Made by a program: the position numbers and the translations under genes
Shown: positions 1 to 64,000 of the stretch, one piece after another
Numbering within the stretch: the stretch's first letter is position 1
How the letters are laid out: each line of letters starts with the position of its first letter
The notes under the pieces: generated by a model
The model's input: only the letters and a program-made list of their open reading frames with translations
Database searches by the model: none
Told to the model about the DNA's origin: nothing
NCBI RefSeq assembly: GCF_001688725.2
Contig: NZ_CP015401.2
Span: 1,116,001 to 1,180,000 of the forward strand
Origin: Bacteroides caecimuris
Lineage (GTDB): Bacteria > Bacteroidota > Bacteroidia > Bacteroidales > Bacteroidaceae
Length of the DNA stretch: 64,000 nt
Direction: 5' to 3'

Positions 1-787
1 TCTTCACAACTTTTACTTTAGTCAGTTTACCCAGGATTTCTTCACCGTCTTTGATTGGTTGGCTGCCACGAATATCCAAACGTACGGAAGCGTAGAACTT
101 CAGTGCATTACCACCGGTAGTTGTTTCGGGATTACCGAACATTACACCGATCTTTTCACGCAACTGGTTGATAAAGATACAGGTCGTACGTGTCTTGCTG
201 ACAGCCGAGGTCAATTTGCGCAATGCTTGAGACATCAGACGTGCCTGAAGACCTACTTTGTTGTCACCCATGTCACCTTCGATTTCTGCTTTGGGAGTCA
301 ATGCGGCCACAGAGTCGATAACGATGATGTCGATAGCAGAAGAACGGATCAACTGTTCTGCGATTTCCAACGCCTGCTCACCGTTATCAGGTTGGGAGAT
401 ATACAAATCGTCAATGTTTACTCCCAGTTTGGAAGCATAGAAACGGTCGAAAGCATGTTCGGCATCAATGAAAGCAGCGATACCTCCGGCTTTTTGTGCT
501 TCAGCAATGGCGTGGATGGCCAATGTCGTTTTACCGGAAGACTCCGGACCATAGATTTCAATGATTCTACCTCTAGGGTAACCTCCAACGCCAAGTGCCA
601 CGTTCAGGGCAATAGAGCCTGTCGGGATCACTTCTACTTGTTCAACACTATCATCACCCATTTTCATGATAGAACCTTTACCGAAGCTCTTTTCTATCTT
701 TTCCATGGCAGCCTGTAAGGCTTTTAGTTTTTCGCTTGATGCCATTTTATTATCTGTTTCAAAATTAAGTTCGTCTTTCTTTGCCAT
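1..787 (-). CDS. recA: RecA recombinase, 3' end outside the window
   Basis: Encodes the RecA strand-exchange ATPase for homologous recombination and SOS induction. Read on the minus strand from the ATG at 787, the frame stays open to the window edge (262 codons), so the C-terminal part is missing. Visible signatures are the Walker A GPESSGKT, the AEHAFD segment, the [11 protein letters not shown]alker B region and [14 protein letters not shown] (L2/catalytic region). It begins [10 protein letters not shown] with a short N-terminal extension before the conserved [10 protein letters not shown] core. It lies 26 bp downstream of bcp in the same direction, so it may share a transcript with bcp and the dehydrogenase further upstream. 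Identification is secure. Confidence 0.97.
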
Positions 788-813
788 ACCTTATTCTTAT
801 ATAATTAATGGAG

Positions 814-1269
814 TTATTGATTTAAAATCTGTGAGGCATGTTCTTTGGTCTTCACTTCTTTGGGAGTGATAATCCGTTCTACGATTCCTTCTTCATTAAT
901 CAGGAAAGTAGTGCGGAGAGTACCCATATATGCACGTCCGTACAGTTTCTTTTCTCCCCACACCCCAAACTCTTCTACCAACTTCTTCTCAGTATCGGCA
1001 ATCAGAGTGAAAGGAAGGTTGTTTTTCTCTATGAATTTCTGATGCGACTTTTCATTGTCTACGCTGACACCGATTACTTCATAGCCGGCCTTGCGCAGTT
1101 CGGAGTAGTTGTCGCGCAGATTGCACGCTTGTGCGGTGCAACCCGATGTGCTGTCTTTCGGATAGAAATACAACACAATCTTTTTTCCTTTGTAAGCACT
1201 CAGACGGATTTCTTCACCTTTCTCATTGATGCCTAAAACTTCCGGTGCTTTATCTCCAACGTTAATCAT
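814..1269 (-). CDS. bcp: Thiol peroxidase of the Bcp/PrxQ peroxiredoxin family
   Basis: A 151-residue cytosolic peroxiredoxin that reduces hydrogen peroxide and organic hydroperoxides with thioredoxin as electron donor. The active-site region reads YPKDSTSGCTAQACNLRDN: the peroxidatic cysteine is about C44 and a second cysteine five residues later (C49) is the resolving Cys typical of the alpha2-type PrxQ/Bcp group. The canonical TPGCT is TSGCT here. Length and the thioredoxin-like fold (VLYFYPKD, then VIGVSVDNEKSHQKF) match the family. It sits between the dehydrogenase gene (22 bp upstream) and recA (26 bp downstream), all leftward, suggesting an operon. Confidence 0.95.
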   Translation of the reverse strand: MINVGDKAPEVLGINEKGEEIRLSAYKGKKIVLYFYPKDSTSGCTAQACNLRDNYSELRKAGYEVIGVSVDNEKSHQKFIEKNNLPFTLIADTEKKLVEEFGVWGEKKLYGRAYMGTLRTTFLINEEGIVERIITPKEVKTKEHASQILNQ

Positions 1270-1291
1270 AACTTTCTTTTTAATGAATGTC

Positions 1292-2485
1292 TTACAATTC
1301 TAAATCCTGATCGATTACTTCATGCCAAGGCAGACCTTGCTTGTTCAGTTGCTCCATAAACGGATCCGGATTGAATTCTTCCACATTATTTACCCCCGGA
1401 CGTTTCCATTCTCCTTTGAAGAACATCATGGCTCCGATCATTGCCGGAACTCCGGTGGTGTAGCTTACTCCCTGCATACCTGTTTCCTTGTATGCTTCTT
1501 GGTGGCTACAGTTATTGTAAACATAGTAAGTACGTTCTTTCCCATCTTTCAGACCACGGATACGGCAGCCGATGGATGTTTCACCTTCGTAATTTTCACC
1601 CAAATCCTGCGGATTAGGCAATACGGCTTTCAAGAATTGCAGAGGTACAATTTTCACTCCGTTGTAGTCTACTTCGTCAATGCGTGCCATACCGATGTTT
1701 TGGATAACGCGCAAGTGAGTCAGGTATTCCTGTCCGAACGTCATCCAGAAGCGTGCACGTTTGATAGTTGGGAAGTTCTTCACCAACGATTCCAGTTCTT
1801 CGTGATAAAGAAGATAGGAGTCGCGCGGTCCGATATTCGGATATGTCAGGTCTTTATGGATTTCCAGCGGTCCGGTGGTTACCCACTTGCCGTCCTCATA
1901 ATAACGACCGTTCTGCGTAATTTCACGGATATTGATTTCGGGATTGAAGTTGGTTGCGAATGCCTTGTGATGATTTCCTGCATTACAGTCTACAATATCC
2001 AGGTATTGGATTTCGTCAAAATAATGCTTGGCTGCATAAGCTGTATAGATACCACTGACTCCCGGGTCGAATCCGCAACCGAGGATAGCTGTCAGACCGG
2101 CTTCTTTGAAACGGTCATGGTAAGCCCATTGCCAACTGTATTCAAAGTGAGCTTCATCTTTCGGCTCATAATTGGCGGTGTCCAGATAGTTCACTCCGGC
2201 TTTCAGGCAAGCTTCCATGATAGTCAAGTCCTGATAGGGGAGAGCGACGTTAATCACCATTTCCGGTTTGAAATCGTTGAATAAGGCTACCAGTTCTTCC
2301 ACATTGTCTGCGTCAACTTTAGCTGTCTTTATCGTGGGATTACCTATTGCCTCAACGATTTTATCGCATTTCTCTTTTGTACGGCTGGCAATCATGATAT
2401 CTGTAAATACATCGGCATTTTGTGCCACTTTGTGTGCAACGACAGTACCAACACCGCCTGCACCAATAATAAGAACTCTACCCAT
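1292..2485 (-). CDS. Saccharopine dehydrogenase-like protein, probable carboxynorspermidine/carboxyspermidine dehydrogenase
   Basis: A 397-residue NAD(P)-dependent enzyme of the saccharopine dehydrogenase family. The N-terminus carries the Rossmann nucleotide-binding motif VLIIGAGGVGTVVAHKVA, followed by the usual family segments (NVALPYQDLTIMEACLKAGV, ILGCGFDPGVSGIYTAYA). In Bacteroidetes the closest family role is formation of carboxyspermidine or carboxynorspermidine from a diamine and aspartate semialdehyde in the alternative spermidine pathway; lysine metabolism is the other possibility, and sequence alone does not decide. It is the first gene of a leftward group with bcp and recA. A Bacteroides-type -7 box lies about 50 bp upstream. 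Confidence 0.85.
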   Translation of the reverse strand: MGRVLIIGAGGVGTVVAHKVAQNADVFTDIMIASRTKEKCDKIVEAIGNPTIKTAKVDADNVEELVALFNDFKPEMVINVALPYQDLTIMEACLKAGVNYLDTANYEPKDEAHFEYSWQWAYHDRFKEAGLTAILGCGFDPGVSGIYTAYAAKHYFDEIQYLDIVDCNAGNHHKAFATNFNPEINIREITQNGRYYEDGKWVTTGPLEIHKDLTYPNIGPRDSYLLYHEELESLVKNFPTIKRARFWMTFGQEYLTHLRVIQNIGMARIDEVDYNGVKIVPLQFLKAVLPNPQDLGENYEGETSIGCRIRGLKDGKERTYYVYNNCSHQEAYKETGMQGVSYTTGVPAMIGAMMFFKGEWKRPGVNNVEEFNPDPFMEQLNKQGLPWHEVIDQDLEL

Positions 2486-2533
2486 TTCTTTAAATTGCGA
2501 ATTAAAATTATGAATATTAGAATTGTTTATGGA

Positions 2534-2542
2534 GCAAATATA
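2534..2542 (-). promoter_or_regulatory. Bacteroides -7 box ahead of the dehydrogenase/bcp/recA group
   Basis: The minus strand reads TATATTTGC, a match to the Bacteroides -7 consensus TAnnTTTG, about 49 bp upstream of the dehydrogenase ATG. No clear -33 TTTG was found at 19-21 bp, so support comes from one element only. Confidence 0.45.
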
Positions 2543-2685
2543 CGTGATTATTTTCAGATAATCATTCGTCTATACTCCTTTTTATTTACTTTAAGTGAAC
2601 TATGTAAATTGTTCGTTTGTTGTATATTCAATGGCAAATGTATATATTTTATATTGTATTGGATGTTATTTCCCAATCTTTTTGA

Positions 2686-2694
2686 TATCTTTGC
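2686..2694 (+). promoter_or_regulatory. Bacteroides -7 box ahead of the META lipoprotein gene
   Basis: TATCTTTGC matches TAnnTTTG and ends 28 bp before the ATG of the META gene. A candidate TTG -33 element at 2659-2661 is a little further away than usual (24 bp). Confidence 0.5.
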
Positions 2695-2722
2695 CCGCGA
2701 TTTAACTTAAACGTTATAACAT

Positions 2723-3511
2723 ATGAATAAAGTATTAGTTTCAATGTGCATTGCCGGTGCAGCACTTGCAATGTCATCATGCCGTTCGGTTGAGAAGGCA
2801 ACTCCATTATCATCTATCAATGGTGAATGGAATATTATAGAAGTCAATGGCTCGAAAGTAACTCCGGGCGAAAGCAGAACTCTGCCCTTTATTGCTTTTG
2901 ATACCGCAACGGGACGCGTGTCGGGCAGTAGCGGTTGCAACCGTATGATGGGTAACTTCGACGTAAACGCGAAACCGGGAAGCCTTGAACTAGGTGCAAT
3001 AGGCAGCACCCGGATGATGTGTCCGGATATGACGACTGAGAGAAATGTATTGAGTGCTCTTGCACAGGTGAAAGGATATAAAAAAGCCGGCAAAGACAAA
3101 TTGTACCTTTGCAATGCGTCGAATCGACCGGTTATAGCTTTGGAAAAAAAGGAGGCTGATGTGAAATTGTCGGTATTGAACGGAGAATGGAAAGTAAAGG
3201 AAGTGAATGGCGAAGCAATTCCTTCCGGTATGGAGAAGCAACCTTTCATCGCTTTTGATGTGAAGAAAAAGACGATTCACGGTAATGCCGGATGCAACTT
3301 GATAAATGGTGGCTTTGAAACCAATACAAGCAACGCTAAGTCAATCTCTTTCCCGGGTGTGGCAAGCACAATGATGGCTTGTCCGGATATGGAAACAGAA
3401 GGCAAGATTCTGAAAGCAATGAATGAAGTGAAGTCATTTGATGTATTAGCCGGTGGTGGCATTGGTTTGTATGATGCAAATAATGCATTGGTGCTTGTTT
3501 TGGAAAAATAG
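2723..3511 (+). CDS. Lipoprotein with two META (HslJ-like) domains
   Basis: A 262-residue envelope protein. The N-terminus MNKVLVSMCIAGAALAMSSC is a lipoprotein signal peptide with the acylated cysteine at C20. Two tandem META domains follow, about residues 30-130 and 150-262. Each has the opening GEWnIIEVNG / GEWKVKEVNG, the GCNRMMGNF / GCNLINGGF core and the MMCPDM / MMACPDM motif. META domains occur in E. coli HslJ and related secreted proteins; the molecular role is unknown. The two halves are clearly related, indicating internal duplication. The gene stands alone with its own promoter and a strong terminator. Confidence 0.9.
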   Translation: MNKVLVSMCIAGAALAMSSCRSVEKATPLSSINGEWNIIEVNGSKVTPGESRTLPFIAFDTATGRVSGSSGCNRMMGNFDVNAKPGSLELGAIGSTRMMCPDMTTERNVLSALAQVKGYKKAGKDKLYLCNASNRPVIALEKKEADVKLSVLNGEWKVKEVNGEAIPSGMEKQPFIAFDVKKKTIHGNAGCNLINGGFETNTSNAKSISFPGVASTMMACPDMETEGKILKAMNEVKSFDVLAGGGIGLYDANNALVLVLEK

Positions 3512-3543
3512 GAAATAAATATAAGTATTTATATATAATAAGG

Positions 3544-3584
3544 TATGCCTGTGTCGCACATGACGACATAGGCATATTTTTTTT
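3544..3584 (+). terminator. Rho-independent terminator after the META gene
   Basis: TATGCCTGTGTCG at 3544-3556 pairs with CGACATAGGCATA at 3564-3576 (one G-T wobble), followed by eight T. It lies 32 bp past the stop codon. Confidence 0.9.
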
Positions 3585-3725
3585 CCAGGATTGAACCAGA
3601 GCCGCCTGCATTTGTTTAAAGAAGTAGTTGCCAATTGAGTCCGGGTGTGACTATGTCAGCAGTGTTTATTTATTAAAACTGTCTTTTTGGCAGATATTAT
3701 GTCATGCATTCGTATAATTTCTTTT

Positions 3726-3741
3726 TGGCACACGGTTTGCT
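3726..3741 (+). promoter_or_regulatory. Sigma-54-like -24/-12 element upstream of dnaK
   Basis: TGGCAC-ACGGT-TTGCT fits the sigma-54 consensus TGGCACGnnnnTTGCA in spacing (GG and GC 11 bp apart) and in nearly every conserved base. It would place transcription start near 3752, giving a leader of about 90 nt before the dnaK ATG. No convincing TAnnTTTG box was seen nearer to dnaK. This is a sequence match only; chance occurrence is possible. Confidence 0.45.
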
Positions 3742-3843
3742 TTTTAATAAGCGTCCGTTCGGGACGAAGCTCATAATATGGAGCAGAGGAACAACCGGAC
3801 AAAAAGAAATCATTGAATAATAATAAATAAAAAAATAACGATC

Positions 3844-5757
3844 ATGGGAAAAATTATTGGTATTGACTTAGGAACAACAAACTCTTGTGTTTCTGTATTT
3901 GAAGGTAACGAACCGGTAGTAATTGCAAACAGCGAAGGTAAACGTACAACTCCTTCAGTAGTTGCTTTTGTGGATGGTGGCGAACGTAAGATAGGTGATC
4001 CTGCAAAACGTCAGGCTATTACGAACCCTACACGTACAATCTTCTCTATTAAACGTTTCATGGGTGAAACTTGGGATCAGGTACAAAAAGAAGTGACTCG
4101 TGTTCCTTATAAAGTAGTGAAAGGTGATAATAACACTCCGCGTGTTGACATCGACGGACGTCTGTATACTCCGCAGGAAATCTCTGCAATGATTCTTCAG
4201 AAAATGAAGAAAACTGCTGAAGACTATCTCGGACAGGAAGTAACAGAAGCGGTTATCACTGTGCCTGCTTATTTCTCCGACTCTCAACGTCAGGCTACAA
4301 AAGAAGCCGGACAGATTGCAGGTCTGGAAGTAAAACGTATTGTAAATGAACCGACAGCCGCTGCTCTTGCTTACGGTCTTGACAAGGCTCACAAGGATAT
4401 GAAGATTGCCGTATTCGACCTTGGTGGTGGTACATTTGATATTTCTATCCTTGAATTTGGTGGCGGTGTATTCGAAGTGCTTTCTACAAACGGTGATACT
4501 CACCTGGGTGGTGATGACTTCGACCAAGTAATCATCAACTGGTTGGTTGAGGAATTCAAGAATGATGAAGGTGCTGACTTGACTCAGGATGCGATGGCTT
4601 TGCAACGTCTGAAAGAAGCTGCTGAAAAAGCTAAGATTGAATTGTCTTCTTCTACAAGTACAGAAATCAACTTGCCGTATATCATGCCGGTAGGTGGTGT
4701 ACCTAAGCACTTGGTGAAGACTTTGACTCGTGCAAAATTCGAATCTTTGGCTCATAATTTGATTCAGGCTTGTCTTGAACCTTGTAAGAAAGCAATGAGT
4801 GACGCTGGCTTGAACAACGCTGATATTGACGAAGTAATCCTTGTAGGTGGTTCTTCACGTATCCCAGCTGTACAGAAATTGGTAGAAGATTTCTTTGGTA
4901 AAGCTCCTTCTAAAGGTGTGAATCCGGATGAAGTGGTAGCTATTGGTGCTGCTGTACAGGGTGCTGTTTTGACAGACGAAATCAAAGGTGTAGTATTGTT
5001 GGATGTTACTCCGTTGTCAATGGGTATCGAAACACTGGGTGGTGTAATGACTAAGTTGATCGATGCTAACACTACGATTCCGGCTCGTAAGAGTGAAACA
5101 TTCTCTACTGCTGCCGATAACCAGACGGAAGTTACTATCCACGTATTACAGGGAGAACGTCCGATGGCTGCACAGAACAAATCAATCGGTCAGTTCAACT
5201 TGACAGGTATTGCTCCGGCTCGTCGTGGTGTTCCTCAAATTGAGGTTACATTCGATATCGATGCCAACGGTATCTTGAAAGTGTCTGCAAAAGATAAGGC
5301 TACCGGTAAGGAACAGGCTATTCGTATCGAAGCTTCCAGCGGTTTGAGCAAGGAAGAAATCGAGAAGATGAAAGCTGAGGCTGAAGCTAATGCAGAAGCG
5401 GACAAGAAAGAACGTGAAAAGATTGATAAGCTGAACCAGGCTGACAGCGTAATCTTCCAGACTGAAAATCAGTTGAAGGAATTAGGCGATAAGTTGTCTG
5501 CTGACAAGAAAGCTCCGATTGAAGCTGCTCTGCAGAAATTGAAAGATGCTCATAAGGCACAGGATTTGGCTGCTATCGATTCTGCTATGGCAGAAATCAA
5601 TACTGCTTTCCAGGCTGCAAGTGCTGAAATGTATGCACAGAGCGGTGCGCAAGGTGGTGCACAGGCTGGTCCTGACATGAACGGTGGTGCTGGTCAGCAA
5701 GACAACAGCAAGCATGGAGATAATGTTCAGGATGCTGATTTCGAGGAAGTCAAATGA
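3844..5757 (+). CDS. dnaK: Chaperone DnaK (Hsp70)
   Basis: A 637-residue cytosolic ATP-dependent chaperone acting with DnaJ and GrpE on unfolded proteins. Hsp70 signatures are all present: [18 protein letters not shown] at the N-terminus, [15 protein letters not shown] near residue 195, and [19 protein letters not shown] near residue 340. The substrate-binding domain begins after about residue 385 ([16 protein letters not shown]). The C-terminal lid ends in a Gly/Ala/Gln-rich linker and DADFEEVK, a variant of the usual EEVD-like tail. Full length. It has its own upstream region (a possible sigma-54-type element) and a terminator; the accessory island begins about 200 bp downstream. Confidence 0.98.
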
Positions 5758-5790
5758 TTCCGATAAGGAAACAGATAACAAACAATAAGC

Positions 5791-5825
5791 AAAAGCGTGC
5801 AGCTCAATGAGTTGCACGCTTTTTG
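5791..5825 (+). terminator. Rho-independent terminator after dnaK
   Basis: AGCGTGCAGCTC / GAGTTGCACGCT form a stem (one mismatch) around an AAT loop, followed by TTTTT. It is 35 bp downstream of the dnaK stop. Confidence 0.88.
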
Positions 5826-5879
5826 CGTTTGTGGGGTTCATGGTTGCTATGCGTTTTCTATGGGCTTTTTTATCTCTTA

Positions 5880-5899
5880 TTTGCGACATGTTTGCGACA
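5880..5899. repeat. Direct repeat TTTGCGACA, 11-bp period, at the left edge of the island
   Basis: TTTGCGACA occurs at 5880-5888 and again at 5891-5899. It lies between the dnaK terminator and the first island gene, where an attachment or recombinase-arm site would be expected. No matching copy was found at the right side, so the att assignment is only a suggestion. Confidence 0.4.
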
Positions 5900-5960
5900 C
5901 GTCTTATTTGGCGATAAGGTACAACTTAGATTGATATAAACCATTTATAACGAGGAGAAT

Positions 5961-6506
5961 ATGCCAAGAGGAAATTACACCATTCAAAGAAGTTGTGAGG
6001 AGTGTGGTAAAATCTTTACTCCTCCCACATTGATGTCAAAGTATTGTTGTCCAACTTGTTCCAAGAGGGCATACAAGAAAAGGCAAATCGCAAAAGAGAA
6101 AGAGGCAATACGTCAAGCATTAGTCAGGCGAATACCATCCAACAAGGGGTATCTGACAGTTAAAGAGTCTATGCTGATTTACGGTATTAGCAAAGATGTA
6201 CTTTATCGTATGATACGGAAGGGCTTGATACCATCATACAATTTTGGTCAGCGTCTGACACGCCTTAGTCGGCAGTATATGGATGAACACTTCAAAACAA
6301 AGGCTGGCAGTAGAAAGAGAAAAAAGGAAGCATTGTCCTTTGAACCCAAAGACTGTTACACTATCGGAGAGATTGCCAAAAAGTTCCATATCAATGACAG
6401 CAGTGTCTTTAAGCACATACGCCGTCATTCTATTCCTACACGCCAAATTGGTAATTATGTTTATGTTCCCAAATCTGAAATTGATAAATTATATAAGTCG
6501 TTATGA
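5961..6506 (+). CDS. Zinc-ribbon protein with two excisionase-like HTH domains
   Basis: A 181-residue predicted DNA-binding protein. The N-terminus has a four-cysteine metal site (C12, C15, C29 or C30, C33: SCEECGK then KYCCPTCSKR). It is followed by two MerR/excisionase-type winged helix segments, about residues 62-110 (YLTVKESMLIYGISKDVLYR) and 130-178 (YTIGEIAKKFHINDSSVFKH). An AGGAG lies 3 nt before the ATG. Its stop overlaps the start of the integrase gene by 4 bp (ATGA), so the two are translationally coupled. It probably regulates or directs integration/excision; that role is inferred from the coupling. Confidence 0.8.
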   Translation: MPRGNYTIQRSCEECGKIFTPPTLMSKYCCPTCSKRAYKKRQIAKEKEAIRQALVRRIPSNKGYLTVKESMLIYGISKDVLYRMIRKGLIPSYNFGQRLTRLSRQYMDEHFKTKAGSRKRKKEALSFEPKDCYTIGEIAKKFHINDSSVFKHIRRHSIPTRQIGNYVYVPKSEIDKLYKSL

Positions 6507-7657
6507 AGAAAGCATTACCTAATACCAAAGTGACCGTCAAGCTCAGAAGGTCGAATTACAAAGAAGAGTGGTATCTGATTATAGAGTCGTACCCAGTTTA
6601 CAAGCGAGGTTCTAAACGGGCAAGCCGTGTGGTGGAATCTATTAACCGGATTATATCCACACCTGTTTGGGATAAGTCGTCCATTGCACGTATCTTGCCG
6701 GATGGGACATTCAACTATAAGCCTAAGCGTGATTTGAATGGAATTATCCAATGCCGTTCAACGATAGACCAAGAGGCTTGTATCTATGCCGACAATGTGC
6801 GTAAGTTACGCCAACACGAATATGACAGTGCCGTCCTCTACACTGATAGAGAAAACGAAATCGCTGCACAAAATGAACGAAGCGAACAGGACTTTATCAA
6901 ATATTTCAATGGCATCATCAGCAAACGGCATCCCAATAGCTCTAATTCAATCATAGTCAACTGGACCCGTGTGGGAGAATTGTTGAAAATCTATTCGCAA
7001 GGCAACCCGATCCCGTTTAAAACGATTTCCGTGAAACTACTTGAAGACATCAAGATGTTCCTGTTACGTGCCCCGATGGGAGGTAATAAGAAAGGAACTA
7101 TCTCACAGAATACGGCATCCACCTATTTCTCCATTCTCAAAGCCGGATTGAAGCAGGCGTTTGTTGATGAATATCTGACGGTTGACATCAGCGCAAAAGT
7201 AAAAGGAATAACAAACATAGAGACACCTCGTGTTGCACTTACTATGAATGAAGTGCAAATGTTGGTTGATACTCCTTGCAAAGATGATGTTCTGAAACGT
7301 GCGTTCTTGTTTTCTATCCTTACAGGATTGCGACATAGTGATATCCAAGCATTGAAATGGAAACAGATTCAGCAGACGAGTAAAGGCACATGGCAAGCGG
7401 TCGTAGTTCAGCAAAAGACAAAACGACCCGATTATAAGCCAGTCATTCAACAAGCCCTTCAACTATGCGGTGAGCGTCCAAATGATGATGAAGCTCTCGT
7501 TTTTGAGGGATTGACAGATGCCTCTTGGATTTCCCGTCCTTTGAAAGCTTGGATAGAAGCATCCGGCATCAAGAAGCATATCACCTTCCATTGTGGAAGA
7601 CATTACGAATTGTCTTTATCGCTGAATTTGAATAGTTTGCAAAGATTTGTTTCTTGA
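6503..7657 (+). pseudogene. Tyrosine recombinase truncated in the catalytic domain
   Basis: Begins as a normal Bacteroides tyrosine integrase: an arm/SAM-like N-terminal half, then catalytic box I with an intact arginine (TGLRHSDIQALKW, about residue 270) and the HxxR box (FHCGRH, about residue 360). Immediately after FHCGRHY the reading frame becomes unrelated (ELSLSLNLNSLQRFVS) and ends. The GH(H/W) box and the nucleophilic tyrosine are therefore missing, and the product cannot be an active recombinase. The break is near 7610. A C-terminal integrase fragment in the same orientation occurs at 16834-17019. The two carry complementary catalytic boxes, but their DNA differs in the shared HxxR region, so they may come from different integrases. 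Confidence 0.85.
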
Positions 7658-7802
7658 TGGGTAACGATTTAGAAACAAGCGAAGTTCTGTATTTTACCTC
7701 GTTTTGCATTAAATCAAAAGAACACTTTTTCTAAATGCAAATATAATACTATTTTTTGAAAAAACATACTATTGTGGATAATTAAATTCAGCGAATTATG
7801 GG

Positions 7803-8649
7803 CTATGATTGCTGAAATTTATACTTCAATCCATATTCTTCCAGTTTGTTGTAATGTGGTTATGTTCTGAAAGTTTGGCATTACAGCCATAGCAAACAGT
7901 TCACCGTCCCATATCGCGCCGTCGGGCTGCCATGAATAGCCGCCTCCGGCATCGCCGTGGAAACTCCACGTTGCCTTTGCCTTGTTTTTCAGTTTGAGGT
8001 TGATAGCAGCCTTGTCTGAGAATGATATACCTGACAGCACCTGCATCGGCTAATGGTTCTCCATCACCTCTACCGAACCCACATCATCGTGGCTGATGCC
8101 GTTGGTTGCTATGCCGTATTTGCCGCCGAGCAGGTCGGAGCCTTCGATATAGAACATGTTTATGTCCTCTCCCTGATACTGGATCTTGCCGGATTGCTCC
8201 ACATTTATACCCGGCATACGTTTGAGCACATCACCGATAGAGCAATCCTGATGTTGTGCAAAACTTCCGACATTATAAGTTATGGTGTCGCCTTGCTCTC
8301 GGATGCGGTCAGCCTTGACCGTAACCTCTTTGAGTAAAGTAGTCCCGGGCTCCATATAGACGGTCACTGGAAAACTCACGCTGTCGAGAGGGATGGTTTT
8401 CTTGGCAAAGCTCATCATCGACACCTCAAGGCGGCAACCATCTACGATCGGCACCGACATGGCGAAGCTTCCATCGCCTTTCAATGTAGCATATTTCTTT
8501 ATCTTGCCGTCCGCTCCCTTGACAATGACCGAAGCCCCGGACAGCGGCTCATTGCACTCCTTGTCAACGAACGTTCCCGACACATTGACCTGTGCCACGG
8601 CACTAACCGCGACAATCAGGAAAAGCATATATGCGAGAAGACGGTTCAT
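7803..8649 (-). pseudogene. Remnant of a carboxypeptidase-regulatory-domain / TonB-receptor-like outer membrane protein
   Basis: From the ATG at 8649 the frame gives a signal peptide (MNRLLAYMLFLIVAVSAVAQ). A CarboxypepD_reg-like beta domain follows (VSGTFVDKECNEPLSGASVIVKG), then a plug-like domain (DVLKRMPGINVEQSGKIQYQG, ending VEVMENH). An in-frame TAG at 8050-8052 interrupts it. The same frame continues as PMQVLSGISFSDKAAINLKLK and into a barrel-like region, then loses family resemblance near 7847. Full-length relatives are several times longer, so the gene is both stopped and 3'-truncated. Its start codon overlaps the stop of an upstream remnant (ATGA). Confidence 0.75.
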
Positions 8650-8793
8650 TCGTGGTAATCCGTTTCGAGGTAGTCGTACTTTCGGCTATCTTCAGTTACA
8701 GGAGCATTGACACCTCCGCCAAGTTTATATCCTATTGAACATGGCATTACTATTTTCCCTGTAATTTCTTTGGACTTGGAGTATATCAAATAT
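8646..8793 (-). pseudogene. C-terminal remnant of a gene coupled to the receptor-like pseudogene
   Basis: An open frame without its own start runs into a TGA at 8648-8646 that overlaps the next ATG. The end reads GYKLGGGVNAPVTEDSRKYD. It looks like the tail of a small secreted protein (possibly GLPGLI-type, which often precedes such receptors), but the diagnostic part is absent. Its 5' end meets the stop of the esterase gene, suggesting a deletion joint. Confidence 0.4.
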
Positions 8794-8796
8794 ATG

Positions 8797-9873
8797 TTAC
8801 CTTTTCAAATGCTTGTCAAGCCATGAATATGCCTGTTCTTTTACTCCTTTTGGAAAACAGTGGCGTCCGCCATTTTCTTCAAAAAGGACTATCTCTATAT
8901 CTGTGCCGTCGTTTTTCAAGTATTTATCTTTGAAAAGCTCCAGTTCCGCAGCAAATCTTTTATCCGATGGGTCCGGATGACCGTCGCCCCACTGGTGCGC
9001 ACCTTCAGATATGAATAAAGCCCGAGGAGCGATGGCCGCTATATAATCATGAGTGTTTATGCCGAACTTCACACTGCTCGGAAGTGCCAGTGAGGCTGGC
9101 ATTGTGCCCGGTCGGTTGTAGTTGTAATAATTGTTGATTTCTGATGTCCCACAGTTGGCCACGGCCGCTTTAACGCGAGGCTCATAGAACAAACAGTATG
9201 AAAGAGCATTTGCCCCTGCGGAATGGCCTATAGCACCAATATTATCTGTGTCTACCTCTGGCATTGCCACCAGGACATCAACTGCGCGTGAAAAGTCGTA
9301 TGCTTCTTTACCCCAGGTGTTACGTCCTTCCGCGAGCAATACTCCGATTCGTTTCTGTTGGGTAAAGAAGTCCCTCTCATAATCATTCTCGGATAAATTT
9401 CCCCAGTCTTGACACGTTTTGCGCCTGTCGGCATGATAGAATCTGTCAGGGCACATCACGATATAACCGCGTTCAAAGAGTTCTCTACCATAGAACATTG
9501 TGCTGTCACCCATCAGCCCGGCAGGTTCCGACTTGCCTATATGGTAATAAACATCGTCCTGATGCATTGCGACAATCGCCGGAGCCTTCTTGCCTGACGG
9601 TAGAGATGGGACAAACAGATATGCACTACCCCAATCATCCGGAGTCTCAAGTACAGGATTTCCCGGTTCTATAAAGTAGCGTATCTTATACTTGACCCCA
9701 CCGTCTAAGGCAGTGGTCTCCAATGTGTCAACCCGCAAAGGCTCTTTCTTAGGCATCACTCCCAACAAAGATGTCAACATGTCATTATGTGTTAGTGCCG
9801 GAATCTGCGCCACCGTTGTCATTGTAAGAGCGACACAAAACAAGAATGTGATGATTTGTTTCTGCATACACAA
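8797..9873 (-). CDS. Secreted alpha/beta hydrolase (dienelactone hydrolase / acetyl-xylan-esterase-like)
   Basis: A 358-residue exported hydrolase. The signal peptide is QIITFLFCVALTMTTVAQ. The nucleophile elbow is GAIGHSAGANAL (about residue 218). A late acidic region and the histidine in ENGGRHCFPKG near the C-terminus complete a plausible Ser-Asp-His triad. A likely start is either the ATG at 9873 or the second Met two codons later. The family hydrolyses esters on carbohydrates or lactones; the substrate cannot be told. It is flanked by pseudogenes and mobile-element fragments and may be a surviving passenger gene. Confidence 0.8.
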   Translation of the reverse strand: MCMQKQIITFLFCVALTMTTVAQIPALTHNDMLTSLLGVMPKKEPLRVDTLETTALDGGVKYKIRYFIEPGNPVLETPDDWGSAYLFVPSLPSGKKAPAIVAMHQDDVYYHIGKSEPAGLMGDSTMFYGRELFERGYIVMCPDRFYHADRRKTCQDWGNLSENDYERDFFTQQKRIGVLLAEGRNTWGKEAYDFSRAVDVLVAMPEVDTDNIGAIGHSAGANALSYCLFYEPRVKAAVANCGTSEINNYYNYNRPGTMPASLALPSSVKFGINTHDYIAAIAPRALFISEGAHQWGDGHPDPSDKRFAAELELFKDKYLKNDGTDIEIVLFEENGGRHCFPKGVKEQAYSWLDKHLKR

Positions 9874-9944
9874 TAGTTATCTCATTGGCTCTCTGAGATT
9901 ATTGAAGGATTAAAGAAAACGTGAGCCAACTATGCCACGTCTTA

Positions 9945-10061
9945 GTTTGTAGGTCGTAGGAAACCTTTGATGCAGATGTAACAATAGTGACCCACGCTAT
10001 ATGCGTGAAAACCACTATGCTATTCCTTGCATCGGTTTCTGAATTTCCTACGTTCACAAAC
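9945..10061. repeat. Imperfect 30-bp inverted repeat with a central dyad
   Basis: The left arm at 9945-9974 (GTTTGTAGGTCGTAGGAAAC...GATGCA) is mirrored at 10028-10061 (TGCATCGGTTTC...CCTACGTTCACAAAC). A perfect small dyad CACGC-TATAT-GCGTG sits between them at 9993-10007. It lies between the esterase and the 3' end of a recombinase pseudogene. The layout resembles a recombinase core/arm region or the border of an invertible or integrated segment. The rest of 9874-10245 shows no gene. Confidence 0.5.
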
Positions 10062-10245
10062 TACAAGATAAGCATAACGCTTCTTTTTTTATCCAAAATG
10101 TCGTGGACCGGACTTCTCCAATCCGTTTGCAAAGTTAATCATAATCTTTGGGATTCAGCGGATTATTGGCAGATATTTTGTAATTTTGCATTATAATATC
10201 CGTCTATTGGTAAGCGTTGGATAGATTTGCAAAACATTCACGGTT

Positions 10246-11453
10246 TCACAGCAAATCCAGTATCTTCTTATTGGCTTTATCCACCACGGATGTGTCCAGC
10301 GATGCGAGATAAATCTGCGTGGTGTTCTCCGAATCATGCTCCATACCTTCGCTGATGACAGAGACAGGTACATTTCGGCTCTTTGCTACACTTGCCCACG
10401 AGTGTCGTCCGACATACATAGTCAAGGGTATTGGCAAATCCAATTATTTCCCGATTTTCTTCAACAGATGGTTTACACAGTGAAGCTTGTTGACATATTG
10501 CTTCCGATAATCTTCGTGCCGTTTTGTAATGATGGGCAGTATATATTCTGTTTCGTTTATCGGATATTTGTCAAGAATCTCCTGCATACACTTTTCCCAT
10601 TTAATGAACAGTTGTTGCCCCGTCTTACGCCTGCGGTAGGAAAGAGTGTCATTTTGCAAGTCCTTCTTTTTCAGATAAGCCATGTCAATGAACGACATTC
10701 CTCTTGTGTAGAAACAGAACAAGAACATATCACGGGCATAATCAAGGTTGGGCTTCAATGACAAGTCCAGTCCTTTGATACGCCTGATGTTATTGAGAGA
10801 CAAGGCTCGCTTCATGGTTTTCTCCACTCCGGTATAGACAGACTTGAACGGATGTCGTTGCTCCGTCAATCCATCCTCCACCGCACGGTTATAGACATCT
10901 TTCAGAATACGCATATAGAACGATATGGTGTTAGGCGCATTTTCCCTGCCTTTCAAATAGGCCTCGTACTCTGCCAGTAAATCCGTATTAAGTTGGTCAA
11001 ACAAGACCTCCGTGTCATTCATAAAACCGCTGAAACTTCTGAGGGCAGCTGTGTAGGTTTCTGAGGTGCGTATCTTCCCCAAACATTTCAGTCTTGCTAT
11101 CTGCTGGCTGATGTAAGCGTTGAACGATAGTTCTTGCCTGTTTTTATGAAAGCGCATGACTACATCATCTGTTACAAATGTGCCGGATTGGGATAACGTG
11201 TGTATGACTTTGTTCAAACTCTCCTTGTCCCACTTGATACGCGAACCAATTGAAAGCAGATAGTTGTTCCGCTCTTGTTCTGTTGATAGATGATGCAAAA
11301 TAACCGTTTCGGAATGACAGTCCCATTCCGAATCGAAAAGTTTATACTCGGTGTTTATCTGTCTGACACACGGTTGTGGATAACCTGATAGTAGAGTGTA
11401 CCCTCCCTGCCGTTCACGGTGGATGGGCGGAACTTGACCTTGACCGATGCCAT
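10246..11453 (-). pseudogene. Tyrosine recombinase pseudogene (frameshift and in-frame stop)
   Basis: Reading from the ATG at 11453 gives MASVKVKFRPSTVNGREGTL, a typical Bacteroides site-specific recombinase start. A shift of frame near 11355-11372 (consistent with loss of one base) continues as RQINTEYKLFDSEWD. An in-frame TAA at 10446-10444 then follows NHLLKKIGK, and the frame resumes as LDLPIPLTMYVGRHSWASVA to the end ILDLL. Catalytic boxes are visible: the first arginine in YTRGMSFIDMAY, GRHSWAS, and the tyrosine in NTTQIYLASLD. The usual GMGHDSE reads GMEHDSE, a further decay sign. Related recombinases act as serotype/DNA invertases or integrases. The ATG lies 1 bp after the stop of the mobA-like gene. 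Confidence 0.85.
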
Positions 11454-11454
11454 A

Positions 11455-11880
11455 TTAGTCGGATTTAGATTGCTCCCACTTAACGTATATCTCCCTTGAA
11501 AGTTCCACAATTTCTTTGCTCAACTTCACAAGATCGATGGTATGTTTCTCCAGTTTGTAGAGCAACGCCATCGCCTTCTTCTCCGAAAAGTGGATGCGCA
11601 ACTCTTTAACGACCTGATTGTAGTTCGTACCGATGGCACGGAACTGGGCGTGGAAGTCCGACAGTTTGGTGTAGTAGTCTACCAGCGTCTTGTCCACCTT
11701 CAGCACCCTGAACTTCTGTCCGAAGAAATGCGCCTTGAGAAAGACGGCTTTCGCATACACGTTCGATTCCTCGTACATCGTCAGGAACCTGTTCCACTCC
11801 ACATCATCGAAGCGCACCATCACACAGTGTGTCCTCGGATTCAACTTGGGATTTCTCCCGTACTTGCTCTTCTTTTTCAT
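11455..11880 (-). CDS. MobA-like relaxosome protein of a CTnDOT-type element
   Basis: A 141-residue basic protein matching the small mobilization proteins encoded beside oriT in Bacteroides conjugative transposons. It has a lysine-rich N-terminus (MKKKSKYGRNPKLNPRTH), a ribbon-helix-helix-like segment (VMVRFDDVEWNRFLTMYEES), the conserved FRAIGTNYNQVVKELR and a helical C-terminus. It would bind oriT and assist a relaxase, but no relaxase gene follows: a recombinase pseudogene begins 1 bp past its stop. A palindrome-rich region upstream (11947-12073) is the expected oriT place. Confidence 0.75.
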   Translation of the reverse strand: MKKKSKYGRNPKLNPRTHCVMVRFDDVEWNRFLTMYEESNVYAKAVFLKAHFFGQKFRVLKVDKTLVDYYTKLSDFHAQFRAIGTNYNQVVKELRIHFSEKKAMALLYKLEKHTIDLVKLSKEIVELSREIYVKWEQSKSD

Positions 11881-11946
11881 TCTTCTTATTCTTTCAATTT
11901 TATGGCTTGTCCATTGTTTAATCTTTAATTAAGGAACCCCGAAATT

Positions 11947-12073
11947 ATCCGACTGCGGAGGATAATTCTGCCCACGGCAGTGCTGGGATTTTCAGTTACT
12001 CGGAAGCATTCGAGTAGCTGAAAATATACCTTGCTGTGTCTTTGAGGACACAAAAATCCTCCGTTTGTCGGAT
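11947..12073. other. Palindrome-rich region, candidate oriT of the CTnDOT-like remnant
   Basis: An outer inverted repeat is formed by ATCCGACTGCGGAGGAT (11947-11963) and ATCCTCCGTTTGTCGGAT (12056-12073). Inside it is a strong hairpin, TTTTCAGTTACTCG (11989-12002) with CGAGTAGCTGAAAA (12011-12024). A small TGTC-tttga-GGACA dyad lies near 12037-12050. The region sits 67 bp upstream of the mobA-like start. The remainder up to 12637 shows no gene. Confidence 0.55.
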
Positions 12074-12673
12074 TGGGAAAACACCTTTCAAACTCCAAGT
12101 CGCTTCATCCGGGTATTCCTCACTGTTCGGGTACAAAGTTACACCTTAACACGGTATCGGACAGTGGTTTGAACCGGACAATGGCTACCTATCGACGCAA
12201 TATGCAGCCACTTATCGAAATGCAGGTTCAATCATTTCCTTATTTAGTCAAACAATGATTCAAAAGATGAAAGTTCTGAGTACATGAGAATAGAGAAATT
12301 CAAATACTGATCAAAAGGATTTGTTGAATACCTGCCAAAACGAGTATTGAGGAAAATCAAACAATGGTTGTCTGACAATTTGATGATACATTGATTTAAT
12401 GATTTCATGACGTAATGTTGTCACTCTCCAAACGACCAAAATTTTGTTTCACCACACAACTATATAGAGAACTATTAAATAAGCGGATTGTGAAATAGTC
12501 AGCCTTTCTGTTTGAACAGCATTCATGCGAAAAGAACCGTTTCTGTATGATACCCACGGACAATGATTACCGTATCGGTGCAACACGCTGCCACTTTCTG
12601 GAAATCCATTGCAAGGTAGTAGATTATATATTACTTTGTGGCAAAAGAAACAGTAACAATAAAAAGTATGTAT

Positions 12674-12985
12674 ATGGAAATCGTATCAATTGAAAGAAAG
12701 ACCTTTGAGGCGATGGTCGCCAAGTTCGACCGTTTCGTCAGTCGCATGGATGCCATCTGCCGGCGGCACGGAGAGAAGAAGATGGGCGAGTGGATGGACA
12801 ATCAGGACGTTTGCCGGATGCTCAACATCAGCCCACGCACATTGCAGACCCTTCGGGACAACGGGACGCTGGCTTACTCGCAGATAAACCACAAGACGTA
12901 TTACCGTCCCGATGACGTGCAGCGTATTGTTTCCGTTGTGGAGGACAGGCGGAAAGAGGCGAAGTTCAAAGGAAGAACTGTATAA
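12674..12985 (+). CDS. Xis2c-like HTH protein (CTnDOT-type excision operon)
   Basis: A small DNA-binding protein with an excisionase-type HTH domain at its C-terminal half (MDNQDVCRMLNISPRTLQTL then RDNGTLAYSQINHKTYYRPD). The frame is open from a GTG at 12638, but the internal ATG at 12674 (MEIVSIERKTFEAMV) matches the usual start of this family. With the next gene it resembles the xis2c-xis2d pair that controls excision of CTnDOT. The downstream orf3/exc genes of that operon are absent, so this is a fragment of an element. Confidence 0.75.
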   Translation: MEIVSIERKTFEAMVAKFDRFVSRMDAICRRHGEKKMGEWMDNQDVCRMLNISPRTLQTLRDNGTLAYSQINHKTYYRPDDVQRIVSVVEDRRKEAKFKGRTV

Positions 12986-13038
12986 ACTTGATGAAATGAA
13001 CGAAGTAAACTAACAATACCCACTAAATCCAAAGTAGC

Positions 13039-13344
13039 ATGAATGAACTGATAAACAAGGACAGCGAGTGGATAATCCACTTCATGGGTAGTCTCGACCG
13101 TCTTTTGGACAGCTTCGAGCATCTGACCGCCAATTACCGACCGACACTGAACGGAGAGCGTTTCTTCACTGACAAAGAAGTGTCGGCACGGCTGAAAGTG
13201 AGCCGCCGGACACTTCAGGACTACCGGAACGAAGGGCGCATAGCCTATATCCAGTTGGGCGGTAAAATCCTCTACCGTGAATCCGACATCGAAAGGATGC
13301 TTGCTGACGGCTACCGCTCCGCCTATCGGCTGACAGGCACATGA
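13039..13344 (+). CDS. Xis2d-like HTH protein (CTnDOT-type excision operon)
   Basis: A 101-residue protein: an amphipathic N-terminus (WIIHFMGSLDRLLDSFEHL) followed by an excisionase-like HTH (FFTDKEVSARLKVSRRTLQD, YRNEGRIAYIQLGGKILYRE). It lies 53 bp downstream of the Xis2c-like gene in the same direction. In CTnDOT the homologous pair is a recombination directionality factor that also activates transfer genes; the same role here is by analogy. Confidence 0.78.
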   Translation: MNELINKDSEWIIHFMGSLDRLLDSFEHLTANYRPTLNGERFFTDKEVSARLKVSRRTLQDYRNEGRIAYIQLGGKILYRESDIERMLADGYRSAYRLTGT

Positions 13345-13692
13345 TTTTCTTGAAAGAGCGCAGTTTGCCGTCTGCCCAGTGATTGCGTCAGCAACGGACT
13401 TTCGGCAAAAAGAGAAAGGAACGGTTTACGGACGGAGCATCAAAATACCGCTTCGTCTGTAAGTCGCTCCTCTCTTCTTTCTTCTGATTTCCCGTCAGTC
13501 GCTTGTTTCCGTTGCCGGATGCTTTTCAAGCGAGTGGCAGACAGTGACAAGGTTTTCGGGTTGAATACGCTCAAACTTGTTTGAGGAAGATTCTGCCCGA
13601 AACGGCTCTGCCGCCCGACCTTGCCGCTGCCATTAAGCCATACGCTACCTTTGCATCCGTGCATCGGGAACGAGTGGCTGACGGGATGAACC
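13345..13692. other. Non-coding stretch inside the CTnDOT-like remnant
   Basis: About 350 bp of relatively GC-rich sequence between the Xis2d-like gene and the converging RhuM-like gene. The open frames here have no recognisable protein character. No terminator or repeat stands out. Confidence 0.4.
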
Positions 13693-14067
13693 TCAACTAT
13701 ACCATCGGTTATTACCTCTGACGCTGGCAACAAATAGTGTAATCGGTGTAGCTTTCTTAATGGTGCTAATTTCATTTATTATAAACCGTCTGAACAAGAC
13801 ACTCTCTTTACTGCATATCCTGAATGCAACGGCTATAATCACTTCAATGTTATAGACATCATAACTGATACCATCCGGTTGCCTGACATACTTTATCGTG
13901 TCAAATTCGTTCAGTTCCTTATTCTTGTAAATGGTATGAATCGCCTTGCGGATATCGCATGAGAACATCCCGAACAGGTCGGCTATCTCGAATTGTGTCA
14001 TCCATACGGGTACTGTCGGCATAATGACTACACCCGTTTCACTGATTGTTATTATTCCTCTGTCCAT
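13693..14067 (-). CDS. RhuM-like conserved protein of mobile elements
   Basis: A 124-residue protein of a type often found in Bacteroides conjugative elements. Recognisable segments are VPVWMTQFEIADLFGMFSCD, IRKAIHTIYKNKEL and YVRQPDGISYDVYNIEVIIA, as in RhuM/virulence-related proteins; the first segment resembles an HTH. It lies 21 bp downstream of a recombinase gene, probably in one transcript with the two recombinases. Function unknown. Confidence 0.65.
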   Translation of the reverse strand: MDRGIITISETGVVIMPTVPVWMTQFEIADLFGMFSCDIRKAIHTIYKNKELNEFDTIKYVRQPDGISYDVYNIEVIIAVAFRICSKESVLFRRFIINEISTIKKATPITLFVASVRGNNRWYS

Positions 14068-14088
14068 AATGTATTGAATTGATACTGT

Positions 14089-15309
14089 TTACTTATTGCT
14101 GTCTGGCTTTTCGCCGGTAGATTGTATCTTCCTGCGTTCCATTAGCTTGTCCATGTCCTTCGAGATTTTATCATCGGTTATCCGTGCGTAACCCTGTGTC
14201 GTCCGGATATTGGAATGTCCCATCATTTTAGCGATGCTCTCGATAGGTATATCCGCCGAAATCAGGAATGTTCCGAAGCTGTGCCGACTTTGATGATAGG
14301 ACAAGTTATCCTCTTTCCCTATGATAACGCCCATCTCATGGATATCAAACCAGAGGGCATCACGGCTGGGAAGAGGGAACACGGGCTGTTCATCGTCAGT
14401 CGTGTTATACAGCGACAATATCCGCTCCGCTATGGGATGCAGTGGAATGAACGCCTCTATCTTTGTCTTCTTGCGGTTGATGCGGATGTACCGCCTACCA
14501 TCCGCATTCGTCCCGATATGATGTGGATGCAGGAGCATTATATCCACATACGCCAGTCCGGTCAGGGTCGAAAAGATGAAAGCCCGTCTTGCCAGTTCCA
14601 TCCGCTTGTCATACATCGGGGTGGAAAGTATCTTCTTGAACTCCTCACGGCTGATATACCTGTGCCTTGCCTCCGGCTTGGTTTCATATTCCATTTCCTC
14701 ACAAGGGTTCACGCAGATAATCTCCTTATCGACTGCCAGATACAGCAGGCGGTTCAACCAACGCAGGCAATGGTTGGTTTGGGAAGCCCCGAAATTCTTG
14801 CATCTCTTCAAAAACGCTTTGTAGGCTTTGCCGAAGTCTTCCGTGACTTCTTCAAGGCCTATGTCTTTCTTACCCAAAGACATGAGATAATTTGTCAGGT
14901 ACTTCTGGTAATACATTGAACTCCGATAGGAAGAAGTTGAGTCTATTTCCTCGGAATGTTTCTTCAAACGCTCTCTTTCCCATTCCCCCATTTGCAGGAG
15001 GGTCGTCGGATGGATGTTGTTCAAGGTGATATGGTTCTTCAGCATCTCCGCACTGACCACACCTTGCGATTTCAATATCTCATTATAGGCTTCCTCTGTC
15101 ATCCGCAGGTATTCCCGTAAACGGTTGTTCTCCCTTGCGGACTTTATCTCGTTCTTCCTGCCGTTCCAGTCTTCCGGTCTGCAATAAATTCCGGGACTGA
15201 TGACGGTCTGTTTGCCGTCAATGGTTATACGACACAATACGGCGGTCGTACCGTCAGCCTTTACCTTGCTGCGGTTGATGTAGGGTAATAATGAAAATGT
15301 ACTTCGCAT
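14089..15309 (-). CDS. IntDOT-type tyrosine recombinase (second of a tandem pair)
   Basis: A 406-residue intact recombinase: an Arm-binding N-terminus (TFSLLPYINRSKVKADGTTA), a SAM-like core-binding domain around residues 105-210, and a catalytic domain from about 220. Catalytic boxes are STLTGLAYVDI, HQSRHSFGT and GHSNIRTTQGYARI with the nucleophilic Tyr. As in IntDOT, the first catalytic Arg position (TGLRxxD in most integrases) is not arginine; here it is alanine. It is 15 bp downstream of the other recombinase and 21 bp upstream of the RhuM-like gene. It probably catalyses integration/excision or inversion. Confidence 0.88.
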   Translation of the reverse strand: MRSTFSLLPYINRSKVKADGTTAVLCRITIDGKQTVISPGIYCRPEDWNGRKNEIKSARENNRLREYLRMTEEAYNEILKSQGVVSAEMLKNHITLNNIHPTTLLQMGEWERERLKKHSEEIDSTSSYRSSMYYQKYLTNYLMSLGKKDIGLEEVTEDFGKAYKAFLKRCKNFGASQTNHCLRWLNRLLYLAVDKEIICVNPCEEMEYETKPEARHRYISREEFKKILSTPMYDKRMELARRAFIFSTLTGLAYVDIMLLHPHHIGTNADGRRYIRINRKKTKIEAFIPLHPIAERILSLYNTTDDEQPVFPLPSRDALWFDIHEMGVIIGKEDNLSYHQSRHSFGTFLISADIPIESIAKMMGHSNIRTTQGYARITDDKISKDMDKLMERRKIQSTGEKPDSNK

Positions 15310-15324
15310 ATTATTCTTTAAGTG

Positions 15325-16554
15325 TTAAAGAGTGAGTTTGAAATCTTCGGTCGCTTTAATGAACTTGTCCATGTCCTCGAAAAGTTTCTTCGGGCTGACA
15401 CGGGCATAGACCTGAGTGGTGGAAATATCGGAATGTCCCAACATTCGGCTGATGGTCTCTATCGGAACGCCTGCTTCAAGCGTTATCAACGAGGCAAAGC
15501 TATGGCGGGCCTGATGGTAGCACAAGTCATCCTTGATTCTTGACAATGCCGCCAACGCTTTCATGTGCCTTCTGAGATTTGACCAGCGAAGTAAAGGAAA
15601 CAAGGTTTCCCTGTCCTCACTATGGTACTTATTGATAAGCGCAATAGCTTCGGGCAATAGTTTTACGCTGGCACGGAGTTCGTTCTTCTTTCTGCGGTAT
15701 TTCAGCCACAAAGCCCCGTCCTTATCCGTATATAAATTGGTATGTGTAATTGAAACGACATCTGCATAAGAGACTCCGGTATAGCATCCGAAGAGAAACA
15801 TATCCCTTGCCAGTATGTGGGATTTGCGGTAAGTAGGTATTTCCACATCCCGGATTTTCTCAAACGATTCACGGCTTAATGCCCGTGGTGTCGTTTCAGT
15901 CTTCTTCGGCAAGGTAAAATGCTGGAAATGGCTCCTGTCGGCATACCCCTTCTTATAAGCCAGACGGCATATCTTCTTCAGGATGGCAAGATGATGGCGG
16001 ACGGTATCTATCGCATATCCCTTGTTTTCCATAGCGAATGCTTGATAGTCGTGGATGAACTGTTCCGTCAGTTGCCCGAATGCCAGGTCCTTGACCTTGT
16101 ACTGATGCTCGATGAACTCTCCGAGGGTCAGACGCATATAGTGATAGCCGGGATAAGTTCCTTTCGCGCGGTCTATGCCGATACGGGCTTTGAGGTCGTC
16201 ACAGACAACATCCGTCATTTTCATGAGAGTCATCTGTGTTTCCATGCTGCCTTGAAAATGATTCTTCACATCGGTGGCTTCAAAATCCACTTTACGACTC
16301 ACAAGGCTGTTGAAAGCGTTGTTCACCGCCAACAGCAGTTTTTCAATCCTGGCATTGGTTTCCACCGCTTCCTTGCTCTTGCCGTTCAGACGGCTTTCAC
16401 GGGGATTCCACAGTTCGGGAGTGCAGGACAGCTTAGATCCGAACTGCGCCATCGTGCGGTTCACGGTGACTCTTCCCATTATCGGGGCTTTGCCCGATTT
16501 GTCCAGTCCGCTCTTTTTGAGGTAGAGCAACACCTTGAATTTTTCTACTTTCAT
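15325..16554 (-). CDS. IntDOT-type tyrosine recombinase (first of a tandem pair)
   Basis: A 409-residue recombinase with an Arm-binding N-terminus (FKVLLYLKKSGLDKSGKAPI), a SAM-like domain and a catalytic domain. Boxes are CYTGVSYADVV (no Arg at the first catalytic position), HQARHSFASL and GHSDISTTQVYARV (Tyr nucleophile). It belongs to a family of tandem recombinases at the ends of Bacteroides conjugative elements. A -7-like box and a 9-bp inverted repeat lie directly upstream, consistent with autoregulation. Confidence 0.88.
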   Translation of the reverse strand: MKVEKFKVLLYLKKSGLDKSGKAPIMGRVTVNRTMAQFGSKLSCTPELWNPRESRLNGKSKEAVETNARIEKLLLAVNNAFNSLVSRKVDFEATDVKNHFQGSMETQMTLMKMTDVVCDDLKARIGIDRAKGTYPGYHYMRLTLGEFIEHQYKVKDLAFGQLTEQFIHDYQAFAMENKGYAIDTVRHHLAILKKICRLAYKKGYADRSHFQHFTLPKKTETTPRALSRESFEKIRDVEIPTYRKSHILARDMFLFGCYTGVSYADVVSITHTNLYTDKDGALWLKYRRKKNELRASVKLLPEAIALINKYHSEDRETLFPLLRWSNLRRHMKALAALSRIKDDLCYHQARHSFASLITLEAGVPIETISRMLGHSDISTTQVYARVSPKKLFEDMDKFIKATEDFKLTL

Positions 16555-16597
16555 ACGCTTATATTTTTTAGTGCAAAATTACTTGCCGTATAAGCGT
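16555..16597 (-). promoter_or_regulatory. Promoter and inverted repeat upstream of the tandem recombinases
   Basis: ACGCTTATA (16555-16563) and TATAAGCGT (16589-16597) form a perfect 9-bp inverted repeat. Between the arms the minus strand reads TAATTTTGC (16581-16573), a good TAnnTTTG -7 box 19 bp before the start codon. The arms would let a protein cover the promoter, or could be a recombinase site. Confidence 0.5.
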
Positions 16598-16833
16598 TCC
16601 TTGATATGCAAAACATTGTGTATGAGCGCAAACAAAACGGTGAGGGTTTCTTTTCATTGCCTGCCGTTACCTATTCCCGTTTCGGTAACTGCCCAGCTAA
16701 CGGTTTGGTAACTGAACAACCTCAATATTCCGTTATTATTTGCATTTTCTCCACTTGGCAGAATGCTGAAACAAAGCTCATTTCAAACGGTTTACGTTTT
16801 ATCTTCACCTGTCCGCTTTTCCTTGCACAGCCT

Positions 16834-17019
16834 ATCACTTTCCACCTTGCCCGCCACAGCTTCGCTTCGCTATTGTTGGAAAATGGTGTTGATATATACA
16901 CCATTAAGTCTTTGATGGGACATACAAACGTCAGAACCATGCAGATTTATACGCACATCGTAAATGAACAGAAAGAAAAAGCTGCTAATACGCTGCATAT
17001 AGACAATTTGGATTTATAG
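16834..17019 (+). pseudogene. C-terminal fragment of a tyrosine recombinase
   Basis: The frame encodes PITFHLARHSFASLLLENG, MGHTNVRTMQIYTHI and KEKAANTLHIDNLDL: the HxxR, GH and tyrosine boxes of an integrase C-terminus. Upstream sequence in the same frame (from 16606) has no integrase character, so the N-terminal two thirds are missing. It is in the same orientation as the truncated integrase at 6503 and as the mobilizable-element genes that follow. It probably marks the original integrase position of that backbone. Confidence 0.8.
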
Positions 17020-17090
17020 GTTATAGTGGGGACTTCCACCATTGAGCACCAATGACTTATGTAATACCAATCATATACTTACCACTGTTT

Positions 17091-17127
17091 ACCCCTCACG
17101 AGGCATCGGCTTTTTGAGGGGTATTTT
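17091..17127 (+). terminator. Terminator-like hairpin after the integrase fragment
   Basis: ACCCCTC (17091-17097) pairs with GAGGGGT (17116-17122) across an 18-nt loop and is followed by ATTTTG. It is 72 bp past the integrase stop. Confidence 0.5.
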
Positions 17128-17267
17128 GTAGCATTGAGGCTTTTGGTAAGGAATATGTTAGTCCCAATAGTAGTTTATTCCCCTTTTATTATGGCTTCCA
17201 ATAAATTCCCGTATTAATGAAACTTAAATCTGTCAGTGGTAAATGAGCGGTTGATTGGTGGCGGTCA

Positions 17268-17306
17268 AGCACCTATTTAGCACCTATAAGCATCCCTATA
17301 CTTTTG
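17268..17306 (+). promoter_or_regulatory. Promoter and 11-bp-spaced direct repeats ahead of the HTH gene
   Basis: The -7 box TACTTTTG is at 17299-17306. A TTTA at 17276-17279 is 19 bp further upstream, near the usual -33 spacing. AGCACCTAT occurs at 17268-17276 and again at 17279-17287, so the copies lie one helical turn apart across the -33 region. They could be operator half sites for the HTH protein encoded next. Confidence 0.5.
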
Positions 17307-17333
17307 CGGCATCAACTTTAATACGAAGAAAAA

Positions 17334-17687
17334 ATGGCTTATAAAGTAAATTCATTGGAGGAAATGCCGAATGCGTTGTCCTACCTGATTGAGTCCGTAG
17401 AAGCACTACAATCCAAAGTAAATGCCTTGCAACATAAGCAAGCAAGTAATTCACCCAAGTGGATGAATATAGACGAACTTTGTGCTTATCTGCCATCACA
17501 TCCAGCCAAACAGACAGTTTATGGATGGGTATCTACCAAACAGATTCCCGTACATAAAATAAATAAGGCTTTGGCTTTCTTGCAATCGGAAATTGATGAT
17601 TGGTTGAAGAACAAATCGCATAAGACACAGGATGACTTAATGGAAGAAGCTAGACGATTTGTCGAATCTAAAAAGATTATCAGATGA
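17334..17687 (+). CDS. Excisionase-like HTH protein of the mobilizable element
   Basis: A 117-residue protein: an N-terminal coiled-coil-like segment (ALSYLIESVEALQSKVNALQ) then an HTH_17-like domain (WMNIDELCAYLPSHPAKQTV, YGWVSTKQIPVHKINKALAF). Small HTH proteins at this place, between the integrase and the BT4734/VirE-N gene, are standard in Bacteroides mobilizable elements and act in excision or regulation. Its stop overlaps the next start by 4 bp. Confidence 0.8.
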   Translation: MAYKVNSLEEMPNALSYLIESVEALQSKVNALQHKQASNSPKWMNIDELCAYLPSHPAKQTVYGWVSTKQIPVHKINKALAFLQSEIDDWLKNKSHKTQDDLMEEARRFVESKKIIR

Positions 17688-18283
17688 TGGGAACAACAGA
17701 TTATTGCTTTTCGTTCTTTCGCAAGCCCATTCAAAACATCGAACCGATAAGGGCGGTAGGCATTGTGGATGTGTATCGCTATGTCATCGGGCATTATGCG
17801 CAACCACAAACCGAGTCTCTGCGTTCGATGCTATCTTCTCCCGAAGCCAAAAGATATAAAGCCACCCATTTCGACTATTGTACTTTTTCGGGATTATTCC
17901 GTAAACGGAATGAGAAGGAACTGATTATGCACTCTGGATTGATGTGTCTGGATTTTGACCATGTGGAGAATATCGTGGAGCTAAAACAGCAATTACTCAA
18001 TCATGAATATTTTGATACGGAACTATTATTTGTCAGTCCATCCGGTAATGGATTGAAGTGGATAATACCTGTAGACTTGAAAGGCTGGGAACATTCCCGA
18101 TATTTCAAGGCTGTTGCTAATTGTATCAAAGCAACAGGTTTGCCATCAGTGGATATGTCCGGCAGTGATGTGGCTCGTTCATGCTTTTTACCCCACGATC
18201 CACAAGCATATATTAACCCTAAATACAAAGATGATGTCGAAGAAAATATTTTCCGCCCAAGATTGGGAGAATGCCCCTTCTGA
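17684..18283 (+). CDS. BT4734-like / VirE N-terminal-domain protein
   Basis: A 199-residue protein with the conserved core of this domain: HFDYCTFSGLF, then LIMHSGLMCLDFDHVENI, LLFVSPSGNGLKWIIPVD and VDMSGSDVARSCFLPHDPQA. The domain resembles archaeo-eukaryotic primase-like folds and is encoded with DUF3987 ATPase proteins in Bacteroides mobile elements, probably for element replication. The frame ends 53 bp inside the start of the DUF3987 gene. Many relatives are a single fused protein, so either the genes truly overlap or one base has been gained or lost near 18240-18283. Confidence 0.75.
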   Translation: MMGTTDYCFSFFRKPIQNIEPIRAVGIVDVYRYVIGHYAQPQTESLRSMLSSPEAKRYKATHFDYCTFSGLFRKRNEKELIMHSGLMCLDFDHVENIVELKQQLLNHEYFDTELLFVSPSGNGLKWIIPVDLKGWEHSRYFKAVANCIKATGLPSVDMSGSDVARSCFLPHDPQAYINPKYKDDVEENIFRPRLGECPF

Positions 18284-20039
18284 AATACTGCAAACACATA
18301 CGCCTGATATTGATCCTATATATAATAAGGTAAAAGACGATGTAGAAAGTATTGTTCGGGAGATAGAACAACGTGGCATTGATATAGCACCCAATTATAA
18401 AGATTGGATGGAATTGGGCTTTGCACTTGTTGATGGATTGGGAGAGAACGGACGGGAGTATTATCACCGCATCAGCAGGTTTTACTCTACCTATCAAAAG
18501 GAAGAGACGGATAAACAATATACGCATTGTCTGCACTCCAAAGGGCAAGGCATTACTATCCGTTCTTTCTTCCATTTGGCAAATCAAGCCGGAATCTCAT
18601 TGGCTCCATCCAACAAAGAACATTTATCCATTTTGCCAAATATCCAAAATGGTAAAACGGGCAAATGGATAAAGTCAGAGGAAGAACTTCCTGCATTTCC
18701 TGAATGTGTGTTTGAGCATCTTCCTCCTTTTCTACATGAGATTGTCAACAATTCCATTTCGGTGGATGACCGTGATACGATATTGATAGGAACTATTGTG
18801 TGTTTGTCGGTATGCTTTCATAATGTTTGTGGTGTGTACGATGAGCGCATTGTTTTTCCGAATCTTTATCTGTTTGTTGTGGCAGATGCAGGTATGGGAA
18901 AGGGGGCGTTAACCCTATGCAGAGAACTGGTAGTACCCATTAACCGCAATTTGCATGAACTCTCAAAACGATTGGAACAGGAATATAAAGAAGCGATGAA
19001 TGCTTATATCAAAGGTAAGAAAGATAGTGGAATGACTATGCCAGCTGAGCCGCCCATGCGTATGCTTGTCATTCCTGCCAATAGCAGCGCAAGCTCTTTC
19101 TTGAAGATACTGGGAGATAATGACGGAATCGGACTGTTGTTTGAATCGGAGGGCGACACGTTAAGCCAAACATTGAAGTCGGACTATGGTAATTATTCCG
19201 ATGTGTTGCGAAAGGCATTTCATCATGAGTTGGTAAGTTTGAGCCGTCGCAAGGATAGGGAGTATTGTGAAGTAGCTAATCCAAGAGTGTCAGTAGCTTT
19301 GGCTGGAACTCCCGAACAAGTAAGAAGATTGATACCTGATGCGGAAAACGGATTGATGAGTCGCTTTTGTTTCTATATCATTCGCTTCAAGCGAGGTATA
19401 AGAAATGTGTTTGCCACAAGCGACATTTCCCAATCCAAGAATGCCAAGTTCAAACTATTGGGAGATAAATTCTGCCATCTGCATGAGGAATTTGTACGAC
19501 AGGGAAATTATTCATTCTCCCTTCCCTCCGATTTACAGGAACACTTTATAGAATACCTCAGTCGTGTGAATGAAGAGTGTTGTGACGAAGTGGATAACAA
19601 GATGCAAGGAGTAGTCAGACGGATGGGACTGATTGCTTATCATATAATGATGGTGCTGACAGCTGTCCGGCATTTGGAGAATGTACATCGCAATTCTTCC
19701 TCACATGACAAGACAGAGCAACTGGTCTGCCATGAGTATGACTATTCTACAGCCATGAATATTTGCGAAACCTTACTTTATCATGCCGTATTCATTTATC
19801 AGAATTTGTCAGGAAATCAGTCCAAACGATTCTATACCGCTTCGCAAGAGACTGGCGTTTATGCACGAAGGAATACCCTTTATAATATGTTACCCGATAC
19901 TTTCACAAAAAAGGATTATGATGCGGCGGTTTTAACTTTGGGTGAGAATGGAAGTACGGCAAACAAGTGGATAGAAGCCTTTATCAAAGATGGTAAGCTA
20001 TGCCGAATAGAGCAGGGGAAATATAGGAAGACTTTTTGA
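18231..20039 (+). CDS. DUF3987 helicase/primase-associated ATPase-like protein
   Basis: About 602 residues from the ATG at 18231 (MMSKKIFSAQDWENAPSEIL). It opens with a primase-C-like helical region (DWMELGFALVDGLGENGREY), then the DUF3987 core with a P-loop-like LFVVADAGMGKGALTLC, the segment IGLLFESEGDTLSQTLK (Walker B-like) and VSVALAGTPEQVRRLIPDAE. The open frame extends upstream to 18114, but that part lies inside the preceding gene and has no family character. It probably acts with the VirE-N protein in replication of the excised element. Confidence 0.78.
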   Translation: MMSKKIFSAQDWENAPSEILQTHTPDIDPIYNKVKDDVESIVREIEQRGIDIAPNYKDWMELGFALVDGLGENGREYYHRISRFYSTYQKEETDKQYTHCLHSKGQGITIRSFFHLANQAGISLAPSNKEHLSILPNIQNGKTGKWIKSEEELPAFPECVFEHLPPFLHEIVNNSISVDDRDTILIGTIVCLSVCFHNVCGVYDERIVFPNLYLFVVADAGMGKGALTLCRELVVPINRNLHELSKRLEQEYKEAMNAYIKGKKDSGMTMPAEPPMRMLVIPANSSASSFLKILGDNDGIGLLFESEGDTLSQTLKSDYGNYSDVLRKAFHHELVSLSRRKDREYCEVANPRVSVALAGTPEQVRRLIPDAENGLMSRFCFYIIRFKRGIRNVFATSDISQSKNAKFKLLGDKFCHLHEEFVRQGNYSFSLPSDLQEHFIEYLSRVNEECCDEVDNKMQGVVRRMGLIAYHIMMVLTAVRHLENVHRNSSSHDKTEQLVCHEYDYSTAMNICETLLYHAVFIYQNLSGNQSKRFYTASQETGVYARRNTLYNMLPDTFTKKDYDAAVLTLGENGSTANKWIEAFIKDGKLCRIEQGKYRKTF

Positions 20040-20140
20040 GTGGCAAGTTTGTGTTTTAGTGCCACTAAAACCTATGCGGCAAGCGGATAAACTGCCACTC
20101 TCAAAAAATCAATTCATGAACATTGAAAGTTAAGATAAAT

Positions 20141-20509
20141 ATGAAGGAGAAGAAACTTGGTGGTCGCCCTAAGTTGGCGAACTATCAGAAACGTACCAAA
20201 TGTTTTCGGGTAATGTTTACCGAGAACGACTACATTTATATCCAATCCAAAGCGGAACAGGCTGGGTTGTCTGTCAATGAATTTTGCCATCAGGCAGCAA
20301 TGGATTGTCAAGTCTGTCAGCGCATCAGCCCTGAAATGGTATCGGCTATTCGTGACCTTTCCGGTATCGCCAATAATGTCAATCAGATTGCCCATCAGAT
20401 GCACACTTATGGTTTGGAAGCAGTCAAACAACAATGCTTCTCAATCATATCAGAAGTCAGTAGAATTATCACTCAAGTAAAGAACAATAGCCATGATAGC
20501 GAAGATTAA
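20141..20509 (+). CDS. mobC: MobC-like relaxosome protein
   Basis: About 122 residues. The start at ATG 20141 (MKEKKLGGRPKL) is preferred over an upstream TTG. It has a basic N-terminus, a ribbon-helix-helix segment (CFRVMFTENDYIYIQSKAEQ, AGLSVNEFCHQAAM) and the MobC motif DLSGIANNVNQIAHQMHTYG. MobC proteins bind oriT and help the relaxase open the strands. The gene overlaps the relaxase start by 17 bp, in the arrangement normal for these elements. Confidence 0.88.
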   Translation: MKEKKLGGRPKLANYQKRTKCFRVMFTENDYIYIQSKAEQAGLSVNEFCHQAAMDCQVCQRISPEMVSAIRDLSGIANNVNQIAHQMHTYGLEAVKQQCFSIISEVSRIITQVKNNSHDSED

Positions 20510-21392
20510 AACAAGAGCGGATTTCGGAGGAATAGTGAATTATGCCAATGACCAAAAGAACAAGAAGAAATGTGCCATACTTTTAGCACACGAAGGTGTC
20601 TGTGTCATCAGTAATAAAACCATAGCTGATTCTTTTCAGATACAAGCGTCCATGCGCCCGAAAGTAAAAAGTCCGGTGAAACACGTATCACTTGCTTTCT
20701 CTTCGCAGGACATTAACCGTTTCCCCGATAACGAAGAAGGAGATGCGCTGATGGCAGAGATTGCCAAGAAATGGATGGAACAAATGGGGATTCGCAATAC
20801 TCAATATATCATAGCCCGACATCACGACACGAAACATCCTCATTGTCATTTGGTATTTAACCGGATAGACAATGATGGCAATCTCATTTCTGACAGCAAT
20901 GAAAGAATACACAATGCCAAAGTATGTCGAACTTTGACAAAAGAGTATGGACTATACTTTGCTCCTAAAAATAGTAAAACCCGAAACAAGAGCCGTTTGC
21001 GCCCTTATCAATTACGGAAGTATAATCTACGTTCTGCAACTCTTGATGCACTGACTGTATCTCGTTCATGGAATGATTTTCTTGGAATTCTCAAAGGTTT
21101 GGGTATAGATATGCGCTTTAATCGTACAGATAACTCTGATAAAATTCGTGGCATATCATTCTGTCAAAATGAATATAGTATAGCCGGTTCTAAACTTGAC
21201 CGTGATTTGAGTTTTAATAGCCTTTGTGCTACATTGGGTAATGTGGCAGCGGAACTGGTTGTTCAACCTCATCAAGCCATAACTCCCAGTGGAGGTGGAG
21301 GAGCAAGTAATGAACTGGGATGGCGAGACGACAAAGACAAGGATAACCAAAGAACCGAACCTTTTTATAAACCCTCAAAACGTAGAAGATAA
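20493..21392 (+). CDS. mobA: Relaxase / mobilization nuclease MobA
   Basis: A 299-residue MOB-family relaxase that nicks oriT and covalently leads the transferred strand. The nucleophile is likely Tyr17 (GGIVNYANDQ). The metal-binding histidine motif is ARHHDTKHPHCHLVFNRID (about residues 109-127). The C-terminus is short, glycine/basic-rich and without a helicase domain, as in mobilizable rather than self-transmissible elements. No type IV secretion genes are in the window, so transfer would need a helper conjugative element. Confidence 0.92.
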   Translation: MIAKIKTRADFGGIVNYANDQKNKKKCAILLAHEGVCVISNKTIADSFQIQASMRPKVKSPVKHVSLAFSSQDINRFPDNEEGDALMAEIAKKWMEQMGIRNTQYIIARHHDTKHPHCHLVFNRIDNDGNLISDSNERIHNAKVCRTLTKEYGLYFAPKNSKTRNKSRLRPYQLRKYNLRSATLDALTVSRSWNDFLGILKGLGIDMRFNRTDNSDKIRGISFCQNEYSIAGSKLDRDLSFNSLCATLGNVAAELVVQPHQAITPSGGGGASNELGWRDDKDKDNQRTEPFYKPSKRRR

Positions 21393-22045
21393 TGAAAGAA
21401 GATGTAGTAGCTGCAAATCTTGCAAATTTGCGCCAAAGTATCAACGAGCTAAAAGAGTGTATTGAAAAACAGAATACTACAATTCCCAAACCAGATCAGT
21501 CTGTAAAAATAGATTTTGACGAAAAGACCATTTATAATGGAGTCGCCAAAAGTTTCTGTACTTGTTGGAACGATGCGTTATCAGTGGTGAAGAAGCATAT
21601 CTGGAAGCAACAATCGGACACATTGCCGTTCTCGCTATGGTTTCCGAAGCTTATTGAATTATTCAAGCAGAAGTCCAAATTTCTTGAATATCTTTATCGG
21701 CATGTTTGCGATTATAATCTTAATCGTATGACTATTGAAGCAAATACCGAAAGCATATTAAAACGGCAGGATGAGATATTTGCCAAAATCAATGAGTTGA
21801 AAAATCCAGTAACGGTTATTCCACCCAATATCAATGGGATGTTTATACGGGGCTATCATATAAAACTTCGATATGTCGTAGTGTTTGTTGTCATTATTGT
21901 TACGTGGGCTGTTGTAGCATCGGTTAGTAGCATGAAGCATCGAGAAGAAGCCTTTGCGTATTATTCGATGTATCGGGCGGTGAAAGAACAGCATCAGTGC
22001 TTGATGGAAAAAACAGGAATAGAACTAAAAAGAAATACGGAATAG
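21392..22045 (+). CDS. Membrane-anchored protein downstream of the relaxase
   Basis: A 217-residue protein whose start overlaps the relaxase stop by 1 bp. The N-terminus is a predicted coiled coil (LANLRQSINELKECIEKQNT). One transmembrane segment lies near residue 160 (YVVVFVVIIVTWAVVASVSS). No enzyme motif was seen. Proteins of this shape commonly follow mobA in Bacteroides mobilizable elements and may link the relaxosome to the membrane; that is inference. It is the last gene before the converging cargo operon. Confidence 0.65.
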   Translation: MKEDVVAANLANLRQSINELKECIEKQNTTIPKPDQSVKIDFDEKTIYNGVAKSFCTCWNDALSVVKKHIWKQQSDTLPFSLWFPKLIELFKQKSKFLEYLYRHVCDYNLNRMTIEANTESILKRQDEIFAKINELKNPVTVIPPNINGMFIRGYHIKLRYVVVFVVIIVTWAVVASVSSMKHREEAFAYYSMYRAVKEQHQCLMEKTGIELKRNTE

Positions 22046-22072
22046 TCATCGGAGAAAATAAGCGACAGCACT

Positions 22073-22591
22073 TTATTGTTGCTTATTTCTTCCATAAGTC
22101 ACTTCTGGTTCTGCCGCCACAAGTGTACTGTCTGTATCAGATAACTCGTATGTCTTGATTTTCCTATCTTCAAGAAAAATATGATTCAATGTATAAGCTA
22201 ACGACTCAAGTGTTTGTATCCGGACTTTTGGCTTTAGTTGGCACTCCCAAATCGTGATACAATGCCAGCCCATAGCAGCAAGCTGGCATTGTTCTTTTTT
22301 ATCTCGTTCCTTATTCCTTTTTATCTTGTTTGACCAAAAATCTATGTTGGTTTTAGGTAAACGGAAATATTTGCAGTTTTCATGACCATGCCAGAAACAA
22401 CCGTTCACAAAGATGACAGTGCGATATTTGCGAAGCACCAAATCGGGATGACCGGGAAGGTGCGGATGATTTAGCCGATAGCGGAAGCCACGGCTAAAAA
22501 GGAACTTTCTCACCAGTATTTCAGGTTTTGTGTTCCTTCCTTTTATAGCGGACATACAACGATGGCGTTGTTCTTTAGTTAATTTATCCAT
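22073..22591 (-). CDS. vsr: Vsr very-short-patch repair endonuclease
   Basis: A 172-residue T:G mismatch endonuclease that nicks 5' of the mismatched T arising from deaminated 5-methylcytosine. The family start DKLTKEQRHRCMSAIKGRNT is present, with the catalytic PGHPDLVLRKYRTVIFVNGC (Asp) and CFWHGHENCKYF (catalytic and zinc-binding His/Cys), then WECQLK. Vsr genes accompany 5-methylcytosine methyltransferases; here the methyltransferase is five genes upstream in the same operon. The gene is 76 bp from the Avs-like gene, a longer gap than others in the operon. Relative to E. coli Vsr it has an extra C-terminal tail. Confidence 0.93.
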   Translation of the reverse strand: MDKLTKEQRHRCMSAIKGRNTKPEILVRKFLFSRGFRYRLNHPHLPGHPDLVLRKYRTVIFVNGCFWHGHENCKYFRLPKTNIDFWSNKIKRNKERDKKEQCQLAAMGWHCITIWECQLKPKVRIQTLESLAYTLNHIFLEDRKIKTYELSDTDSTLVAAEPEVTYGRNKQQ

Positions 22592-22667
22592 ATTTGTAAG
22601 GTGTATTCATAGATGAATAGACTTATTAGATTCTTGCAAAGCCATAAAAACAAAAGATGCATAGTCG

Positions 22668-25600
22668 CTATCTCTCATGGGACGTTCTCATACATCCTGT
22701 TACTTTGCCTTCCTCATCCAATGTATAAGTACCACTCACTACAAGCCACATAGGAAGATTAGGTATATTATTATAACTATGTAACCCTATGATGTTTTTT
22801 TCACCAAGTACATACCACAATATTTTCTTGTGATGCGTTTTGAGATAATCCAATAGGGCATCCTTCCGGACTAAAAGATAGTTTTTTGACTTCTCTACGA
22901 CTCCTGCATCGAAACAAATCACCTTGCCTTTTTCATTTAAGAATACCCCTTCCTCGTCTGCATATTGCATCCTAAGACCATCAAATAACTGTTTTGAAGG
23001 CATGAGACAGTAAAAGGATGTGTCTTTAGAATGGTCTTCTTCTGCCTCCCACAAATAACCGATTGTGGTTATCTCTACATGAGCTATGAACCGATTCGTT
23101 TTCTTGTCATATATGTCCCTCTTGGTAAGCCCTTTAATATCAAAATGTTTGTATGCTGGTGACCAGTAATATTCACGATAAAACAATTCGTATTTATCAG
23201 AGTGTTCGGGCATCCATCTCCCACCAAAATTTTGTTTTGAAGCCCATTCACAAACGAGAGGGAACTCATCCTCGTCAATGATGCAGCTTCTTACTTGATA
23301 CCATAGGCTTTTGTATATGCAATCTTTGCCATGTGGTTCATTCCATTCTGGATAACATTCCAATGCAAGCCAATCGCATCCATCAGCATCTGTCAATTCT
23401 ATAATTGGCTCGGCTGCTGGAATATCATCCTTTATATTAAGCCAATCAGGCATTTCATGCTCCCAGTTAGCATATTTCCCTCCATACCACCAGAAATCTT
23501 CTTTGAGGTCTGAATTTTGACGATTCTCATTTACTCTAACAAGAGTTGTTGGATCAATATCACGAACGGTTGGTTCCCAAGTTCCCTCATATTCTACGAC
23601 ATTATCACTCCATGAATATTCTAATTTTTCGAAATTATCTGCTACACGAGCTAACAATTCATGTAAGGCCAGCCACTGATATTTCTTGCCAATTCGTTCA
23701 TTTGGTATGGTTGAGCGTCCTCTTCCAGATCCAATTTTTTGGTCGAATGTACCATGCTTGTCTTCTCGGTATCCATGCTTGTCAATAATGAGTTTTATGG
23801 CTACGTTACTCAGGCGTTCTGCATCAATTTTCCAGTTGCTCAATGCACTTTGAAATGTATATCTTCCAAAATCTCCATAAAGGCCTATGGCTGAATGTTC
23901 TGTAAACATGGAAATAAGCATGTTACACATACCCGGAGGATTCTTGTATTCCCCGCATTCGTCTAATATAGACTTTATTTCCTCATCAGATACATAGGTA
24001 TAATCAAAAGAGCTATTATATGGCGGTCGTATTTTATTAATATCAATATTCAGTTTTTCTCCTATAAAAATAGCATATTCTATAACATTCCGTGCATAGT
24101 CACGCAGCAAGATGTGAGGGTAAACCTCACCCTCAACATTAAATACTGACGAATAAATGTATTGGCACAAACTGGCCAAATATTCTTTTGATTTTGACCT
24201 CACGGCGCAGCCTAATGCTACACCATAAAGTCTTTCATGAATATATGGATCATCTACTTTTGAGAACTTTTCCAAAAGTGGTATAAGTACCTGCATCCTA
24301 TTATGCAGAAGTTGTACGAGGGCTTTTGTCGCTGTATCGCGTAGTTGTCGATTGGTACTTGCCAAAAACCAAGAAAGTAAAGTAGCTCCCAACTCAGCAG
24401 ACTCTTCATCCATATTGACCTTATCGCTTTCATCCCATGCCCAGTTAATAATATCTTTTATTATTTCATCCTGATTGCTATAAATCCGATATAATGTAGG
24501 TGTCCACATGGCATCCCTGTCAGCTAACCGCATTGGTTCCAGCATTTTGTGAAGATAATCGGCATTATAATAGTTTCCCGGATTAAATGCAACCTCTATA
24601 ACGGTTCGAATAAAACGGTCTCTGAATTGTTCATTACTTACAAATTCTGCAAAATATGTGTCGAGATGTGAGTCTATTGTTCTTTCCTCTCTCCATATTA
24701 AACTAGAAAGAACTGCATTTATAATGGCTTTATTACTATGGAAATTAGGTAATGAATCATATAATTCTATCCCCTTACATTCTGGCAATAAAATTGCCAG
24801 TGATTCCAATAATCCACCAACTACATAAGGAGATTTTATCGTTAGTACATATTCCTCTATAGCTTTATCGTCAAATTGTAATTTATCTATTAGATATTCT
24901 GCTTGAAGAAAATTTTCAAATCGTTCATATGTGAAATATATGCACTCCTCGTACTTGCCAACCGTATTATAAAAAACATTTTTGCTGAAAACACCTTCAG
25001 ATATCAAACAGTCCAATAATTCACCTTCTGTAAACACACGGGGATAAATATCGGAAAAGTTTTCTATAGCAGTGTCTATTGGCATTTCATGCCTTCCTTC
25101 TTTAGCTGTGAATTCTATGTACTTACGGACAGCCTTATCTACACACTTGATTAATGGGGAATAATGTTTGGCTTTCCTGAGAGATTTTTCAATACCATCG
25201 AAAAACAAATTCATTATTGATGTTATACCTTTCACACCATCCGGTATCTTTTTATAACCATTGTTCTTCATTCCTTCACAGAACAAATGTAAAAATAGTG
25301 GATTTTTAAATTCGGGATTGAGGAGTGGAACAGAAGGATACAATATATCGTATTCCTTAAAATATAGTTGTACGGCTTTTTGTGTATTAGTCCCAAATCC
25401 ATAATGTCTTGCCCACACACAATAATCATTTCCAAATTCTTCCCATGGAAGTATTGCAGGGGTATATGATGTACGAATGCTCAAAACGAGTCCAAGCCAC
25501 GGATGTTGTCGAATCCTATCAATAAAACTATGGATATTACTTTGCCAAATAGCCAGCCCGTGTCCCTCATTTATTGCATCTATGAAAATGATGATGCGAT

Positions 25601-26798
25601 GTCCGGTTGATTCTGCCTTGGCTTCAAGCGTTTCTAATAACTCCTCCGAAGAACTGCTGAAGCTAAGCATTCTCATTATCTGAGTGAAAGGTTCTTCATC
25701 AGTAACAAATTTCTGCCCTAAAAAAAATAGACTAAACAGGTTCTCTTTTTGTCTTCTTTGAACAGTATCAGCCATCAAATGCGACTTACCGACTCCAGCA
25801 TCCCCTTCAAGTATTAAAATAGGGTCATTTACTAGCCTCATTATATCTTGATGCAAATCGTTGTGAACGCGCAAAATATTTATACCTAGTTCAAATATGT
25901 TACTTGATGTTCTGTTTTCTTCTTCTGTTACACTTTCTTTTTCAACAATACTGTTGGCAATATCTTGAACAGTTTCTCCCAATAACATCAATGCTGACAA
26001 TAATTCATTAAGAGGTATATTATCTATACCGTTGATATTAATTTCCTTTATTTGTTTAATCGCATTGCGGACACTTTCTACTAAATTAATAATATCTTGA
26101 CAGTACTTATCTTTCTCTATTTTTCTACATGTATCTTCTGCTATTATCAGCTCCTTATCAAAAAAATGTCTCAGTGAACTTCCTCGTGAAAGAACCTCGA
26201 AATATTGAACGGGTTCAACTTCAATATTCAGTTTAGGTGTATATCGTTTACCTAAATCTTTTATTGAACCTGCATTAAATCGCATCATATCTTCATCTGA
26301 AAATTCGTGCTTTCCAAACCAAAATCGAAGTAGACCTTGATTAGAGGACTTTTGAAGTCTTTCTATTAAGTCTGATGCCCACCAAAAATCAAAAGTTACA
26401 TGAGAATTTATCTTTGACCATCTTTCCACATATCCATCAATTCGATCTTTCATACTCATTCTACCTGCGACATGAGCATCGGAGGGATCTGTGGGTACTG
26501 CTATGACATATCGTCTCAAATTGGGATGGGAATCGAGTGCCTCTTTTACAGACCTATCTATTTGTTGATACTGTGAATCATCAAAAGCCTTACAAAAATA
26601 TTTAGCTTGCCAAGCCACAATACTTCCATCTTCAAGAGTCCAGTAACATTCCACCCCTCCATCTGGCTTACCTTTGTGTACAAATGTCTTTGTACATGGA
26701 ATTTCCTCTCTACGTGCCAACTGGCACACAAATTCTTCAAACCCTTCATTTGCAGACCCGTTTATGGATCTAATATTATTGAAATCAATATTCAGCAT
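22668..26798 (-). CDS. Avs4-like STAND NTPase with N-terminal Mrr-like nuclease domain
   Basis: A protein of about 1376 residues. The start at ATG 26798 is preferred over an upstream GTG because an AGGAG lies 8 nt before it and overlaps the GTG. The N-terminal 170 residues form a PD-(D/E)XK domain of the Mrr type: GKPDGGVECYW (D46, E50) and the QxK of IVAWQAKYF (Q64, K66). A P-loop NTPase follows (Walker A GDAGVGKSHL at 332-341, Walker B IIIFIDAINE near 402-411), then a long helical C-terminus without recognisable repeats, as expected of a sensor. This architecture, length and N-terminal signature match Avs4 (AVAST type 4), where phage portal protein binding triggers DNA cleavage. The assignment is by architecture and remembered motif similarity. 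Confidence 0.75.
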   Translation of the reverse strand: MLNIDFNNIRSINGSANEGFEEFVCQLARREEIPCTKTFVHKGKPDGGVECYWTLEDGSIVAWQAKYFCKAFDDSQYQQIDRSVKEALDSHPNLRRYVIAVPTDPSDAHVAGRMSMKDRIDGYVERWSKINSHVTFDFWWASDLIERLQKSSNQGLLRFWFGKHEFSDEDMMRFNAGSIKDLGKRYTPKLNIEVEPVQYFEVLSRGSSLRHFFDKELIIAEDTCRKIEKDKYCQDIINLVESVRNAIKQIKEININGIDNIPLNELLSALMLLGETVQDIANSIVEKESVTEEENRTSSNIFELGINILRVHNDLHQDIMRLVNDPILILEGDAGVGKSHLMADTVQRRQKENLFSLFFLGQKFVTDEEPFTQIMRMLSFSSSSEELLETLEAKAESTGHRIIIFIDAINEGHGLAIWQSNIHSFIDRIRQHPWLGLVLSIRTSYTPAILPWEEFGNDYCVWARHYGFGTNTQKAVQLYFKEYDILYPSVPLLNPEFKNPLFLHLFCEGMKNNGYKKIPDGVKGITSIMNLFFDGIEKSLRKAKHYSPLIKCVDKAVRKYIEFTAKEGRHEMPIDTAIENFSDIYPRVFTEGELLDCLISEGVFSKNVFYNTVGKYEECIYFTYERFENFLQAEYLIDKLQFDDKAIEEYVLTIKSPYVVGGLLESLAILLPECKGIELYDSLPNFHSNKAIINAVLSSLIWREERTIDSHLDTYFAEFVSNEQFRDRFIRTVIEVAFNPGNYYNADYLHKMLEPMRLADRDAMWTPTLYRIYSNQDEIIKDIINWAWDESDKVNMDEESAELGATLLSWFLASTNRQLRDTATKALVQLLHNRMQVLIPLLEKFSKVDDPYIHERLYGVALGCAVRSKSKEYLASLCQYIYSSVFNVEGEVYPHILLRDYARNVIEYAIFIGEKLNIDINKIRPPYNSSFDYTYVSDEEIKSILDECGEYKNPPGMCNMLISMFTEHSAIGLYGDFGRYTFQSALSNWKIDAERLSNVAIKLIIDKHGYREDKHGTFDQKIGSGRGRSTIPNERIGKKYQWLALHELLARVADNFEKLEYSWSDNVVEYEGTWEPTVRDIDPTTLVRVNENRQNSDLKEDFWWYGGKYANWEHEMPDWLNIKDDIPAAEPIIELTDADGCDWLALECYPEWNEPHGKDCIYKSLWYQVRSCIIDEDEFPLVCEWASKQNFGGRWMPEHSDKYELFYREYYWSPAYKHFDIKGLTKRDIYDKKTNRFIAHVEITTIGYLWEAEEDHSKDTSFYCLMPSKQLFDGLRMQYADEEGVFLNEKGKVICFDAGVVEKSKNYLLVRKDALLDYLKTHHKKILWYVLGEKNIIGLHSYNNIPNLPMWLVVSGTYTLDEEGKVTGCMRTSHER

Positions 26799-26838
26799 AA
26801 ATACCACTCCTATACAGCTCTTTTTTCACTTATGTGCA

Positions 26839-29082
26839 TTATTCTTTCTCTCTCATGCGCTCATGCTTATTCCCCTGCACAATACCTTTATCCATCATAA
26901 CTATTTGGTACAACTCCTCAAAAGTAGTATCAATAAACGTATAGTTTATCATCTTGCTTGTATTGATTGGTTGAATGTTGGCATATTGTTTACGGAAGTA
27001 GCGCAGTTCAAAGGCGAGACGAAGGTCGTTGCTATTTTCTTCTCCATCGGTTTGCTTCACTTCCTTTGATGTGATAGTTCTAACTCTAATTATCTCGTAG
27101 ACATCACATATCCCTTCTCCTTTGAAGTAGGGCATGAAGTAATGTAGATTTTGCAGAGCAATAGTAGTTGGGAAATGACTACCTGTGTAATAGAGTGTGG
27201 CATTACCATCCTTGAAACTTTGCAAATAGCCTTTACGGCTGCTGTTTGTAACAAGACCTATGAGTACACGGTTTCCTACTTCTACGAATGTTCCCTTTTG
27301 CGGTATCACTTTAGAGATTGTCTCATGTGATTTTGTGGTGATAAGTTGTTCAACAAACTGCTCCAATAGCTGGCGATTATGTTGGTCTTTAGGACGAAGT
27401 GGGAATGCACCGATGTTCACTTCGTCTATAGTCTTACGGAACTTCGATACAGCAACATCTGTTGGATTACCATCTCCAGGAAATAATATATAACCACCTA
27501 TCACTTCTTTTTTTAAAGTATTCGATTGATAGTCTTTATAATAGATGGCATCGCGATATCTGTGCATCTGGTTGATCGCATCTTCGGGTGGAACATCTAC
27601 TCCATTTTTATCCTTTCCATCAATACGATATTTCGCATCAAACAGATAAGTCATTTTCATTCCTTCTTGCAAATCGTTCTTGGTCAGTTGCAGGACAATA
27701 TCCGGCTTTTGTGGCACTGTGCGCACCACAAGATCTTTCATTCCAATGTCACTATTCCCCTTGTCTGTGTTCTTTGGATTATAGACTAATTCAGCCAGTT
27801 CCACATTGTCTTTCTTGAAAAGGATACGGGAATGTTCTCCTTTGCCCAAATCCCACGTGAACAGGCCATTCATTTCCATACGGTTTTTATGGTCTATATC
27901 TTCATCAGACAAATGAAGTTTTTCCTTCACAATATGGCTCACTTCTATGAAACACCATATCTCGTAGAGTGTCGCTATATCTTTGGTTTGCAAACGGTAT
28001 ATGCCATCATTCAGAGAATAGGAGCGGCGAAGCAGGCTCCATGTGCGATATACCTGACTATATCCGGTAGCTTTTTGCAGAACCAGACTTTCCTGATTCA
28101 TTCCTTTGTAATTTCCTACTGTACGGAAGAAGGGATTTCGCTGCAAGTGTTTCAATGTAGCCAATGTGGCTTGCATGTCATCCTTCATCACATCCGAAGC
28201 ATTCTTTACCGCTTCTATGCGCTTCTTCAAGACTGCGTATTTATCCGTAATTTGTCCAAGAGCGAATTTCAAGAACCTGTTTTCCTGCGTGTCATTTGTT
28301 CGGACGCGTTCTTCTACACGATATAAGTGAGAGCTGTCCTGTCTGTGTTCTGCCAATTCGTTTTCTATGCAGGAGGGGACAAATGTCAGCTTATCGGCAC
28401 GTTTGTAAGTCTCTTTTCCGTGTAACCGATGTCTTGGGCGGTCAATGATGTTTTTGCAGGCCTTGATGAATTTCTTTTGCTCATTGGCAAATACGCTCCA
28501 CCAGATTATTTCCGGGGTCTCTCCGCTTGCATCGGGCGAAAAGCCATGAAAGGTTCTTCGCATATAGTCGAGCGAAAGCATTCTGTACTCTTGTTCAATA
28601 TCCTCTATAATGGCTTTCCAATGCTCGTGATAGTTGAGCTTTGTGCTCAACACTTCAAAAGAGAAGACAAAACTGCGGGTTTCTGCTCCCACTTGATACA
28701 TGAGTTGTATTTCGCTGCGACCAACCTCATTGCCATAATTCAAGAAACCTGCCAATATCTGTCTGCGAAAAGTGAATTTTTCATTTTCACTCTGGAGAGT
28801 GGAGCCAAACTTAGCCTTTTTCACATAGTTCTTGAATTCCACCCAAATAGGATAATCGGTGTTGTCGAAAAATATGGCAGGAGCTTGTTGGCTGTTTTCA
28901 ATCGTAATTTCTTCTCCAATATGGTTGCTCAGGATAACAGATGATACGCCTTCTGACCAAGAATAAGTGGAGTGTAAGCATTCTTCTCCAATATTACTCT
29001 TGGCTTTATACCAAATGTCATCGAATTTTGCGCATTCGACAATCATTTCAAAATCCTGATGCTTTATGGTGAGCAGTTCCAT
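26839..29082 (-). CDS. DUF2357 / PD-(D/E)XK nuclease, McrC-like partner of McrB
   Basis: About 747 residues from ATG 29082 (a TTG four codons upstream is an alternative). The N-terminal and middle parts match DUF2357-type proteins (DRPRHRLHGKETYKRADKLT, NDTQENRFLKFAL). A restriction-type nuclease core follows at about residues 460-490: KPDIVLQL and YLFDAKYRIDG (D-x-K), then INQMHRYRDAIYY. Such proteins are the nuclease subunits beside McrB-type GTPases, as in McrBC-like and BsuMI/LlaI-type restriction systems. It is 31 bp upstream of the Avs-like gene and directly downstream of mcrB. Confidence 0.82.
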   Translation of the reverse strand: MELLTIKHQDFEMIVECAKFDDIWYKAKSNIGEECLHSTYSWSEGVSSVILSNHIGEEITIENSQQAPAIFFDNTDYPIWVEFKNYVKKAKFGSTLQSENEKFTFRRQILAGFLNYGNEVGRSEIQLMYQVGAETRSFVFSFEVLSTKLNYHEHWKAIIEDIEQEYRMLSLDYMRRTFHGFSPDASGETPEIIWWSVFANEQKKFIKACKNIIDRPRHRLHGKETYKRADKLTFVPSCIENELAEHRQDSSHLYRVEERVRTNDTQENRFLKFALGQITDKYAVLKKRIEAVKNASDVMKDDMQATLATLKHLQRNPFFRTVGNYKGMNQESLVLQKATGYSQVYRTWSLLRRSYSLNDGIYRLQTKDIATLYEIWCFIEVSHIVKEKLHLSDEDIDHKNRMEMNGLFTWDLGKGEHSRILFKKDNVELAELVYNPKNTDKGNSDIGMKDLVVRTVPQKPDIVLQLTKNDLQEGMKMTYLFDAKYRIDGKDKNGVDVPPEDAINQMHRYRDAIYYKDYQSNTLKKEVIGGYILFPGDGNPTDVAVSKFRKTIDEVNIGAFPLRPKDQHNRQLLEQFVEQLITTKSHETISKVIPQKGTFVEVGNRVLIGLVTNSSRKGYLQSFKDGNATLYYTGSHFPTTIALQNLHYFMPYFKGEGICDVYEIIRVRTITSKEVKQTDGEENSNDLRLAFELRYFRKQYANIQPINTSKMINYTFIDTTFEELYQIVMMDKGIVQGNKHERMREKE

Positions 29083-29108
29083 TGTCCTTTGCAAATATCT
29101 GATTGTTT

Positions 29109-30956
29109 TTAGCTCCAGAAACTTGTATAGCCGGATGACAACCGTTCTTGCATTTCTTTCAACTTGGCTATGGAAACGGATTCTATTTTCTTATCTTCTC
29201 CGGTCAATGCCAACAACTGCGCTTCGATAGTAGTAATCAGTCTTTCAAGAAGTGAATGCTTGACTTTTGTATCATCACCTTCTATTCGTGACAAGATTTT
29301 CATGCTTGTTATCTCATCCAATGCGGTTGCTATGACCTCATCTTCACTGAACTCGTGTCCGTTTTCATCCATATTGTAAGGCAAATTGTTTACCACATAA
29401 AGCAGGAATTCGTTTCGCGTGCGGTAGGCAACTTTGAACGGAGTGCCGTTAAGGACATCATTCACAGCTTGCAAATAGGTCAATACCTTATTACAAACAT
29501 CCTCGTTATCTGCATATACATCCACACCTTCTACAGCTGTACCGATAAGCATATCGCTATTCAGCTTACCAATACGTTCATATTTGCTGTCCAATCCGGC
29601 ATACAAATCCACTTCATTCATTTCTATAGTCATGGCACGGTCAAGTACCTTACGGGAAAAAGAGAAGGTTGTTTCATCCATATTTACCGTACCCACTACG
29701 ATTAGATTCTGTGGAATGGTGATACCCTCTTCCAAAAAGCGGTTCCTTAATGTTTCATTGTTTCCTGTCAGCTCGGCTGTCAATACCCGATACCAATCCT
29801 CTGTGCTTTTTTTCAGGATAGGGTCTGTTGCAATCGTACCGTCTTCGTTGCTTTTACGAGATTCTATCACACTAAGAAATTCCGCAAAATATTGTTCGAC
29901 AGGAGCAAGATTCATTTCATCCAGACAAAGGAAATGAGGTACATCCAAGTTTTCCCAAGCCTTTGTGATAAATCTTAAGAAATCACCAATCACATATATA
30001 GGGCTTCCGCTGACACGGCTCACATATCCCATGAGTTCAGTGGAATCATGCCAATTGGGTTTTACCTGAATCATCTCAAAATTCTTAGGTTTCTGAGCTT
30101 TATATTCAGTGGAATCTTCGTCCCAACACGCACGGGCCAATTCACGGACAATACGGCTTTTGCCCGTACCGGATATACCGGCAAGCAAAAGGAAGGGTTT
30201 AGTCTTTATAGCCATGATAATGTCTATATAGTGATAGTATTGGAAATCTGTACGTTTTTTGTCTTTAGTGTCAAATATTCTATAAATTTCTTTTGGAGAA
30301 ATCTTAGTTTCCTCCTGTGATAAACTCAATCTTCCATACTTTGCTATATATTCCGTAAAATCAGAATCTGATGGTAAAAACTCATTTAATAAACTAGTGG
30401 AGTAGCTTATGGCTAAACAATTCTTGATTTCTGATCTGTTTATTTCAGAAATGCTAAATTTATATTTTCTGCATAACCATATTGCAAGAGCGATTCTGCA
30501 CTCTTTGTTTTTTATATATTTCTTTATATTCTTGTAGAGAGTCTCATTTATGGATAAAACTCCATTTTGTACGTTAAATAATGCAGCATCTTTCGTCCTA
30601 CGTGGGAAATCATGTAAAACTACAGGATTTGCAATAGACTCTTTTACTACATTTACGGAGAAGAAATTGCTTCCGACTTTATAATCTTTTTCGTCTTTTA
30701 TATCAGTGAAAAAGTTCGATGTATAACAAGACCCATCTATACTTACAACATCTCCTACATAATTAATAAATAACTCTCTGTCTTCTTTTTCCTTTGTATC
30801 GCAATTTTTATTGGTTTTTAAAACAAAATGGTCTAATGCGAATAAATACCTGATGGCACTTATAAATTGGGTGGCACCTTGACTTGAAGGGCTGTCTGTA
30901 TTGTGTGACAGTATTTTATATGCTGTCAATAGGGATTTTTTATCAATATAAGCCAT
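29109..30956 (-). CDS. mcrB: McrB-type AAA+ GTPase
   Basis: A 615-residue protein. The first 240 residues have no recognised domain and probably recognise DNA. The AAA+ motor follows: Walker A LAGISGTGKSRIVREL (260-267 core), the conserved PNWHDSTELMGY, Walker B HFLCLDEMNLAPVEQYFAEF, and the McrB GTP signature region VGTVNMDETT followed by RKVLDRAMTIE. It is predicted to hydrolyse GTP to translocate DNA and activate the downstream DUF2357 nuclease. It is 5 bp from the methyltransferase gene. Because a cognate methyltransferase is present, it may restrict DNA lacking the self methylation rather than methylated DNA; this is inference. Confidence 0.88.
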   Translation of the reverse strand: MAYIDKKSLLTAYKILSHNTDSPSSQGATQFISAIRYLFALDHFVLKTNKNCDTKEKEDRELFINYVGDVVSIDGSCYTSNFFTDIKDEKDYKVGSNFFSVNVVKESIANPVVLHDFPRRTKDAALFNVQNGVLSINETLYKNIKKYIKNKECRIALAIWLCRKYKFSISEINRSEIKNCLAISYSTSLLNEFLPSDSDFTEYIAKYGRLSLSQEETKISPKEIYRIFDTKDKKRTDFQYYHYIDIIMAIKTKPFLLLAGISGTGKSRIVRELARACWDEDSTEYKAQKPKNFEMIQVKPNWHDSTELMGYVSRVSGSPIYVIGDFLRFITKAWENLDVPHFLCLDEMNLAPVEQYFAEFLSVIESRKSNEDGTIATDPILKKSTEDWYRVLTAELTGNNETLRNRFLEEGITIPQNLIVVGTVNMDETTFSFSRKVLDRAMTIEMNEVDLYAGLDSKYERIGKLNSDMLIGTAVEGVDVYADNEDVCNKVLTYLQAVNDVLNGTPFKVAYRTRNEFLLYVVNNLPYNMDENGHEFSEDEVIATALDEITSMKILSRIEGDDTKVKHSLLERLITTIEAQLLALTGEDKKIESVSIAKLKEMQERLSSGYTSFWS

Positions 30957-30961
30957 ATCTA

Positions 30962-32161
30962 TTATTCATTAATTGGGAGGAATCTTAACAAAGCGGTTGC
31001 TGTAATCCAGCCAAGTATTGGAGGAACGGCATTACCAATAACTTTATATCTAGCTGCTAAAGGTATTGCATTAAACAAGTAGTTATCAGGGAATGACTGA
31101 ATTCTTGCACATTCCCTAACAGAATACCGTCTATTTTCAATGGGGTGAGTAATTCCACATTTGTCAGGTTGCGCAGAAGCTGTAATTGTACCGCAAATTT
31201 CTCCAAAAGCAAATCGTCTAAAAAATTTTGGAGCATGATAACGTTTAGGGTTATCATAGATATTCCTAAATCGTGGAGTCAACATTTCGTAGGGTATGTC
31301 TTTCCATGATTTTCCTTCCATACATATTGTAGGTAAATTCGTATGGGAATATCCGTCATAAAAATATTGGAATCCTTCAATGCCGTGAGCACAGCTTCCG
31401 ATTAAATTTACTGTTTGTTGTGTTCCTGGGCTAAATTCCCATACTTCATTATCAGGTAAGTTTTCTACACCTTGTAATATTCTTCCTAATACCAGTTCTT
31501 CGATGTTCCCATAATGTTCGGATGGGATATTGTTTTCTTGAACAATTGTTTTCAATAAGTTGAAATCAAAATGTCCAAGATTCAACTCTCTATCTATTCC
31601 AACCATTAGAACACGATAGCGTTTTTGGGGAACGCCGTAATCAGAAGCACAAACTAATTTGTATGAGACATCATAACCTAAATCGCCCATGATTCTAACG
31701 ATTTCTTCAGGTACACTATTGCCATTTGCTACATGTGAAGATAGAATGCCTCTAACATTCTCAAACAGAAATGCTTGAGGACGATGGCCAGCCTCAATCT
31801 TTGCAGCAATGATTCTATGACATTCTTCAAATAATGTACCTCTTCCGTTTTCATCATCCACTCCCTGTCTTTTGCCAGCATTAGAAAATGGTTGGCATGG
31901 GAAACCGGCTAAAAGTATATCAAAATCAGGTATATCATTAGCATCAATATCTCTAATATCAGCTAAAAGGCAATTGGCTCCATCATTTGTTAATAATGGG
32001 TTGGCATTATAACAAGACTGTGCGTCTTGGTCAAAATCATTTGCAAATACAATTTCTGTATCTAATCTCTCATAATCGTGTCCTCTGAATGCAAATCCTC
32101 CGCTAAATCCCAAATCAAGACCACCACATCCGGAAAACAAAGATACTATTGTCTTAGGCAT
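30962..32161 (-). CDS. DNA (cytosine-5) methyltransferase
   Basis: A 399-residue C5-methyltransferase with all conserved motifs in order: I (IVSLFSGCGGLDLGFSGG, SAM binding), IV (LLAGFPCQPFSNAGKR, catalytic Cys89), VI (FLFENVRGIL), VIII (YGVPQKRYRVLMVG), and IX-X (RECARIQSFPDNY, YKVIGNAVPP). The region about 240-340 between VIII and IX is the target recognition domain; the site recognised cannot be read from sequence. It lies 14 bp downstream of the XRE regulator and 5 bp upstream of mcrB, and is the natural partner of Vsr. Confidence 0.93.
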   Translation of the reverse strand: MPKTIVSLFSGCGGLDLGFSGGFAFRGHDYERLDTEIVFANDFDQDAQSCYNANPLLTNDGANCLLADIRDIDANDIPDFDILLAGFPCQPFSNAGKRQGVDDENGRGTLFEECHRIIAAKIEAGHRPQAFLFENVRGILSSHVANGNSVPEEIVRIMGDLGYDVSYKLVCASDYGVPQKRYRVLMVGIDRELNLGHFDFNLLKTIVQENNIPSEHYGNIEELVLGRILQGVENLPDNEVWEFSPGTQQTVNLIGSCAHGIEGFQYFYDGYSHTNLPTICMEGKSWKDIPYEMLTPRFRNIYDNPKRYHAPKFFRRFAFGEICGTITASAQPDKCGITHPIENRRYSVRECARIQSFPDNYLFNAIPLAARYKVIGNAVPPILGWITATALLRFLPINE

Positions 32162-32175
32162 TTGTACGTATTAAG

Positions 32176-32385
32176 TTAAATATTTTTTATTGACCACAAT
32201 AAGTCCTTAGTATCCACTTCAAGGACTTTTGCGATTTTCACTAATGTCTCCAAGTTCGGTTGCATGGTATTTGTGCACCATTTTGACACAGTTCCCGGAT
32301 CTTTTCCCAACTGTTCTGCCAACCATTTATTGGTGCGTTTCTTTTCTGCTAAAATCACCTTCAAACGATTTATATCTTTATTCAT
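32176..32385 (-). CDS. XRE-family regulator of the defence operon
   Basis: About 69 residues from ATG 32385 (MNKDINRLKVILAEKKRTNK). The open frame extends to a TTG at 32412, but that codon lies inside the -7 box. It is a single HTH_3 domain (WLAEQLGKDPGTVSKWCTNT, then LETLVKIAKVLEVD). Its size and position as first gene before the methyltransferase resemble C-proteins of restriction-modification systems, which time methylase and nuclease expression. Two symmetric AT-rich arms upstream are the likely operator. Confidence 0.85.
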   Translation of the reverse strand: MNKDINRLKVILAEKKRTNKWLAEQLGKDPGTVSKWCTNTMQPNLETLVKIAKVLEVDTKDLLWSIKNI

Positions 32386-32408
32386 ACGTTCTATGATATG
32401 TTTTGAAT

Positions 32409-32455
32409 GCAAAGGTAATCATTATAATCGAAAACTTATTCCAATTATAATGATT
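32409..32455 (-). promoter_or_regulatory. Promoter and symmetric operator of the defence operon
   Basis: The minus strand has a perfect -7 box TACCTTTG (32417-32410). Immediately upstream lie AATCATTATAAT (32417-32428) and its exact inverse ATTATAATGATT (32444-32455), 15 bp apart. Each arm contains the self-complementary octamer ATTATAAT, and the two octamers start 23 bp apart. The arms cover the -7 edge and the -33 zone, suiting autoregulation by the adjacent XRE protein. Confidence 0.65.
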
Positions 32456-32522
32456 TTCTGACAAATATATGTCGGAAAACTGCTTTATATTGAAATATAC
32501 TTCAATGTGTATATCGGAAAAC

Positions 32523-33233
32523 TCACTTGGATTGGTTCTCTTTTTCCCTTCTCTCTTTTACCTTTTCCAATCCTGGCATCTTTTTAGCCAATACACTTTC
32601 TCCTGCAGGAAAGTAAAGTGGAAAGACCTGAGATAAGAAACTTACAATATCACTACGCTTCTTGCCCATGTTGAAAAAAGTAGAACAAACAAAGTACATA
32701 ATATCTTGCTGACTACATGTATCTTTTAGCTGAATGGTTATTGAGGGTGTGATTATCAAACCGTGTTCTGCAAATGCGCAAGCACTGGCAAGAATAGCTT
32801 TCTGTTCTTCTTCGGTAAACATCTTTATTTTCCCAGCTAACCATTCAAGCTCTCTTTGCCGGAGTGCTTGTTGTTTTTCGTTTTGATGCTCCAATAGGAT
32901 TGCTACATTTTCTTGTTGCTTTTCTGTCAAGGCGTTTTCTAATGCTTGGTTCTTTCGTTTAAGAACGTTGAATTTTAGCAAAGCAGCAATGTACATACAG
33001 AAATATCCTACTGCAATATCGAATATTAGGACAAGCAGATAATTGTTACTTGAGTTTTGTATGCCACCAGCCATATATTCACTAATAGGGATAACAGCTA
33101 ATAGCATGATAATGGCTATTGCATAAAGCACTCGGTATCGCGTTTTATGGTTTACCTGTGGCAAAGAGGCAAACAAAAAGGCGATAATCAAAACGGCTAT
33201 GATTGCAAAGAATGGTATGAAAGAGGTCTCCAT
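32523..33233 (-). CDS. Membrane protein of unknown function coupled to the AlbA_2 regulator
   Basis: About 236 residues from ATG 33233 (METSFIPFFAIIAVLII), 16 bp after the stop of the upstream gene. Three predicted transmembrane segments occupy about residues 4-25, 33-52 and 65-88. A coiled coil follows (LENALTEKQQENVAILLEHQ) and then a soluble C-terminal domain that I do not recognise. Topology suggests a membrane-anchored sensor or effector. Linked to the AlbA_2/ATPase-like gene within the island; a role in defence is conceivable but not shown. Confidence 0.6.
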   Translation of the reverse strand: METSFIPFFAIIAVLIIAFLFASLPQVNHKTRYRVLYAIAIIMLLAVIPISEYMAGGIQNSSNNYLLVLIFDIAVGYFCMYIAALLKFNVLKRKNQALENALTEKQQENVAILLEHQNEKQQALRQRELEWLAGKIKMFTEEEQKAILASACAFAEHGLIITPSITIQLKDTCSQQDIMYFVCSTFFNMGKKRSDIVSFLSQVFPLYFPAGESVLAKKMPGLEKVKERREKENQSK

Positions 33234-33249
33234 AGGTTTGTTGTTCTGT

Positions 33250-34791
33250 TTATGGTTTAACAATAATGCGCCAATAACCAGCCTTGTCTGAACCTTCGTG
33301 AACCAAAATTCCCATACCCCTAAGGCTCTTGATATTTTTCTCTATAGCGCGTTTAGTTACACCAATCTTGTTGGCCATATTATCAGCTGTGATTGAAGGA
33401 TCTGAAATAACGAGGTCGATTATCTTTTGTGCAGTTTTACTGACTTTCTTCTGTGTTTCCGATGTATCTCCGAACTTATCCGCATTTACACCGAACTTTT
33501 CGACCGAACTTTCTTCATTTACACCGAACTCTTTTGTGTTTACACCGAACTTTTCGACCGAACTTTCTTCGTTTACCGGGTACTTTTCGAGGGTACTATT
33601 TACCCTGTTGGCTACTTCTTCAACAGGCATTCTTCCGTTGTCACCCCAGTTCAAATTATAGAATGTGGTGTAGAAAGAAGTCGCTTCCGTTTGATATTGC
33701 GGCTCTTTACCTTGCAGGAAATTGGGTAGCTTCTCTGTAAGCTCTCGCATTTTGCGTAAGCCGGAACCACGTTTTTCCATATAATCCAACTGTGTGAACA
33801 CATCCGCAATGACGGGGTTGCGGCGCATGGACGGCACTTTGTATATGTCACGGTCTTGAATCTGTGTTCCGTCAAGCATTGCGCCCGGTGATACCAGTTC
33901 TACACGGTCATCGTAAATATCGATATGTACTTCACCGCCCATCACGGTATAATCCCGATGGATAAGATGGTTTACCAATCCTTCGAAGATAGCACGGTCG
34001 GAATAGTCGGGGAGGTTAAGGCGATAGTTTGGCATCTTCACCCAGCCGCTCATGGTATAGTTTTTGATGAAATCCATACTATATTTTAAGAGCAGCACAA
34101 GGTTAGCCCGATGTTCTACGGAACTGATGGCATCATCCTTATAGAGTCCAGTCCAACGGGTGCAGAAAATACGCGATTGAAATACCGTGCAATTATCCAC
34201 AAACAGCAATCCTGCATTGGTCAGTTTGCCGTCAGGAGTTACCAGCCCGAATGATTCCAGATACTTATCGTTCCATTCCTGATGGGTTTGCTCACGGAAA
34301 GTATTGGCAAGGATGATGAAAGAATGTTTGCTGGCATCCACTTGGGTAGGCAGTGAATCCCAAGTCATGTGCGTGCCTTTTAATACCAACGAAAGTAATT
34401 GTTGGGAGTTGCATTCTACACTTTCATTCCCAACTCGTACATATGCGGTACGTGTCCCATCCTGATAATAGTAATAAGGTGTAAGCGTTCCTGCCTTTAC
34501 TTTCACTTCAAGCAGGGTATGTCCTTCATGTTCTATCGGAATAAGTTGAACTTCCGGCACAGGGTCAAGTCGTGCCTTTATCATTTCACTGATAAAATCA
34601 GCATCGGCTTGTGGATTCTCCAACCCTACAATTACGCCGTCATCATTCACTCCATAGAACAAACTGCCACCGTCCGTATTGGCAAATGCCGACACGGATT
34701 TAAGCCATGACTTTACTTTCTTACGCTCCAACATTTCCTTGAAATCGTAAGCCGAGCATTCCGCTATCAATGTATTGTTATGTATCTGCAT
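33250..34791 (-). CDS. AlbA_2 (Schlafen-like) / HATPase_c_4 putative transcriptional regulator
   Basis: About 513 residues from ATG 34791 (MQIHNNTLIAECSAYDFKEM); the longer frame starts at a GTG inside the promoter region. The N-terminus is an AlbA_2 nucleic-acid-binding domain (SAFANTDGGSLFYGVNDDG). The middle has an ATPase-like HATPase_c_4 region (AIFEGLVNHLIHRDYTVMGG, RGSGLRKM). The C-terminus is a winged helix (ITADNMANKIGVTKRAIEKN). Between them lies an internal repeat with two copies of VNEESSVEKFGVN. Family members are regulators or nucleic-acid-binding defence-associated proteins. Confidence 0.8.
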   Translation of the reverse strand: MQIHNNTLIAECSAYDFKEMLERKKVKSWLKSVSAFANTDGGSLFYGVNDDGVIVGLENPQADADFISEMIKARLDPVPEVQLIPIEHEGHTLLEVKVKAGTLTPYYYYQDGTRTAYVRVGNESVECNSQQLLSLVLKGTHMTWDSLPTQVDASKHSFIILANTFREQTHQEWNDKYLESFGLVTPDGKLTNAGLLFVDNCTVFQSRIFCTRWTGLYKDDAISSVEHRANLVLLLKYSMDFIKNYTMSGWVKMPNYRLNLPDYSDRAIFEGLVNHLIHRDYTVMGGEVHIDIYDDRVELVSPGAMLDGTQIQDRDIYKVPSMRRNPVIADVFTQLDYMEKRGSGLRKMRELTEKLPNFLQGKEPQYQTEATSFYTTFYNLNWGDNGRMPVEEVANRVNSTLEKYPVNEESSVEKFGVNTKEFGVNEESSVEKFGVNADKFGDTSETQKKVSKTAQKIIDLVISDPSITADNMANKIGVTKRAIEKNIKSLRGMGILVHEGSDKAGYWRIIVKP

Positions 34792-34835
34792 CGTTTTCTT
34801 ATTGTTGTTTGGATATAACATCCCAATATCATACA

Positions 34836-34843
34836 CAAAATTA
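34836..34843 (-). promoter_or_regulatory. -7 box of the AlbA_2 gene
   Basis: The minus strand reads TAATTTTG, matching TAnnTTTG, 45 bp before ATG 34791. This supports the internal start. The IS110-family element begins a few tens of bp further upstream. Confidence 0.5.
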
Positions 34844-34859
34844 TATAGAAAAATCGATT

Positions 34860-36350
34860 TTTTCTACACCGGCACAATAAAAACCGAGGCCAACCCTCAA
34901 ACTCTGCTTCATACTTCGTTTAATTGTTACGAATGTCCTATATTTAAGGAGTGTAACTAAAAAATCTCAAATATGGACAAAGACAGAATCGTGGCCGGCC
35001 TTGATGTCCACAAAGATACAATTTATCTCTGTGTGATGGATAATACCGAGGCCGTTATTTTTGCAAAAGTTTATGGTACATTGACTCCTGATTTAGAACT
35101 TGTGTGTTCCGAGATGGTTTCTCATGGGGTGACAGAGGCAGCCATGGAAAGCACTTCAACCTATTGGGTCCCTGTGTGGAATGCCTTGTGCGAGAGCATG
35201 TCTCTCAAATTGGTAAATCCTTATTTTATAAAGCAGCTTCCCGGTCGCAAGAGTGATGTGAAGGATGCCCAATGGATAGCGGAATGCTTGTTGAAGAATC
35301 TGATTCGTGGAAGTTTTGTGCCGGATAAGACAGTGCAGGACATGCGCAAGTATAACCGTCGCATCTTCGACCTGAATGAAGACCTGACGTATAACAGCAA
35401 TAAACAGGACGCTGCTTTACAGCGATGTGGCTTCCGGTTAAGTAACTATGTCTCCCGAGTCAATGGAAAAAGCTATCAGAAGTGCGTCCGTGCAATAATA
35501 ACCGGGATAACCGACCCTGAGGAGCTGGTGAAACTCATTCATGGAAAAACTCTACGGAAATACGGACGCAACATCATAAAGGATGCCGTAACGGGTGACT
35601 TTCACCAGGCAGACATCTGTTTGTTAAAGCAATACGCAGAGCTTATAGGAGTAATCGAGCGACAAATCGAAGAATGCAGGAATGCTCTCATTTCCATGTG
35701 CCAGGAACACTTCCCGAAACAATTCAAACGTCTACAAAGTATCCCCGGTGTTAAAGAACGCGCCGCTTCGGCTATAATTGCGGAGACCGGGGCTGACATG
35801 AAACCGTTTGAAAAAGCAACAAACCTTGTGGGATGGTGTGGATTGAAACCACGCAATGATATAAGCAACAATAAAGTCAAAAGCAACAGGACGACGCATG
35901 GGAACCGATTCCTGCGTCAGATATTGATTGAAATATCCTGGGTCGCATCAAGAACCCGAAACTGCTTTTTCTCAAACTTCAGCTACGTGCAATGCACCCA
36001 ACGCCATAAGAACAAGATGAAGATACAAGTAGCCATCGCCCGAAAGTTATTGGTCGCAGTATGGCACATGCTGACAAAAGACGAGGATTTTATAGATGTT
36101 TACCTCAAGCGGCTTGAAAAGCAGGCGGAATGGCAAAATGATATTCAAGCATTAGAATCGTTATTGGTCGGATAGACCTTTCCGATATACCTCTATCGAC
36201 AACATAATTACCTTTGTGCTGCCACATGAGCGCGTTTACAAAATTATTGTATCCATAGAGGGATTGGACACCGGCGTAGTCCTTTTAGGCTGAAGAGGAA
36301 AGTAACAAACTTTACTAGTTCAGACGACAAAATACTTGTCGTCTTAGACG
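34860..36350 (+). mobile_element. IS110-family insertion sequence (ends approximate)
   Basis: One transposase gene with about 110 bp of non-coding sequence upstream and up to 175 bp downstream. Members of this family have no long terminal inverted repeats and make no clear target duplication, so ends could not be fixed by eye. Non-coding DNA at one end of such elements encodes a guide (bridge) RNA. A perfect hairpin AGACGACAA-AATAC-TTGTCGTCT at 36322-36344 lies near the right side and could belong to the element or to its flank. Confidence 0.55.
34973..36175 (+). CDS. IS110-family transposase (DEDD)
   Basis: A 400-residue recombinase of the IS110 family. The N-terminal RuvC-like DEDD domain is seen as VAGLDVHKDTIYLCV (D), AAMESTSTYWVPVW (E) and PGRKSDVKDAQWIAE (D, D). 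The C-terminal Transposase_20 region has LQSIPGVKERAASAIIAETG, then LVGWCGLKPRN and the serine-containing KSNRTTHGNRFLRQ. Full length and apparently intact. It lies at the right part of the island, upstream of and diverging from the AlbA_2 gene. Confidence 0.92.
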   Translation: MDKDRIVAGLDVHKDTIYLCVMDNTEAVIFAKVYGTLTPDLELVCSEMVSHGVTEAAMESTSTYWVPVWNALCESMSLKLVNPYFIKQLPGRKSDVKDAQWIAECLLKNLIRGSFVPDKTVQDMRKYNRRIFDLNEDLTYNSNKQDAALQRCGFRLSNYVSRVNGKSYQKCVRAIITGITDPEELVKLIHGKTLRKYGRNIIKDAVTGDFHQADICLLKQYAELIGVIERQIEECRNALISMCQEHFPKQFKRLQSIPGVKERAASAIIAETGADMKPFEKATNLVGWCGLKPRNDISNNKVKSNRTTHGNRFLRQILIEISWVASRTRNCFFSNFSYVQCTQRHKNKMKIQVAIARKLLVAVWHMLTKDEDFIDVYLKRLEKQAEWQNDIQALESLLVG

Positions 36351-36609
36351 TTTTGTGGGAAAATTTACGGACTATAAGTATAATTAATTAGATACAAGTA
36401 AGTTACATGCGAATATAAGAGCGGGAGATTTTTCTTTTTAGAGGAAAGGTAAGGATAAAACCGAAAAATCAGTTAAAATTACTATTTTCTTTTGATTTAA
36501 TTCTATGTAATTTTTCAAACAAACAGGACGATGAGGTGGTTGGCTTATATCAGTTTCAGTCTTTATTTTAATAATGATATGTGTCATATTGGCAAGTTAC
36601 TCCTGAATA
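36176..36609. other. Non-coding stretch downstream of the IS110 transposase
   Basis: About 430 bp without a recognisable gene. The first 170 bp hold the structured IS flank and the hairpin at 36322-36344; the rest is AT-rich and unremarkable. The island's right border must lie here or just downstream, but no att repeat was recognised. Confidence 0.4.
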
Positions 36610-36771
36610 TTCTCCCGCAGAGAAAGGTTATCCACCCGTACCATCTTCTCCGACACGAACTTCAAATATGACGAGAACTTCTGGAAAGAGTTCAACGTCA
36701 TCCCGTTGGAAACGGAAATCGGTAAACTGATAGAAAAAGTCTCTTTGAAGATAGAAGAAATAGGTGATTGA
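36610..36771 (+). pseudogene. C-terminal remnant of an outer-membrane-type protein
   Basis: An open frame with no start ends at TGA 36769-36771 and encodes TIFSDTNFKYDENFWKEFNV then PLETEIGKLIEKV. The YDENFWKEFNVI pattern resembles the C-termini of Bacteroides carboxypeptidase-regulatory-domain proteins. All upstream coding sequence is lost, so it may be a chromosomal gene cut by the island. Confidence 0.4.
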
Positions 36772-36776
36772 TTTGT

Positions 36777-36807
36777 TTTGCCGTTCGATGAGATTGCTGT
36801 AACTTTG
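36777..36807 (+). promoter_or_regulatory. Bacteroides promoter of the DUF4250 gene
   Basis: TTTG at 36777-36780, 19 bp spacer, then TAACTTTG at 36800-36807. Both elements and the spacing match the Bacteroides primary sigma consensus exactly; the ATG follows 25 bp later. Confidence 0.8.
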
Positions 36808-36832
36808 CGCCCGGTTTAAAATATTGTATGTT

Positions 36833-37009
36833 ATGGAATTACCAAAAGACCCGATGATGCTGTTCAGTGTCATTAATATGAAGTTGCGTGATTGTTATTC
36901 TTCACTAGACGAACTTTGTGAAGATATGGACGTAAATAAGGATGAGTTAGTGAATCAGTTGAAAGCTGCCGGTTTCGAGTATAGTGCGGAACATAATAAG
37001 TTCTGGTAA
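36833..37009 (+). CDS. DUF4250 domain protein
   Basis: A 58-residue protein, MELPKDPMMLFSVINMKLRD... ending GFEYSAEHNKFW. The preferred start is ATG 36833; an in-frame ATG nine bases earlier is less likely because homologues begin at the LPKDP motif. DUF4250 proteins are small, widespread in anaerobes and of unknown function. The gene has a perfect promoter and its own terminator, so it is a stand-alone unit. Confidence 0.88.
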   Translation: MELPKDPMMLFSVINMKLRDCYSSLDELCEDMDVNKDELVNQLKAAGFEYSAEHNKFW

Positions 37010-37047
37010 TCATCTTCCTGTTTACAGTTTATAGATAAAACATTTGA

Positions 37048-37089
37048 AGCGCTGCCGTAGCCTCTGTAAAGGCTTTGGCAGCGCTTTTT
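37048..37089 (+). terminator. Terminator after the DUF4250 gene
   Basis: AGCGCTGCC pairs with GGCAGCGCT, with an inner CCT/AGG, followed by TTTTT. Strong rho-independent form. Confidence 0.9.
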
Positions 37090-37211
37090 CCATCCAATTG
37101 CGCAATCTTTCTTTTCTCCTTCTTCATGTTAATAAAAGCAAAATGCAAATTTCCGTATTTAACTTCCATATCCTTCTGCGTTCTAACTGATAAAGCTCAG
37201 AAAAAGAATTG

Positions 37212-37751
37212 ATGATAAACGAGAATAAAATTCGTGAAGTTTGTTCCTCGAATCGCGAACGGGGATTCAAGATGCTGATGGACTCTTTCCAGGTGCCGAT
37301 ATATAATTATATCCGTAGACTGGTCGTCTCTCACGAAGATGCGGAAGATGTGCTTCAGGAAGTCTTTATCCGGGTATTCCGGCATATCGACCAGTTTCGC
37401 GAAGAAAGTTCACTGTCGACTTGGATGTACCGGATTGCAACGAATGAGAGCTTACGTTTGCTGAACAGCCGTAAAGATGAAGGAGTTGTTTCTGCGGAAG
37501 ATGTACGGGAAGAGTTGATGGGCAAGTTGAAGGCTTCCGATTACATTGATTATGAGAATGAACTGGCAGTGAAGTTTCAGGAAGCCATTTTAAGTCTGCC
37601 GGAAAAGCAGCGGCTTGTCTTCAACTTGCGTTATTACGACGAACTTGAATATGAAGAGATTGCCCGTGTACTGGACAGTAAAGTGGATACGCTTAAAGTG
37701 AATTACCACTATGCGAAAGAAAAGATAAAGGAATATATATTAAACAGATAG
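37212..37751 (+). CDS. ECF-type RNA polymerase sigma factor
   Basis: A 179-residue sigma-70 family protein of the extracytoplasmic function group, with region 2 (SHEDAEDVLQEVFIRVFRHI, then SSLSTWMYRIATN) and region 4 (LPEKQRLVFNLRYYDELEYE, EIARVLDSKVDTLKVNYHYA). The start at ATG 37212 is preferred to the overlapping TTG 37209. It is 4 bp upstream of a small membrane protein that may be its anti-sigma factor, and forms an operon with that gene and a periplasmic protein gene. Confidence 0.92.
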   Translation: MINENKIREVCSSNRERGFKMLMDSFQVPIYNYIRRLVVSHEDAEDVLQEVFIRVFRHIDQFREESSLSTWMYRIATNESLRLLNSRKDEGVVSAEDVREELMGKLKASDYIDYENELAVKFQEAILSLPEKQRLVFNLRYYDELEYEEIARVLDSKVDTLKVNYHYAKEKIKEYILNR

Positions 37752-37755
37752 GACG

Positions 37756-38112
37756 ATGAAAAAGGAATTTGATTTTGACGATATTGGTAAACGGACGCCT
37801 TACCGTACCCCCGATGGATTCTTCGAGGATATGCAGCGGAAAGTAATGGAGCGTGCCGGAGTGAAACAACAGCGGAAATCTCCCATGAAGCTGATTATTT
37901 CTACGGTAGTTGCCATAGCGGCCATGTTGACAGGGCTTTTGTTTGTTCCGTCTTTCTATCGGGCGGATGATGTCAAGCCGTCTTCGTCAAATGTGTTGGC
38001 TGTTGAAAGAAACAATGCTACAGACCAGGTAGACAAATGGATTAAAGAACTGTCGGATGAGGAGTTGGAAGAGCTCGTCAGCTTCTCTGAGAACGATATA
38101 TTTTTGTATTAA
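37756..38112 (+). CDS. Small single-span membrane protein, possible anti-sigma factor
   Basis: A 118-residue protein: a cytoplasmic N-terminus (FDFDDIGKRTPYRTPDGFFE), one transmembrane helix at about residues 45-66 (LIISTVVAIAAMLTGLLFV) and an acidic periplasmic tail. The PYRTPDGFFE motif recurs in Bacteroidetes proteins encoded right after ECF sigma genes. Size and position fit an anti-sigma factor, but no zinc or other ASD motif is seen. Likely co-transcribed with the sigma gene. Confidence 0.7.
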   Translation: MKKEFDFDDIGKRTPYRTPDGFFEDMQRKVMERAGVKQQRKSPMKLIISTVVAIAAMLTGLLFVPSFYRADDVKPSSSNVLAVERNNATDQVDKWIKELSDEELEELVSFSENDIFLY

Positions 38113-38144
38113 GTGAATCAATTAATTATTAAAACGTGAAAATT

Positions 38145-38705
38145 ATGAAGATGAAGTTTATTTATGTAATTTGGGCTGCTCTTTTGATGGGAAGCCAGAT
38201 GTCCCTTTCTGCTCAGAATAAAGACAATAAAGAAAGGAAACAGCGTCCTACACTAGAACAGATGACGCAGATGCAAACCAATCAGATGATTAGGACACTG
38301 ATGCTGGATGATGCGACTGCTGCCAAGTTTACTCCGGTTTACGGGGAATATCTGAAAGAACTGCGCGAATGCCGCATGATGAATCGCAAACCGAGAGCGG
38401 AAAAGCCGCAGGGCACGGAAGTTGCTGCAAAAAAAGAAGGTCAGAAACCGGCTATGACTGATGCTGAAATAGCAACGATGCTGAAAAACCAGTTTGCTCA
38501 AAGCCGTAAGACGCTCGATGTCCGTGAGAAGTATTACAATGAATTCAGCAAGATACTGTCTCAAAAGCAGATAATGAAGATGTATCAGCAGGAGAAAAGC
38601 AATGCGAATAAGTTCAGAAAAGAGTTTGACCGTAGAAAAGGACAGCAACCCGGACAAGGACATCACCATCAGGGACAGAGACCTCGCACTCCGCGTCAAG
38701 GCTAA
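38145..38705 (+). CDS. Periplasmic helical protein, Spy/CpxP-like
   Basis: About 186 residues from ATG 38145 (a GTG three codons earlier is possible). It has a signal peptide (FIYVIWAALLMGSQMSLSAQ). The helical, highly charged body includes TLEQMTQMQTNQMIRTLMLD and KILSQKQIMKMYQQEKSNAN, a pattern like the LTxxQ segments of Spy/CpxP periplasmic chaperones. The tail is Gln/His/Arg-rich (GQQPGQGHHHQGQRP). As third gene of an ECF sigma operon it probably serves envelope stress response; this is inferred from context. Confidence 0.72.
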   Translation: MKMKFIYVIWAALLMGSQMSLSAQNKDNKERKQRPTLEQMTQMQTNQMIRTLMLDDATAAKFTPVYGEYLKELRECRMMNRKPRAEKPQGTEVAAKKEGQKPAMTDAEIATMLKNQFAQSRKTLDVREKYYNEFSKILSQKQIMKMYQQEKSNANKFRKEFDRRKGQQPGQGHHHQGQRPRTPRQG

Positions 38706-38856
38706 GAACAGAGGCTAAGTTTATTTTATCAGTTTAATCAACACAATTTGAACATAGGCAGTCATAGGTGTTTTTTCAGTTGGTTTTTAGCATATTTTCT
38801 GTATGAACCGTTAGTCGGTATGGCGAATATTTATTAAATTGCTGATGGTTATATAT

Positions 38857-38893
38857 AAAAACAGCCGGCAAACTCTGTTTGCCGGCTGTTTTT
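38857..38893. terminator. Bidirectional terminator between the sigma operon and nfo
   Basis: ACAGCCGGCAAAC-TCT-GTTTGCCGGCTGT is a perfect 13-bp stem flanked by A-run and T-run, so it can serve both the rightward sigma operon and the leftward nfo gene. Confidence 0.92.
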
Positions 38894-38941
38894 GTCTTTC
38901 AATCTACTTTGTTCTTATTTCCTTTTATGACTGTCGATTTT

Positions 38942-39775
38942 TTATTCGATGCTTCTTAACCAGGCAATCTCTTCCGTCCACTTGCTTTCATCCGGAGTTT
39001 CGAGTATCAACGGTATATTGTCAAATCTCGGATCCTGCATCAACCTTTCAAAAAAAGCTTTTCCAATCAGTCCCTCACCAATACTATCATGACGGTCTAC
39101 ATGAGTGCCTAATGCTTTCTTTGAGTCATTCAAGTGCATGCCGCGTAGATAACTGAATCCCACTTCCTTATCGAACTCGTCGAATACTTTGTCATACTCA
39201 TTCACTATATCATAACCAGCTGTGTAGGTATGGCAAGTATCGAGACAAACCCCTATCCGGCTTTTGTCATCCACCCGGTCAATGATATATTTTAGTTGCC
39301 AGAATTCGCTTCCCAGATTACTGCCTTGTCCGGCGGTATTCTCGATAACGGCTGTCACTCCTTTCGTCTTTTCCAAAGTGATGTTGATACTTTCTGCGAT
39401 AAGTGACAGGCAATCTTCTGTTGATATTTTATTGAGAGAGCTGCCGGGGTGGAAATTCAGGAGTTTCAATCCGAGTTGTTCGCAACGTTGCATTTCATCC
39501 AGAAAAGCGGCACGGCTTTTTGCCAATCCTTCTTCCTCCGGGTGTCCCAAATTAATAAGGTAACTGTCATGGGGCAGGATATATTCCGTCTGGAAACCGA
39601 ACTTCTCACAATTCTCTTTGAAAAGACTGATACTTTCCTTTGTTAACGGTTTGCTTACCCATTGGCGTTGGTTCTTTGTGAATAGTGCAAAAGCATTTGC
39701 TCCTATCTCATGCGCATTGACGGGGGCGAATTCTACGCCACCGGATGCGCTTACATGTGCTCCGATATACTTCAT
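38942..39775 (-). CDS. nfo: Endonuclease IV (AP endonuclease)
   Basis: A 277-residue zinc-dependent AP endonuclease that incises 5' of abasic sites in base excision repair. Metal-ligand motifs of the family are visible in order: [75 protein letters not shown] and LILETP. Full length. It stands alone with a -7 box upstream and the bidirectional terminator downstream. Confidence 0.96.
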
Positions 39776-39800
39776 ATTTTATTTCTTTTGATTCTTGTCT

Positions 39801-39809
39801 GCAAATATA
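39801..39809 (-). promoter_or_regulatory. -7 box of nfo
   Basis: The minus strand reads TATATTTGC (TAnnTTTG match), 26 bp upstream of the nfo ATG. Confidence 0.6.
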
Positions 39810-40160
39810 ACATTTTTATGAGAGTTGATGTTTGAATAGGATAATTGTATTTGCAATATAGTTTGTTTCGATACGGTTATGAATCGAATCATAGTCCATA
39901 TATAGTTTTGATGTTGATTGGATTTTTTTCGATTGCTTGATTATATTATATATTATTTCGATTGCCTGCTATTGCTTCGTTTGACTATAGTTATGCGAAA
40001 TAAAAATAGGCAATGAAACAGGTCTTGATAGCTGATCTGCGGAATAAAATAGCCTAAAAGGTTTCGAACGTTCCGGTGTGGATTTAATTAACAACAGAAA
40101 ATATACTCGAGAGCAACTCTCAAAACTGTGTCGGGCAAAACTCGGAGCAGGCTCTTAATA

Positions 40161-40446
40161 ACCCACTTTTCATTCATTAATAGAAAAGTTCTCTTTCATT
40201 AATTGTAAACTTCTTATTATCAGCATGTAAACTTGTTTTTCATTAACCGTAATCTATAAACGCAAGCTTCGTTTATAAAAACAAAGGCTTTGATTATAAA
40301 AACGAAGCTTGCAATTATATAATCAAAGCTTGCGTTTATAGTTTGTATCGAATGAAAAGAAAGTTTCCTTCCTGTCCGAAGGAACTTTATACTTAATGGG
40401 CGGGAAGTTTTCTATTAATAGCCAAGAGCGCAACTGTTAATACCCC
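40161..40446. repeat. Degenerate 22-bp-period repeat array between nfo and the heparan locus
   Basis: Cutting the sequence every 22 bp from 40161 aligns similar units, e.g. GAAAAGTTCTCTTTCATTAA (40183), GTAAACTTCTTATTATCAG (40205), GTAAACTTGTTTTTCATTAA (40227), GAAAGTTTCCTTCCTGTCC (40359), GGAACTTTATACTTAATGG (40381) and GGAAGTTTTCTATTAATAG (40403). A central stretch (40258-40337) instead has four palindromes centred on AAGCTT/AAAGGCTTT at 20-21 bp spacing. No gene was seen in 39810-40774. Confidence 0.6.
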
Positions 40447-40774
40447 TTCCGCCAACTACAGACGGACGCGACAAGAAGAGCCGGGGTAAGTTGAAATATC
40501 AGCTATAAAATTATGACTGAAGAGAATTTAAACAGGCTCTGAGTTATAACATTTAAACGATTATCACTATGTTCTCAGAGACTAAAATTACAGAGATTTA
40601 TTGTATGGCAGATGATTTTTTGTACGTTCAGTTAACCCTAGAGGGGATGGTGAGGATTTTTGCAAGTAAAAAGAAAGGAGATTAATATGGCGAGACCAAT
40701 AAAAGAAACTTGAACGATTTTATTTTCTGATTCAAGAGGATACCCTTTTCGGACACCCTCTTGAATACTGTTGG

Positions 40775-43408
40775 CTATATCTCAAAATCAGGTAAATAGT
40801 CCGTCAGAACTTTGCTGACCTGTTTACCTTCCACCTGGTCAGTGACAATCGTCGCACCTTCCTTTTTACCTGCATCATAATTCAAGGAAACCTTTTCAGC
40901 CTTATTGGTGACACTGATAGCGGCCTTTCCTTTATCTGTCAGATTACAAGTGATAACCCAATTGCCTACCTGTACGGTATTGCCTTTACGAATCACTTCC
41001 ATGTCCGGACGGTTGTTCCCGTGAGTGTCCATAACCGTTAAGAAACGGGCGGTTTTGCAAGGAACGGTTGTTGAGGAGAAATGCCAGTGGTTGGGATATT
41101 TCAGAGCCTTTCCCTGGGCATTCGTTACATTCTTCCAGTTGGTCGGGGCGCAGAAGAAAGTATCTATGATAGCTTGTTCTGTTTTTGCCGAGCTGAATAA
41201 ATGAGCCACGGAGGTACCACCGGCTTTATTCTTTCCAGTGATTTTCACTTTATCGGGCAGTTCCTGCATTTCCATCGGAAGTTCTACCGTATGCAGAAGA
41301 TAACTCCATGTCACAGCTTCTTTTCCTTCCAGTTCATCATAGATAACGTACACTCCGGTAGTTCCCAATTGGATGATGTGGCGGCGGAACATGTCTACTT
41401 TGTTTTCGTCCCAACCTTTCTCAGGCGTGTATTGAGTGCCGGACAATTCACCGCGTTTCAGCCATAGGGGGGAAGTCACATCGCCATAAGCGTTGGAAGC
41501 ATCGCCGACCATGTACGAAATCTTTTCTCCTTCATACCAGCGTGGAATCCATCCGTATCCTTCCGTTCCTATCTTCTGGGTCATTCCGTTGACCAGCATG
41601 CTATTATGCGCACGTGTATTACGGTACGAATACATGCAATGGTCGTCTGTGAATCCTGTACGGTGTCCGCTACTGTAGAAAATAGCTTTGCCGCCATAAA
41701 AAGTATTGAAAGCATTCTGATTGGCAAGTGCATGGGAGGTGGAACCATAAGGGCTGGAACGGAATGACAACATTGCATTCTTATCTATGTCTCCCAAAGA
41801 AGTATGCATCGTTGCAATTCCTGTTTCGTTGAATACCTTTGTCATGGGAAGTTCTGCCAATGAGTGGTCCTCTGTTGGTAAAGATTTTCTTGTCGTACAA
41901 CGATACCAGGTCAAGTCGCCGGATTTTCCCAAGAATGTTTTCTTCATAATATCCGGTTCTTTCTCCAATATCGTGCGTGCATAAGCGGCTGCCCAAGGGT
42001 TGTTGCATTCGCGTGCCAATGCGTCCGCATAACCTACCCGTGTACCGTTCGGTTTCATCTTCGTTTCATGCGAATTGCCTTGTCCGGCAGATTTCGAGAA
42101 TGGCGGTTGCTGGTAAATAACGTAAAGTGCGTTATTGTTATACCAAGGATCGGCAAAGAAGTCGAATCCGCTGATACGGGAGTAGAAAGCGGGGACTTCG
42201 ATCAATGTACGGAGATTGACATGAAAATAAGAATCACCGTTGTGCCATCCGCCGTCGGCATTCAGTCCCGGCAGACGGGATACCCACTCGTTGTAGCAAT
42301 AGTCCACCCAAGTGGAAGCCATCGGGAGTTCGCCATACGTAGCAAAGGCTGCCATATTCAGAATACGGAATGTCATTTGCCAAACGTGGTTGTCGGCAAT
42401 ACGGTTTTCGAGATGGTTGACGTATTCGTGATAGAACTTCTTGCCGTTGTCACGGATAGTTCTTAAAAGCAACTTCTTCTCTTCCGGTGTCAACAGATTG
42501 TACCATGCGTCATAAGCCGAAGTGCTCATGGACAGGATAGTGGAACGGTTGAAGTCTCCTGCAAAGTATTTGCTGTTCTTCCAGGAAAGAATTTCGGAAA
42601 GGCGTTTGATACCTTCTTTATAATACACGTCATCTTTAGTCAGCAGATAGGCACGTACCATCGATTCGATATTCGCTTCTTCGCGGTCTACAATCTTCCG
42701 GCTTTCACGAATCAGGGCGGAGCGATACTGCACAATATTGGTCAACTTGACAACTTGCGTCGTATCAATCTCTTCTTCCAAATGCTTCAACGGGTGGTTG
42801 AGGCATTTGTTGGCTTTCGTGATGTACGCTTGTGCTTCCGGGTTATTCTTATTCCTTTCGATAATGTTGTCCCATTCGTTGGCATCAAGCAGGATGCGCG
42901 GATGGGACCTGGGCAATTTAGCCAATACTTCTTGCAATGAAGGCGGATTGAATGTGCGTGTCTGGTCGTCTACATAAAAATGATAAACAGGCGACCATTC
43001 TTCCTTTCCGTCTTTATCTACATAAGCGTGTTGCCAATACCATATCCCTTTTCCGAATAATTTGAAAGGATTGAAGAAAGCCCACTTCCTTTCCGCAGTG
43101 ATTACCTCCGACTTGAATTCCGGATCGCGTGCAATACGGATACGGTAAGTCACTTCCGGTTTGAAATCCTCTTCTTCTACACCGTCAAGTACGGCGCCGA
43201 GATGAGGAAACTTGTCCGGCCACATGAAACGTGGCGGATTGACTGCTATATGCTGTCCGTCCAGTGGGGAAGGCGTTTCGCGGACTTCGTGCATCAAAGT
43301 CTGTTGAGTCAGGCGCATGATTCCTTTTTGCGCATACCCGTTGGTGGATAGCAGAATGGTAAACAAGAACGCCATAATCAGCGTCAACATACCTAAATTC
43401 TTTCTCAT
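40775..43408 (-). CDS. PL15-type heparin/heparan sulfate lyase (BT4652-like)
   Basis: An 877-residue exported polysaccharide lyase. The signal peptide is LTLIMAFLFTILLSTNGYAQ. An N-terminal beta/DUF4962-like domain (about 30-160: MWPDKFPHLGAVLDG, VYHFYVDDQTRTF) is followed by a long alpha/alpha toroid and a C-terminal beta-sandwich of the heparinase II/III class. Likely catalytic-region motifs are NRIADNHVWQ, GGWHNGDSYFHV, SAGQGNSHETKM and RAHNSMLVNG. By position and length it matches the exo-acting heparan lyase of the B. thetaiotaomicron heparin locus. It lacks a lipobox and is predicted periplasmic. Its start overlaps the ROK gene's stop by 4 bp. Last gene of the locus. Confidence 0.87.
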   Translation of the reverse strand: MRKNLGMLTLIMAFLFTILLSTNGYAQKGIMRLTQQTLMHEVRETPSPLDGQHIAVNPPRFMWPDKFPHLGAVLDGVEEEDFKPEVTYRIRIARDPEFKSEVITAERKWAFFNPFKLFGKGIWYWQHAYVDKDGKEEWSPVYHFYVDDQTRTFNPPSLQEVLAKLPRSHPRILLDANEWDNIIERNKNNPEAQAYITKANKCLNHPLKHLEEEIDTTQVVKLTNIVQYRSALIRESRKIVDREEANIESMVRAYLLTKDDVYYKEGIKRLSEILSWKNSKYFAGDFNRSTILSMSTSAYDAWYNLLTPEEKKLLLRTIRDNGKKFYHEYVNHLENRIADNHVWQMTFRILNMAAFATYGELPMASTWVDYCYNEWVSRLPGLNADGGWHNGDSYFHVNLRTLIEVPAFYSRISGFDFFADPWYNNNALYVIYQQPPFSKSAGQGNSHETKMKPNGTRVGYADALARECNNPWAAAYARTILEKEPDIMKKTFLGKSGDLTWYRCTTRKSLPTEDHSLAELPMTKVFNETGIATMHTSLGDIDKNAMLSFRSSPYGSTSHALANQNAFNTFYGGKAIFYSSGHRTGFTDDHCMYSYRNTRAHNSMLVNGMTQKIGTEGYGWIPRWYEGEKISYMVGDASNAYGDVTSPLWLKRGELSGTQYTPEKGWDENKVDMFRRHIIQLGTTGVYVIYDELEGKEAVTWSYLLHTVELPMEMQELPDKVKITGKNKAGGTSVAHLFSSAKTEQAIIDTFFCAPTNWKNVTNAQGKALKYPNHWHFSSTTVPCKTARFLTVMDTHGNNRPDMEVIRKGNTVQVGNWVITCNLTDKGKAAISVTNKAEKVSLNYDAGKKEGATIVTDQVEGKQVSKVLTDYLPDFEI

Positions 43409-44376
43409 AATTTAATCAGGTTTGGAGCAGATAATTGAGTAAATACAAGTGACGCAGCTCCAATACTTCCAGCTTTGTTTCCAAGAGCGGCAGCTATGAT
43501 TTGAGTATTCACAGCACAGTCGGGGATGGCATAACTACGCGCTTTTTCACTTACTTTCTGAATGTAAAAGTCTCCTGCTTCGGAGAGCCCTCCACCAATC
43601 ACAATCTTTTGCGGACTGAAGATATTGATAAATCCTGCAATTCCGTGTCCCAAAAAGTCACAGTGTTCTTCCAGTGATATTTTTGCAATCGGATCCCCTT
43701 GTTTATAAAGGCGGACAATCAATTCTCCGTTAATCTCTTCATCCGGGTAGGAGATGCCTGCGTCTATTATTCGTTGACTGAAGCGGCGTACCAAAGCAGA
43801 AGTGGAAGCATAGTGTTCCAGACAGCCGACAGAACCGCAAGCACACGGTTCGCCATTGGCAATGAGAGGCACGTGTCCCAGCTCCGTTCCCCGGTTGGCA
43901 TAACCGTTGAACAATTTGCCGTTGATGACTACTGCACCGCCAATACCCGTTCCTACCGTCAAGAAAACAACATGAGTGGCTCCCTGACCGGCTCCGTACA
44001 TCGTTTCTCCCAGTCCCATCAGATTGGCATCATTTCCCAATAAAGCCGGAAGTCCGGTTTCCGTTTCAATGCGGTCTGCCAAGTGAATGTTTTCCCAGCC
44101 GTTGATATTTTCCGCACCTCCTAAAACAATACGGTTCGTACCATCCACAATGCCCGGTGTTCCGATTCCTATACCATCAATTTGGTAGCCTTTTTCCTGT
44201 GCAAAGGCTTTCACTTCATTGATAGCACTAACCAACTGTCCGATGACAGCTTCTGCTGATACATCGGCTTTCGACGGTAACTTCCCTTGAAAGTAAAATA
44301 CGCCTTCATTATCAATAAGGGCGTATTTTACAGAAGTTCCGCCAAGGTCAATTCCTATAGCGTATTCTTTCTCCAT
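43405..44376 (-). CDS. ROK-family sugar kinase
   Basis: A 323-residue cytosolic ROK protein without a DNA-binding domain, hence a kinase rather than a repressor. ATP-binding motif AIGIDLGGTSVKYALIDNEG, sugar-binding GIGTPGIVDG, catalytic LLGNDANLMGLGE, and the zinc motif CACGSVGCLEHYAS preceded by the ELGHVPL histidine. In this locus it probably phosphorylates GlcNAc or glucosamine released from heparan oligosaccharides; the substrate is inferred from context. It overlaps the PL15 gene by 4 bp. Confidence 0.9.
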   Translation of the reverse strand: MEKEYAIGIDLGGTSVKYALIDNEGVFYFQGKLPSKADVSAEAVIGQLVSAINEVKAFAQEKGYQIDGIGIGTPGIVDGTNRIVLGGAENINGWENIHLADRIETETGLPALLGNDANLMGLGETMYGAGQGATHVVFLTVGTGIGGAVVINGKLFNGYANRGTELGHVPLIANGEPCACGSVGCLEHYASTSALVRRFSQRIIDAGISYPDEEINGELIVRLYKQGDPIAKISLEEHCDFLGHGIAGFINIFSPQKIVIGGGLSEAGDFYIQKVSEKARSYAIPDCAVNTQIIAAALGNKAGSIGAASLVFTQLSAPNLIKL

Positions 44377-44424
44377 ACCACGTTAATACTTGATACTTAA
44401 TTCCTGATAATTAATACTTAAAAA

Positions 44425-46053
44425 CTACACTCTTTCCGCCCAAATCGGTGAACTCCAAGCCCATTGTCCGTCACGTTGGCGAACGCGTACATAGTAGTAA
44501 TCCGTATCGCGTTGAGGCTCCTTGTCTTCCATGTAGTGCTCTACTGTGAAGCAGCTTTCCGGCATTGCACGGTTGAAGAGGATTGCTTCGCTCAACCAGC
44601 CTATCATGAAGTGCGAACGTGAGCCTTCGAGCAATTCGCCCAATGTATGCTCAAACTTCTTGCCGTTGAACTCTGCGATAATCTTACCGTCTTTTGGCAT
44701 TTCCACATCAAGGATTACAGCTTGCATGGCCGCAGTCGTCGTGTTCGGGTTTTTGCTGCTATACATATCCAGTTCGGTTTCCTTGTCACCGACAGATACG
44801 ATGCGGTTGACATGTGTGTGGAACTCAGTCTCACCTTCTTGAGGAGAAGTGAAGGCCGCACCGCGGAAACAAGGAGTCACGCTATGGAGCTGTCCTTTGT
44901 TTAATGACAATTTGCCTTGCCAATGTACGTATTGCTCTTCACGGTTCCAACCGAAATCCACTTTAACTTTGCAACGTACCGTATCGCCTTCCGGGGCAAC
45001 CGGAGTCAACGGACCGTTCATGCGAGCCAAAATCTGACCGTTCTTTACAATATCTACATAGTCGATACAGCTTTCGCCCGTTACGTTCAGATAGATGCGA
45101 CGGCTGTTGCCACGAACTACATCTCCCATAAGAGCGTCGTTCAAACGGAAATCGATAAGAATCTTATCACCGGTCGCAGCGCATACGTGACGGGTACGTA
45201 GAGCTTCCCAAATGGCATCGCGGGTCAGTGACGGAGCCAAGACACCGATACGGCCGTCGCCATAGCTTCCCGGATAACCGGAATGTTGGTCGGTGGAGGC
45301 CATGATACCAAACTTATTGCCCAATTCAAGACCATATTGAATGGTTCCTTCCCATTGGCGCGGTCCCATATCGTGCAGATAAGGGTAATCGCCCTGGTCG
45401 CTTTCTGCCAGACCGTGGCGGGAGTACATTTCTACGAACGGAGTAATATCACCTTCGGTAAAGCATTTCCAGTTGTAACCGCGGTAGCCGCCCTGGTATC
45501 CCATGTGGTGCGGAGTGACGAATACCTTATGTCCTTTTGCTTTTTCTTTCCAGTCCTCGATTGAAGTACATTCTACAAGTGGTGCGTCCAAATCATAGTT
45601 CAACGCAACATGGTCTCCATGTTCCATGCTATGAGCTTCGTATCCTACAAAAGTCAGGAATTCACCTTCCTTGTTATACTCATTTGTCATTTTTGCATAC
45701 TCCTCATAACCGCCTTCACGCAAACGCTTGAAAGCTCCCGTGTGGTAGTCGATTACCCATTTCAGACGAGGGTCGTCCGCGCCGGGAATATCCGGCCACA
45801 TGGCATGAGGAGTAACACTCACAAAATCCAATTGTCCTTTCGCCGCTTCAAAAGCATCGCGCATGTCGCCGTGTCCGTATGTGATGTTACAGTGGTTATG
45901 TAAGTCGCCCCAATACATTTTGAGGTTGCTTGCTGATGGCATGATTTTCTTGGCATCCTTGCTTCCCGGTGCGCAAGAACCGAGCAAGCTGCCCGAAGCT
46001 GCCAGTCCGAGGAAAGACCAGCCTGTGTTTTTTAAAAACTTTCTTCTATCCAT
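44425..46053 (-). CDS. DUF3604 / PHP-like putative metallohydrolase, lipoprotein
   Basis: A 542-residue exported protein. The N-terminus combines a twin-arginine-like motif (MDRRKFLKNTGWSFLGL) with a lipobox (GSLLGSC). The body begins with the PHP-type metal motif YWGDLHNHCNITYGHGD and DFVSVTPHAMWPD. Further His/Asp residues follow (VTPHHMGYQGGYRG, MASTDQHSGYPGSYGDGRIG), as in DUF3604. The C-terminal half is beta-rich. Enzymatic role in heparan breakdown is unknown; the position corresponds to BT4655. It sits 24 bp downstream of the sulfatase. Confidence 0.83.
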   Translation of the reverse strand: MDRRKFLKNTGWSFLGLAASGSLLGSCAPGSKDAKKIMPSASNLKMYWGDLHNHCNITYGHGDMRDAFEAAKGQLDFVSVTPHAMWPDIPGADDPRLKWVIDYHTGAFKRLREGGYEEYAKMTNEYNKEGEFLTFVGYEAHSMEHGDHVALNYDLDAPLVECTSIEDWKEKAKGHKVFVTPHHMGYQGGYRGYNWKCFTEGDITPFVEMYSRHGLAESDQGDYPYLHDMGPRQWEGTIQYGLELGNKFGIMASTDQHSGYPGSYGDGRIGVLAPSLTRDAIWEALRTRHVCAATGDKILIDFRLNDALMGDVVRGNSRRIYLNVTGESCIDYVDIVKNGQILARMNGPLTPVAPEGDTVRCKVKVDFGWNREEQYVHWQGKLSLNKGQLHSVTPCFRGAAFTSPQEGETEFHTHVNRIVSVGDKETELDMYSSKNPNTTTAAMQAVILDVEMPKDGKIIAEFNGKKFEHTLGELLEGSRSHFMIGWLSEAILFNRAMPESCFTVEHYMEDKEPQRDTDYYYVRVRQRDGQWAWSSPIWAERV

Positions 46054-46077
46054 GATATAATTGTTTTTGGTTAATCT

Positions 46078-47688
46078 TTATCTATTCTTCATCAGTCTTC
46101 TGTCACCTTTGAAAAGCACCTTTTCCTTTTCATCGGGATCGGTGTCCTTATATTGCTTCTGGATATCCTGAAGAAGTTGCATCAGTTCTTTTTGTTTTTC
46201 AGCATATTCCGGTTTGCCGAAGACATTGTTCATTTCTCTTGGGGCAGCTTTCATGTCATACATTTCCCATTCGTCGATGTCGTTGTAGAAATGAATCAAT
46301 TTGAAGTCTTGTGTACGGATACCGTAGTGGCGTTTTACAGAATGTTCGGCTGGGTATTCGTAGTAATGGTAATAAGCGGCTTTACGCCAGTCGGCGGGAG
46401 TTTTGCCTTCGCTTGTCAATATCGGTTTCAAGGATGCACCTTGGATATCAGACGGGATTTCCACTCCGGCAAAGTCGAGGAAAGTAGGGGCAAAGTCTAC
46501 GTTCATGCTGATGGCGTTACTGGTACTTCCTGCTTTAATTGCTTTCGGATAACGGATAATAAGCGGCATGCGTTGACATTCTTCATACATGAAGCGTTTG
46601 TCAAACCAGCCATGTTCGCCAAGGAAGAAACCTTGGTCGGAGGTGTAGACAATGATTGTGTTGTCCAGCTCACCAATTTTTTCGAGATAATTCAGCAGTC
46701 GGCCGATATTTTCGTCTACTGCTAGAACTGTCGCCAGATAATCACGCATATATTGCTGATATTTCCAGCTGATTAATGATTTGCCTTTCAGATCACCTTT
46801 GCGGTATTCGGCAATGCGTCTGGCATATACAGAATCCCATTTATCCTGAACTTCAACAGGCATACGTTTGTATACGCTGTAAAGACGGTTGGTGGTATCT
46901 TTCAGCATTTCTTCACGAGTCAGCAATTTGAGGTCCCAGTCGTTTGTCAGTGTATGTTCGATAGACATATCCTGTTCACGGGCTGCTCTTCCGCGGCCTT
47001 CATAGTCGTCGAACAGATTAGCCGGTTCCGGGAAAGTAGTATTGTTGAATATACCCAGATGACGGGGAGCAGGCATCCAGTTGCGGTGCGGAGCTTTCTG
47101 ATGATACATCATGCAGAAAGGTTTGTTCTTGTCGCGACCTTCGAGGAATTCAATGGCTTTATCAGTAATAATATCCGTGGCATATCCTTTTTCTACAATA
47201 TGCTTCCCGTTTTCCCAGAAATCAGGATCGTAATAGTCACCTTGTTCGTGTTGGCCGCTAAGGATGCTCCAATGATCGAATCCTTGCGGTTCACTGATAA
47301 GATGCCATTTACCAATTATTGCAGTCTGATATCCGGCTTGTTGGAGAAGTTTGGGGAATGTCTGCTGGTCTCCGTTGAACGTACTTGCGTTATCGGTAAA
47401 ACCATTCTCGTGGCTGAACTTACCGGTGAGGATGCAGGCGCGTGAAGGTCCTGAAAGAGCGTTGACAGCGTAACAGTTGTCAAAACGGATACCTTCGTTG
47501 GCAATCCGGTCCATGTTAGGAGTCTGGATTAAGTTTCCACCATAGCAAGACATGGCTTGGGTGGTATGGTCGTCCGTCATCATAAAGATGATGTTCGGGC
47601 GTTTCGTTTCTTCTTTCTTCTGATTGCCGCAGGAAGCGAGGCTTAATGCAGCCAATGGAAGGAGTAGGGTAGAGGGATAGTTTCTCAT
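46078..47688 (-). CDS. Serine-type sulfatase, probable GlcNAc-6-O-sulfatase (BT4656-like)
   Basis: About 536 residues from ATG 47688, where a lipoprotein signal begins (MRNYPSTLLLPLAALSLASC); the longer frame to 47754 lacks a signal at its front. The formylglycine site is NALSGPSRACILTGK, a serine-type S-x-P-x-R motif needing an anaerobic sulfatase-maturating enzyme. Other S1 motifs are NIIFMMTDDHTTQAMSCYGG (metal ligands), TAIIGKWHL and VYTSDQGFFLGEHGW. The matching B. thetaiotaomicron enzyme removes 6-O-sulfate from glucosamine; the exact specificity here is by synteny. Confidence 0.9.
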   Translation of the reverse strand: MRNYPSTLLLPLAALSLASCGNQKKEETKRPNIIFMMTDDHTTQAMSCYGGNLIQTPNMDRIANEGIRFDNCYAVNALSGPSRACILTGKFSHENGFTDNASTFNGDQQTFPKLLQQAGYQTAIIGKWHLISEPQGFDHWSILSGQHEQGDYYDPDFWENGKHIVEKGYATDIITDKAIEFLEGRDKNKPFCMMYHQKAPHRNWMPAPRHLGIFNNTTFPEPANLFDDYEGRGRAAREQDMSIEHTLTNDWDLKLLTREEMLKDTTNRLYSVYKRMPVEVQDKWDSVYARRIAEYRKGDLKGKSLISWKYQQYMRDYLATVLAVDENIGRLLNYLEKIGELDNTIIVYTSDQGFFLGEHGWFDKRFMYEECQRMPLIIRYPKAIKAGSTSNAISMNVDFAPTFLDFAGVEIPSDIQGASLKPILTSEGKTPADWRKAAYYHYYEYPAEHSVKRHYGIRTQDFKLIHFYNDIDEWEMYDMKAAPREMNNVFGKPEYAEKQKELMQLLQDIQKQYKDTDPDEKEKVLFKGDRRLMKNR

Positions 47689-47852
47689 AATAAAGAGTCT
47701 TTTTGAGGAGAATGTGATACTAATAAACGAATAATAGCCGGATATGACTGTCATTCAGGGGGGATGCGTAGTGACGAAAAATCTCCTCTCTTTATAACGT
47801 AGAGAGGAGATTCTTCGCTACGCTCTGATGGACATCGGTCAATGTCTTTTTA

Positions 47853-49853
47853 TCAGAGTTTATATTTTAGTGACTGTTTCTTTCCATTTACTTTCACTTC
47901 TACTTCCAATCCGTTTTCATCGAACGCTTTGTTCTTGAATTTAGCGGCAAATTTAGGGGCATCTGCGCTTTTCTTAACAGGATAGATGACAGTGATATAA
48001 CGTACAGCTTCTTCTCCGTCTTTTCTTACGTTGAATGATACGTTCATACGTTTGTAACGTTTGCGATAAGCAGTTGAGCACCAACCCGGTTCTTTCTTTA
48101 TCGACATACCGTCGGGACCGAAACATTGCAGTTTCATGTTGCTTCCATCCTCAAACTGAGTAAGGAATGTCATGTCTTCGCGGCTGTTGGCGATTTCGCC
48201 TTTCGGCATTTGGTAATGAAGATTGATAGAACCTTTGGCACTGCCTGCCATTTCGTCTACAATTACAAAATAAGTATTATCCACGAAGAATACGGAACGA
48301 CGGTGTTTCAGGTTCTTGTAACCCGGGTTTTCGGTAACCAAAGTCTGGATGGCACCTTCCGGCTGCCACAGTTTGGTAACCGATTCTGTAGTATCCAAGT
48401 TCTTGTTGTTCAGCGTTACTGTGTTGTGTACACAAGTCTGACGGTGCCAGTTGCGTTGTTCCATCACTTCGCCTTCACCTGCATATACATACGAACCGGA
48501 ATCCGGGAACAAGTTCTTGCCGTTGAACCAAAGTTCGAATGTACCGTTGTCCGGCTGACAGTGCCAGAATGCTTTCGGACCAGCTTTTACTACCATCTGA
48601 GTAGCATCCGTTCCCCAGGAATTGCGGAACACGAAGAAACCTGATTTCAAGAATCCTTTAGACATATAATCCGGCAATGCACCTTCTTTGCCTTCTGTTG
48701 CAAAGTACTTGATAGCCTGGTTTTTCGGGAACAGTTTGCTCCAAGCTTTGTAGTTCTTCACCATTTCTTTCTTAGTTGTCAACTTGGCGTCGCTGAAACA
48801 TGGGTTTGTGTAATCCGGGAAAGAAATGTTGGCGTAGAACATAATCATACTTTCGATAGTATCCAGATAATCTTGTGGGAATTCCTTGCGGAATCCGTTT
48901 ACATCCGCAATTCCTAATGCTTTGCAGAAAATGTTGATAGCAGCAAGGTGATAGTGAGGGTCGAGTTCAAACTGACCGCCGTCTTCATATACCTGTACGT
49001 GAATTTCGCGGTTCAGGATATCGATACCACTCTTTCTCCAAGCCGGAGCATCTTTGAATTCAGGAAAGAAAGCGCCTGCATAAATCATACGCTGAGCTTC
49101 AAACAACAGGTGATTACCCTTGTCGGAGTAGTTACCTAAGATATGTACGGCATGTTTGTGATAGTTCACTAGGAATTCTGTCAGGAAGTCCGGAGTGAAA
49201 GAAGGAGAAGGAAGGAACAACTGGAACTGTGAAGTCTGGTCTTGCAGACGGTTGCTCACTTCCAGTGGACGCCATGCGAAACGTACGTTTTCTATTTCGC
49301 CTTTGATTTTTCCATCACTTACCAGCTCATATTCTTTTTTGTCCATCTTTACCAACGGATTTTTTTTAATCCAGTTGATATACTGATGTGCCCATTCTTT
49401 GGCATATTTCTCGTCACCGGATACACGGTAAGCCTTACCCATCGGAGTAAACCATTTGTGACGGTGAAGCTGCCAGCGAAGTTCGTTATCCTTTACCGGC
49501 CAGTATTGCCAGTTGATGTCTTCTCCGTAATTGTAAGAAGGCTGATAACCTTTGTGAACGAAGAAAGTGTGCTTCAATGCGTCATCTGCCCACTGTTGTT
49601 CTTCTTTGCCGATAGTAACCTTTTTCAGGTTAATATCCGGAGTTTTCACGTTGGTGCGTGCACGATAGTAGTCGAGTAATGCTTTTGCGGCATCTTCGTC
49701 CTTACCTTCCTGGTGCAAGGCTTTTACTTTTTCCAATCCCGGGTAGTCCAGATTAAGAAGAGAAAAGACTTCGCTTTTCAATTCCTGGGCGCTAGCTTTA
49801 CCTGCAAAACAAGCGATTGCCAGCAGAACGATATACTTTAAAGTTTTATTCAT
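47853..49853 (-). CDS. PL12 heparinase III-type lyase, periplasmic (BT4657-like)
   Basis: A 666-residue lyase cleaving heparan sulfate by beta-elimination. The signal peptide MNKTLKYIVLLAIACFAGKA ends in ASAQ without a lipobox, so it is predicted periplasmic. A Heparinase_III_N toroid spans about residues 30-360 (NLDYPGLEKVKALHQEGKDE; DPHYHLAAINIFCKAL). The C-terminal beta-sandwich has AFWHCQPDNGTFELWFNGKN, LFPDSGSYVYAGE and RQTCVHNTVTLNN, which include the catalytic Tyr/His region. It is paralogous to the surface lyase at 58517. Confidence 0.9.
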   Translation of the reverse strand: MNKTLKYIVLLAIACFAGKASAQELKSEVFSLLNLDYPGLEKVKALHQEGKDEDAAKALLDYYRARTNVKTPDINLKKVTIGKEEQQWADDALKHTFFVHKGYQPSYNYGEDINWQYWPVKDNELRWQLHRHKWFTPMGKAYRVSGDEKYAKEWAHQYINWIKKNPLVKMDKKEYELVSDGKIKGEIENVRFAWRPLEVSNRLQDQTSQFQLFLPSPSFTPDFLTEFLVNYHKHAVHILGNYSDKGNHLLFEAQRMIYAGAFFPEFKDAPAWRKSGIDILNREIHVQVYEDGGQFELDPHYHLAAINIFCKALGIADVNGFRKEFPQDYLDTIESMIMFYANISFPDYTNPCFSDAKLTTKKEMVKNYKAWSKLFPKNQAIKYFATEGKEGALPDYMSKGFLKSGFFVFRNSWGTDATQMVVKAGPKAFWHCQPDNGTFELWFNGKNLFPDSGSYVYAGEGEVMEQRNWHRQTCVHNTVTLNNKNLDTTESVTKLWQPEGAIQTLVTENPGYKNLKHRRSVFFVDNTYFVIVDEMAGSAKGSINLHYQMPKGEIANSREDMTFLTQFEDGSNMKLQCFGPDGMSIKKEPGWCSTAYRKRYKRMNVSFNVRKDGEEAVRYITVIYPVKKSADAPKFAAKFKNKAFDENGLEVEVKVNGKKQSLKYKL

Positions 49854-49860
49854 GATATAA

Positions 49861-49953
49861 TTTACGATTTTACGATTTACTATTTACGATTGAGAACACT
49901 TTTACTTTTGTATTATTGGATCATTCTCAACTCTCCATGCTCAATTCTCAACT
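49861..49953. repeat. Short intergenic repeats around the GH88 3' end
   Basis: TTTACGATT recurs at 49861-49869 and 49883-49891, with a shortened copy (TTACGATT) between. CTCAACTCTCCATGCTCAATTCTCAAC lies at 49926-49952, inside the 3' end of the GH88 frame. Similar TTAATACTT/TAATACTT repeats separate the ROK and DUF3604 genes (44382-44420). Such simple repeats recur between Bacteroides genes. Confidence 0.5.
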
Positions 49954-51217
49954 TTTTTAATTCCATGAATCTTTTCAATGCTTCCAAATAATAGTAGTCA
50001 GCATAGTTCAGTGGAGTGTCGATTTCAGAACCGTTAGGCAGTGAACCTACAGAGTGCATCAGAATGTATCCTTGGTTGTCGCCAACTTTTGCAAGATATG
50101 CATCGCTTGATAAACTTTTCAGAATCTTTTCCGCATAATCCAGATATTTTTGTCCGTCAGGAACCATGGTGCTTAGTTCGATCATGGCAGAAGCGGTAAC
50201 AGAAGCGGCAGAAGCGTCACGTGGAGTTTCTTCCATCACAGGCGCATCATAATCCCAGTAGGGGATAGTATCGTCTGTTTTAACGCGATCCATAATCATA
50301 TCAGCCACTTTGATAGCGAAATTCAGGAAAGTACTGTCGTTTGTTTCACGGTAGCAAGCTGTGTAGCCATATACAGCCCATGCTTGACCACGTGCCCATG
50401 AAGAATCGTCATTCTTGCCTTGGTGAGTTTGTTTGCGTTCAACAGTTCCATCGTTGTTGTAGCTTACTACATGCCAGCAAGTATAATCCGGACGGAAGTG
50501 ATTGTTCATGGTAGTCATAGCATGCTTGATAGCAATGTCTTTGTATTTATGGTCACCTGTCGCTTTGGCTACATTAAACAGCAGATCGAGGTTCATCATA
50601 TTGTCGATGATAACCGGGAAGTTCCATGTTCCGAAATCCCATGAACGGATAGCACCGATAGAATCGTTGAAACGTCCGCAAAGATTATCGGCAGTTTCTC
50701 TCATCACAGCTGCGATAGTATCATTGGGAGCAAGACGCTCTGCATTACCGTAGCTGCAATTAACCATGAATCCCAAGTCGTGTGTACCTTTATAATAGCG
50801 TACCGGATTCAGTAGGTTGGTATATTGGATGGCTTGAGTTTTCAGTATATCGTTTCCTGTCAGTTCGTATGCGTACCACAAAGAACCGGGGAAGAAACCA
50901 CTTGTCCAGTCATGAACGCCACAAAGTCGGCGTTTGCCCAGTTGATCGGCAGTCGGTTGTGCACGGAGTGAATCTTTGAAAGTCAATGAGTCTCTTTCCA
51001 ACTGGCGGCAAAGGAAATCCATATCATAACCTGTGCGGATGGAACGTGGCAACATTCCCGTACCACTAACCTCTTCTGCGGAAAGTTGTAATTGGGCAGA
51101 AGCTACATCCAGTCCTTTTTTTATCCAACTGTAGTCTTCCTTTGGGGTTGTCTGGCACGATGCAAGTGCGATAGTAACCGAAGCAAAGAGAACAAGTTTC
51201 TTTTTCATGTTATTCAT
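49913..51217 (-). CDS. GH88 unsaturated glucuronyl hydrolase (BT4658-like)
   Basis: A 434-residue lipoprotein (KKKLVLFASVTIALASC, either of two Met codons three apart may be the start). It hydrolyses the delta-4,5-unsaturated uronic acid left on oligosaccharides by the lyases. GH88 features are HDWTSGFFPGSLWYAYEL (catalytic Asp region), IIDNMMNLDLLFNVA and DSSWARGQAWAVYGYTAC. The last residues (ELKKLRIEHGELRMIQ) run into a simple repeat and are unlikely to be functional. A -7 box and a hairpin lie in the 203-bp gap before it, so it may be transcribed partly on its own. Confidence 0.92.
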   Translation of the reverse strand: MNNMKKKLVLFASVTIALASCQTTPKEDYSWIKKGLDVASAQLQLSAEEVSGTGMLPRSIRTGYDMDFLCRQLERDSLTFKDSLRAQPTADQLGKRRLCGVHDWTSGFFPGSLWYAYELTGNDILKTQAIQYTNLLNPVRYYKGTHDLGFMVNCSYGNAERLAPNDTIAAVMRETADNLCGRFNDSIGAIRSWDFGTWNFPVIIDNMMNLDLLFNVAKATGDHKYKDIAIKHAMTTMNNHFRPDYTCWHVVSYNNDGTVERKQTHQGKNDDSSWARGQAWAVYGYTACYRETNDSTFLNFAIKVADMIMDRVKTDDTIPYWDYDAPVMEETPRDASAASVTASAMIELSTMVPDGQKYLDYAEKILKSLSSDAYLAKVGDNQGYILMHSVGSLPNGSEIDTPLNYADYYYLEALKRFMELKKLRIEHGELRMIQ

Positions 51218-51253
51218 TTTAAGTGATTGTTTTTAGAAGTTTTGTAACTGATA

Positions 51254-51261
51254 CAAAAGTA
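51254..51261 (-). promoter_or_regulatory. -7 box of the GH88 gene
   Basis: The minus strand reads TACTTTTG (TAnnTTTG match), 36 bp upstream of the GH88 start. No -33 TTTG at the usual distance; an activator may be needed. Confidence 0.45.
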
Positions 51262-51355
51262 GTGGAAAGGCTTAACTTTGTGTTGCAGGATTGTCCAAAA
51301 GGAGTTTGAACTCTGCTTTTCAAGTTTTGATTTTGTTGAAAAAGGTTTTAATATT

Positions 51356-51388
51356 CTCCAATATGCCTTGGTTAGGGGCATATTGGAG
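51356..51388 (-). terminator. Hairpin after susD (attenuator or mRNA 3' end)
   Basis: CTCCAATATGCC (51356-51367) pairs perfectly with GGCATATTGGAG (51377-51388) around a 9-nt loop. On the transcribed strand it follows the SusD stop by 32 nt. It is followed by AATATTAAAACC and TTTTTC rather than an immediate T-run, so it may only partly terminate or may protect the susC-susD mRNA. Confidence 0.6.
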
Positions 51389-51420
51389 AGGATTAAGCCT
51401 TTTATTTTAAAGAGAAATAC

Positions 51421-53103
51421 TTATTTACCCCAGCCTGGGTTTTGTTTAAATTGAATACATAAGTCTTTTTCTCGTTGTGGAATAGGCAATAACTCATGTT
51501 TGTTTTTTTCCGTATATTTGTACAACAGATATCTGTAGGTATCTGCTGAATCCCACCAATTAGCTAGTGCGGTATTCGTCTTTTGTATTGTTTCATAATA
51601 AATGCCCCAACGTACTAAGTCCATTCGGCGGTGTCCTTCGAAAGCTAATTCATAAGCGCGTTCTTTTCTGATGGCTTCACGGAAACTTTCTTCATTTAGG
51701 TTTGAAAGATCGCAACTACCTGTATTACTTGGGTATCCAAATCCACGACGACGAACCTCATTAATAGCTGCATACGCTTCCGTTGTAGGGCCATGTTTCC
51801 ATTCATTTAAGGCTTCGGCGTAAATAAGTAGTACATCGGCATAGCGTAAGAAATACCAGTTTGCATTTGATTTGTCATTATTGATAATACCGCCAGTCTT
51901 TTGATGTTTAATAAGATCCCATTTTGCGGGGGTATAGTTTTGTTTTTCTTTTTGTCCTTGAGTAGGATCTTGATCTTTTAATTTGGCAGATTCTTCTGTA
52001 TCTTTATCTTTGTTTTTCACCCATAATATGTAATCATCATCGTATTTATAATTTGCAATTGATAAGTCACGACGTTTATCATTAGCGTTTTTACTGTCTC
52101 TCCAATCAAGTACAAATGTATGCACCACCTTCATATTTCCGGCACAACTACCTCGTACACCAGCGATTGATGTAGTTTTTACTCCATTCCATTTACCGAT
52201 ACGTCCCACGGGGTCTCCTGAGCCTGACACAGTAGGAGAGTAAAATGAAATTTCTATTAAACTTTCGCTCGGATCCCATACACCGCTGCAAGTATTATCC
52301 CATAATTTGTCATAATCACGAAGTAATGAGTGCTTTCCTGACTCTATGAGAATGCGGGCTGTTTTAGCTGCATTTTCCCATTTTGCAGTGTTTTGTACAG
52401 GATATCCCGCCCATGTAGCATATACTTTAGCCAAGAGGCCAAGTGCTGCCCCTTTACTGAAACGATATGCTGTACTTTCACGAAGTTGATCGTCAACAGC
52501 GTATGGCAGAACTTCACTTGCATAAAGAAGATCATCTTCAATAAACTCATATACTTTATCGGGACTAGCCTGGGTATAAGTAGTAGGAGCTTGATAGGAC
52601 ATTTCTGTATTAGTAATCAGAGGTATATGTCCATAACGACGTACTAATTCGAAATAGAACATAGCTCTTAGCGCTTTGGCTTCAGCAATATAAAGAGTTG
52701 CTAATTTTTTATCTGTATCATTGTAATTATCAATTTTTCTACTGATACGTTCCAAAAAATCGTTTGCTCTGTAGATACCTTTGTAGAGAACTTGCCATGT
52801 TTGTTGGATTTCTACTTGAGTAGTAGGGAAAGCATTATTAGCGATGATACGATAATTGGTTATATCGGAACCTTCTCCCTGGGATATATCTGTTCCCATG
52901 TTGAACAAGAGCGACAAGTGGTATCCGTAAGCTGCGTCTTCAATAGTTGTGCGGTATACTCCCAGCAAAACATCTTTTGCTTCTTTCGCATTATTCATGT
53001 AGTTTTTCTTTTCCATTTCGCTTCTTGCCTCTTCATCTAACGAGCATGAAAATGGTAGAATGCACAGGATAGACATTGCTATGTAATATATTATCTTTTT
53101 CAT
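51421..53103 (-). CDS. SusD-family surface glycan-binding lipoprotein (BT4659-like)
   Basis: A 560-residue lipoprotein (signal KKIIYYIAMSILCILPFSC; Cys about 20). RagB/SusD architecture: a helical TPR-like N-terminal scaffold (QQTWQVLYKGIYRANDFLER; IAEAKALRAMFYFELVRRYG), a long middle insertion, and the C-terminal SusD region (WYFLRYADVLLIYAEALNEW, FREAIRKERAYELAFEGHRR, LLPIPQREKDL). It forms the lid on the SusC transporter and hands over heparan oligosaccharides. It lies 17 bp downstream of susC. Confidence 0.95.
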   Translation of the reverse strand: MKKIIYYIAMSILCILPFSCSLDEEARSEMEKKNYMNNAKEAKDVLLGVYRTTIEDAAYGYHLSLLFNMGTDISQGEGSDITNYRIIANNAFPTTQVEIQQTWQVLYKGIYRANDFLERISRKIDNYNDTDKKLATLYIAEAKALRAMFYFELVRRYGHIPLITNTEMSYQAPTTYTQASPDKVYEFIEDDLLYASEVLPYAVDDQLRESTAYRFSKGAALGLLAKVYATWAGYPVQNTAKWENAAKTARILIESGKHSLLRDYDKLWDNTCSGVWDPSESLIEISFYSPTVSGSGDPVGRIGKWNGVKTTSIAGVRGSCAGNMKVVHTFVLDWRDSKNANDKRRDLSIANYKYDDDYILWVKNKDKDTEESAKLKDQDPTQGQKEKQNYTPAKWDLIKHQKTGGIINNDKSNANWYFLRYADVLLIYAEALNEWKHGPTTEAYAAINEVRRRGFGYPSNTGSCDLSNLNEESFREAIRKERAYELAFEGHRRMDLVRWGIYYETIQKTNTALANWWDSADTYRYLLYKYTEKNKHELLPIPQREKDLCIQFKQNPGWGK

Positions 53104-53120
53104 ATTATTTTTCTCGTAAA

Positions 53121-56100
53121 TTAGAATTGTATATCAACACCAAATGTAAATACTTTGCTCTTAGGATACGCACCCCAGTCCAGTCCGGGAGTCATCGGGC
53201 TCTTGCTGGCTGTACTAACTTCTGGATCATATCCGCTGTAGTTGTTCAAGCAAAATAGATTTTGTCCCGTAGCATAAACACGAAGTTTGGATACGAGGAA
53301 CTTGCGAGTCCATTTGTGGGGAAGTGTATATCCTAACGTCACATTCTTCAAGCGTAGGAACGAGCCATCTTCAACAAATCTTGAGTATACGTCATTAACT
53401 ACATACCCATTGTAGCTGGGTACTTTGTTCGATGCGTTGGTCGGACTCCACCGATCGGCTACTTCTGCCAATTGGTTTCTACGTTGTGTATTAGTCTGGG
53501 TTGCATACAGGCGGGTTGCATTATAAATATCATTGCCATAATTGAATTGAAGCATGAAACTTAAATCAATACCTTTATAGTTGAAGGTATTAGTTATACC
53601 CCCATACCATTTAGGCAAAGCGTTACCGATAACCGTACGGTCATTGGTCGTAATTACTCCGTCACCATCCTGATCTTTGTATTTCACTGCTCCCGGAGCT
53701 AATCTGTTGCCAAGACTCGGATTACTTGTTACGCCCTCTTTCAACTGCAATGTGCTTGAACCCGGAACTGAATAAAAGTCAGAATATTGATAGATTCCAT
53801 CAAACTCATATCCATAGATCAGACCAAGAGACTGACCAACAATAGCTCTATAATCGTATGAGGTAAAATTGCTGTCGAAACCAGAGCGTGCCTGCATGTA
53901 ATCTACTCCGGACGCTAATGACTTTAATGTATTTCTGATGAAAGAAATGTTGAAGTTGGTTTGCCAAGTAAAATCTCTGGTTTGAATATTGGTGCTGTTC
54001 AGACTTAATTCAATACCTTTATTCTGAATCTTTCCCACATTTTGCATTTGTGAATCAAATCCGGTAATATGTGCCAGTGATTGAGACAACAACAGGTCTT
54101 TGGTGTTCTTGATAAAGAATTCGGCTGTAACATTTAAACGGTTGTCAAGAAATCCTAAATCAACTCCCAAGTTGATGGTATTTGAGCCTTCCCATTTCAG
54201 GTTTTTATTTCTAAGTTGTTTGGGATTCAATACTGTTACGCTGCTATTACCTAAACCATATTTGTTTGCTTCATACAAATCCAGTGATAAATAGTTGGGT
54301 ATATTATCATTTCCTACAGTACCCCAGCCTAAACGAACCTTGAAGTTTGAAATCCAATGAATATCTTTCATGAATGCTTCTTCAGACACACGCCATGCAG
54401 CAGAAAAAGAAGGGAAAAAGCCCCATTTCTTATTTGCAGAAAACACGGTAGAACCATCAGCACGTACTGTTGCCGTAAATAAATAGCGGTTGTCAAAGTT
54501 GTAATTTCCGCGTGCATAAAATGATAATAAAGTTTTATCGTAATAAGTACTTTCAACTTTACTTGGTGTGGCACCTATCCCCATATTGTCATTTTCCATC
54601 TGGTCAAAAGGGAATCCCATCGCTTCTCCCAGCAAATATTCTGTACTTTTGTATGAGACTTCATGACCTAGCATAACATCATAATTATGCTTCTTGATTT
54701 TTTGTTTCCAAGATAAAGTATTGTAGTTAGTCCAACGTACATCGCGTTGCATGGTTGTGCGTCCGTATGGTTGCTCGCCATTACGATATGCTTCTTTAGA
54801 ACCATTCTTGTAGAATATGTTGGTGCGGCTGTTTGTTGTATTATAAGTACCAGCACTTTTAAAAGTAAGTCCTTTGATAATTTGCCAGCTTACAGATGCA
54901 TTACCCGACCACATTTCTGCACGTTTATTGTTAGTGACCGATTGAGTTTGCATTACAGGATTAACTTGTGCCAGACTTTCACCCGTTTCTAACATTTCCG
55001 GGTCGATAGCTGAATTCAACAACTCTTCATCGGTTAGTTTGTTTCCACCTGTTGGGCGTGCACTAAGAATCTGAGCCAACATATTGAACCGACCTGAATC
55101 GGCAGTTGTACCAACACCTTTGCGGTTAGTTAAAGCATAGTTGATAGTAGCATTGAATGACACGCTTTCGCTGATTTTCTGATCGATACGAAGTTTGGCT
55201 GTTGTTTTATCAAAGCCACTGTTATTAAAAATACCATTTTCTACATATCGTGAGAATGCTGCATTATATTGAGAGTCATTAGTGCCGCCTCTAAGAGAGA
55301 TATTATGGTCTTGAGACCAAGTAGGATTGAATGTTTCTTCTTGCCAGTTTACTCCATTTACACCAATATAATCTTCTAACGAACGATATTTCATAAATTT
55401 GCCGTCATTATCGTATTCTTTGTCGGAAATGTAGCTTTTTAAAAGTTCTGTGTTGACTTCACCTTGCAACTTTACAAATTCATATGGAGACAATACGTCT
55501 AACATCTTAGAGATTTTGCGATAGCTTGCCGAGCCGTTATAACTAATTTGTGGCTTACCGCTCTTTCCTGATTTTGTTGTAATCATTACAACACCGTTTG
55601 CTGCGCGTGCACCATAAATGGCAGATGATGAAGCGTCTTTGAGCACTTCGATTGATTCAATATCTGAATTAGATAAATGATCAATATCATCTACCTGGAA
55701 GCCGTCTACAATATAAAGAGGGCTTGAATCTCCTGTCAGACTTCCTACACCACGAATGTTAATATTAAATCCAGCTCCTGGTGTACCATCTGTAGATGTG
55801 ATCTGAACACCGGCAATTTGACCACCCAGTGCTCCTGCTACTGAACTTGTTTGGAATCCTTCGATATCTTTAGCAGCTACAGAAGCCACGGAACCTGTCA
55901 AATCACTGCGTTTCATTGCACCGTAACCAACTACCACAACTTCATCCAATGCTTGATTGTCAGGAACCATCTTTATATTGATAGAACCCTGACCATTGAA
56001 TTTCAATTCTTGCGTCTTATATCCGATATAAGAGATGGAGATAGTAGCTCCTTTCTTTACTTTTAAAGTGAAATTGCCGTCAAAATCGGTAATTGCACCT

Positions 56101-56276
56101 GTGGAACCGCCTTTTACCTGTATGGTTGCTCCGATAAGAGGAGTATTTGTTTCGTCTACAATAATACCTTTAAGTGTAGATTCTTGAGCATGTACACTGA
56201 CAGTGATTATCAGTGCTAAGAGGGTAACCCACCCTCTTATGCTTATTGATTTTATTAGATTGTTTATGCTATACAT
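53121..56276 (-). CDS. SusC-family TonB-dependent transporter (BT4660-like)
   Basis: A 1051-residue outer membrane transporter importing heparin/heparan oligosaccharides using TonB energy. After the signal sequence comes a CarboxypepD_reg domain (LKGIIVDETNTPLIGATIQV), then the SusC signature DEVVVVGYGAMKRSDLTGSV. The plug follows (GGQIAGVQITSTDGTPGAG; IEVLKDASSSAIYGARAANG), then a 22-strand-type barrel ending in the aromatic terminus SKVFTFGVDIQF. Full length. Paired with SusD (17 bp downstream) and preceded by the surface binding protein gene (26 bp). Confidence 0.96.
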   Translation of the reverse strand: MYSINNLIKSISIRGWVTLLALIITVSVHAQESTLKGIIVDETNTPLIGATIQVKGGSTGAITDFDGNFTLKVKKGATISISYIGYKTQELKFNGQGSINIKMVPDNQALDEVVVVGYGAMKRSDLTGSVASVAAKDIEGFQTSSVAGALGGQIAGVQITSTDGTPGAGFNINIRGVGSLTGDSSPLYIVDGFQVDDIDHLSNSDIESIEVLKDASSSAIYGARAANGVVMITTKSGKSGKPQISYNGSASYRKISKMLDVLSPYEFVKLQGEVNTELLKSYISDKEYDNDGKFMKYRSLEDYIGVNGVNWQEETFNPTWSQDHNISLRGGTNDSQYNAAFSRYVENGIFNNSGFDKTTAKLRIDQKISESVSFNATINYALTNRKGVGTTADSGRFNMLAQILSARPTGGNKLTDEELLNSAIDPEMLETGESLAQVNPVMQTQSVTNNKRAEMWSGNASVSWQIIKGLTFKSAGTYNTTNSRTNIFYKNGSKEAYRNGEQPYGRTTMQRDVRWTNYNTLSWKQKIKKHNYDVMLGHEVSYKSTEYLLGEAMGFPFDQMENDNMGIGATPSKVESTYYDKTLLSFYARGNYNFDNRYLFTATVRADGSTVFSANKKWGFFPSFSAAWRVSEEAFMKDIHWISNFKVRLGWGTVGNDNIPNYLSLDLYEANKYGLGNSSVTVLNPKQLRNKNLKWEGSNTINLGVDLGFLDNRLNVTAEFFIKNTKDLLLSQSLAHITGFDSQMQNVGKIQNKGIELSLNSTNIQTRDFTWQTNFNISFIRNTLKSLASGVDYMQARSGFDSNFTSYDYRAIVGQSLGLIYGYEFDGIYQYSDFYSVPGSSTLQLKEGVTSNPSLGNRLAPGAVKYKDQDGDGVITTNDRTVIGNALPKWYGGITNTFNYKGIDLSFMLQFNYGNDIYNATRLYATQTNTQRRNQLAEVADRWSPTNASNKVPSYNGYVVNDVYSRFVEDGSFLRLKNVTLGYTLPHKWTRKFLVSKLRVYATGQNLFCLNNYSGYDPEVSTASKSPMTPGLDWGAYPKSKVFTFGVDIQF

Positions 56277-56302
56277 AATTTCTTTTTTTACGTAATTAAT
56301 GT

Positions 56303-58498
56303 TTAGAAGTTAGGGTCAAACCAAATTGTCAATGGGAATACCCCTGGTCCTGATTGCGGATCTTTATTCTCTTTATTAATAGTCATTTGGAAACTTACTA
56401 TGCCATGTGGATATTCTCCATTCAGAACCCATTTGTTCGGATTCAGTTTAAATGCCAACCCGTTGCTAGGATCTGCATATCCTAATGTATAATGTAGGGT
56501 ATTAGTACCAGATATATTTGCATAATAGGACATAGCGTGTCTGGAACCGGTATTTGCTCCTTTAACACCGGACTCATCTACATATTTAACCCAAAGAGGA
56601 TTCAAGAAGCTAGAGGTTTTAGAATCACCATTTGTAAATGAACCGCTTAGAGCTGTATAATTGACTGAACGTCTATAATCCATTGTGAATTTGGATACAT
56701 CAAATTCAGAATCATTGCTTGTGATTTGAGGTGCAACAGAATAAGTACTGTTACTAATCGTTTTAGGATTTACATGGAATACAAACGGGTTATACAATAC
56801 GTGAACACCAGAAATAACCAAATCATAATGTATGAATACAGGTACTTCCAATGAGAATTCAGAGTCTTTATCTTCGCCAACAGTAGCTGTTACAAAGAAG
56901 AAACCTGAAGTATTTACCGGGGAACCGTTTTTATCTACAGACCAAACAGCATTCTTAAATGTTATTTTACCATTTTCGTCAATTTCTAATTTGTCACAGT
57001 TTCTTCCGTTTCTAATGCTCCAACGTACGTTGTTTCCTGTAATATCGGTGCTCGGTGCATCAATTATGAATTTATTTAAAATTGTATTAGCATTGGCTGC
57101 TTTATCTACAGTGATTCTAAACTGATTTGCATTGGTTGCATCATCTACTCCTATATTGTTACCGTAACGTATGTAGGTAAACTTATTTGGATTATTCTTT
57201 ACTTTCAAATTAAATGAAGCTTCTTTTGAATTTTTAGTATTCGATGCTATCACTGTGACAGTGTAATTACCTTCAGGTATGTTATGTCCTTTCTTAGCAG
57301 TCACAACTCCATTATTGTCAATAGATAACTGTTTGTTTAAGTCATCTTTCAATGAGAATATAATTGCATCACCCTCCAATCCTTCATTAGGTGTAACGGT
57401 GAATGGAGATGATTCATAGATCTCACAGATGGCTGGATATTCGAAGTTTGCCACTGGGACAATTCGGTTCACTACATTCAGGGTATATATATCCTCAAAT
57501 AAAATACCATCAGGTGCGAATTGGTTGGCTACTTTGACTGAGATAACATACTTTTGTCCTATCTCAAATCCATGATGCTTATCCACAGACAGAACCCCGG
57601 TTGTAGGGTCTATTTTTATTTTGTCAGTAGATGGTTCAATGCTTTGGATTGAATAAGTAATATTTTCTAATGACCCTTTAAGAGTAGGTGTTTCGCTTGT
57701 GAAAGTAGTTTCTGGTTCTTCAGGTGATTCAACTTCAATCAATCCTTCATTTTGCTCATAAGTTAATCCTAGCGGTTTGGAGGTGATATTGACCGTTAAG
57801 GCATTTTCGAAGATACCTTCATCTTCAGAGGATGCACCTGTAGTCAGTTTTAAAGAAAGAGTGTGGATACCCGGTGCGATATCGCTTCCTCTTACAATAG
57901 TAATTTCTCCAGTTTGAGAGATTTTAAAGAATGATGATATTTCACTTTTTGCAATTTCATATTTGGTAATCGATACATGATTACCGTCAGTTTTTACTTG
58001 TGCAGTAGGAAGCTCCTCTGTGCTTTTTGCATCTGAAACGATGCTGTACTCCACTTGAATTTCATTGGGATCTACTATAATGCCATCAGGGACCGACTTC
58101 ATCATATTTACTACTACAATATCCTTATATTCGTGATATGAACCACCAGCCATGCATGATATTGATATCTTATATAAACCAACAGGTGTGTCTTTTGCAC
58201 TGTTGATTTCAATAGCGCCTGTTTCTTTATTGATAATAAAGTCATTACCAGTATAGGACTCACCATTTAATGTGATACCTGTAATTGTGAAGTCAGACGG
58301 TACGCTTCCTTTGTAAGAAGGCTCTGAAATTATTCCACTCATGGATGGACCTATATCGGTCATGCCTAAATAATAAAGTGCAAAACCGGTAGTGTCAGTG
58401 GTATCCTCATCTGAACAAGATGTATAAGTCATAACTAATACAACTGTCATCAAGGCACCTAAAAACTGTGAAATGTTTTTTAGTAACTTAGATTCCAT
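56303..58498 (-). CDS. Surface glycan-binding lipoprotein (BT4661-like)
   Basis: A 731-residue lipoprotein (LMTVVLVMTYTSCSDEDTTD). The body is a series of cadherin/Ig-like beta domains, visible as recurring segments with a G-x-I-x-I pattern (TGAIEINSAKDTPVGLYKIS; TGEITIVRGSDIAPGIHTLS; TGVLSVDKHHGFEIGQKYVI; GVVTAKKGHNIPEGNYTVTV). A C-terminal region that probably binds heparin follows. No catalytic motif. Placement between the surface lyase and SusC marks it as the surface glycan-binding protein of the locus. Confidence 0.82.
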   Translation of the reverse strand: MESKLLKNISQFLGALMTVVLVMTYTSCSDEDTTDTTGFALYYLGMTDIGPSMSGIISEPSYKGSVPSDFTITGITLNGESYTGNDFIINKETGAIEINSAKDTPVGLYKISISCMAGGSYHEYKDIVVVNMMKSVPDGIIVDPNEIQVEYSIVSDAKSTEELPTAQVKTDGNHVSITKYEIAKSEISSFFKISQTGEITIVRGSDIAPGIHTLSLKLTTGASSEDEGIFENALTVNITSKPLGLTYEQNEGLIEVESPEEPETTFTSETPTLKGSLENITYSIQSIEPSTDKIKIDPTTGVLSVDKHHGFEIGQKYVISVKVANQFAPDGILFEDIYTLNVVNRIVPVANFEYPAICEIYESSPFTVTPNEGLEGDAIIFSLKDDLNKQLSIDNNGVVTAKKGHNIPEGNYTVTVIASNTKNSKEASFNLKVKNNPNKFTYIRYGNNIGVDDATNANQFRITVDKAANANTILNKFIIDAPSTDITGNNVRWSIRNGRNCDKLEIDENGKITFKNAVWSVDKNGSPVNTSGFFFVTATVGEDKDSEFSLEVPVFIHYDLVISGVHVLYNPFVFHVNPKTISNSTYSVAPQITSNDSEFDVSKFTMDYRRSVNYTALSGSFTNGDSKTSSFLNPLWVKYVDESGVKGANTGSRHAMSYYANISGTNTLHYTLGYADPSNGLAFKLNPNKWVLNGEYPHGIVSFQMTINKENKDPQSGPGVFPLTIWFDPNF

Positions 58499-58516
58499 AT
58501 TATATGATTATTAATT

Positions 58517-60694
58517 TTATTTTGAAGAAAGTGTATATTTTGTACCATTTACTGCTACTTGGATGGATACCCCTTCTGGATGGAAGGTACCTGCTGTTCC
58601 GTCCTCGTTATCAGTGAATTGGGCATCGATATCCAATGCTTTACGATCTTCTTCCGTTCCGAAAGGATAAATAACGGAAATGTAGCGTGCCGCCATAGTT
58701 ACATCGTCTTTTGATGCTGGCTGGTTAACTGTTATCTGGTAGCCTAAACGTAAACCGGAAATTGTTCCCATTGCATTAGATATATCTGTGGCTTGGCTTG
58801 ATGACAAGCTTTTGCTTTCTTGAATTTTGGTTTCAGCAAATGTTCTGGCTAGCATATTTTTGTTGTCTGCAAAATTTGTATATGCTTGACAATATGGCTG
58901 TTCAGTTGTATGTGGCTCGAATACAGACGGAGTCTCTTCGTCATCAAGTATGTGGAAATTTAAATTGGTTTTCAGGCTTTTTGCATTTTTTCCATAGCCT
59001 TCGTCAACGATAACAAAGAATTTCTTGTCCACAAAGAATACAGTTCTACGATGAGTTGCATTATCAAAAGAAGGGTTTTCTGTTACAAGAACATCTGTAT
59101 TGTTTTTTGTTTCTAATTTGAGTAATTTTCCTTCAACTTTTCCACCTTGTTCACCGCCTATGGATTTACTCATTACGGTTAGTGTGTTGTGGTTCACAGT
59201 TGCTGCGAATTTTGTGCGGTCGTTACCACTGTAAGCGTATACACCTGCATCTGGGAAGAAATTGCGCCCATTGTGATAGAGGCCGAATGTATTATTATCT
59301 GGTTGACTGTGCCATTCTTTATAATTGTGGTTTTTTAGAATCATCATAGTCGATTCTTTTTTCCATCCATTACGTAGAATGTAGTATCCTGAATCATCAT
59401 AAGATTGTGTCAGGTGTGTGGGTTCTTTCCCAGACTTTCCTTCGGTTGCCATCCATAATAATTCTTGATCATTCGGATACATGGCTACATATTCTTTCAA
59501 TCTGTTTAATAAGGTACTTTTTGCATATGAGCTTGAACGTGTATCATTGAAGTTGTCGAGAGAGTAGTCTGGATAAATTGTATTCATGACAACTTCCGTC
59601 GCTGCTTTTAGTTTATCGGTGAAGTTACGGGGCAATAAACTCATTTTATCATTTGCTTGCGTCAACAAATAAATAGAGCGGAAATCACTGACAGCACCGA
59701 TGTGATAACTTAAATCTAATTCAAATTGTACACCGTCATTATTGAACTGTTCATCCAATTGTACGCCTACTTTCTGTAATCCTTCATTTGTCCATTGTTC
59801 TGCATTTTTGAATTCTGGCATCAATATCCCTGCTGTAGCTACGGCCTGTGCTTGAGTTAAAAGAATATTTCCTTCTTGATAATAATTTAAACGCATGCAT
59901 TCAACTTCTTTTTCAAATGCAGTGAGAAAGGTAGACAACCATTCTGGAGTAAAGTTGGGTGAATGGATAAAGTATGCCATGATGTCTATTTGTGAAAGTA
60001 CACGTTCGGCTACTTGTAGTCCTTTCCATTCATAATCTTTATCGTTTTCAGAACCGCCTGCTGGTGGAAATTGAGTTCCTGGTTCGTATGGATAAGTAGC
60101 CAACCAATCACCATATGTTTCAATCCATGACTGAATATATTTTTCATCTTTGCTGATACGATATGCTTTCGCTTGAGGAAGCATCCACTGGTGACGGTGA
60201 CGTTGATATCTAAATTCTTGATCAGTTTCTGTGTCTTGATGAGCTGTCCAGTCTATTTTTTTTGTGTTGTTATCAAAGAAAGAATAGTAAGTTTCAACTT
60301 TGTTTTCATCAATGCTTTCATAGAAACCTCTGACATAGAAACGATATTCGAGTGCTTGGTCGGCAATACGTTGATCTTTTACCGAGATTGTGGGATTGAT
60401 TAAATTGATGTTCGGATTCGTTACATTCGTTCTATTTCTATAATATTCTAATAGTGCGTGAGCTGCATAATAATGCTCGCCTGCTTCGTAGAAAGATTTA
60501 ACCTTTTCCAATCCGGGGTAATCGAGATTGATAATATCAAAGAGTTTAGGCTCGACGACATCATTAGGCTTATTTTCTGGGAGTATTTCTACACCAGAAC
60601 TAATTTCACCAGATAATAAATCATCGTCGTCGTCCACACATCCTGTAAAAGTGATGGCTGTGAACATACAAGTAATAAAGAAGATGTTCTTCAT
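58517..60694 (-). CDS. PL12 heparinase III-type lyase, surface lipoprotein (BT4662-like)
   Basis: A 725-residue lyase with a lipobox (MFTAITFTGCVDDDDD; Cys about 19) followed by an acidic run, a Bacteroides lipoprotein export signal for the cell surface. The Heparinase_III_N toroid starts IINLDYPGLEKVKSFYEAGE. The catalytic regions read FELDLSYHIGAVSDFRSIYL, WHSQPDNNTFGLYHNGRNFF, PDAGVYAYSGND and ATVNHNTLTVMS. It probably makes the initial cuts in external heparan sulfate. It is related to the periplasmic lyase at 47853. First gene of the structural operon; the promoter lies about 45 bp upstream. Confidence 0.92.
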   Translation of the reverse strand: MKNIFFITCMFTAITFTGCVDDDDDLLSGEISSGVEILPENKPNDVVEPKLFDIINLDYPGLEKVKSFYEAGEHYYAAHALLEYYRNRTNVTNPNINLINPTISVKDQRIADQALEYRFYVRGFYESIDENKVETYYSFFDNNTKKIDWTAHQDTETDQEFRYQRHRHQWMLPQAKAYRISKDEKYIQSWIETYGDWLATYPYEPGTQFPPAGGSENDKDYEWKGLQVAERVLSQIDIMAYFIHSPNFTPEWLSTFLTAFEKEVECMRLNYYQEGNILLTQAQAVATAGILMPEFKNAEQWTNEGLQKVGVQLDEQFNNDGVQFELDLSYHIGAVSDFRSIYLLTQANDKMSLLPRNFTDKLKAATEVVMNTIYPDYSLDNFNDTRSSSYAKSTLLNRLKEYVAMYPNDQELLWMATEGKSGKEPTHLTQSYDDSGYYILRNGWKKESTMMILKNHNYKEWHSQPDNNTFGLYHNGRNFFPDAGVYAYSGNDRTKFAATVNHNTLTVMSKSIGGEQGGKVEGKLLKLETKNNTDVLVTENPSFDNATHRRTVFFVDKKFFVIVDEGYGKNAKSLKTNLNFHILDDEETPSVFEPHTTEQPYCQAYTNFADNKNMLARTFAETKIQESKSLSSSQATDISNAMGTISGLRLGYQITVNQPASKDDVTMAARYISVIYPFGTEEDRKALDIDAQFTDNEDGTAGTFHPEGVSIQVAVNGTKYTLSSK

Positions 60695-60738
60695 GCTTTT
60701 ATTAGGTTTTAATTATTAAAAGTTATATTTTACTGTTT

Positions 60739-60747
60739 GCAAATGTA
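60739..60747 (-). promoter_or_regulatory. -7 box of the heparan-locus structural operon
   Basis: The minus strand reads TACATTTGC (TAnnTTTG match), 45 bp upstream of the surface lyase ATG. There is no TTTG at -33, as expected for an activator-dependent promoter. Confidence 0.65.
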
Positions 60748-60776
60748 ATCTGTTTATTCCTATTCATTAAGCTGTC

Positions 60777-60795
60777 TTGTTCAAGCTTTGTTCAA
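60777..60795 (-). promoter_or_regulatory. Candidate operator for the hybrid two-component regulator
   Basis: TTGTTCAA occurs at 60777-60784 and at 60788-60795, exactly 11 bp apart. It lies 30-48 bp upstream of the -7 box. AraC-type HTH domains bind direct repeats spaced by about one turn, so this pair is a reasonable binding site for the regulator encoded upstream. Confidence 0.5.
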
Positions 60796-61115
60796 AAATG
60801 ATTTTTTTGATATTAAATTTGTTGAATCATATATCATTTCTGTCTAAAAAAAACTGTTATATATCTGATATCAGGCTTTTTATATATCATAATGTAATCT
60901 AATCCAATTGTATTTGTAGCGTTGGTTTTGTACATTTTTAGGTGTTCTATTGGATGAATTTTAGTCCATAATGATTGGGGAAATCATGGTAAATTGGAGA
61001 AATAAGAAGGATAAGTGTAACTAATCGGAATGATTCGAAATATAATCTCATAATCTCTCTCTTACGTTACTTAAGAATCACAACCTACCTTGTTCCTATT
61101 TCTTAGCTGTAGGGA

Positions 61116-61263
61116 AACATTTTGTTTCCTGCCTTAGAAACTCCGGTTTCAAGGCTTGAAACAAAAGTTTCACCAGCTTGGAACTTTAGTTTCAAGCCTA
61201 TGAAACTTAAGTTTCTTCCTGTTGAAACAAAAGTTTCAATTAGGAGAAACTACCTTGGAACTT
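61116..61263. repeat. Array of GAAAC-N4-GTTTC palindromes with 22-bp period
   Basis: Units start at 61116, 61139, 61160, 61182, 61204, 61226 and 61248 (steps 23, 21, 22, 22, 22, 22). The best copies are GAAACAAAAGTTTC (61160 and 61226) and GAAACTTAAGTTTC (61204); the last copy is partial. Seven- to eight-base linkers between units are not conserved. The array lies between the regulator gene and its target operon. Confidence 0.8.
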
Positions 61264-61269
61264 TATTCG

Positions 61270-61373
61270 GTGACAGCAAAAATACCGTCACCGTGCTGTC
61301 ATAGCTTGCTGTCACATTATAGCATGCTTATAATCAAATATTTAAATGCAAATAGGTGACAGGTGACAGCAGA
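61270..61373. repeat. GTGACAGC direct/inverted repeat cluster
   Basis: CGGTGAC (61270-61276) pairs with GTCACCG (61289-61295). TGCTGTCA and its complement TGACAGCA recur between 61273 and 61372 (TGCTGTCAtagctTGCTGTCAC and GGTGACAGGTGACAGCAG). The cluster adjoins the 22-bp array, 97 bp past the regulator's stop, and may include its transcription end. Confidence 0.55.
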
Positions 61374-61469
61374 TTTTCACTTTTTAATTCTTAGGAGGGA
61401 TATTGTGAGATTATATTTTGGCTCAAATCCGTCAAGAAGAAAAGTACAGTCTTATACATTGTTGTTAGC

Positions 61470-64000
61470 TTATCCCTTTGCCTTCTTAATATACTCCGTA
61501 GGCAAGCATCCGAAATACTTTTTAAAACTTGTAGCAAAGTAAGACGGTGTGTTGAATCCTACCATCGTACTGACTTCAGCTACTGTATAACGTCCGTCCT
61601 TTAGTAATTTTGCCGCTTCGTTGAAACGAATCTTACGTATAAAGTCGATAGTCGATTCACCTGTGATAGCTTTCAATTTGAGATGCAGATTAGAACGGCT
61701 CATATTCATTTCTCTGGCGAACTCGTCGGTAGAGAATTCAATATTATCCATATTCTTTTCTACGATGGCTACGGCACGTTTCAATAAAGCTTCATCCATG
61801 GCGTTGAACGTAATCTTTTCCGGTTCCACTTCCAGAGATTTAGAATACCGTTCAAGCATACGCCTGCGGGTACGCATCATGTTCTGTATTTTCGTAGTCA
61901 GGATAGCTAGCGAGAACGGTTTCGGGATATAATCATCCGCGCCCATTTGCAGACCTTCCATCTGATCTTTGGTTTCGCTTTTGGCAGACAGGATAATCAC
62001 AGGAATATGACAGGTACGGATATTCTGCTTCACATTCTTGCATAGTTTGATACCATCCATCACAGGCATCATGACATCAGTCACAATAATGTCCACTTCA
62101 TTCTCTTTCAGTTTTTCCAGGGCTTCTTCACCATTTCCGGCTTCCAGTGTATTGAAAAGTTCGGCAAGTCCGCTACTTAGATAATGGCGGATTTCATTAT
62201 TGTCTTCTACGATAAGAATCGTACCACGTTTCTTGTCACCAGTTTCGATCGCTTCGTTTTCTACTTTTTCCGTATCAATGAAATACATCTCTTTCGAGTT
62301 GGTAGAATAAACTTGGTCCTCCTCATTTTTAGCGTCATTAGAAGCTAATTCGGAGGGCTTGTAGATATTTATATCCTGTGGCAGATAAACAGAGAAAGTG
62401 CTACCTTTGCCTTCTTCACTGTCTAACTCAATACGTCCGTGATGCAGTTCCACCAAACGCTGTACCAATGACAGCCCGATGCCGCTTCCTACATGCTCAC
62501 TCTCTATCTGATAGAAGCGTTCGAATATTTTCCCCTGCTTGTTGATAGGGATACCAATGCCAGTATCACTAACTTGCAGTACCAGCCAATTGTTTTCCTC
62601 TTTCAACGTAACAGTAATGCTTTGCCCGCTTTCTGTATATTTGAAAGCATTTGAAAGCAGGTTGTTAACGATCAGTTCCAGATAATTCGGATCGAAAAGT
62701 TCCTCTTTCTCTTCCAGTTCGGAGTGGAGAGTATAAGTAATCTTCTTGTGGCGTGCCAGTTTATCGTAGAACAAGAAATTATCCTGTATCAGTTGATGCG
62801 CATTCTCTTGCTTTACTTTCAGCTCAAAAACTCCCAATTCGGCACGGCGATAATCCATCAATTGGTTGACAAGATGCAACAGACGATTGGCGTTGCGTTG
62901 GATATATTCCAGTTGGTTACGAGTCCAGCGGTCGCTAATCTTATTGATTATTTCTTGTAAAGGAGCTAAGATGAGAGTTAACGGCGTGCGAAGCTCGTGC
63001 GAAATATTGATGAAGAAACGCATCTTCATTTGGTTGATTTCTTCTTGATGCTCCTTGTCTCTGCGTTCAAGTTCCAGTTCCGCTGCCATGCTCTTACGCA
63101 TCCAGAAGAAGCGGAAGACGAAAGTGATAAAACCGATAAAAGTGGCGAGGAAAAGCATGATTGCCCACCAGGTCTTGTACCAGACAGGGAGAACTATGAT
63201 TTCCAACATCGTGGGTACAGCGTTCCATTTCCCGTCACTATTGGCGGCTTTTACCAAAAAGTGATAAGTGCCTTGTGGCAGGTTGGAGTAGGAGACAGTA
63301 CGTTTATCTGTCAGATAATACCACTCTTTGTCATATCCTTCCAGTTTATAAGCGAAAGTATTATGTTGTCCCGAAATATAATTGGATACTACAAATTCAA
63401 TCGTGAAAGCAGTTTGCCATGATTTCAGGGTGATACTTTCTGTCTCATTGATATTCTTAGTCAGGATACCGGTTTCATCATCCGGGCGAACTGTCTTGTT
63501 AAACAGTTGAAGTTTGGTGATAACTACCGGAGGCGTATAAGGGTTATCCAACAACAGTTCCGGGCGGAAAGTAGTGATCCCGTTGATACCTCCGAAATAC
63601 ATCTGACCGCTTGAAGTACGGCAGAATGAAGAAGTATTAAACTGATTACTCTGTAACCCATCGGATTCCGTAAAATTACGGAACTTCTCTGTCTCCGGAT
63701 TGAAACAGGAAATACCACGGTTGGTACTTACCCAAAGACGTCCGAAAGTATCTTCCAGAATACCATATACCACATTGTTTGGCAAACCGTTAGCCGTAGT
63801 ATATCGTTTGATTTTCTTTTCTTTCTCATTAAAACAGTAGAAGCCCTCACGCGTACCTACCCAAATGATACCGTTGGCGGCTTCGTAAATGCAATTGGTA
63901 AACGTCTTTGTTACCGATGATTCCGGAAGAATAGGCTCCTTTTCTATCTCGATTCCTTCCTGCTGAAAGACAGATATACCTTCCTCGCCCCCAATCCAAA
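61470..64000 (-). CDS. Hybrid two-component system regulator (BT4663-like), 5' end outside the window
   Basis: A single-chain sensor/regulator of the HTCS type that spans the inner membrane. The frame is open to the window end, so the start and most of the beta-propeller sensor lie outside; propeller blades are visible (TANGLPNNVVYGILEDTFGR, GISCFNPETEKFRNFTESDG). Then come a Y_Y_Y domain, a transmembrane helix (WWAIMLFLATFIGFITFVFR), a histidine kinase (FFINISHELRTPLTLILAPL, phospho-His), an ATPase domain (LQVSDTGIGIPINKQGKIF), a receiver (TILIVEDNNEIRHYL; VTDVMMPVMDG, phospho-Asp) and an AraC HTH (EFAREMNMSRSNLHLKLKAI). It should respond to periplasmic heparan oligosaccharides and activate the downstream locus. 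Confidence 0.95.
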   Translation of the reverse strand, partial: WIGGEEGISVFQQEGIEIEKEPILPESSVTKTFTNCIYEAANGIIWVGTREGFYCFNEKEKKIKRYTTANGLPNNVVYGILEDTFGRLWVSTNRGISCFNPETEKFRNFTESDGLQSNQFNTSSFCRTSSGQMYFGGINGITTFRPELLLDNPYTPPVVITKLQLFNKTVRPDDETGILTKNINETESITLKSWQTAFTIEFVVSNYISGQHNTFAYKLEGYDKEWYYLTDKRTVSYSNLPQGTYHFLVKAANSDGKWNAVPTMLEIIVLPVWYKTWWAIMLFLATFIGFITFVFRFFWMRKSMAAELELERRDKEHQEEINQMKMRFFINISHELRTPLTLILAPLQEIINKISDRWTRNQLEYIQRNANRLLHLVNQLMDYRRAELGVFELKVKQENAHQLIQDNFLFYDKLARHKKITYTLHSELEEKEELFDPNYLELIVNNLLSNAFKYTESGQSITVTLKEENNWLVLQVSDTGIGIPINKQGKIFERFYQIESEHVGSGIGLSLVQRLVELHHGRIELDSEEGKGSTFSVYLPQDINIYKPSELASNDAKNEEDQVYSTNSKEMYFIDTEKVENEAIETGDKKRGTILIVEDNNEIRHYLSSGLAELFNTLEAGNGEEALEKLKENEVDIIVTDVMMPVMDGIKLCKNVKQNIRTCHIPVIILSAKSETKDQMEGLQMGADDYIPKPFSLAILTTKIQNMMRTRRRMLERYSKSLEVEPEKITFNAMDEALLKRAVAIVEKNMDNIEFSTDEFAREMNMSRSNLHLKLKAITGESTIDFIRKIRFNEAAKLLKDGRYTVAEVSTMVGFNTPSYFATSFKKYFGCLPTEYIKKAKG

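Follow-up and report, generated by a model that had tools for sequence, protein, structure and literature searches.

Does a locus that places a large anti-phage gene inside a restriction-modification operon represent one dedicated defence unit, or a restriction operon that carries exchangeable parts? This question is raised by six genes of Bacteroides caecimuris, analysed here within a window of 64,000 nucleotides (contig NZ_CP015401.2), for which a preliminary description had proposed a single regulated composite unit. The reading we favour, with a probability of roughly 0.75, is that of a LlaJI/PcaI-type (McrBC-like) restriction-modification operon acting as a chassis for two exchangeable segments, one for specificity and one for an embedded cargo. 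It draws on gene content, segment boundaries, the co-variation of the methyltransferase with the McrB N-terminus and the variety of cargo, all apparent from sequence comparison.

Gene content and layout of the operon

Each of the six ORFs reads through without interruption, and all of them lie on the minus strand (Table 1), which agrees with the single direction noted in the preliminary description. The inter-ORF gaps are 14, 5, 14, 31 and 76 bp when counted from the listed starts. The DUF2357 gene likely starts at the conserved ATG 29082, which makes the third gap 26 bp, in agreement with the gaps reported earlier (14, 5, 26-31 and 76 bp), and Avs2 likely starts at ATG 26798. The true start of the XRE gene is probably ATG 32385 and not the listed TTG 32412, because the promoter box into which the TTG falls is conserved, and because in 7 of 8 relatives the TTG and the ATG are in different reading frames.

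Table 1. Predicted features of the operon and its surroundings, in window coordinates.
Feature	Position	Strand	Remarks
Upstream leader	32456..32540	-	9-nt palindrome (32489-32506, 89% complementary)
Candidate promoter region	32410..32455	-	Box TACCTTTG at 32410-32417 plus inverted repeat; putative function
XRE/Cro-type small HTH regulator	32176..32385	-	HTH_26/HTH_3; ORF list start TTG 32412
C5-cytosine methyltransferase	30962..32161	-	PF00145; FSGCGG, PCQPFS, ENVRG and GNAVP all found
McrB-like AAA protein	29109..30956	-	AAA_5
DUF2357 + PD-(D/E)XK (PDDEXK_7) nuclease subunit	26839..29094	-	PF09823 + PF04411
Avs2	22668..26807	-	N-terminal Mrr-type nuclease, STAND NTPase, C-terminal sensor
Vsr mismatch endonuclease	22073..22591	-	PF03852, TIGR00632
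Specificity segment (methyltransferase + McrB residues 1-247)	30213..32180	-	Block replacement in relatives
Cargo segment, approximate	22593..26886	-	Replaced or missing in relatives
Mobilisation/replication-type flanking genes	17684..22045	+	Convergent with operon; context, outside operon
dnaK	3844..5757	+	Named by eye; context

The methyltransferase gene, 5 bp ahead of the McrB-like gene, matches PF00145 at 1.2e-63. The McrB-like protein matches AAA_5 above its cut-off and contains Walker A GISGTGKS (260), DEMN (346) and the NxD-type motif NMD (425); among the relatives' loci its N-terminal 247 residues are variable and its AAA part is conserved. The AAA part matches the solved E. coli McrB weakly (E 0.0036), and its assignment as McrB is based on gene order, partner and motif rather than on this match. 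The nuclease motif of the DUF2357 subunit (P464 D465 ... D486 A487 K488) is invariant in six sequences, while Vsr scores 150.2 bits against TIGR00632 (cut-off 97.85) and matches the E. coli structure 1cw0 at 3.1e-29. By families and order, the core (XRE, C5-methyltransferase, McrB-like protein, DUF2357/PD-(D/E)XK subunit and Vsr) is assigned as a LlaJI/PcaI-type restriction-modification operon, which bears out the earlier comparison of the methyltransferase, McrB, DUF2357 and Vsr genes with LlaJI-type systems. All activities in the locus are predictions from sequence, as is a shared transcript. Modelled McrB residues 1-247 had no meaningful PDB matches in a structure search, and the predicted DNA-binding role of this part therefore rests on co-variation and on LlaJI. 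Membership of the CoCoNuTs, a McrBC subclass in which the McrB-like protein is fused to a long coiled-coil, was rejected, the same model having no helix longer than 23 residues.

The large STAND protein had been labelled Avs4-like, and this label did not hold. It scores 1177.7 bits against NCBIfam NF041813 (equivalog cut-off 1000), matches six PADLOC Avs2 models (best E 0) with PDLC02162 covered over its full length, and matches PDB 9o4e, an Avs2, at 3.9e-229 with the STAND and C-terminal parts aligned. No solved Avs4 chain was found at E <= 1e-3, though 8dgf is in the PDB, and Avs4 is thereby ruled out as the identity of the whole protein. STAND motifs are present (Walker A GDAGVGKS at 335, FIDAI at 408). 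The first 190 residues model as a PD-(D/E)XK-like nuclease with an Avs4-like fold, in which E24/E25, D49, E53, Q67 and K69 are invariant in 28 sequences; the claim of an Avs protein with a Mrr-type nuclease thus stands. Despite this fold, we assign the protein to Avs2.

Upstream of the XRE gene lie the box TACCTTTG, which we take to be a Bacteroides-type -7 box, and an inverted repeat with 17-nt arms that are 88% complementary (32417-32433 / 32439-32455), a candidate XRE operator. The TAnnTTTG box is found at this place in all eight relatives examined; the motif is frequent in the window, with 79 matches against 60 expected. A further match at 26919-26926, ahead of Avs2, could be a separate Avs2 promoter.

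The flanking genes beyond Vsr comprise MobA-like and MobB-like genes (both below NCBIfam cut-offs), a VirE/primase-like gene (by eye) and an uncharacterised ORF of 217 aa. They are common to the window and loci L049 and L057. The chassis adjoins dnaK in L053 and L175 too.

The specificity segment and the cargo slot

The main locus set consisted of the best 80 of 370 DUF2357 relatives, related genomes among them, and homology edges were read by DNA in 13 of the 80, mostly the closest, plus L175. The XRE-side edge of the specificity segment is sharp at 32181-32183 in seven of the eight loci having an edge there, and the McrB-side edge falls at 30200-30229 in 11 of 11 loci (a count that excludes L123, a fragment). 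Co-variation was scored in those 50 of 81 loci (the 80 and the window) whose McrB is complete and could be cut cleanly into domains and for which a methyltransferase was called, giving 1225 pairs. Methyltransferases were at least 50% identical in 88 of the 97 locus pairs whose McrB N-termini are related and in 17 of 1128 otherwise, leaving 17 exceptions one way and 9 the other; label shuffles gave a mean of 8.4 and a maximum of 24 in 10,000. N-terminal homology was still missing in 38 of 44 pairs whose McrB AAA parts are at least 80% identical. The predicted methyltransferase and McrB residues 1-247 are, on this comparison, one segment that is replaced as a block and whose parts co-vary.

The specificity segment of the window recurs in L175 (probably Phocaeicola salanitronis), with 94.7% identity for the methyltransferase and 87.8% for full-length McrB. 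A methyltransferase with a McrB N-terminus does not make up the segment in every case: in L052 no methyltransferase match was found in the XRE-McrB interval, nor on the + strand in the rest of the locus. A methyltransferase ORF like that of the window is absent from 21 of the best 80 of 370 loci, in some cases through contig ends.

The second segment lies between DUF2357 and Vsr. Among the best 80 of 370 loci, Vsr is next in the same direction in 26 (directly in 16, with one gene between in 10), 44 lack such a Vsr, and in 10 the contig ends first. The slot holds Avs2, PDC-S46, PDC-S71, a STAND-like ATPase, a helicase, others, or nothing. Its Vsr-side edge lies at 22577-22592 in all seven loci with a co-directional Vsr behind other cargo (excluding L059, which has an inverted Vsr and an edge at 22489), and its edge towards DUF2357 shifts among relatives, from 26878 to 27071. 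L175, which adjoins dnaK and keeps the specificity segment of the window, has PDC-S71 in place of Avs2, while L049 (B. fragilis S82) has the same Avs2 (97.6%) and different methyltransferases.

Strong matches to defence families, known or candidate, were obtained for five of 11 slot occupants (ten and that of L175); in two of the five the match follows from identity to an occupant that was scanned. Weak or partial PADLOC matches were obtained for the occupants of L057, L058 and L125, and no PADLOC match for those of L052, L070 and L078. L051 was dropped as a cargo comparison, only 15 residues after its DUF2357 gene matching the L052 cargo. Avs2, a defence gene between DUF2357 and Vsr with relatives elsewhere that lack the operon, fits an embedded defence gene, and the position it occupies is better read as a slot for exchangeable cargo within a putative restriction operon. 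Both segments presumably move by recombination between conserved chassis genes.

We propose that the C5-methyltransferase would mark a site in host DNA, that the N-terminal 247 residues of the McrB-like protein would read the same site when unmethylated and the protein drive its AAA motor, and that the DUF2357/PD-(D/E)XK subunit would cut. Vsr would repair the T:G mismatches that arise at modified sites from deamination of 5-methylcytosine. The cargo segment would be an embedded, self-sufficient anti-phage gene, here Avs2, whose expected role is to detect a protein of the phage and to break down DNA once restriction fails. Control of the whole operon is probably exerted by the small XRE protein, through one promoter with a palindromic operator.

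Distribution of the six-gene set and alternative readings

Among 399 genomes of the family a DUF2357 gene was found in 26 and an Avs2 relative in 14, and among 393 genomes of the order in 23 and 4, respectively; both occur together only in the window's own genome. Since 0.8 (family) and 0.2 (order) shared genomes are expected by chance beyond the window's own, these counts show a rare pairing but do not establish mutual avoidance of the two genes. The order XRE-MTase-McrB-DUF2357-Vsr was present in 10 of the best 80 of 370 relatives, and another 16 have the last four genes without a found XRE (XRE was detected in 20 of these 80 loci by tblastn; a separate count of XRE by ORF labels, likewise 10 of 80, is an undercount, partly through antisense ORFs displacing XRE). 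One of the best 80, L049, has this order plus Avs2 and is the sole other case seen of the exact six-gene set. It is 94.6% identical to the window in DNA over 13.4 kb, flanking mobilisation genes included, and so reflects recent shared descent, not independent assembly.

Avs2 relatives occur in 13 other genomes of the family and three of the order, all without a DUF2357 gene at the thresholds used. Three of these 16 are at least 64% identical to the Avs2 of the window, one being a fragment. Of close Avs2 relatives outside the operon, that of L189 (72%) lies behind a D12 methyltransferase/PDC-M62-like operon and that of L190 (64%) has no restriction gene in the readable part. Avs2 relatives are also found on plasmids, and no restriction genes are listed near the three inspected of 58, for which the gene table is incomplete. 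The exact six-gene set is rare as judged from these genomes, and the recurring unit appears to be the chassis with its two exchangeable segments.

A dedicated composite machine, as first proposed, in which restriction is backed by Avs and selection keeps the combination itself, is therefore unlikely. It would be suited by the close spacing and single direction of the six genes and by the conservation of the promoter box ahead of them, as well as by the second instance in B. fragilis S82, but the latter shares recent descent with the window. The missing shared genomes are within chance; against this, the 16 genomes with Avs2 relatives have no DUF2357 gene, close relatives stand elsewhere (L189 and L190), and unrelated genes fill the slot in other relatives. 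The preliminary description had named independence of the Avs gene from the other genes as the outcome that would speak against it, and this is largely what was found, because Avs2 seldom co-occurs with DUF2357 and unrelated genes take its place. One shared promoter and regulator probably survive from that proposal. Avs2 lies in the direction of its host operon, 31-40 bp after DUF2357, and the upstream promoter box is conserved, but the match at 26919-26926 may give it a promoter of its own. The Avs gene is no fixed part of the unit.

We consider it quite unlikely that Avs2 merely landed beside a restriction system through loose packing of a defence island, the slot having no special meaning. 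The island is rich in mobile elements, defence genes are described as clustering in general, and some loci have several or opposite-strand ORFs in the slot (opposite-strand ORFs of at least 150 aa between DUF2357 and Vsr in 4 of 32 loci). However, in several relatives the insert separates the same pair of operon genes, reads in their direction and has flanks homologous up to the edge, and ORFs of at least 150 aa between McrB and DUF2357 are co-directional in all 20 loci having one.

The type I restriction system that hosts PrrC keeps it inactive. A similar guard, restrained by the restriction complex or triggered by its failure, is highly improbable here: position inside the operon and cargo families of effector NTPases and nucleases would fit, but Avs2 relatives lack this restriction system in the 13 family and three order genomes and, as far as listed, near the inspected plasmid copies, and Avs1-4 are described as activated by phage proteins.

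The chassis reading has a tentative extension, which we regard as doubtful, in which the operon would be a docking platform with fixed junctions (XRE stop, McrB domain edge, DUF2357 end, Vsr start) and two segments exchanged independently among gut Bacteroidales. The addictive methyltransferase/nuclease pair would keep whichever effector sits in the slot, the XRE circuit would delay expression of that effector until host DNA is methylated, and restriction addiction would act as a vehicle by which toxic sensors, Avs2 among them, are stably kept.

McrBC-like restriction-modification systems are common and little studied. Under the chassis reading, any gene that Bacteroidales carry in the DUF2357-Vsr or the McrB-DUF2357 interval is a defence-gene candidate, several slot occupants having no strong family match, and Avs2 can be borne in gut bacteria as embedded cargo of a restriction operon.

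Comparison with known systems

In LlaJI of Lactococcus, as presented in the available text of PMC1459862, methyltransferase genes are followed by R1 (McrB-like, with a unique N-terminus) and R2, as in the window. R1.LlaJI alone sets specificity, R2 has a PD...D/EXK motif, and the subunits of LlaI and BsuMI are homologues. The LlaJI site is asymmetric, and LlaJI has two methyltransferases, against one in the window; the window also has a cargo gene and Vsr, neither of which that text describes for LlaJI. According to the same text R1.LlaJI showed no GTPase activity of its own, and the system of the window should therefore not be presumed to depend on GTP.

PcaI (PcaRCI), as described in the available text of PMC8989522, restricts unmethylated DNA at CCNGG and is thought by its authors to be mobile. 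Like the window, it has one Dcm-like methyltransferase, a McrB-like AAA protein with an unrelated N-terminus and a DUF2357 protein with PD-(D/E)xK, a likeness drawn from that description rather than from protein comparison. Unlike PcaI, the window has an embedded Avs gene, none being described in that text, and Vsr, a word not in the main text of PMC8989522.

The motif NMD is of the NxD type, as in the NxD branch of McrB-like GTPases, which the available text of PMC11090510 links to methyltransferases and two-component genes. The window has an XRE regulator in contrast to these two-component genes, which do occur in relatives (Response_reg_2 in L029 and L031, HEF_HK in L031). PMC11090510 concentrates on CoCoNuTs, and "Avs" is absent from its main text as available.

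Self-sufficient defence genes inside restriction-modification operons are represented by DarTG2 with the repressor RptR (PMC12255303) and by TgvAB (PMC11411939), both reports, in their available texts, citing Payne et al. 2024. The RptR case resembles the window in having a small regulator at the front of the operon. The hosts described there are type I or Hma clusters, whereas the host here is a McrBC-like operon with a slot flanked by the nuclease and Vsr genes and a further exchangeable segment for specificity. Defence genes within restriction operons have thus already been described, and it is the McrBC-like host with two exchangeable segments that differs.

Conserved gene order and the control region

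A scan of named genomes returned 370 DUF2357 relatives, of which the best 80 loci (L049-L128) were kept. By ORF labels, these best 80 of 370 loci have a McrB-like gene in 74 cases, a methyltransferase (MTase) like that of the window in 59, Vsr in 33 and Avs2 in one; tblastn identified Vsr in 35 and the XRE gene in 20, one of which (L110) has an internal stop. The order XRE-MTase-McrB-DUF2357-Vsr was found on one strand in 10 of these best 80 of 370 loci, and MTase-McrB-DUF2357-Vsr, with XRE not found, in 16 further ones. These gene-content and order counts are lower bounds, because some loci stop at contig ends.

Upstream of XRE, the window has a TAnnTTTG box (32410-32417), which we take to be a Bacteroides-type promoter motif; it is present in all eight relatives examined, and in the window it adjoins an inverted repeat with 17-nt arms. 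The motif is frequent by itself (79 matches against 60 expected). In seven of the eight relatives, the TTG within this box is not in frame with the ATG that follows, an observation favouring a start of XRE at the 32385 ATG. The likely arrangement is one predicted promoter and an autoregulating XRE protein.

Exchange of the predicted specificity segment

DNA alignments to the window, made for L175, a locus from the Bacteroidaceae (family) sample, and for 13 of the 80 loci (for the most part the closest ones), show homology ending at the same places. The XRE-side edge adjoins the XRE stop codon, at 32181-32183, in seven of the eight relatives having one (L049, L052-L055, L057 and L110; 32201 in L058), and the McrB-side edge lies immediately ahead of the AAA part, at 30200-30229, in 11 of 11 (L049, L050, L052-L059 and L110). 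Homology is unbroken across both edges in L051 and L175. Since the alignments break at the XRE stop and before the AAA part, the intervening piece, MTase plus McrB residues 1-247, is by its alignment pattern swapped as one block.

Among 50 usable loci (1225 pairs), MTases were at least 50% identical in 88 of the 97 pairs with related McrB N-termini and in 17 of the 1128 pairs without; with labels shuffled 10,000 times, the count averaged 8.4 and never exceeded 24, against the 88 observed. Where AAA parts were less than 75% identical, the corresponding figures were 79/87 and 15/1017. AAA parts were at least 80% identical in 44 pairs, 38 of which had no N-terminal homology, and MTases reached 50% identity in one of these 38. 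Judged from these comparisons, the co-variation of MTase and McrB N-terminus is more than mere relatedness, because it held at AAA identities below 75% and most N-termini were unrelated at 80% or above.

L052 (7967-9987) departs from this pattern in gene content: XRE adjoins McrB, and no MTase match was found between them or anywhere else on the plus strand of the locus, although its McrB, DUF2357 and Vsr closely resemble those of the window. This locus may restrict without self-marking or may use an MTase encoded elsewhere. A recurrent 246-aa ORF, which may be a separate recognition subunit, stands between MTase and McrB in L061, L077, L098, L099, L103 and L117.

The cargo slot, its independence and the surrounding island

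A co-directional Vsr comes next after DUF2357 in 26 of the best 80 of 370 loci, directly in 16 and after one intervening gene in 10; 44 have no such Vsr next in line and 10 reach the contig end. Five of the 11 occupants in the table (L049, L053, L054, L055 and L175) strongly match a known or candidate defence family. In L123, a locus cut by contig ends, a metallophosphoesterase and an nSTAND protein follow the partial DUF2357. Among loci with a co-directional Vsr after cargo other than the window's, the Vsr-side edge coincides with the Vsr start (22577-22592) in seven of seven (L052-L055, L057, L058 and L175); the DUF2357-side edge is looser (26878-27071).

Occupants of the cargo slot and features of the island and its surroundings (positions in the window)
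Locus	Feature	Position	Remark
L049	Avs2		97.6% identical to window's
L053	PDC-S46		scanned, 763 bits
L054, L055	PDC-S46		by 89% identity to the scanned L053 protein
L052	1282-aa protein		STAND/AAA matches below threshold
L057	ResIII/DEAD helicase		PbeA-like match, 5e-19
L058	DUF2971		weak PDC-S31 match
L125	SLFN_AlbA_2 + HATPase_c_4		
L070	209-aa protein		FxLYD domain
L078	177-aa protein		weak deoxyribosyltransferase match
L175	PDC-S71		family sample, 583 bits
Window	dnaK	3844-5984 (dnaK and just after)	
Window	tyrosine integrase, apparently interrupted	6503-7657 and 16606-17019	
Window	recombinase-like genes of nested element	14089-15309, 15325-16554	by eye
Window	SLFN_AlbA_2/HATPase_c_4 protein gene	33250-34836	just upstream of operon
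Window	IS110-family transposase gene	34973-36175	adjoins island

ORFs of at least 150 aa occupy the DUF2357-Vsr interval co-directionally in 12 of 32 loci and on the opposite strand in four of 32. A second insertion place lies between McrB and DUF2357: of 74 loci, 20 have such an ORF there, and all 20 of these are co-directional; typed occupants include Fic, RhuM, YhcG (DUF1016), SLFN_AlbA_2 and KilA-N proteins, and two had no Pfam match. In a distant DUF2357 operon (31% identity; L033:7183-12222), a GajA-like gene (PADLOC, 654.8 bits) begins 2 bp past DUF2357, so embedding is not confined to close relatives. Another relative (L031:6768-18999) opens with HEF_HK and Response_reg_2 genes and carries a SoFic protein in its McrB-DUF2357 interval, followed by an ICMT-like protein and then Vsr.

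As far as the aligned loci indicate, the specificity and cargo segments change independently of each other. L175 has the window's specificity segment (MTase 94.7%, full-length McrB 87.8%) and shares DNA with the window at 26988-32792 and 22106-22591, the Avs2 stretch between not being shared. In L049 (B. fragilis S82), Avs2 and the flanking mobilisation genes match the window's, but its two MTases and its McrB N-terminus are different. L053 has the cargo family of L054 and L055 and a different specificity segment.

DUF2357 relatives were present in 23 (E <= 1e-10) and Avs2 relatives in four (E <= 1e-20) of 393 Bacteroidales (order) genomes, and in 26 (E <= 1e-40) and 14 of 399 family genomes; these samples and the 80 named loci partly overlap (e.g. 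L029/L088, L052/L173). The window's own genome was the only one with both in either sample. Because chance alone predicts just 0.2 (order) and 0.8 (family) shared genomes beyond it, these sequence counts show rarity of the pairing, not avoidance. Only three of the 16 other Avs2-bearing genomes have a match of at least 64% identity (G450, G443 and a fragment in G544). In L189 (9780-18316), the Avs2, 72% identical to the window's, comes after genes for a D12 adenine methyltransferase, an AAA_15 ATPase (PDC-M62A) and a PDC-M62B-like protein, again beside a methyltransferase but in an unrelated operon; that of L190 (64%) has no restriction gene in the readable part of its locus.

A hotspot for insertion of the restriction chassis seems to lie downstream of dnaK. 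The L175 locus adjoins dnaK, as the window's island does; in L053 and L175 Vsr is close to dnaK and mobilisation genes are absent from the interval, and a 119-bp stretch around the end of dnaK is common to L058 and the window. The C-terminal part of the element's integrase lies about 9 kb farther on (by eye), past a nested element that also has a MobC-like gene; the DNA flanking this interruption is contiguous in L057. The SLFN_AlbA_2/HATPase_c_4 gene just upstream of the operon is wholly or largely retained in L049, L053, L055 and L058, and the same domain pair occurs inside operon slots of L104, L125 and L128.

The core system and its known counterparts

The core of the operon is a McrBC-like restriction-modification system. 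Its AAA protein has GISGTGKS, DEMN and NMD motifs, the last an NxD-type motif like that of the methyltransferase-linked branch in PMC11090510, and weak similarity to solved McrB (E 0.0036). The label "GTP-dependent" in the preliminary description was dropped because R1.LlaJI showed no intrinsic GTPase (PMC1459862). By predicted activity, the MTase would likely mark self DNA, the McrB N-terminus read the recognition site, McrB-AAA and DUF2357 supply motor and cutting, and Vsr repair mismatches. Avs2 would likely be an independent second line set off by a phage protein; for the Avs1-4 nucleases, the trigger is the terminase, the portal or some other protein of the phage (PMC12931631).

Restriction operons with embedded defence genes are already known from accounts of DarTG2 with its repressor RptR (PMC12255303) and of TgvAB (PMC11411939), each citing Payne et al. 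2024, and guilt by embedding was the approach that yielded the PDC candidates (PMC12988326). Earlier work has also described Response_reg_2 genes in the neighbourhood of C5-methyltransferases and Vsr (PMC8011034), and other restriction operons that include Vsr and methylase genes (PMC2292703). In our searches of the open-access PMC literature, we found no description of Avs2 within a McrBC-like operon or of matched exchange of MTase and McrB N-terminus. PcaI, which has the same three genes (MTase, McrB-like and DUF2357), restricts unmethylated DNA at CCNGG (PMC8989522); in LlaJI, specificity depends solely on the McrB-like R1 subunit, which has a unique N-terminus, and R2 bears a PD...D/EXK motif (PMC1459862). 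By analogy with LlaJI, two-MTase loci may read asymmetric sites; by analogy with PcaI, the site of the window's system, which has a single MTase, may be palindromic.
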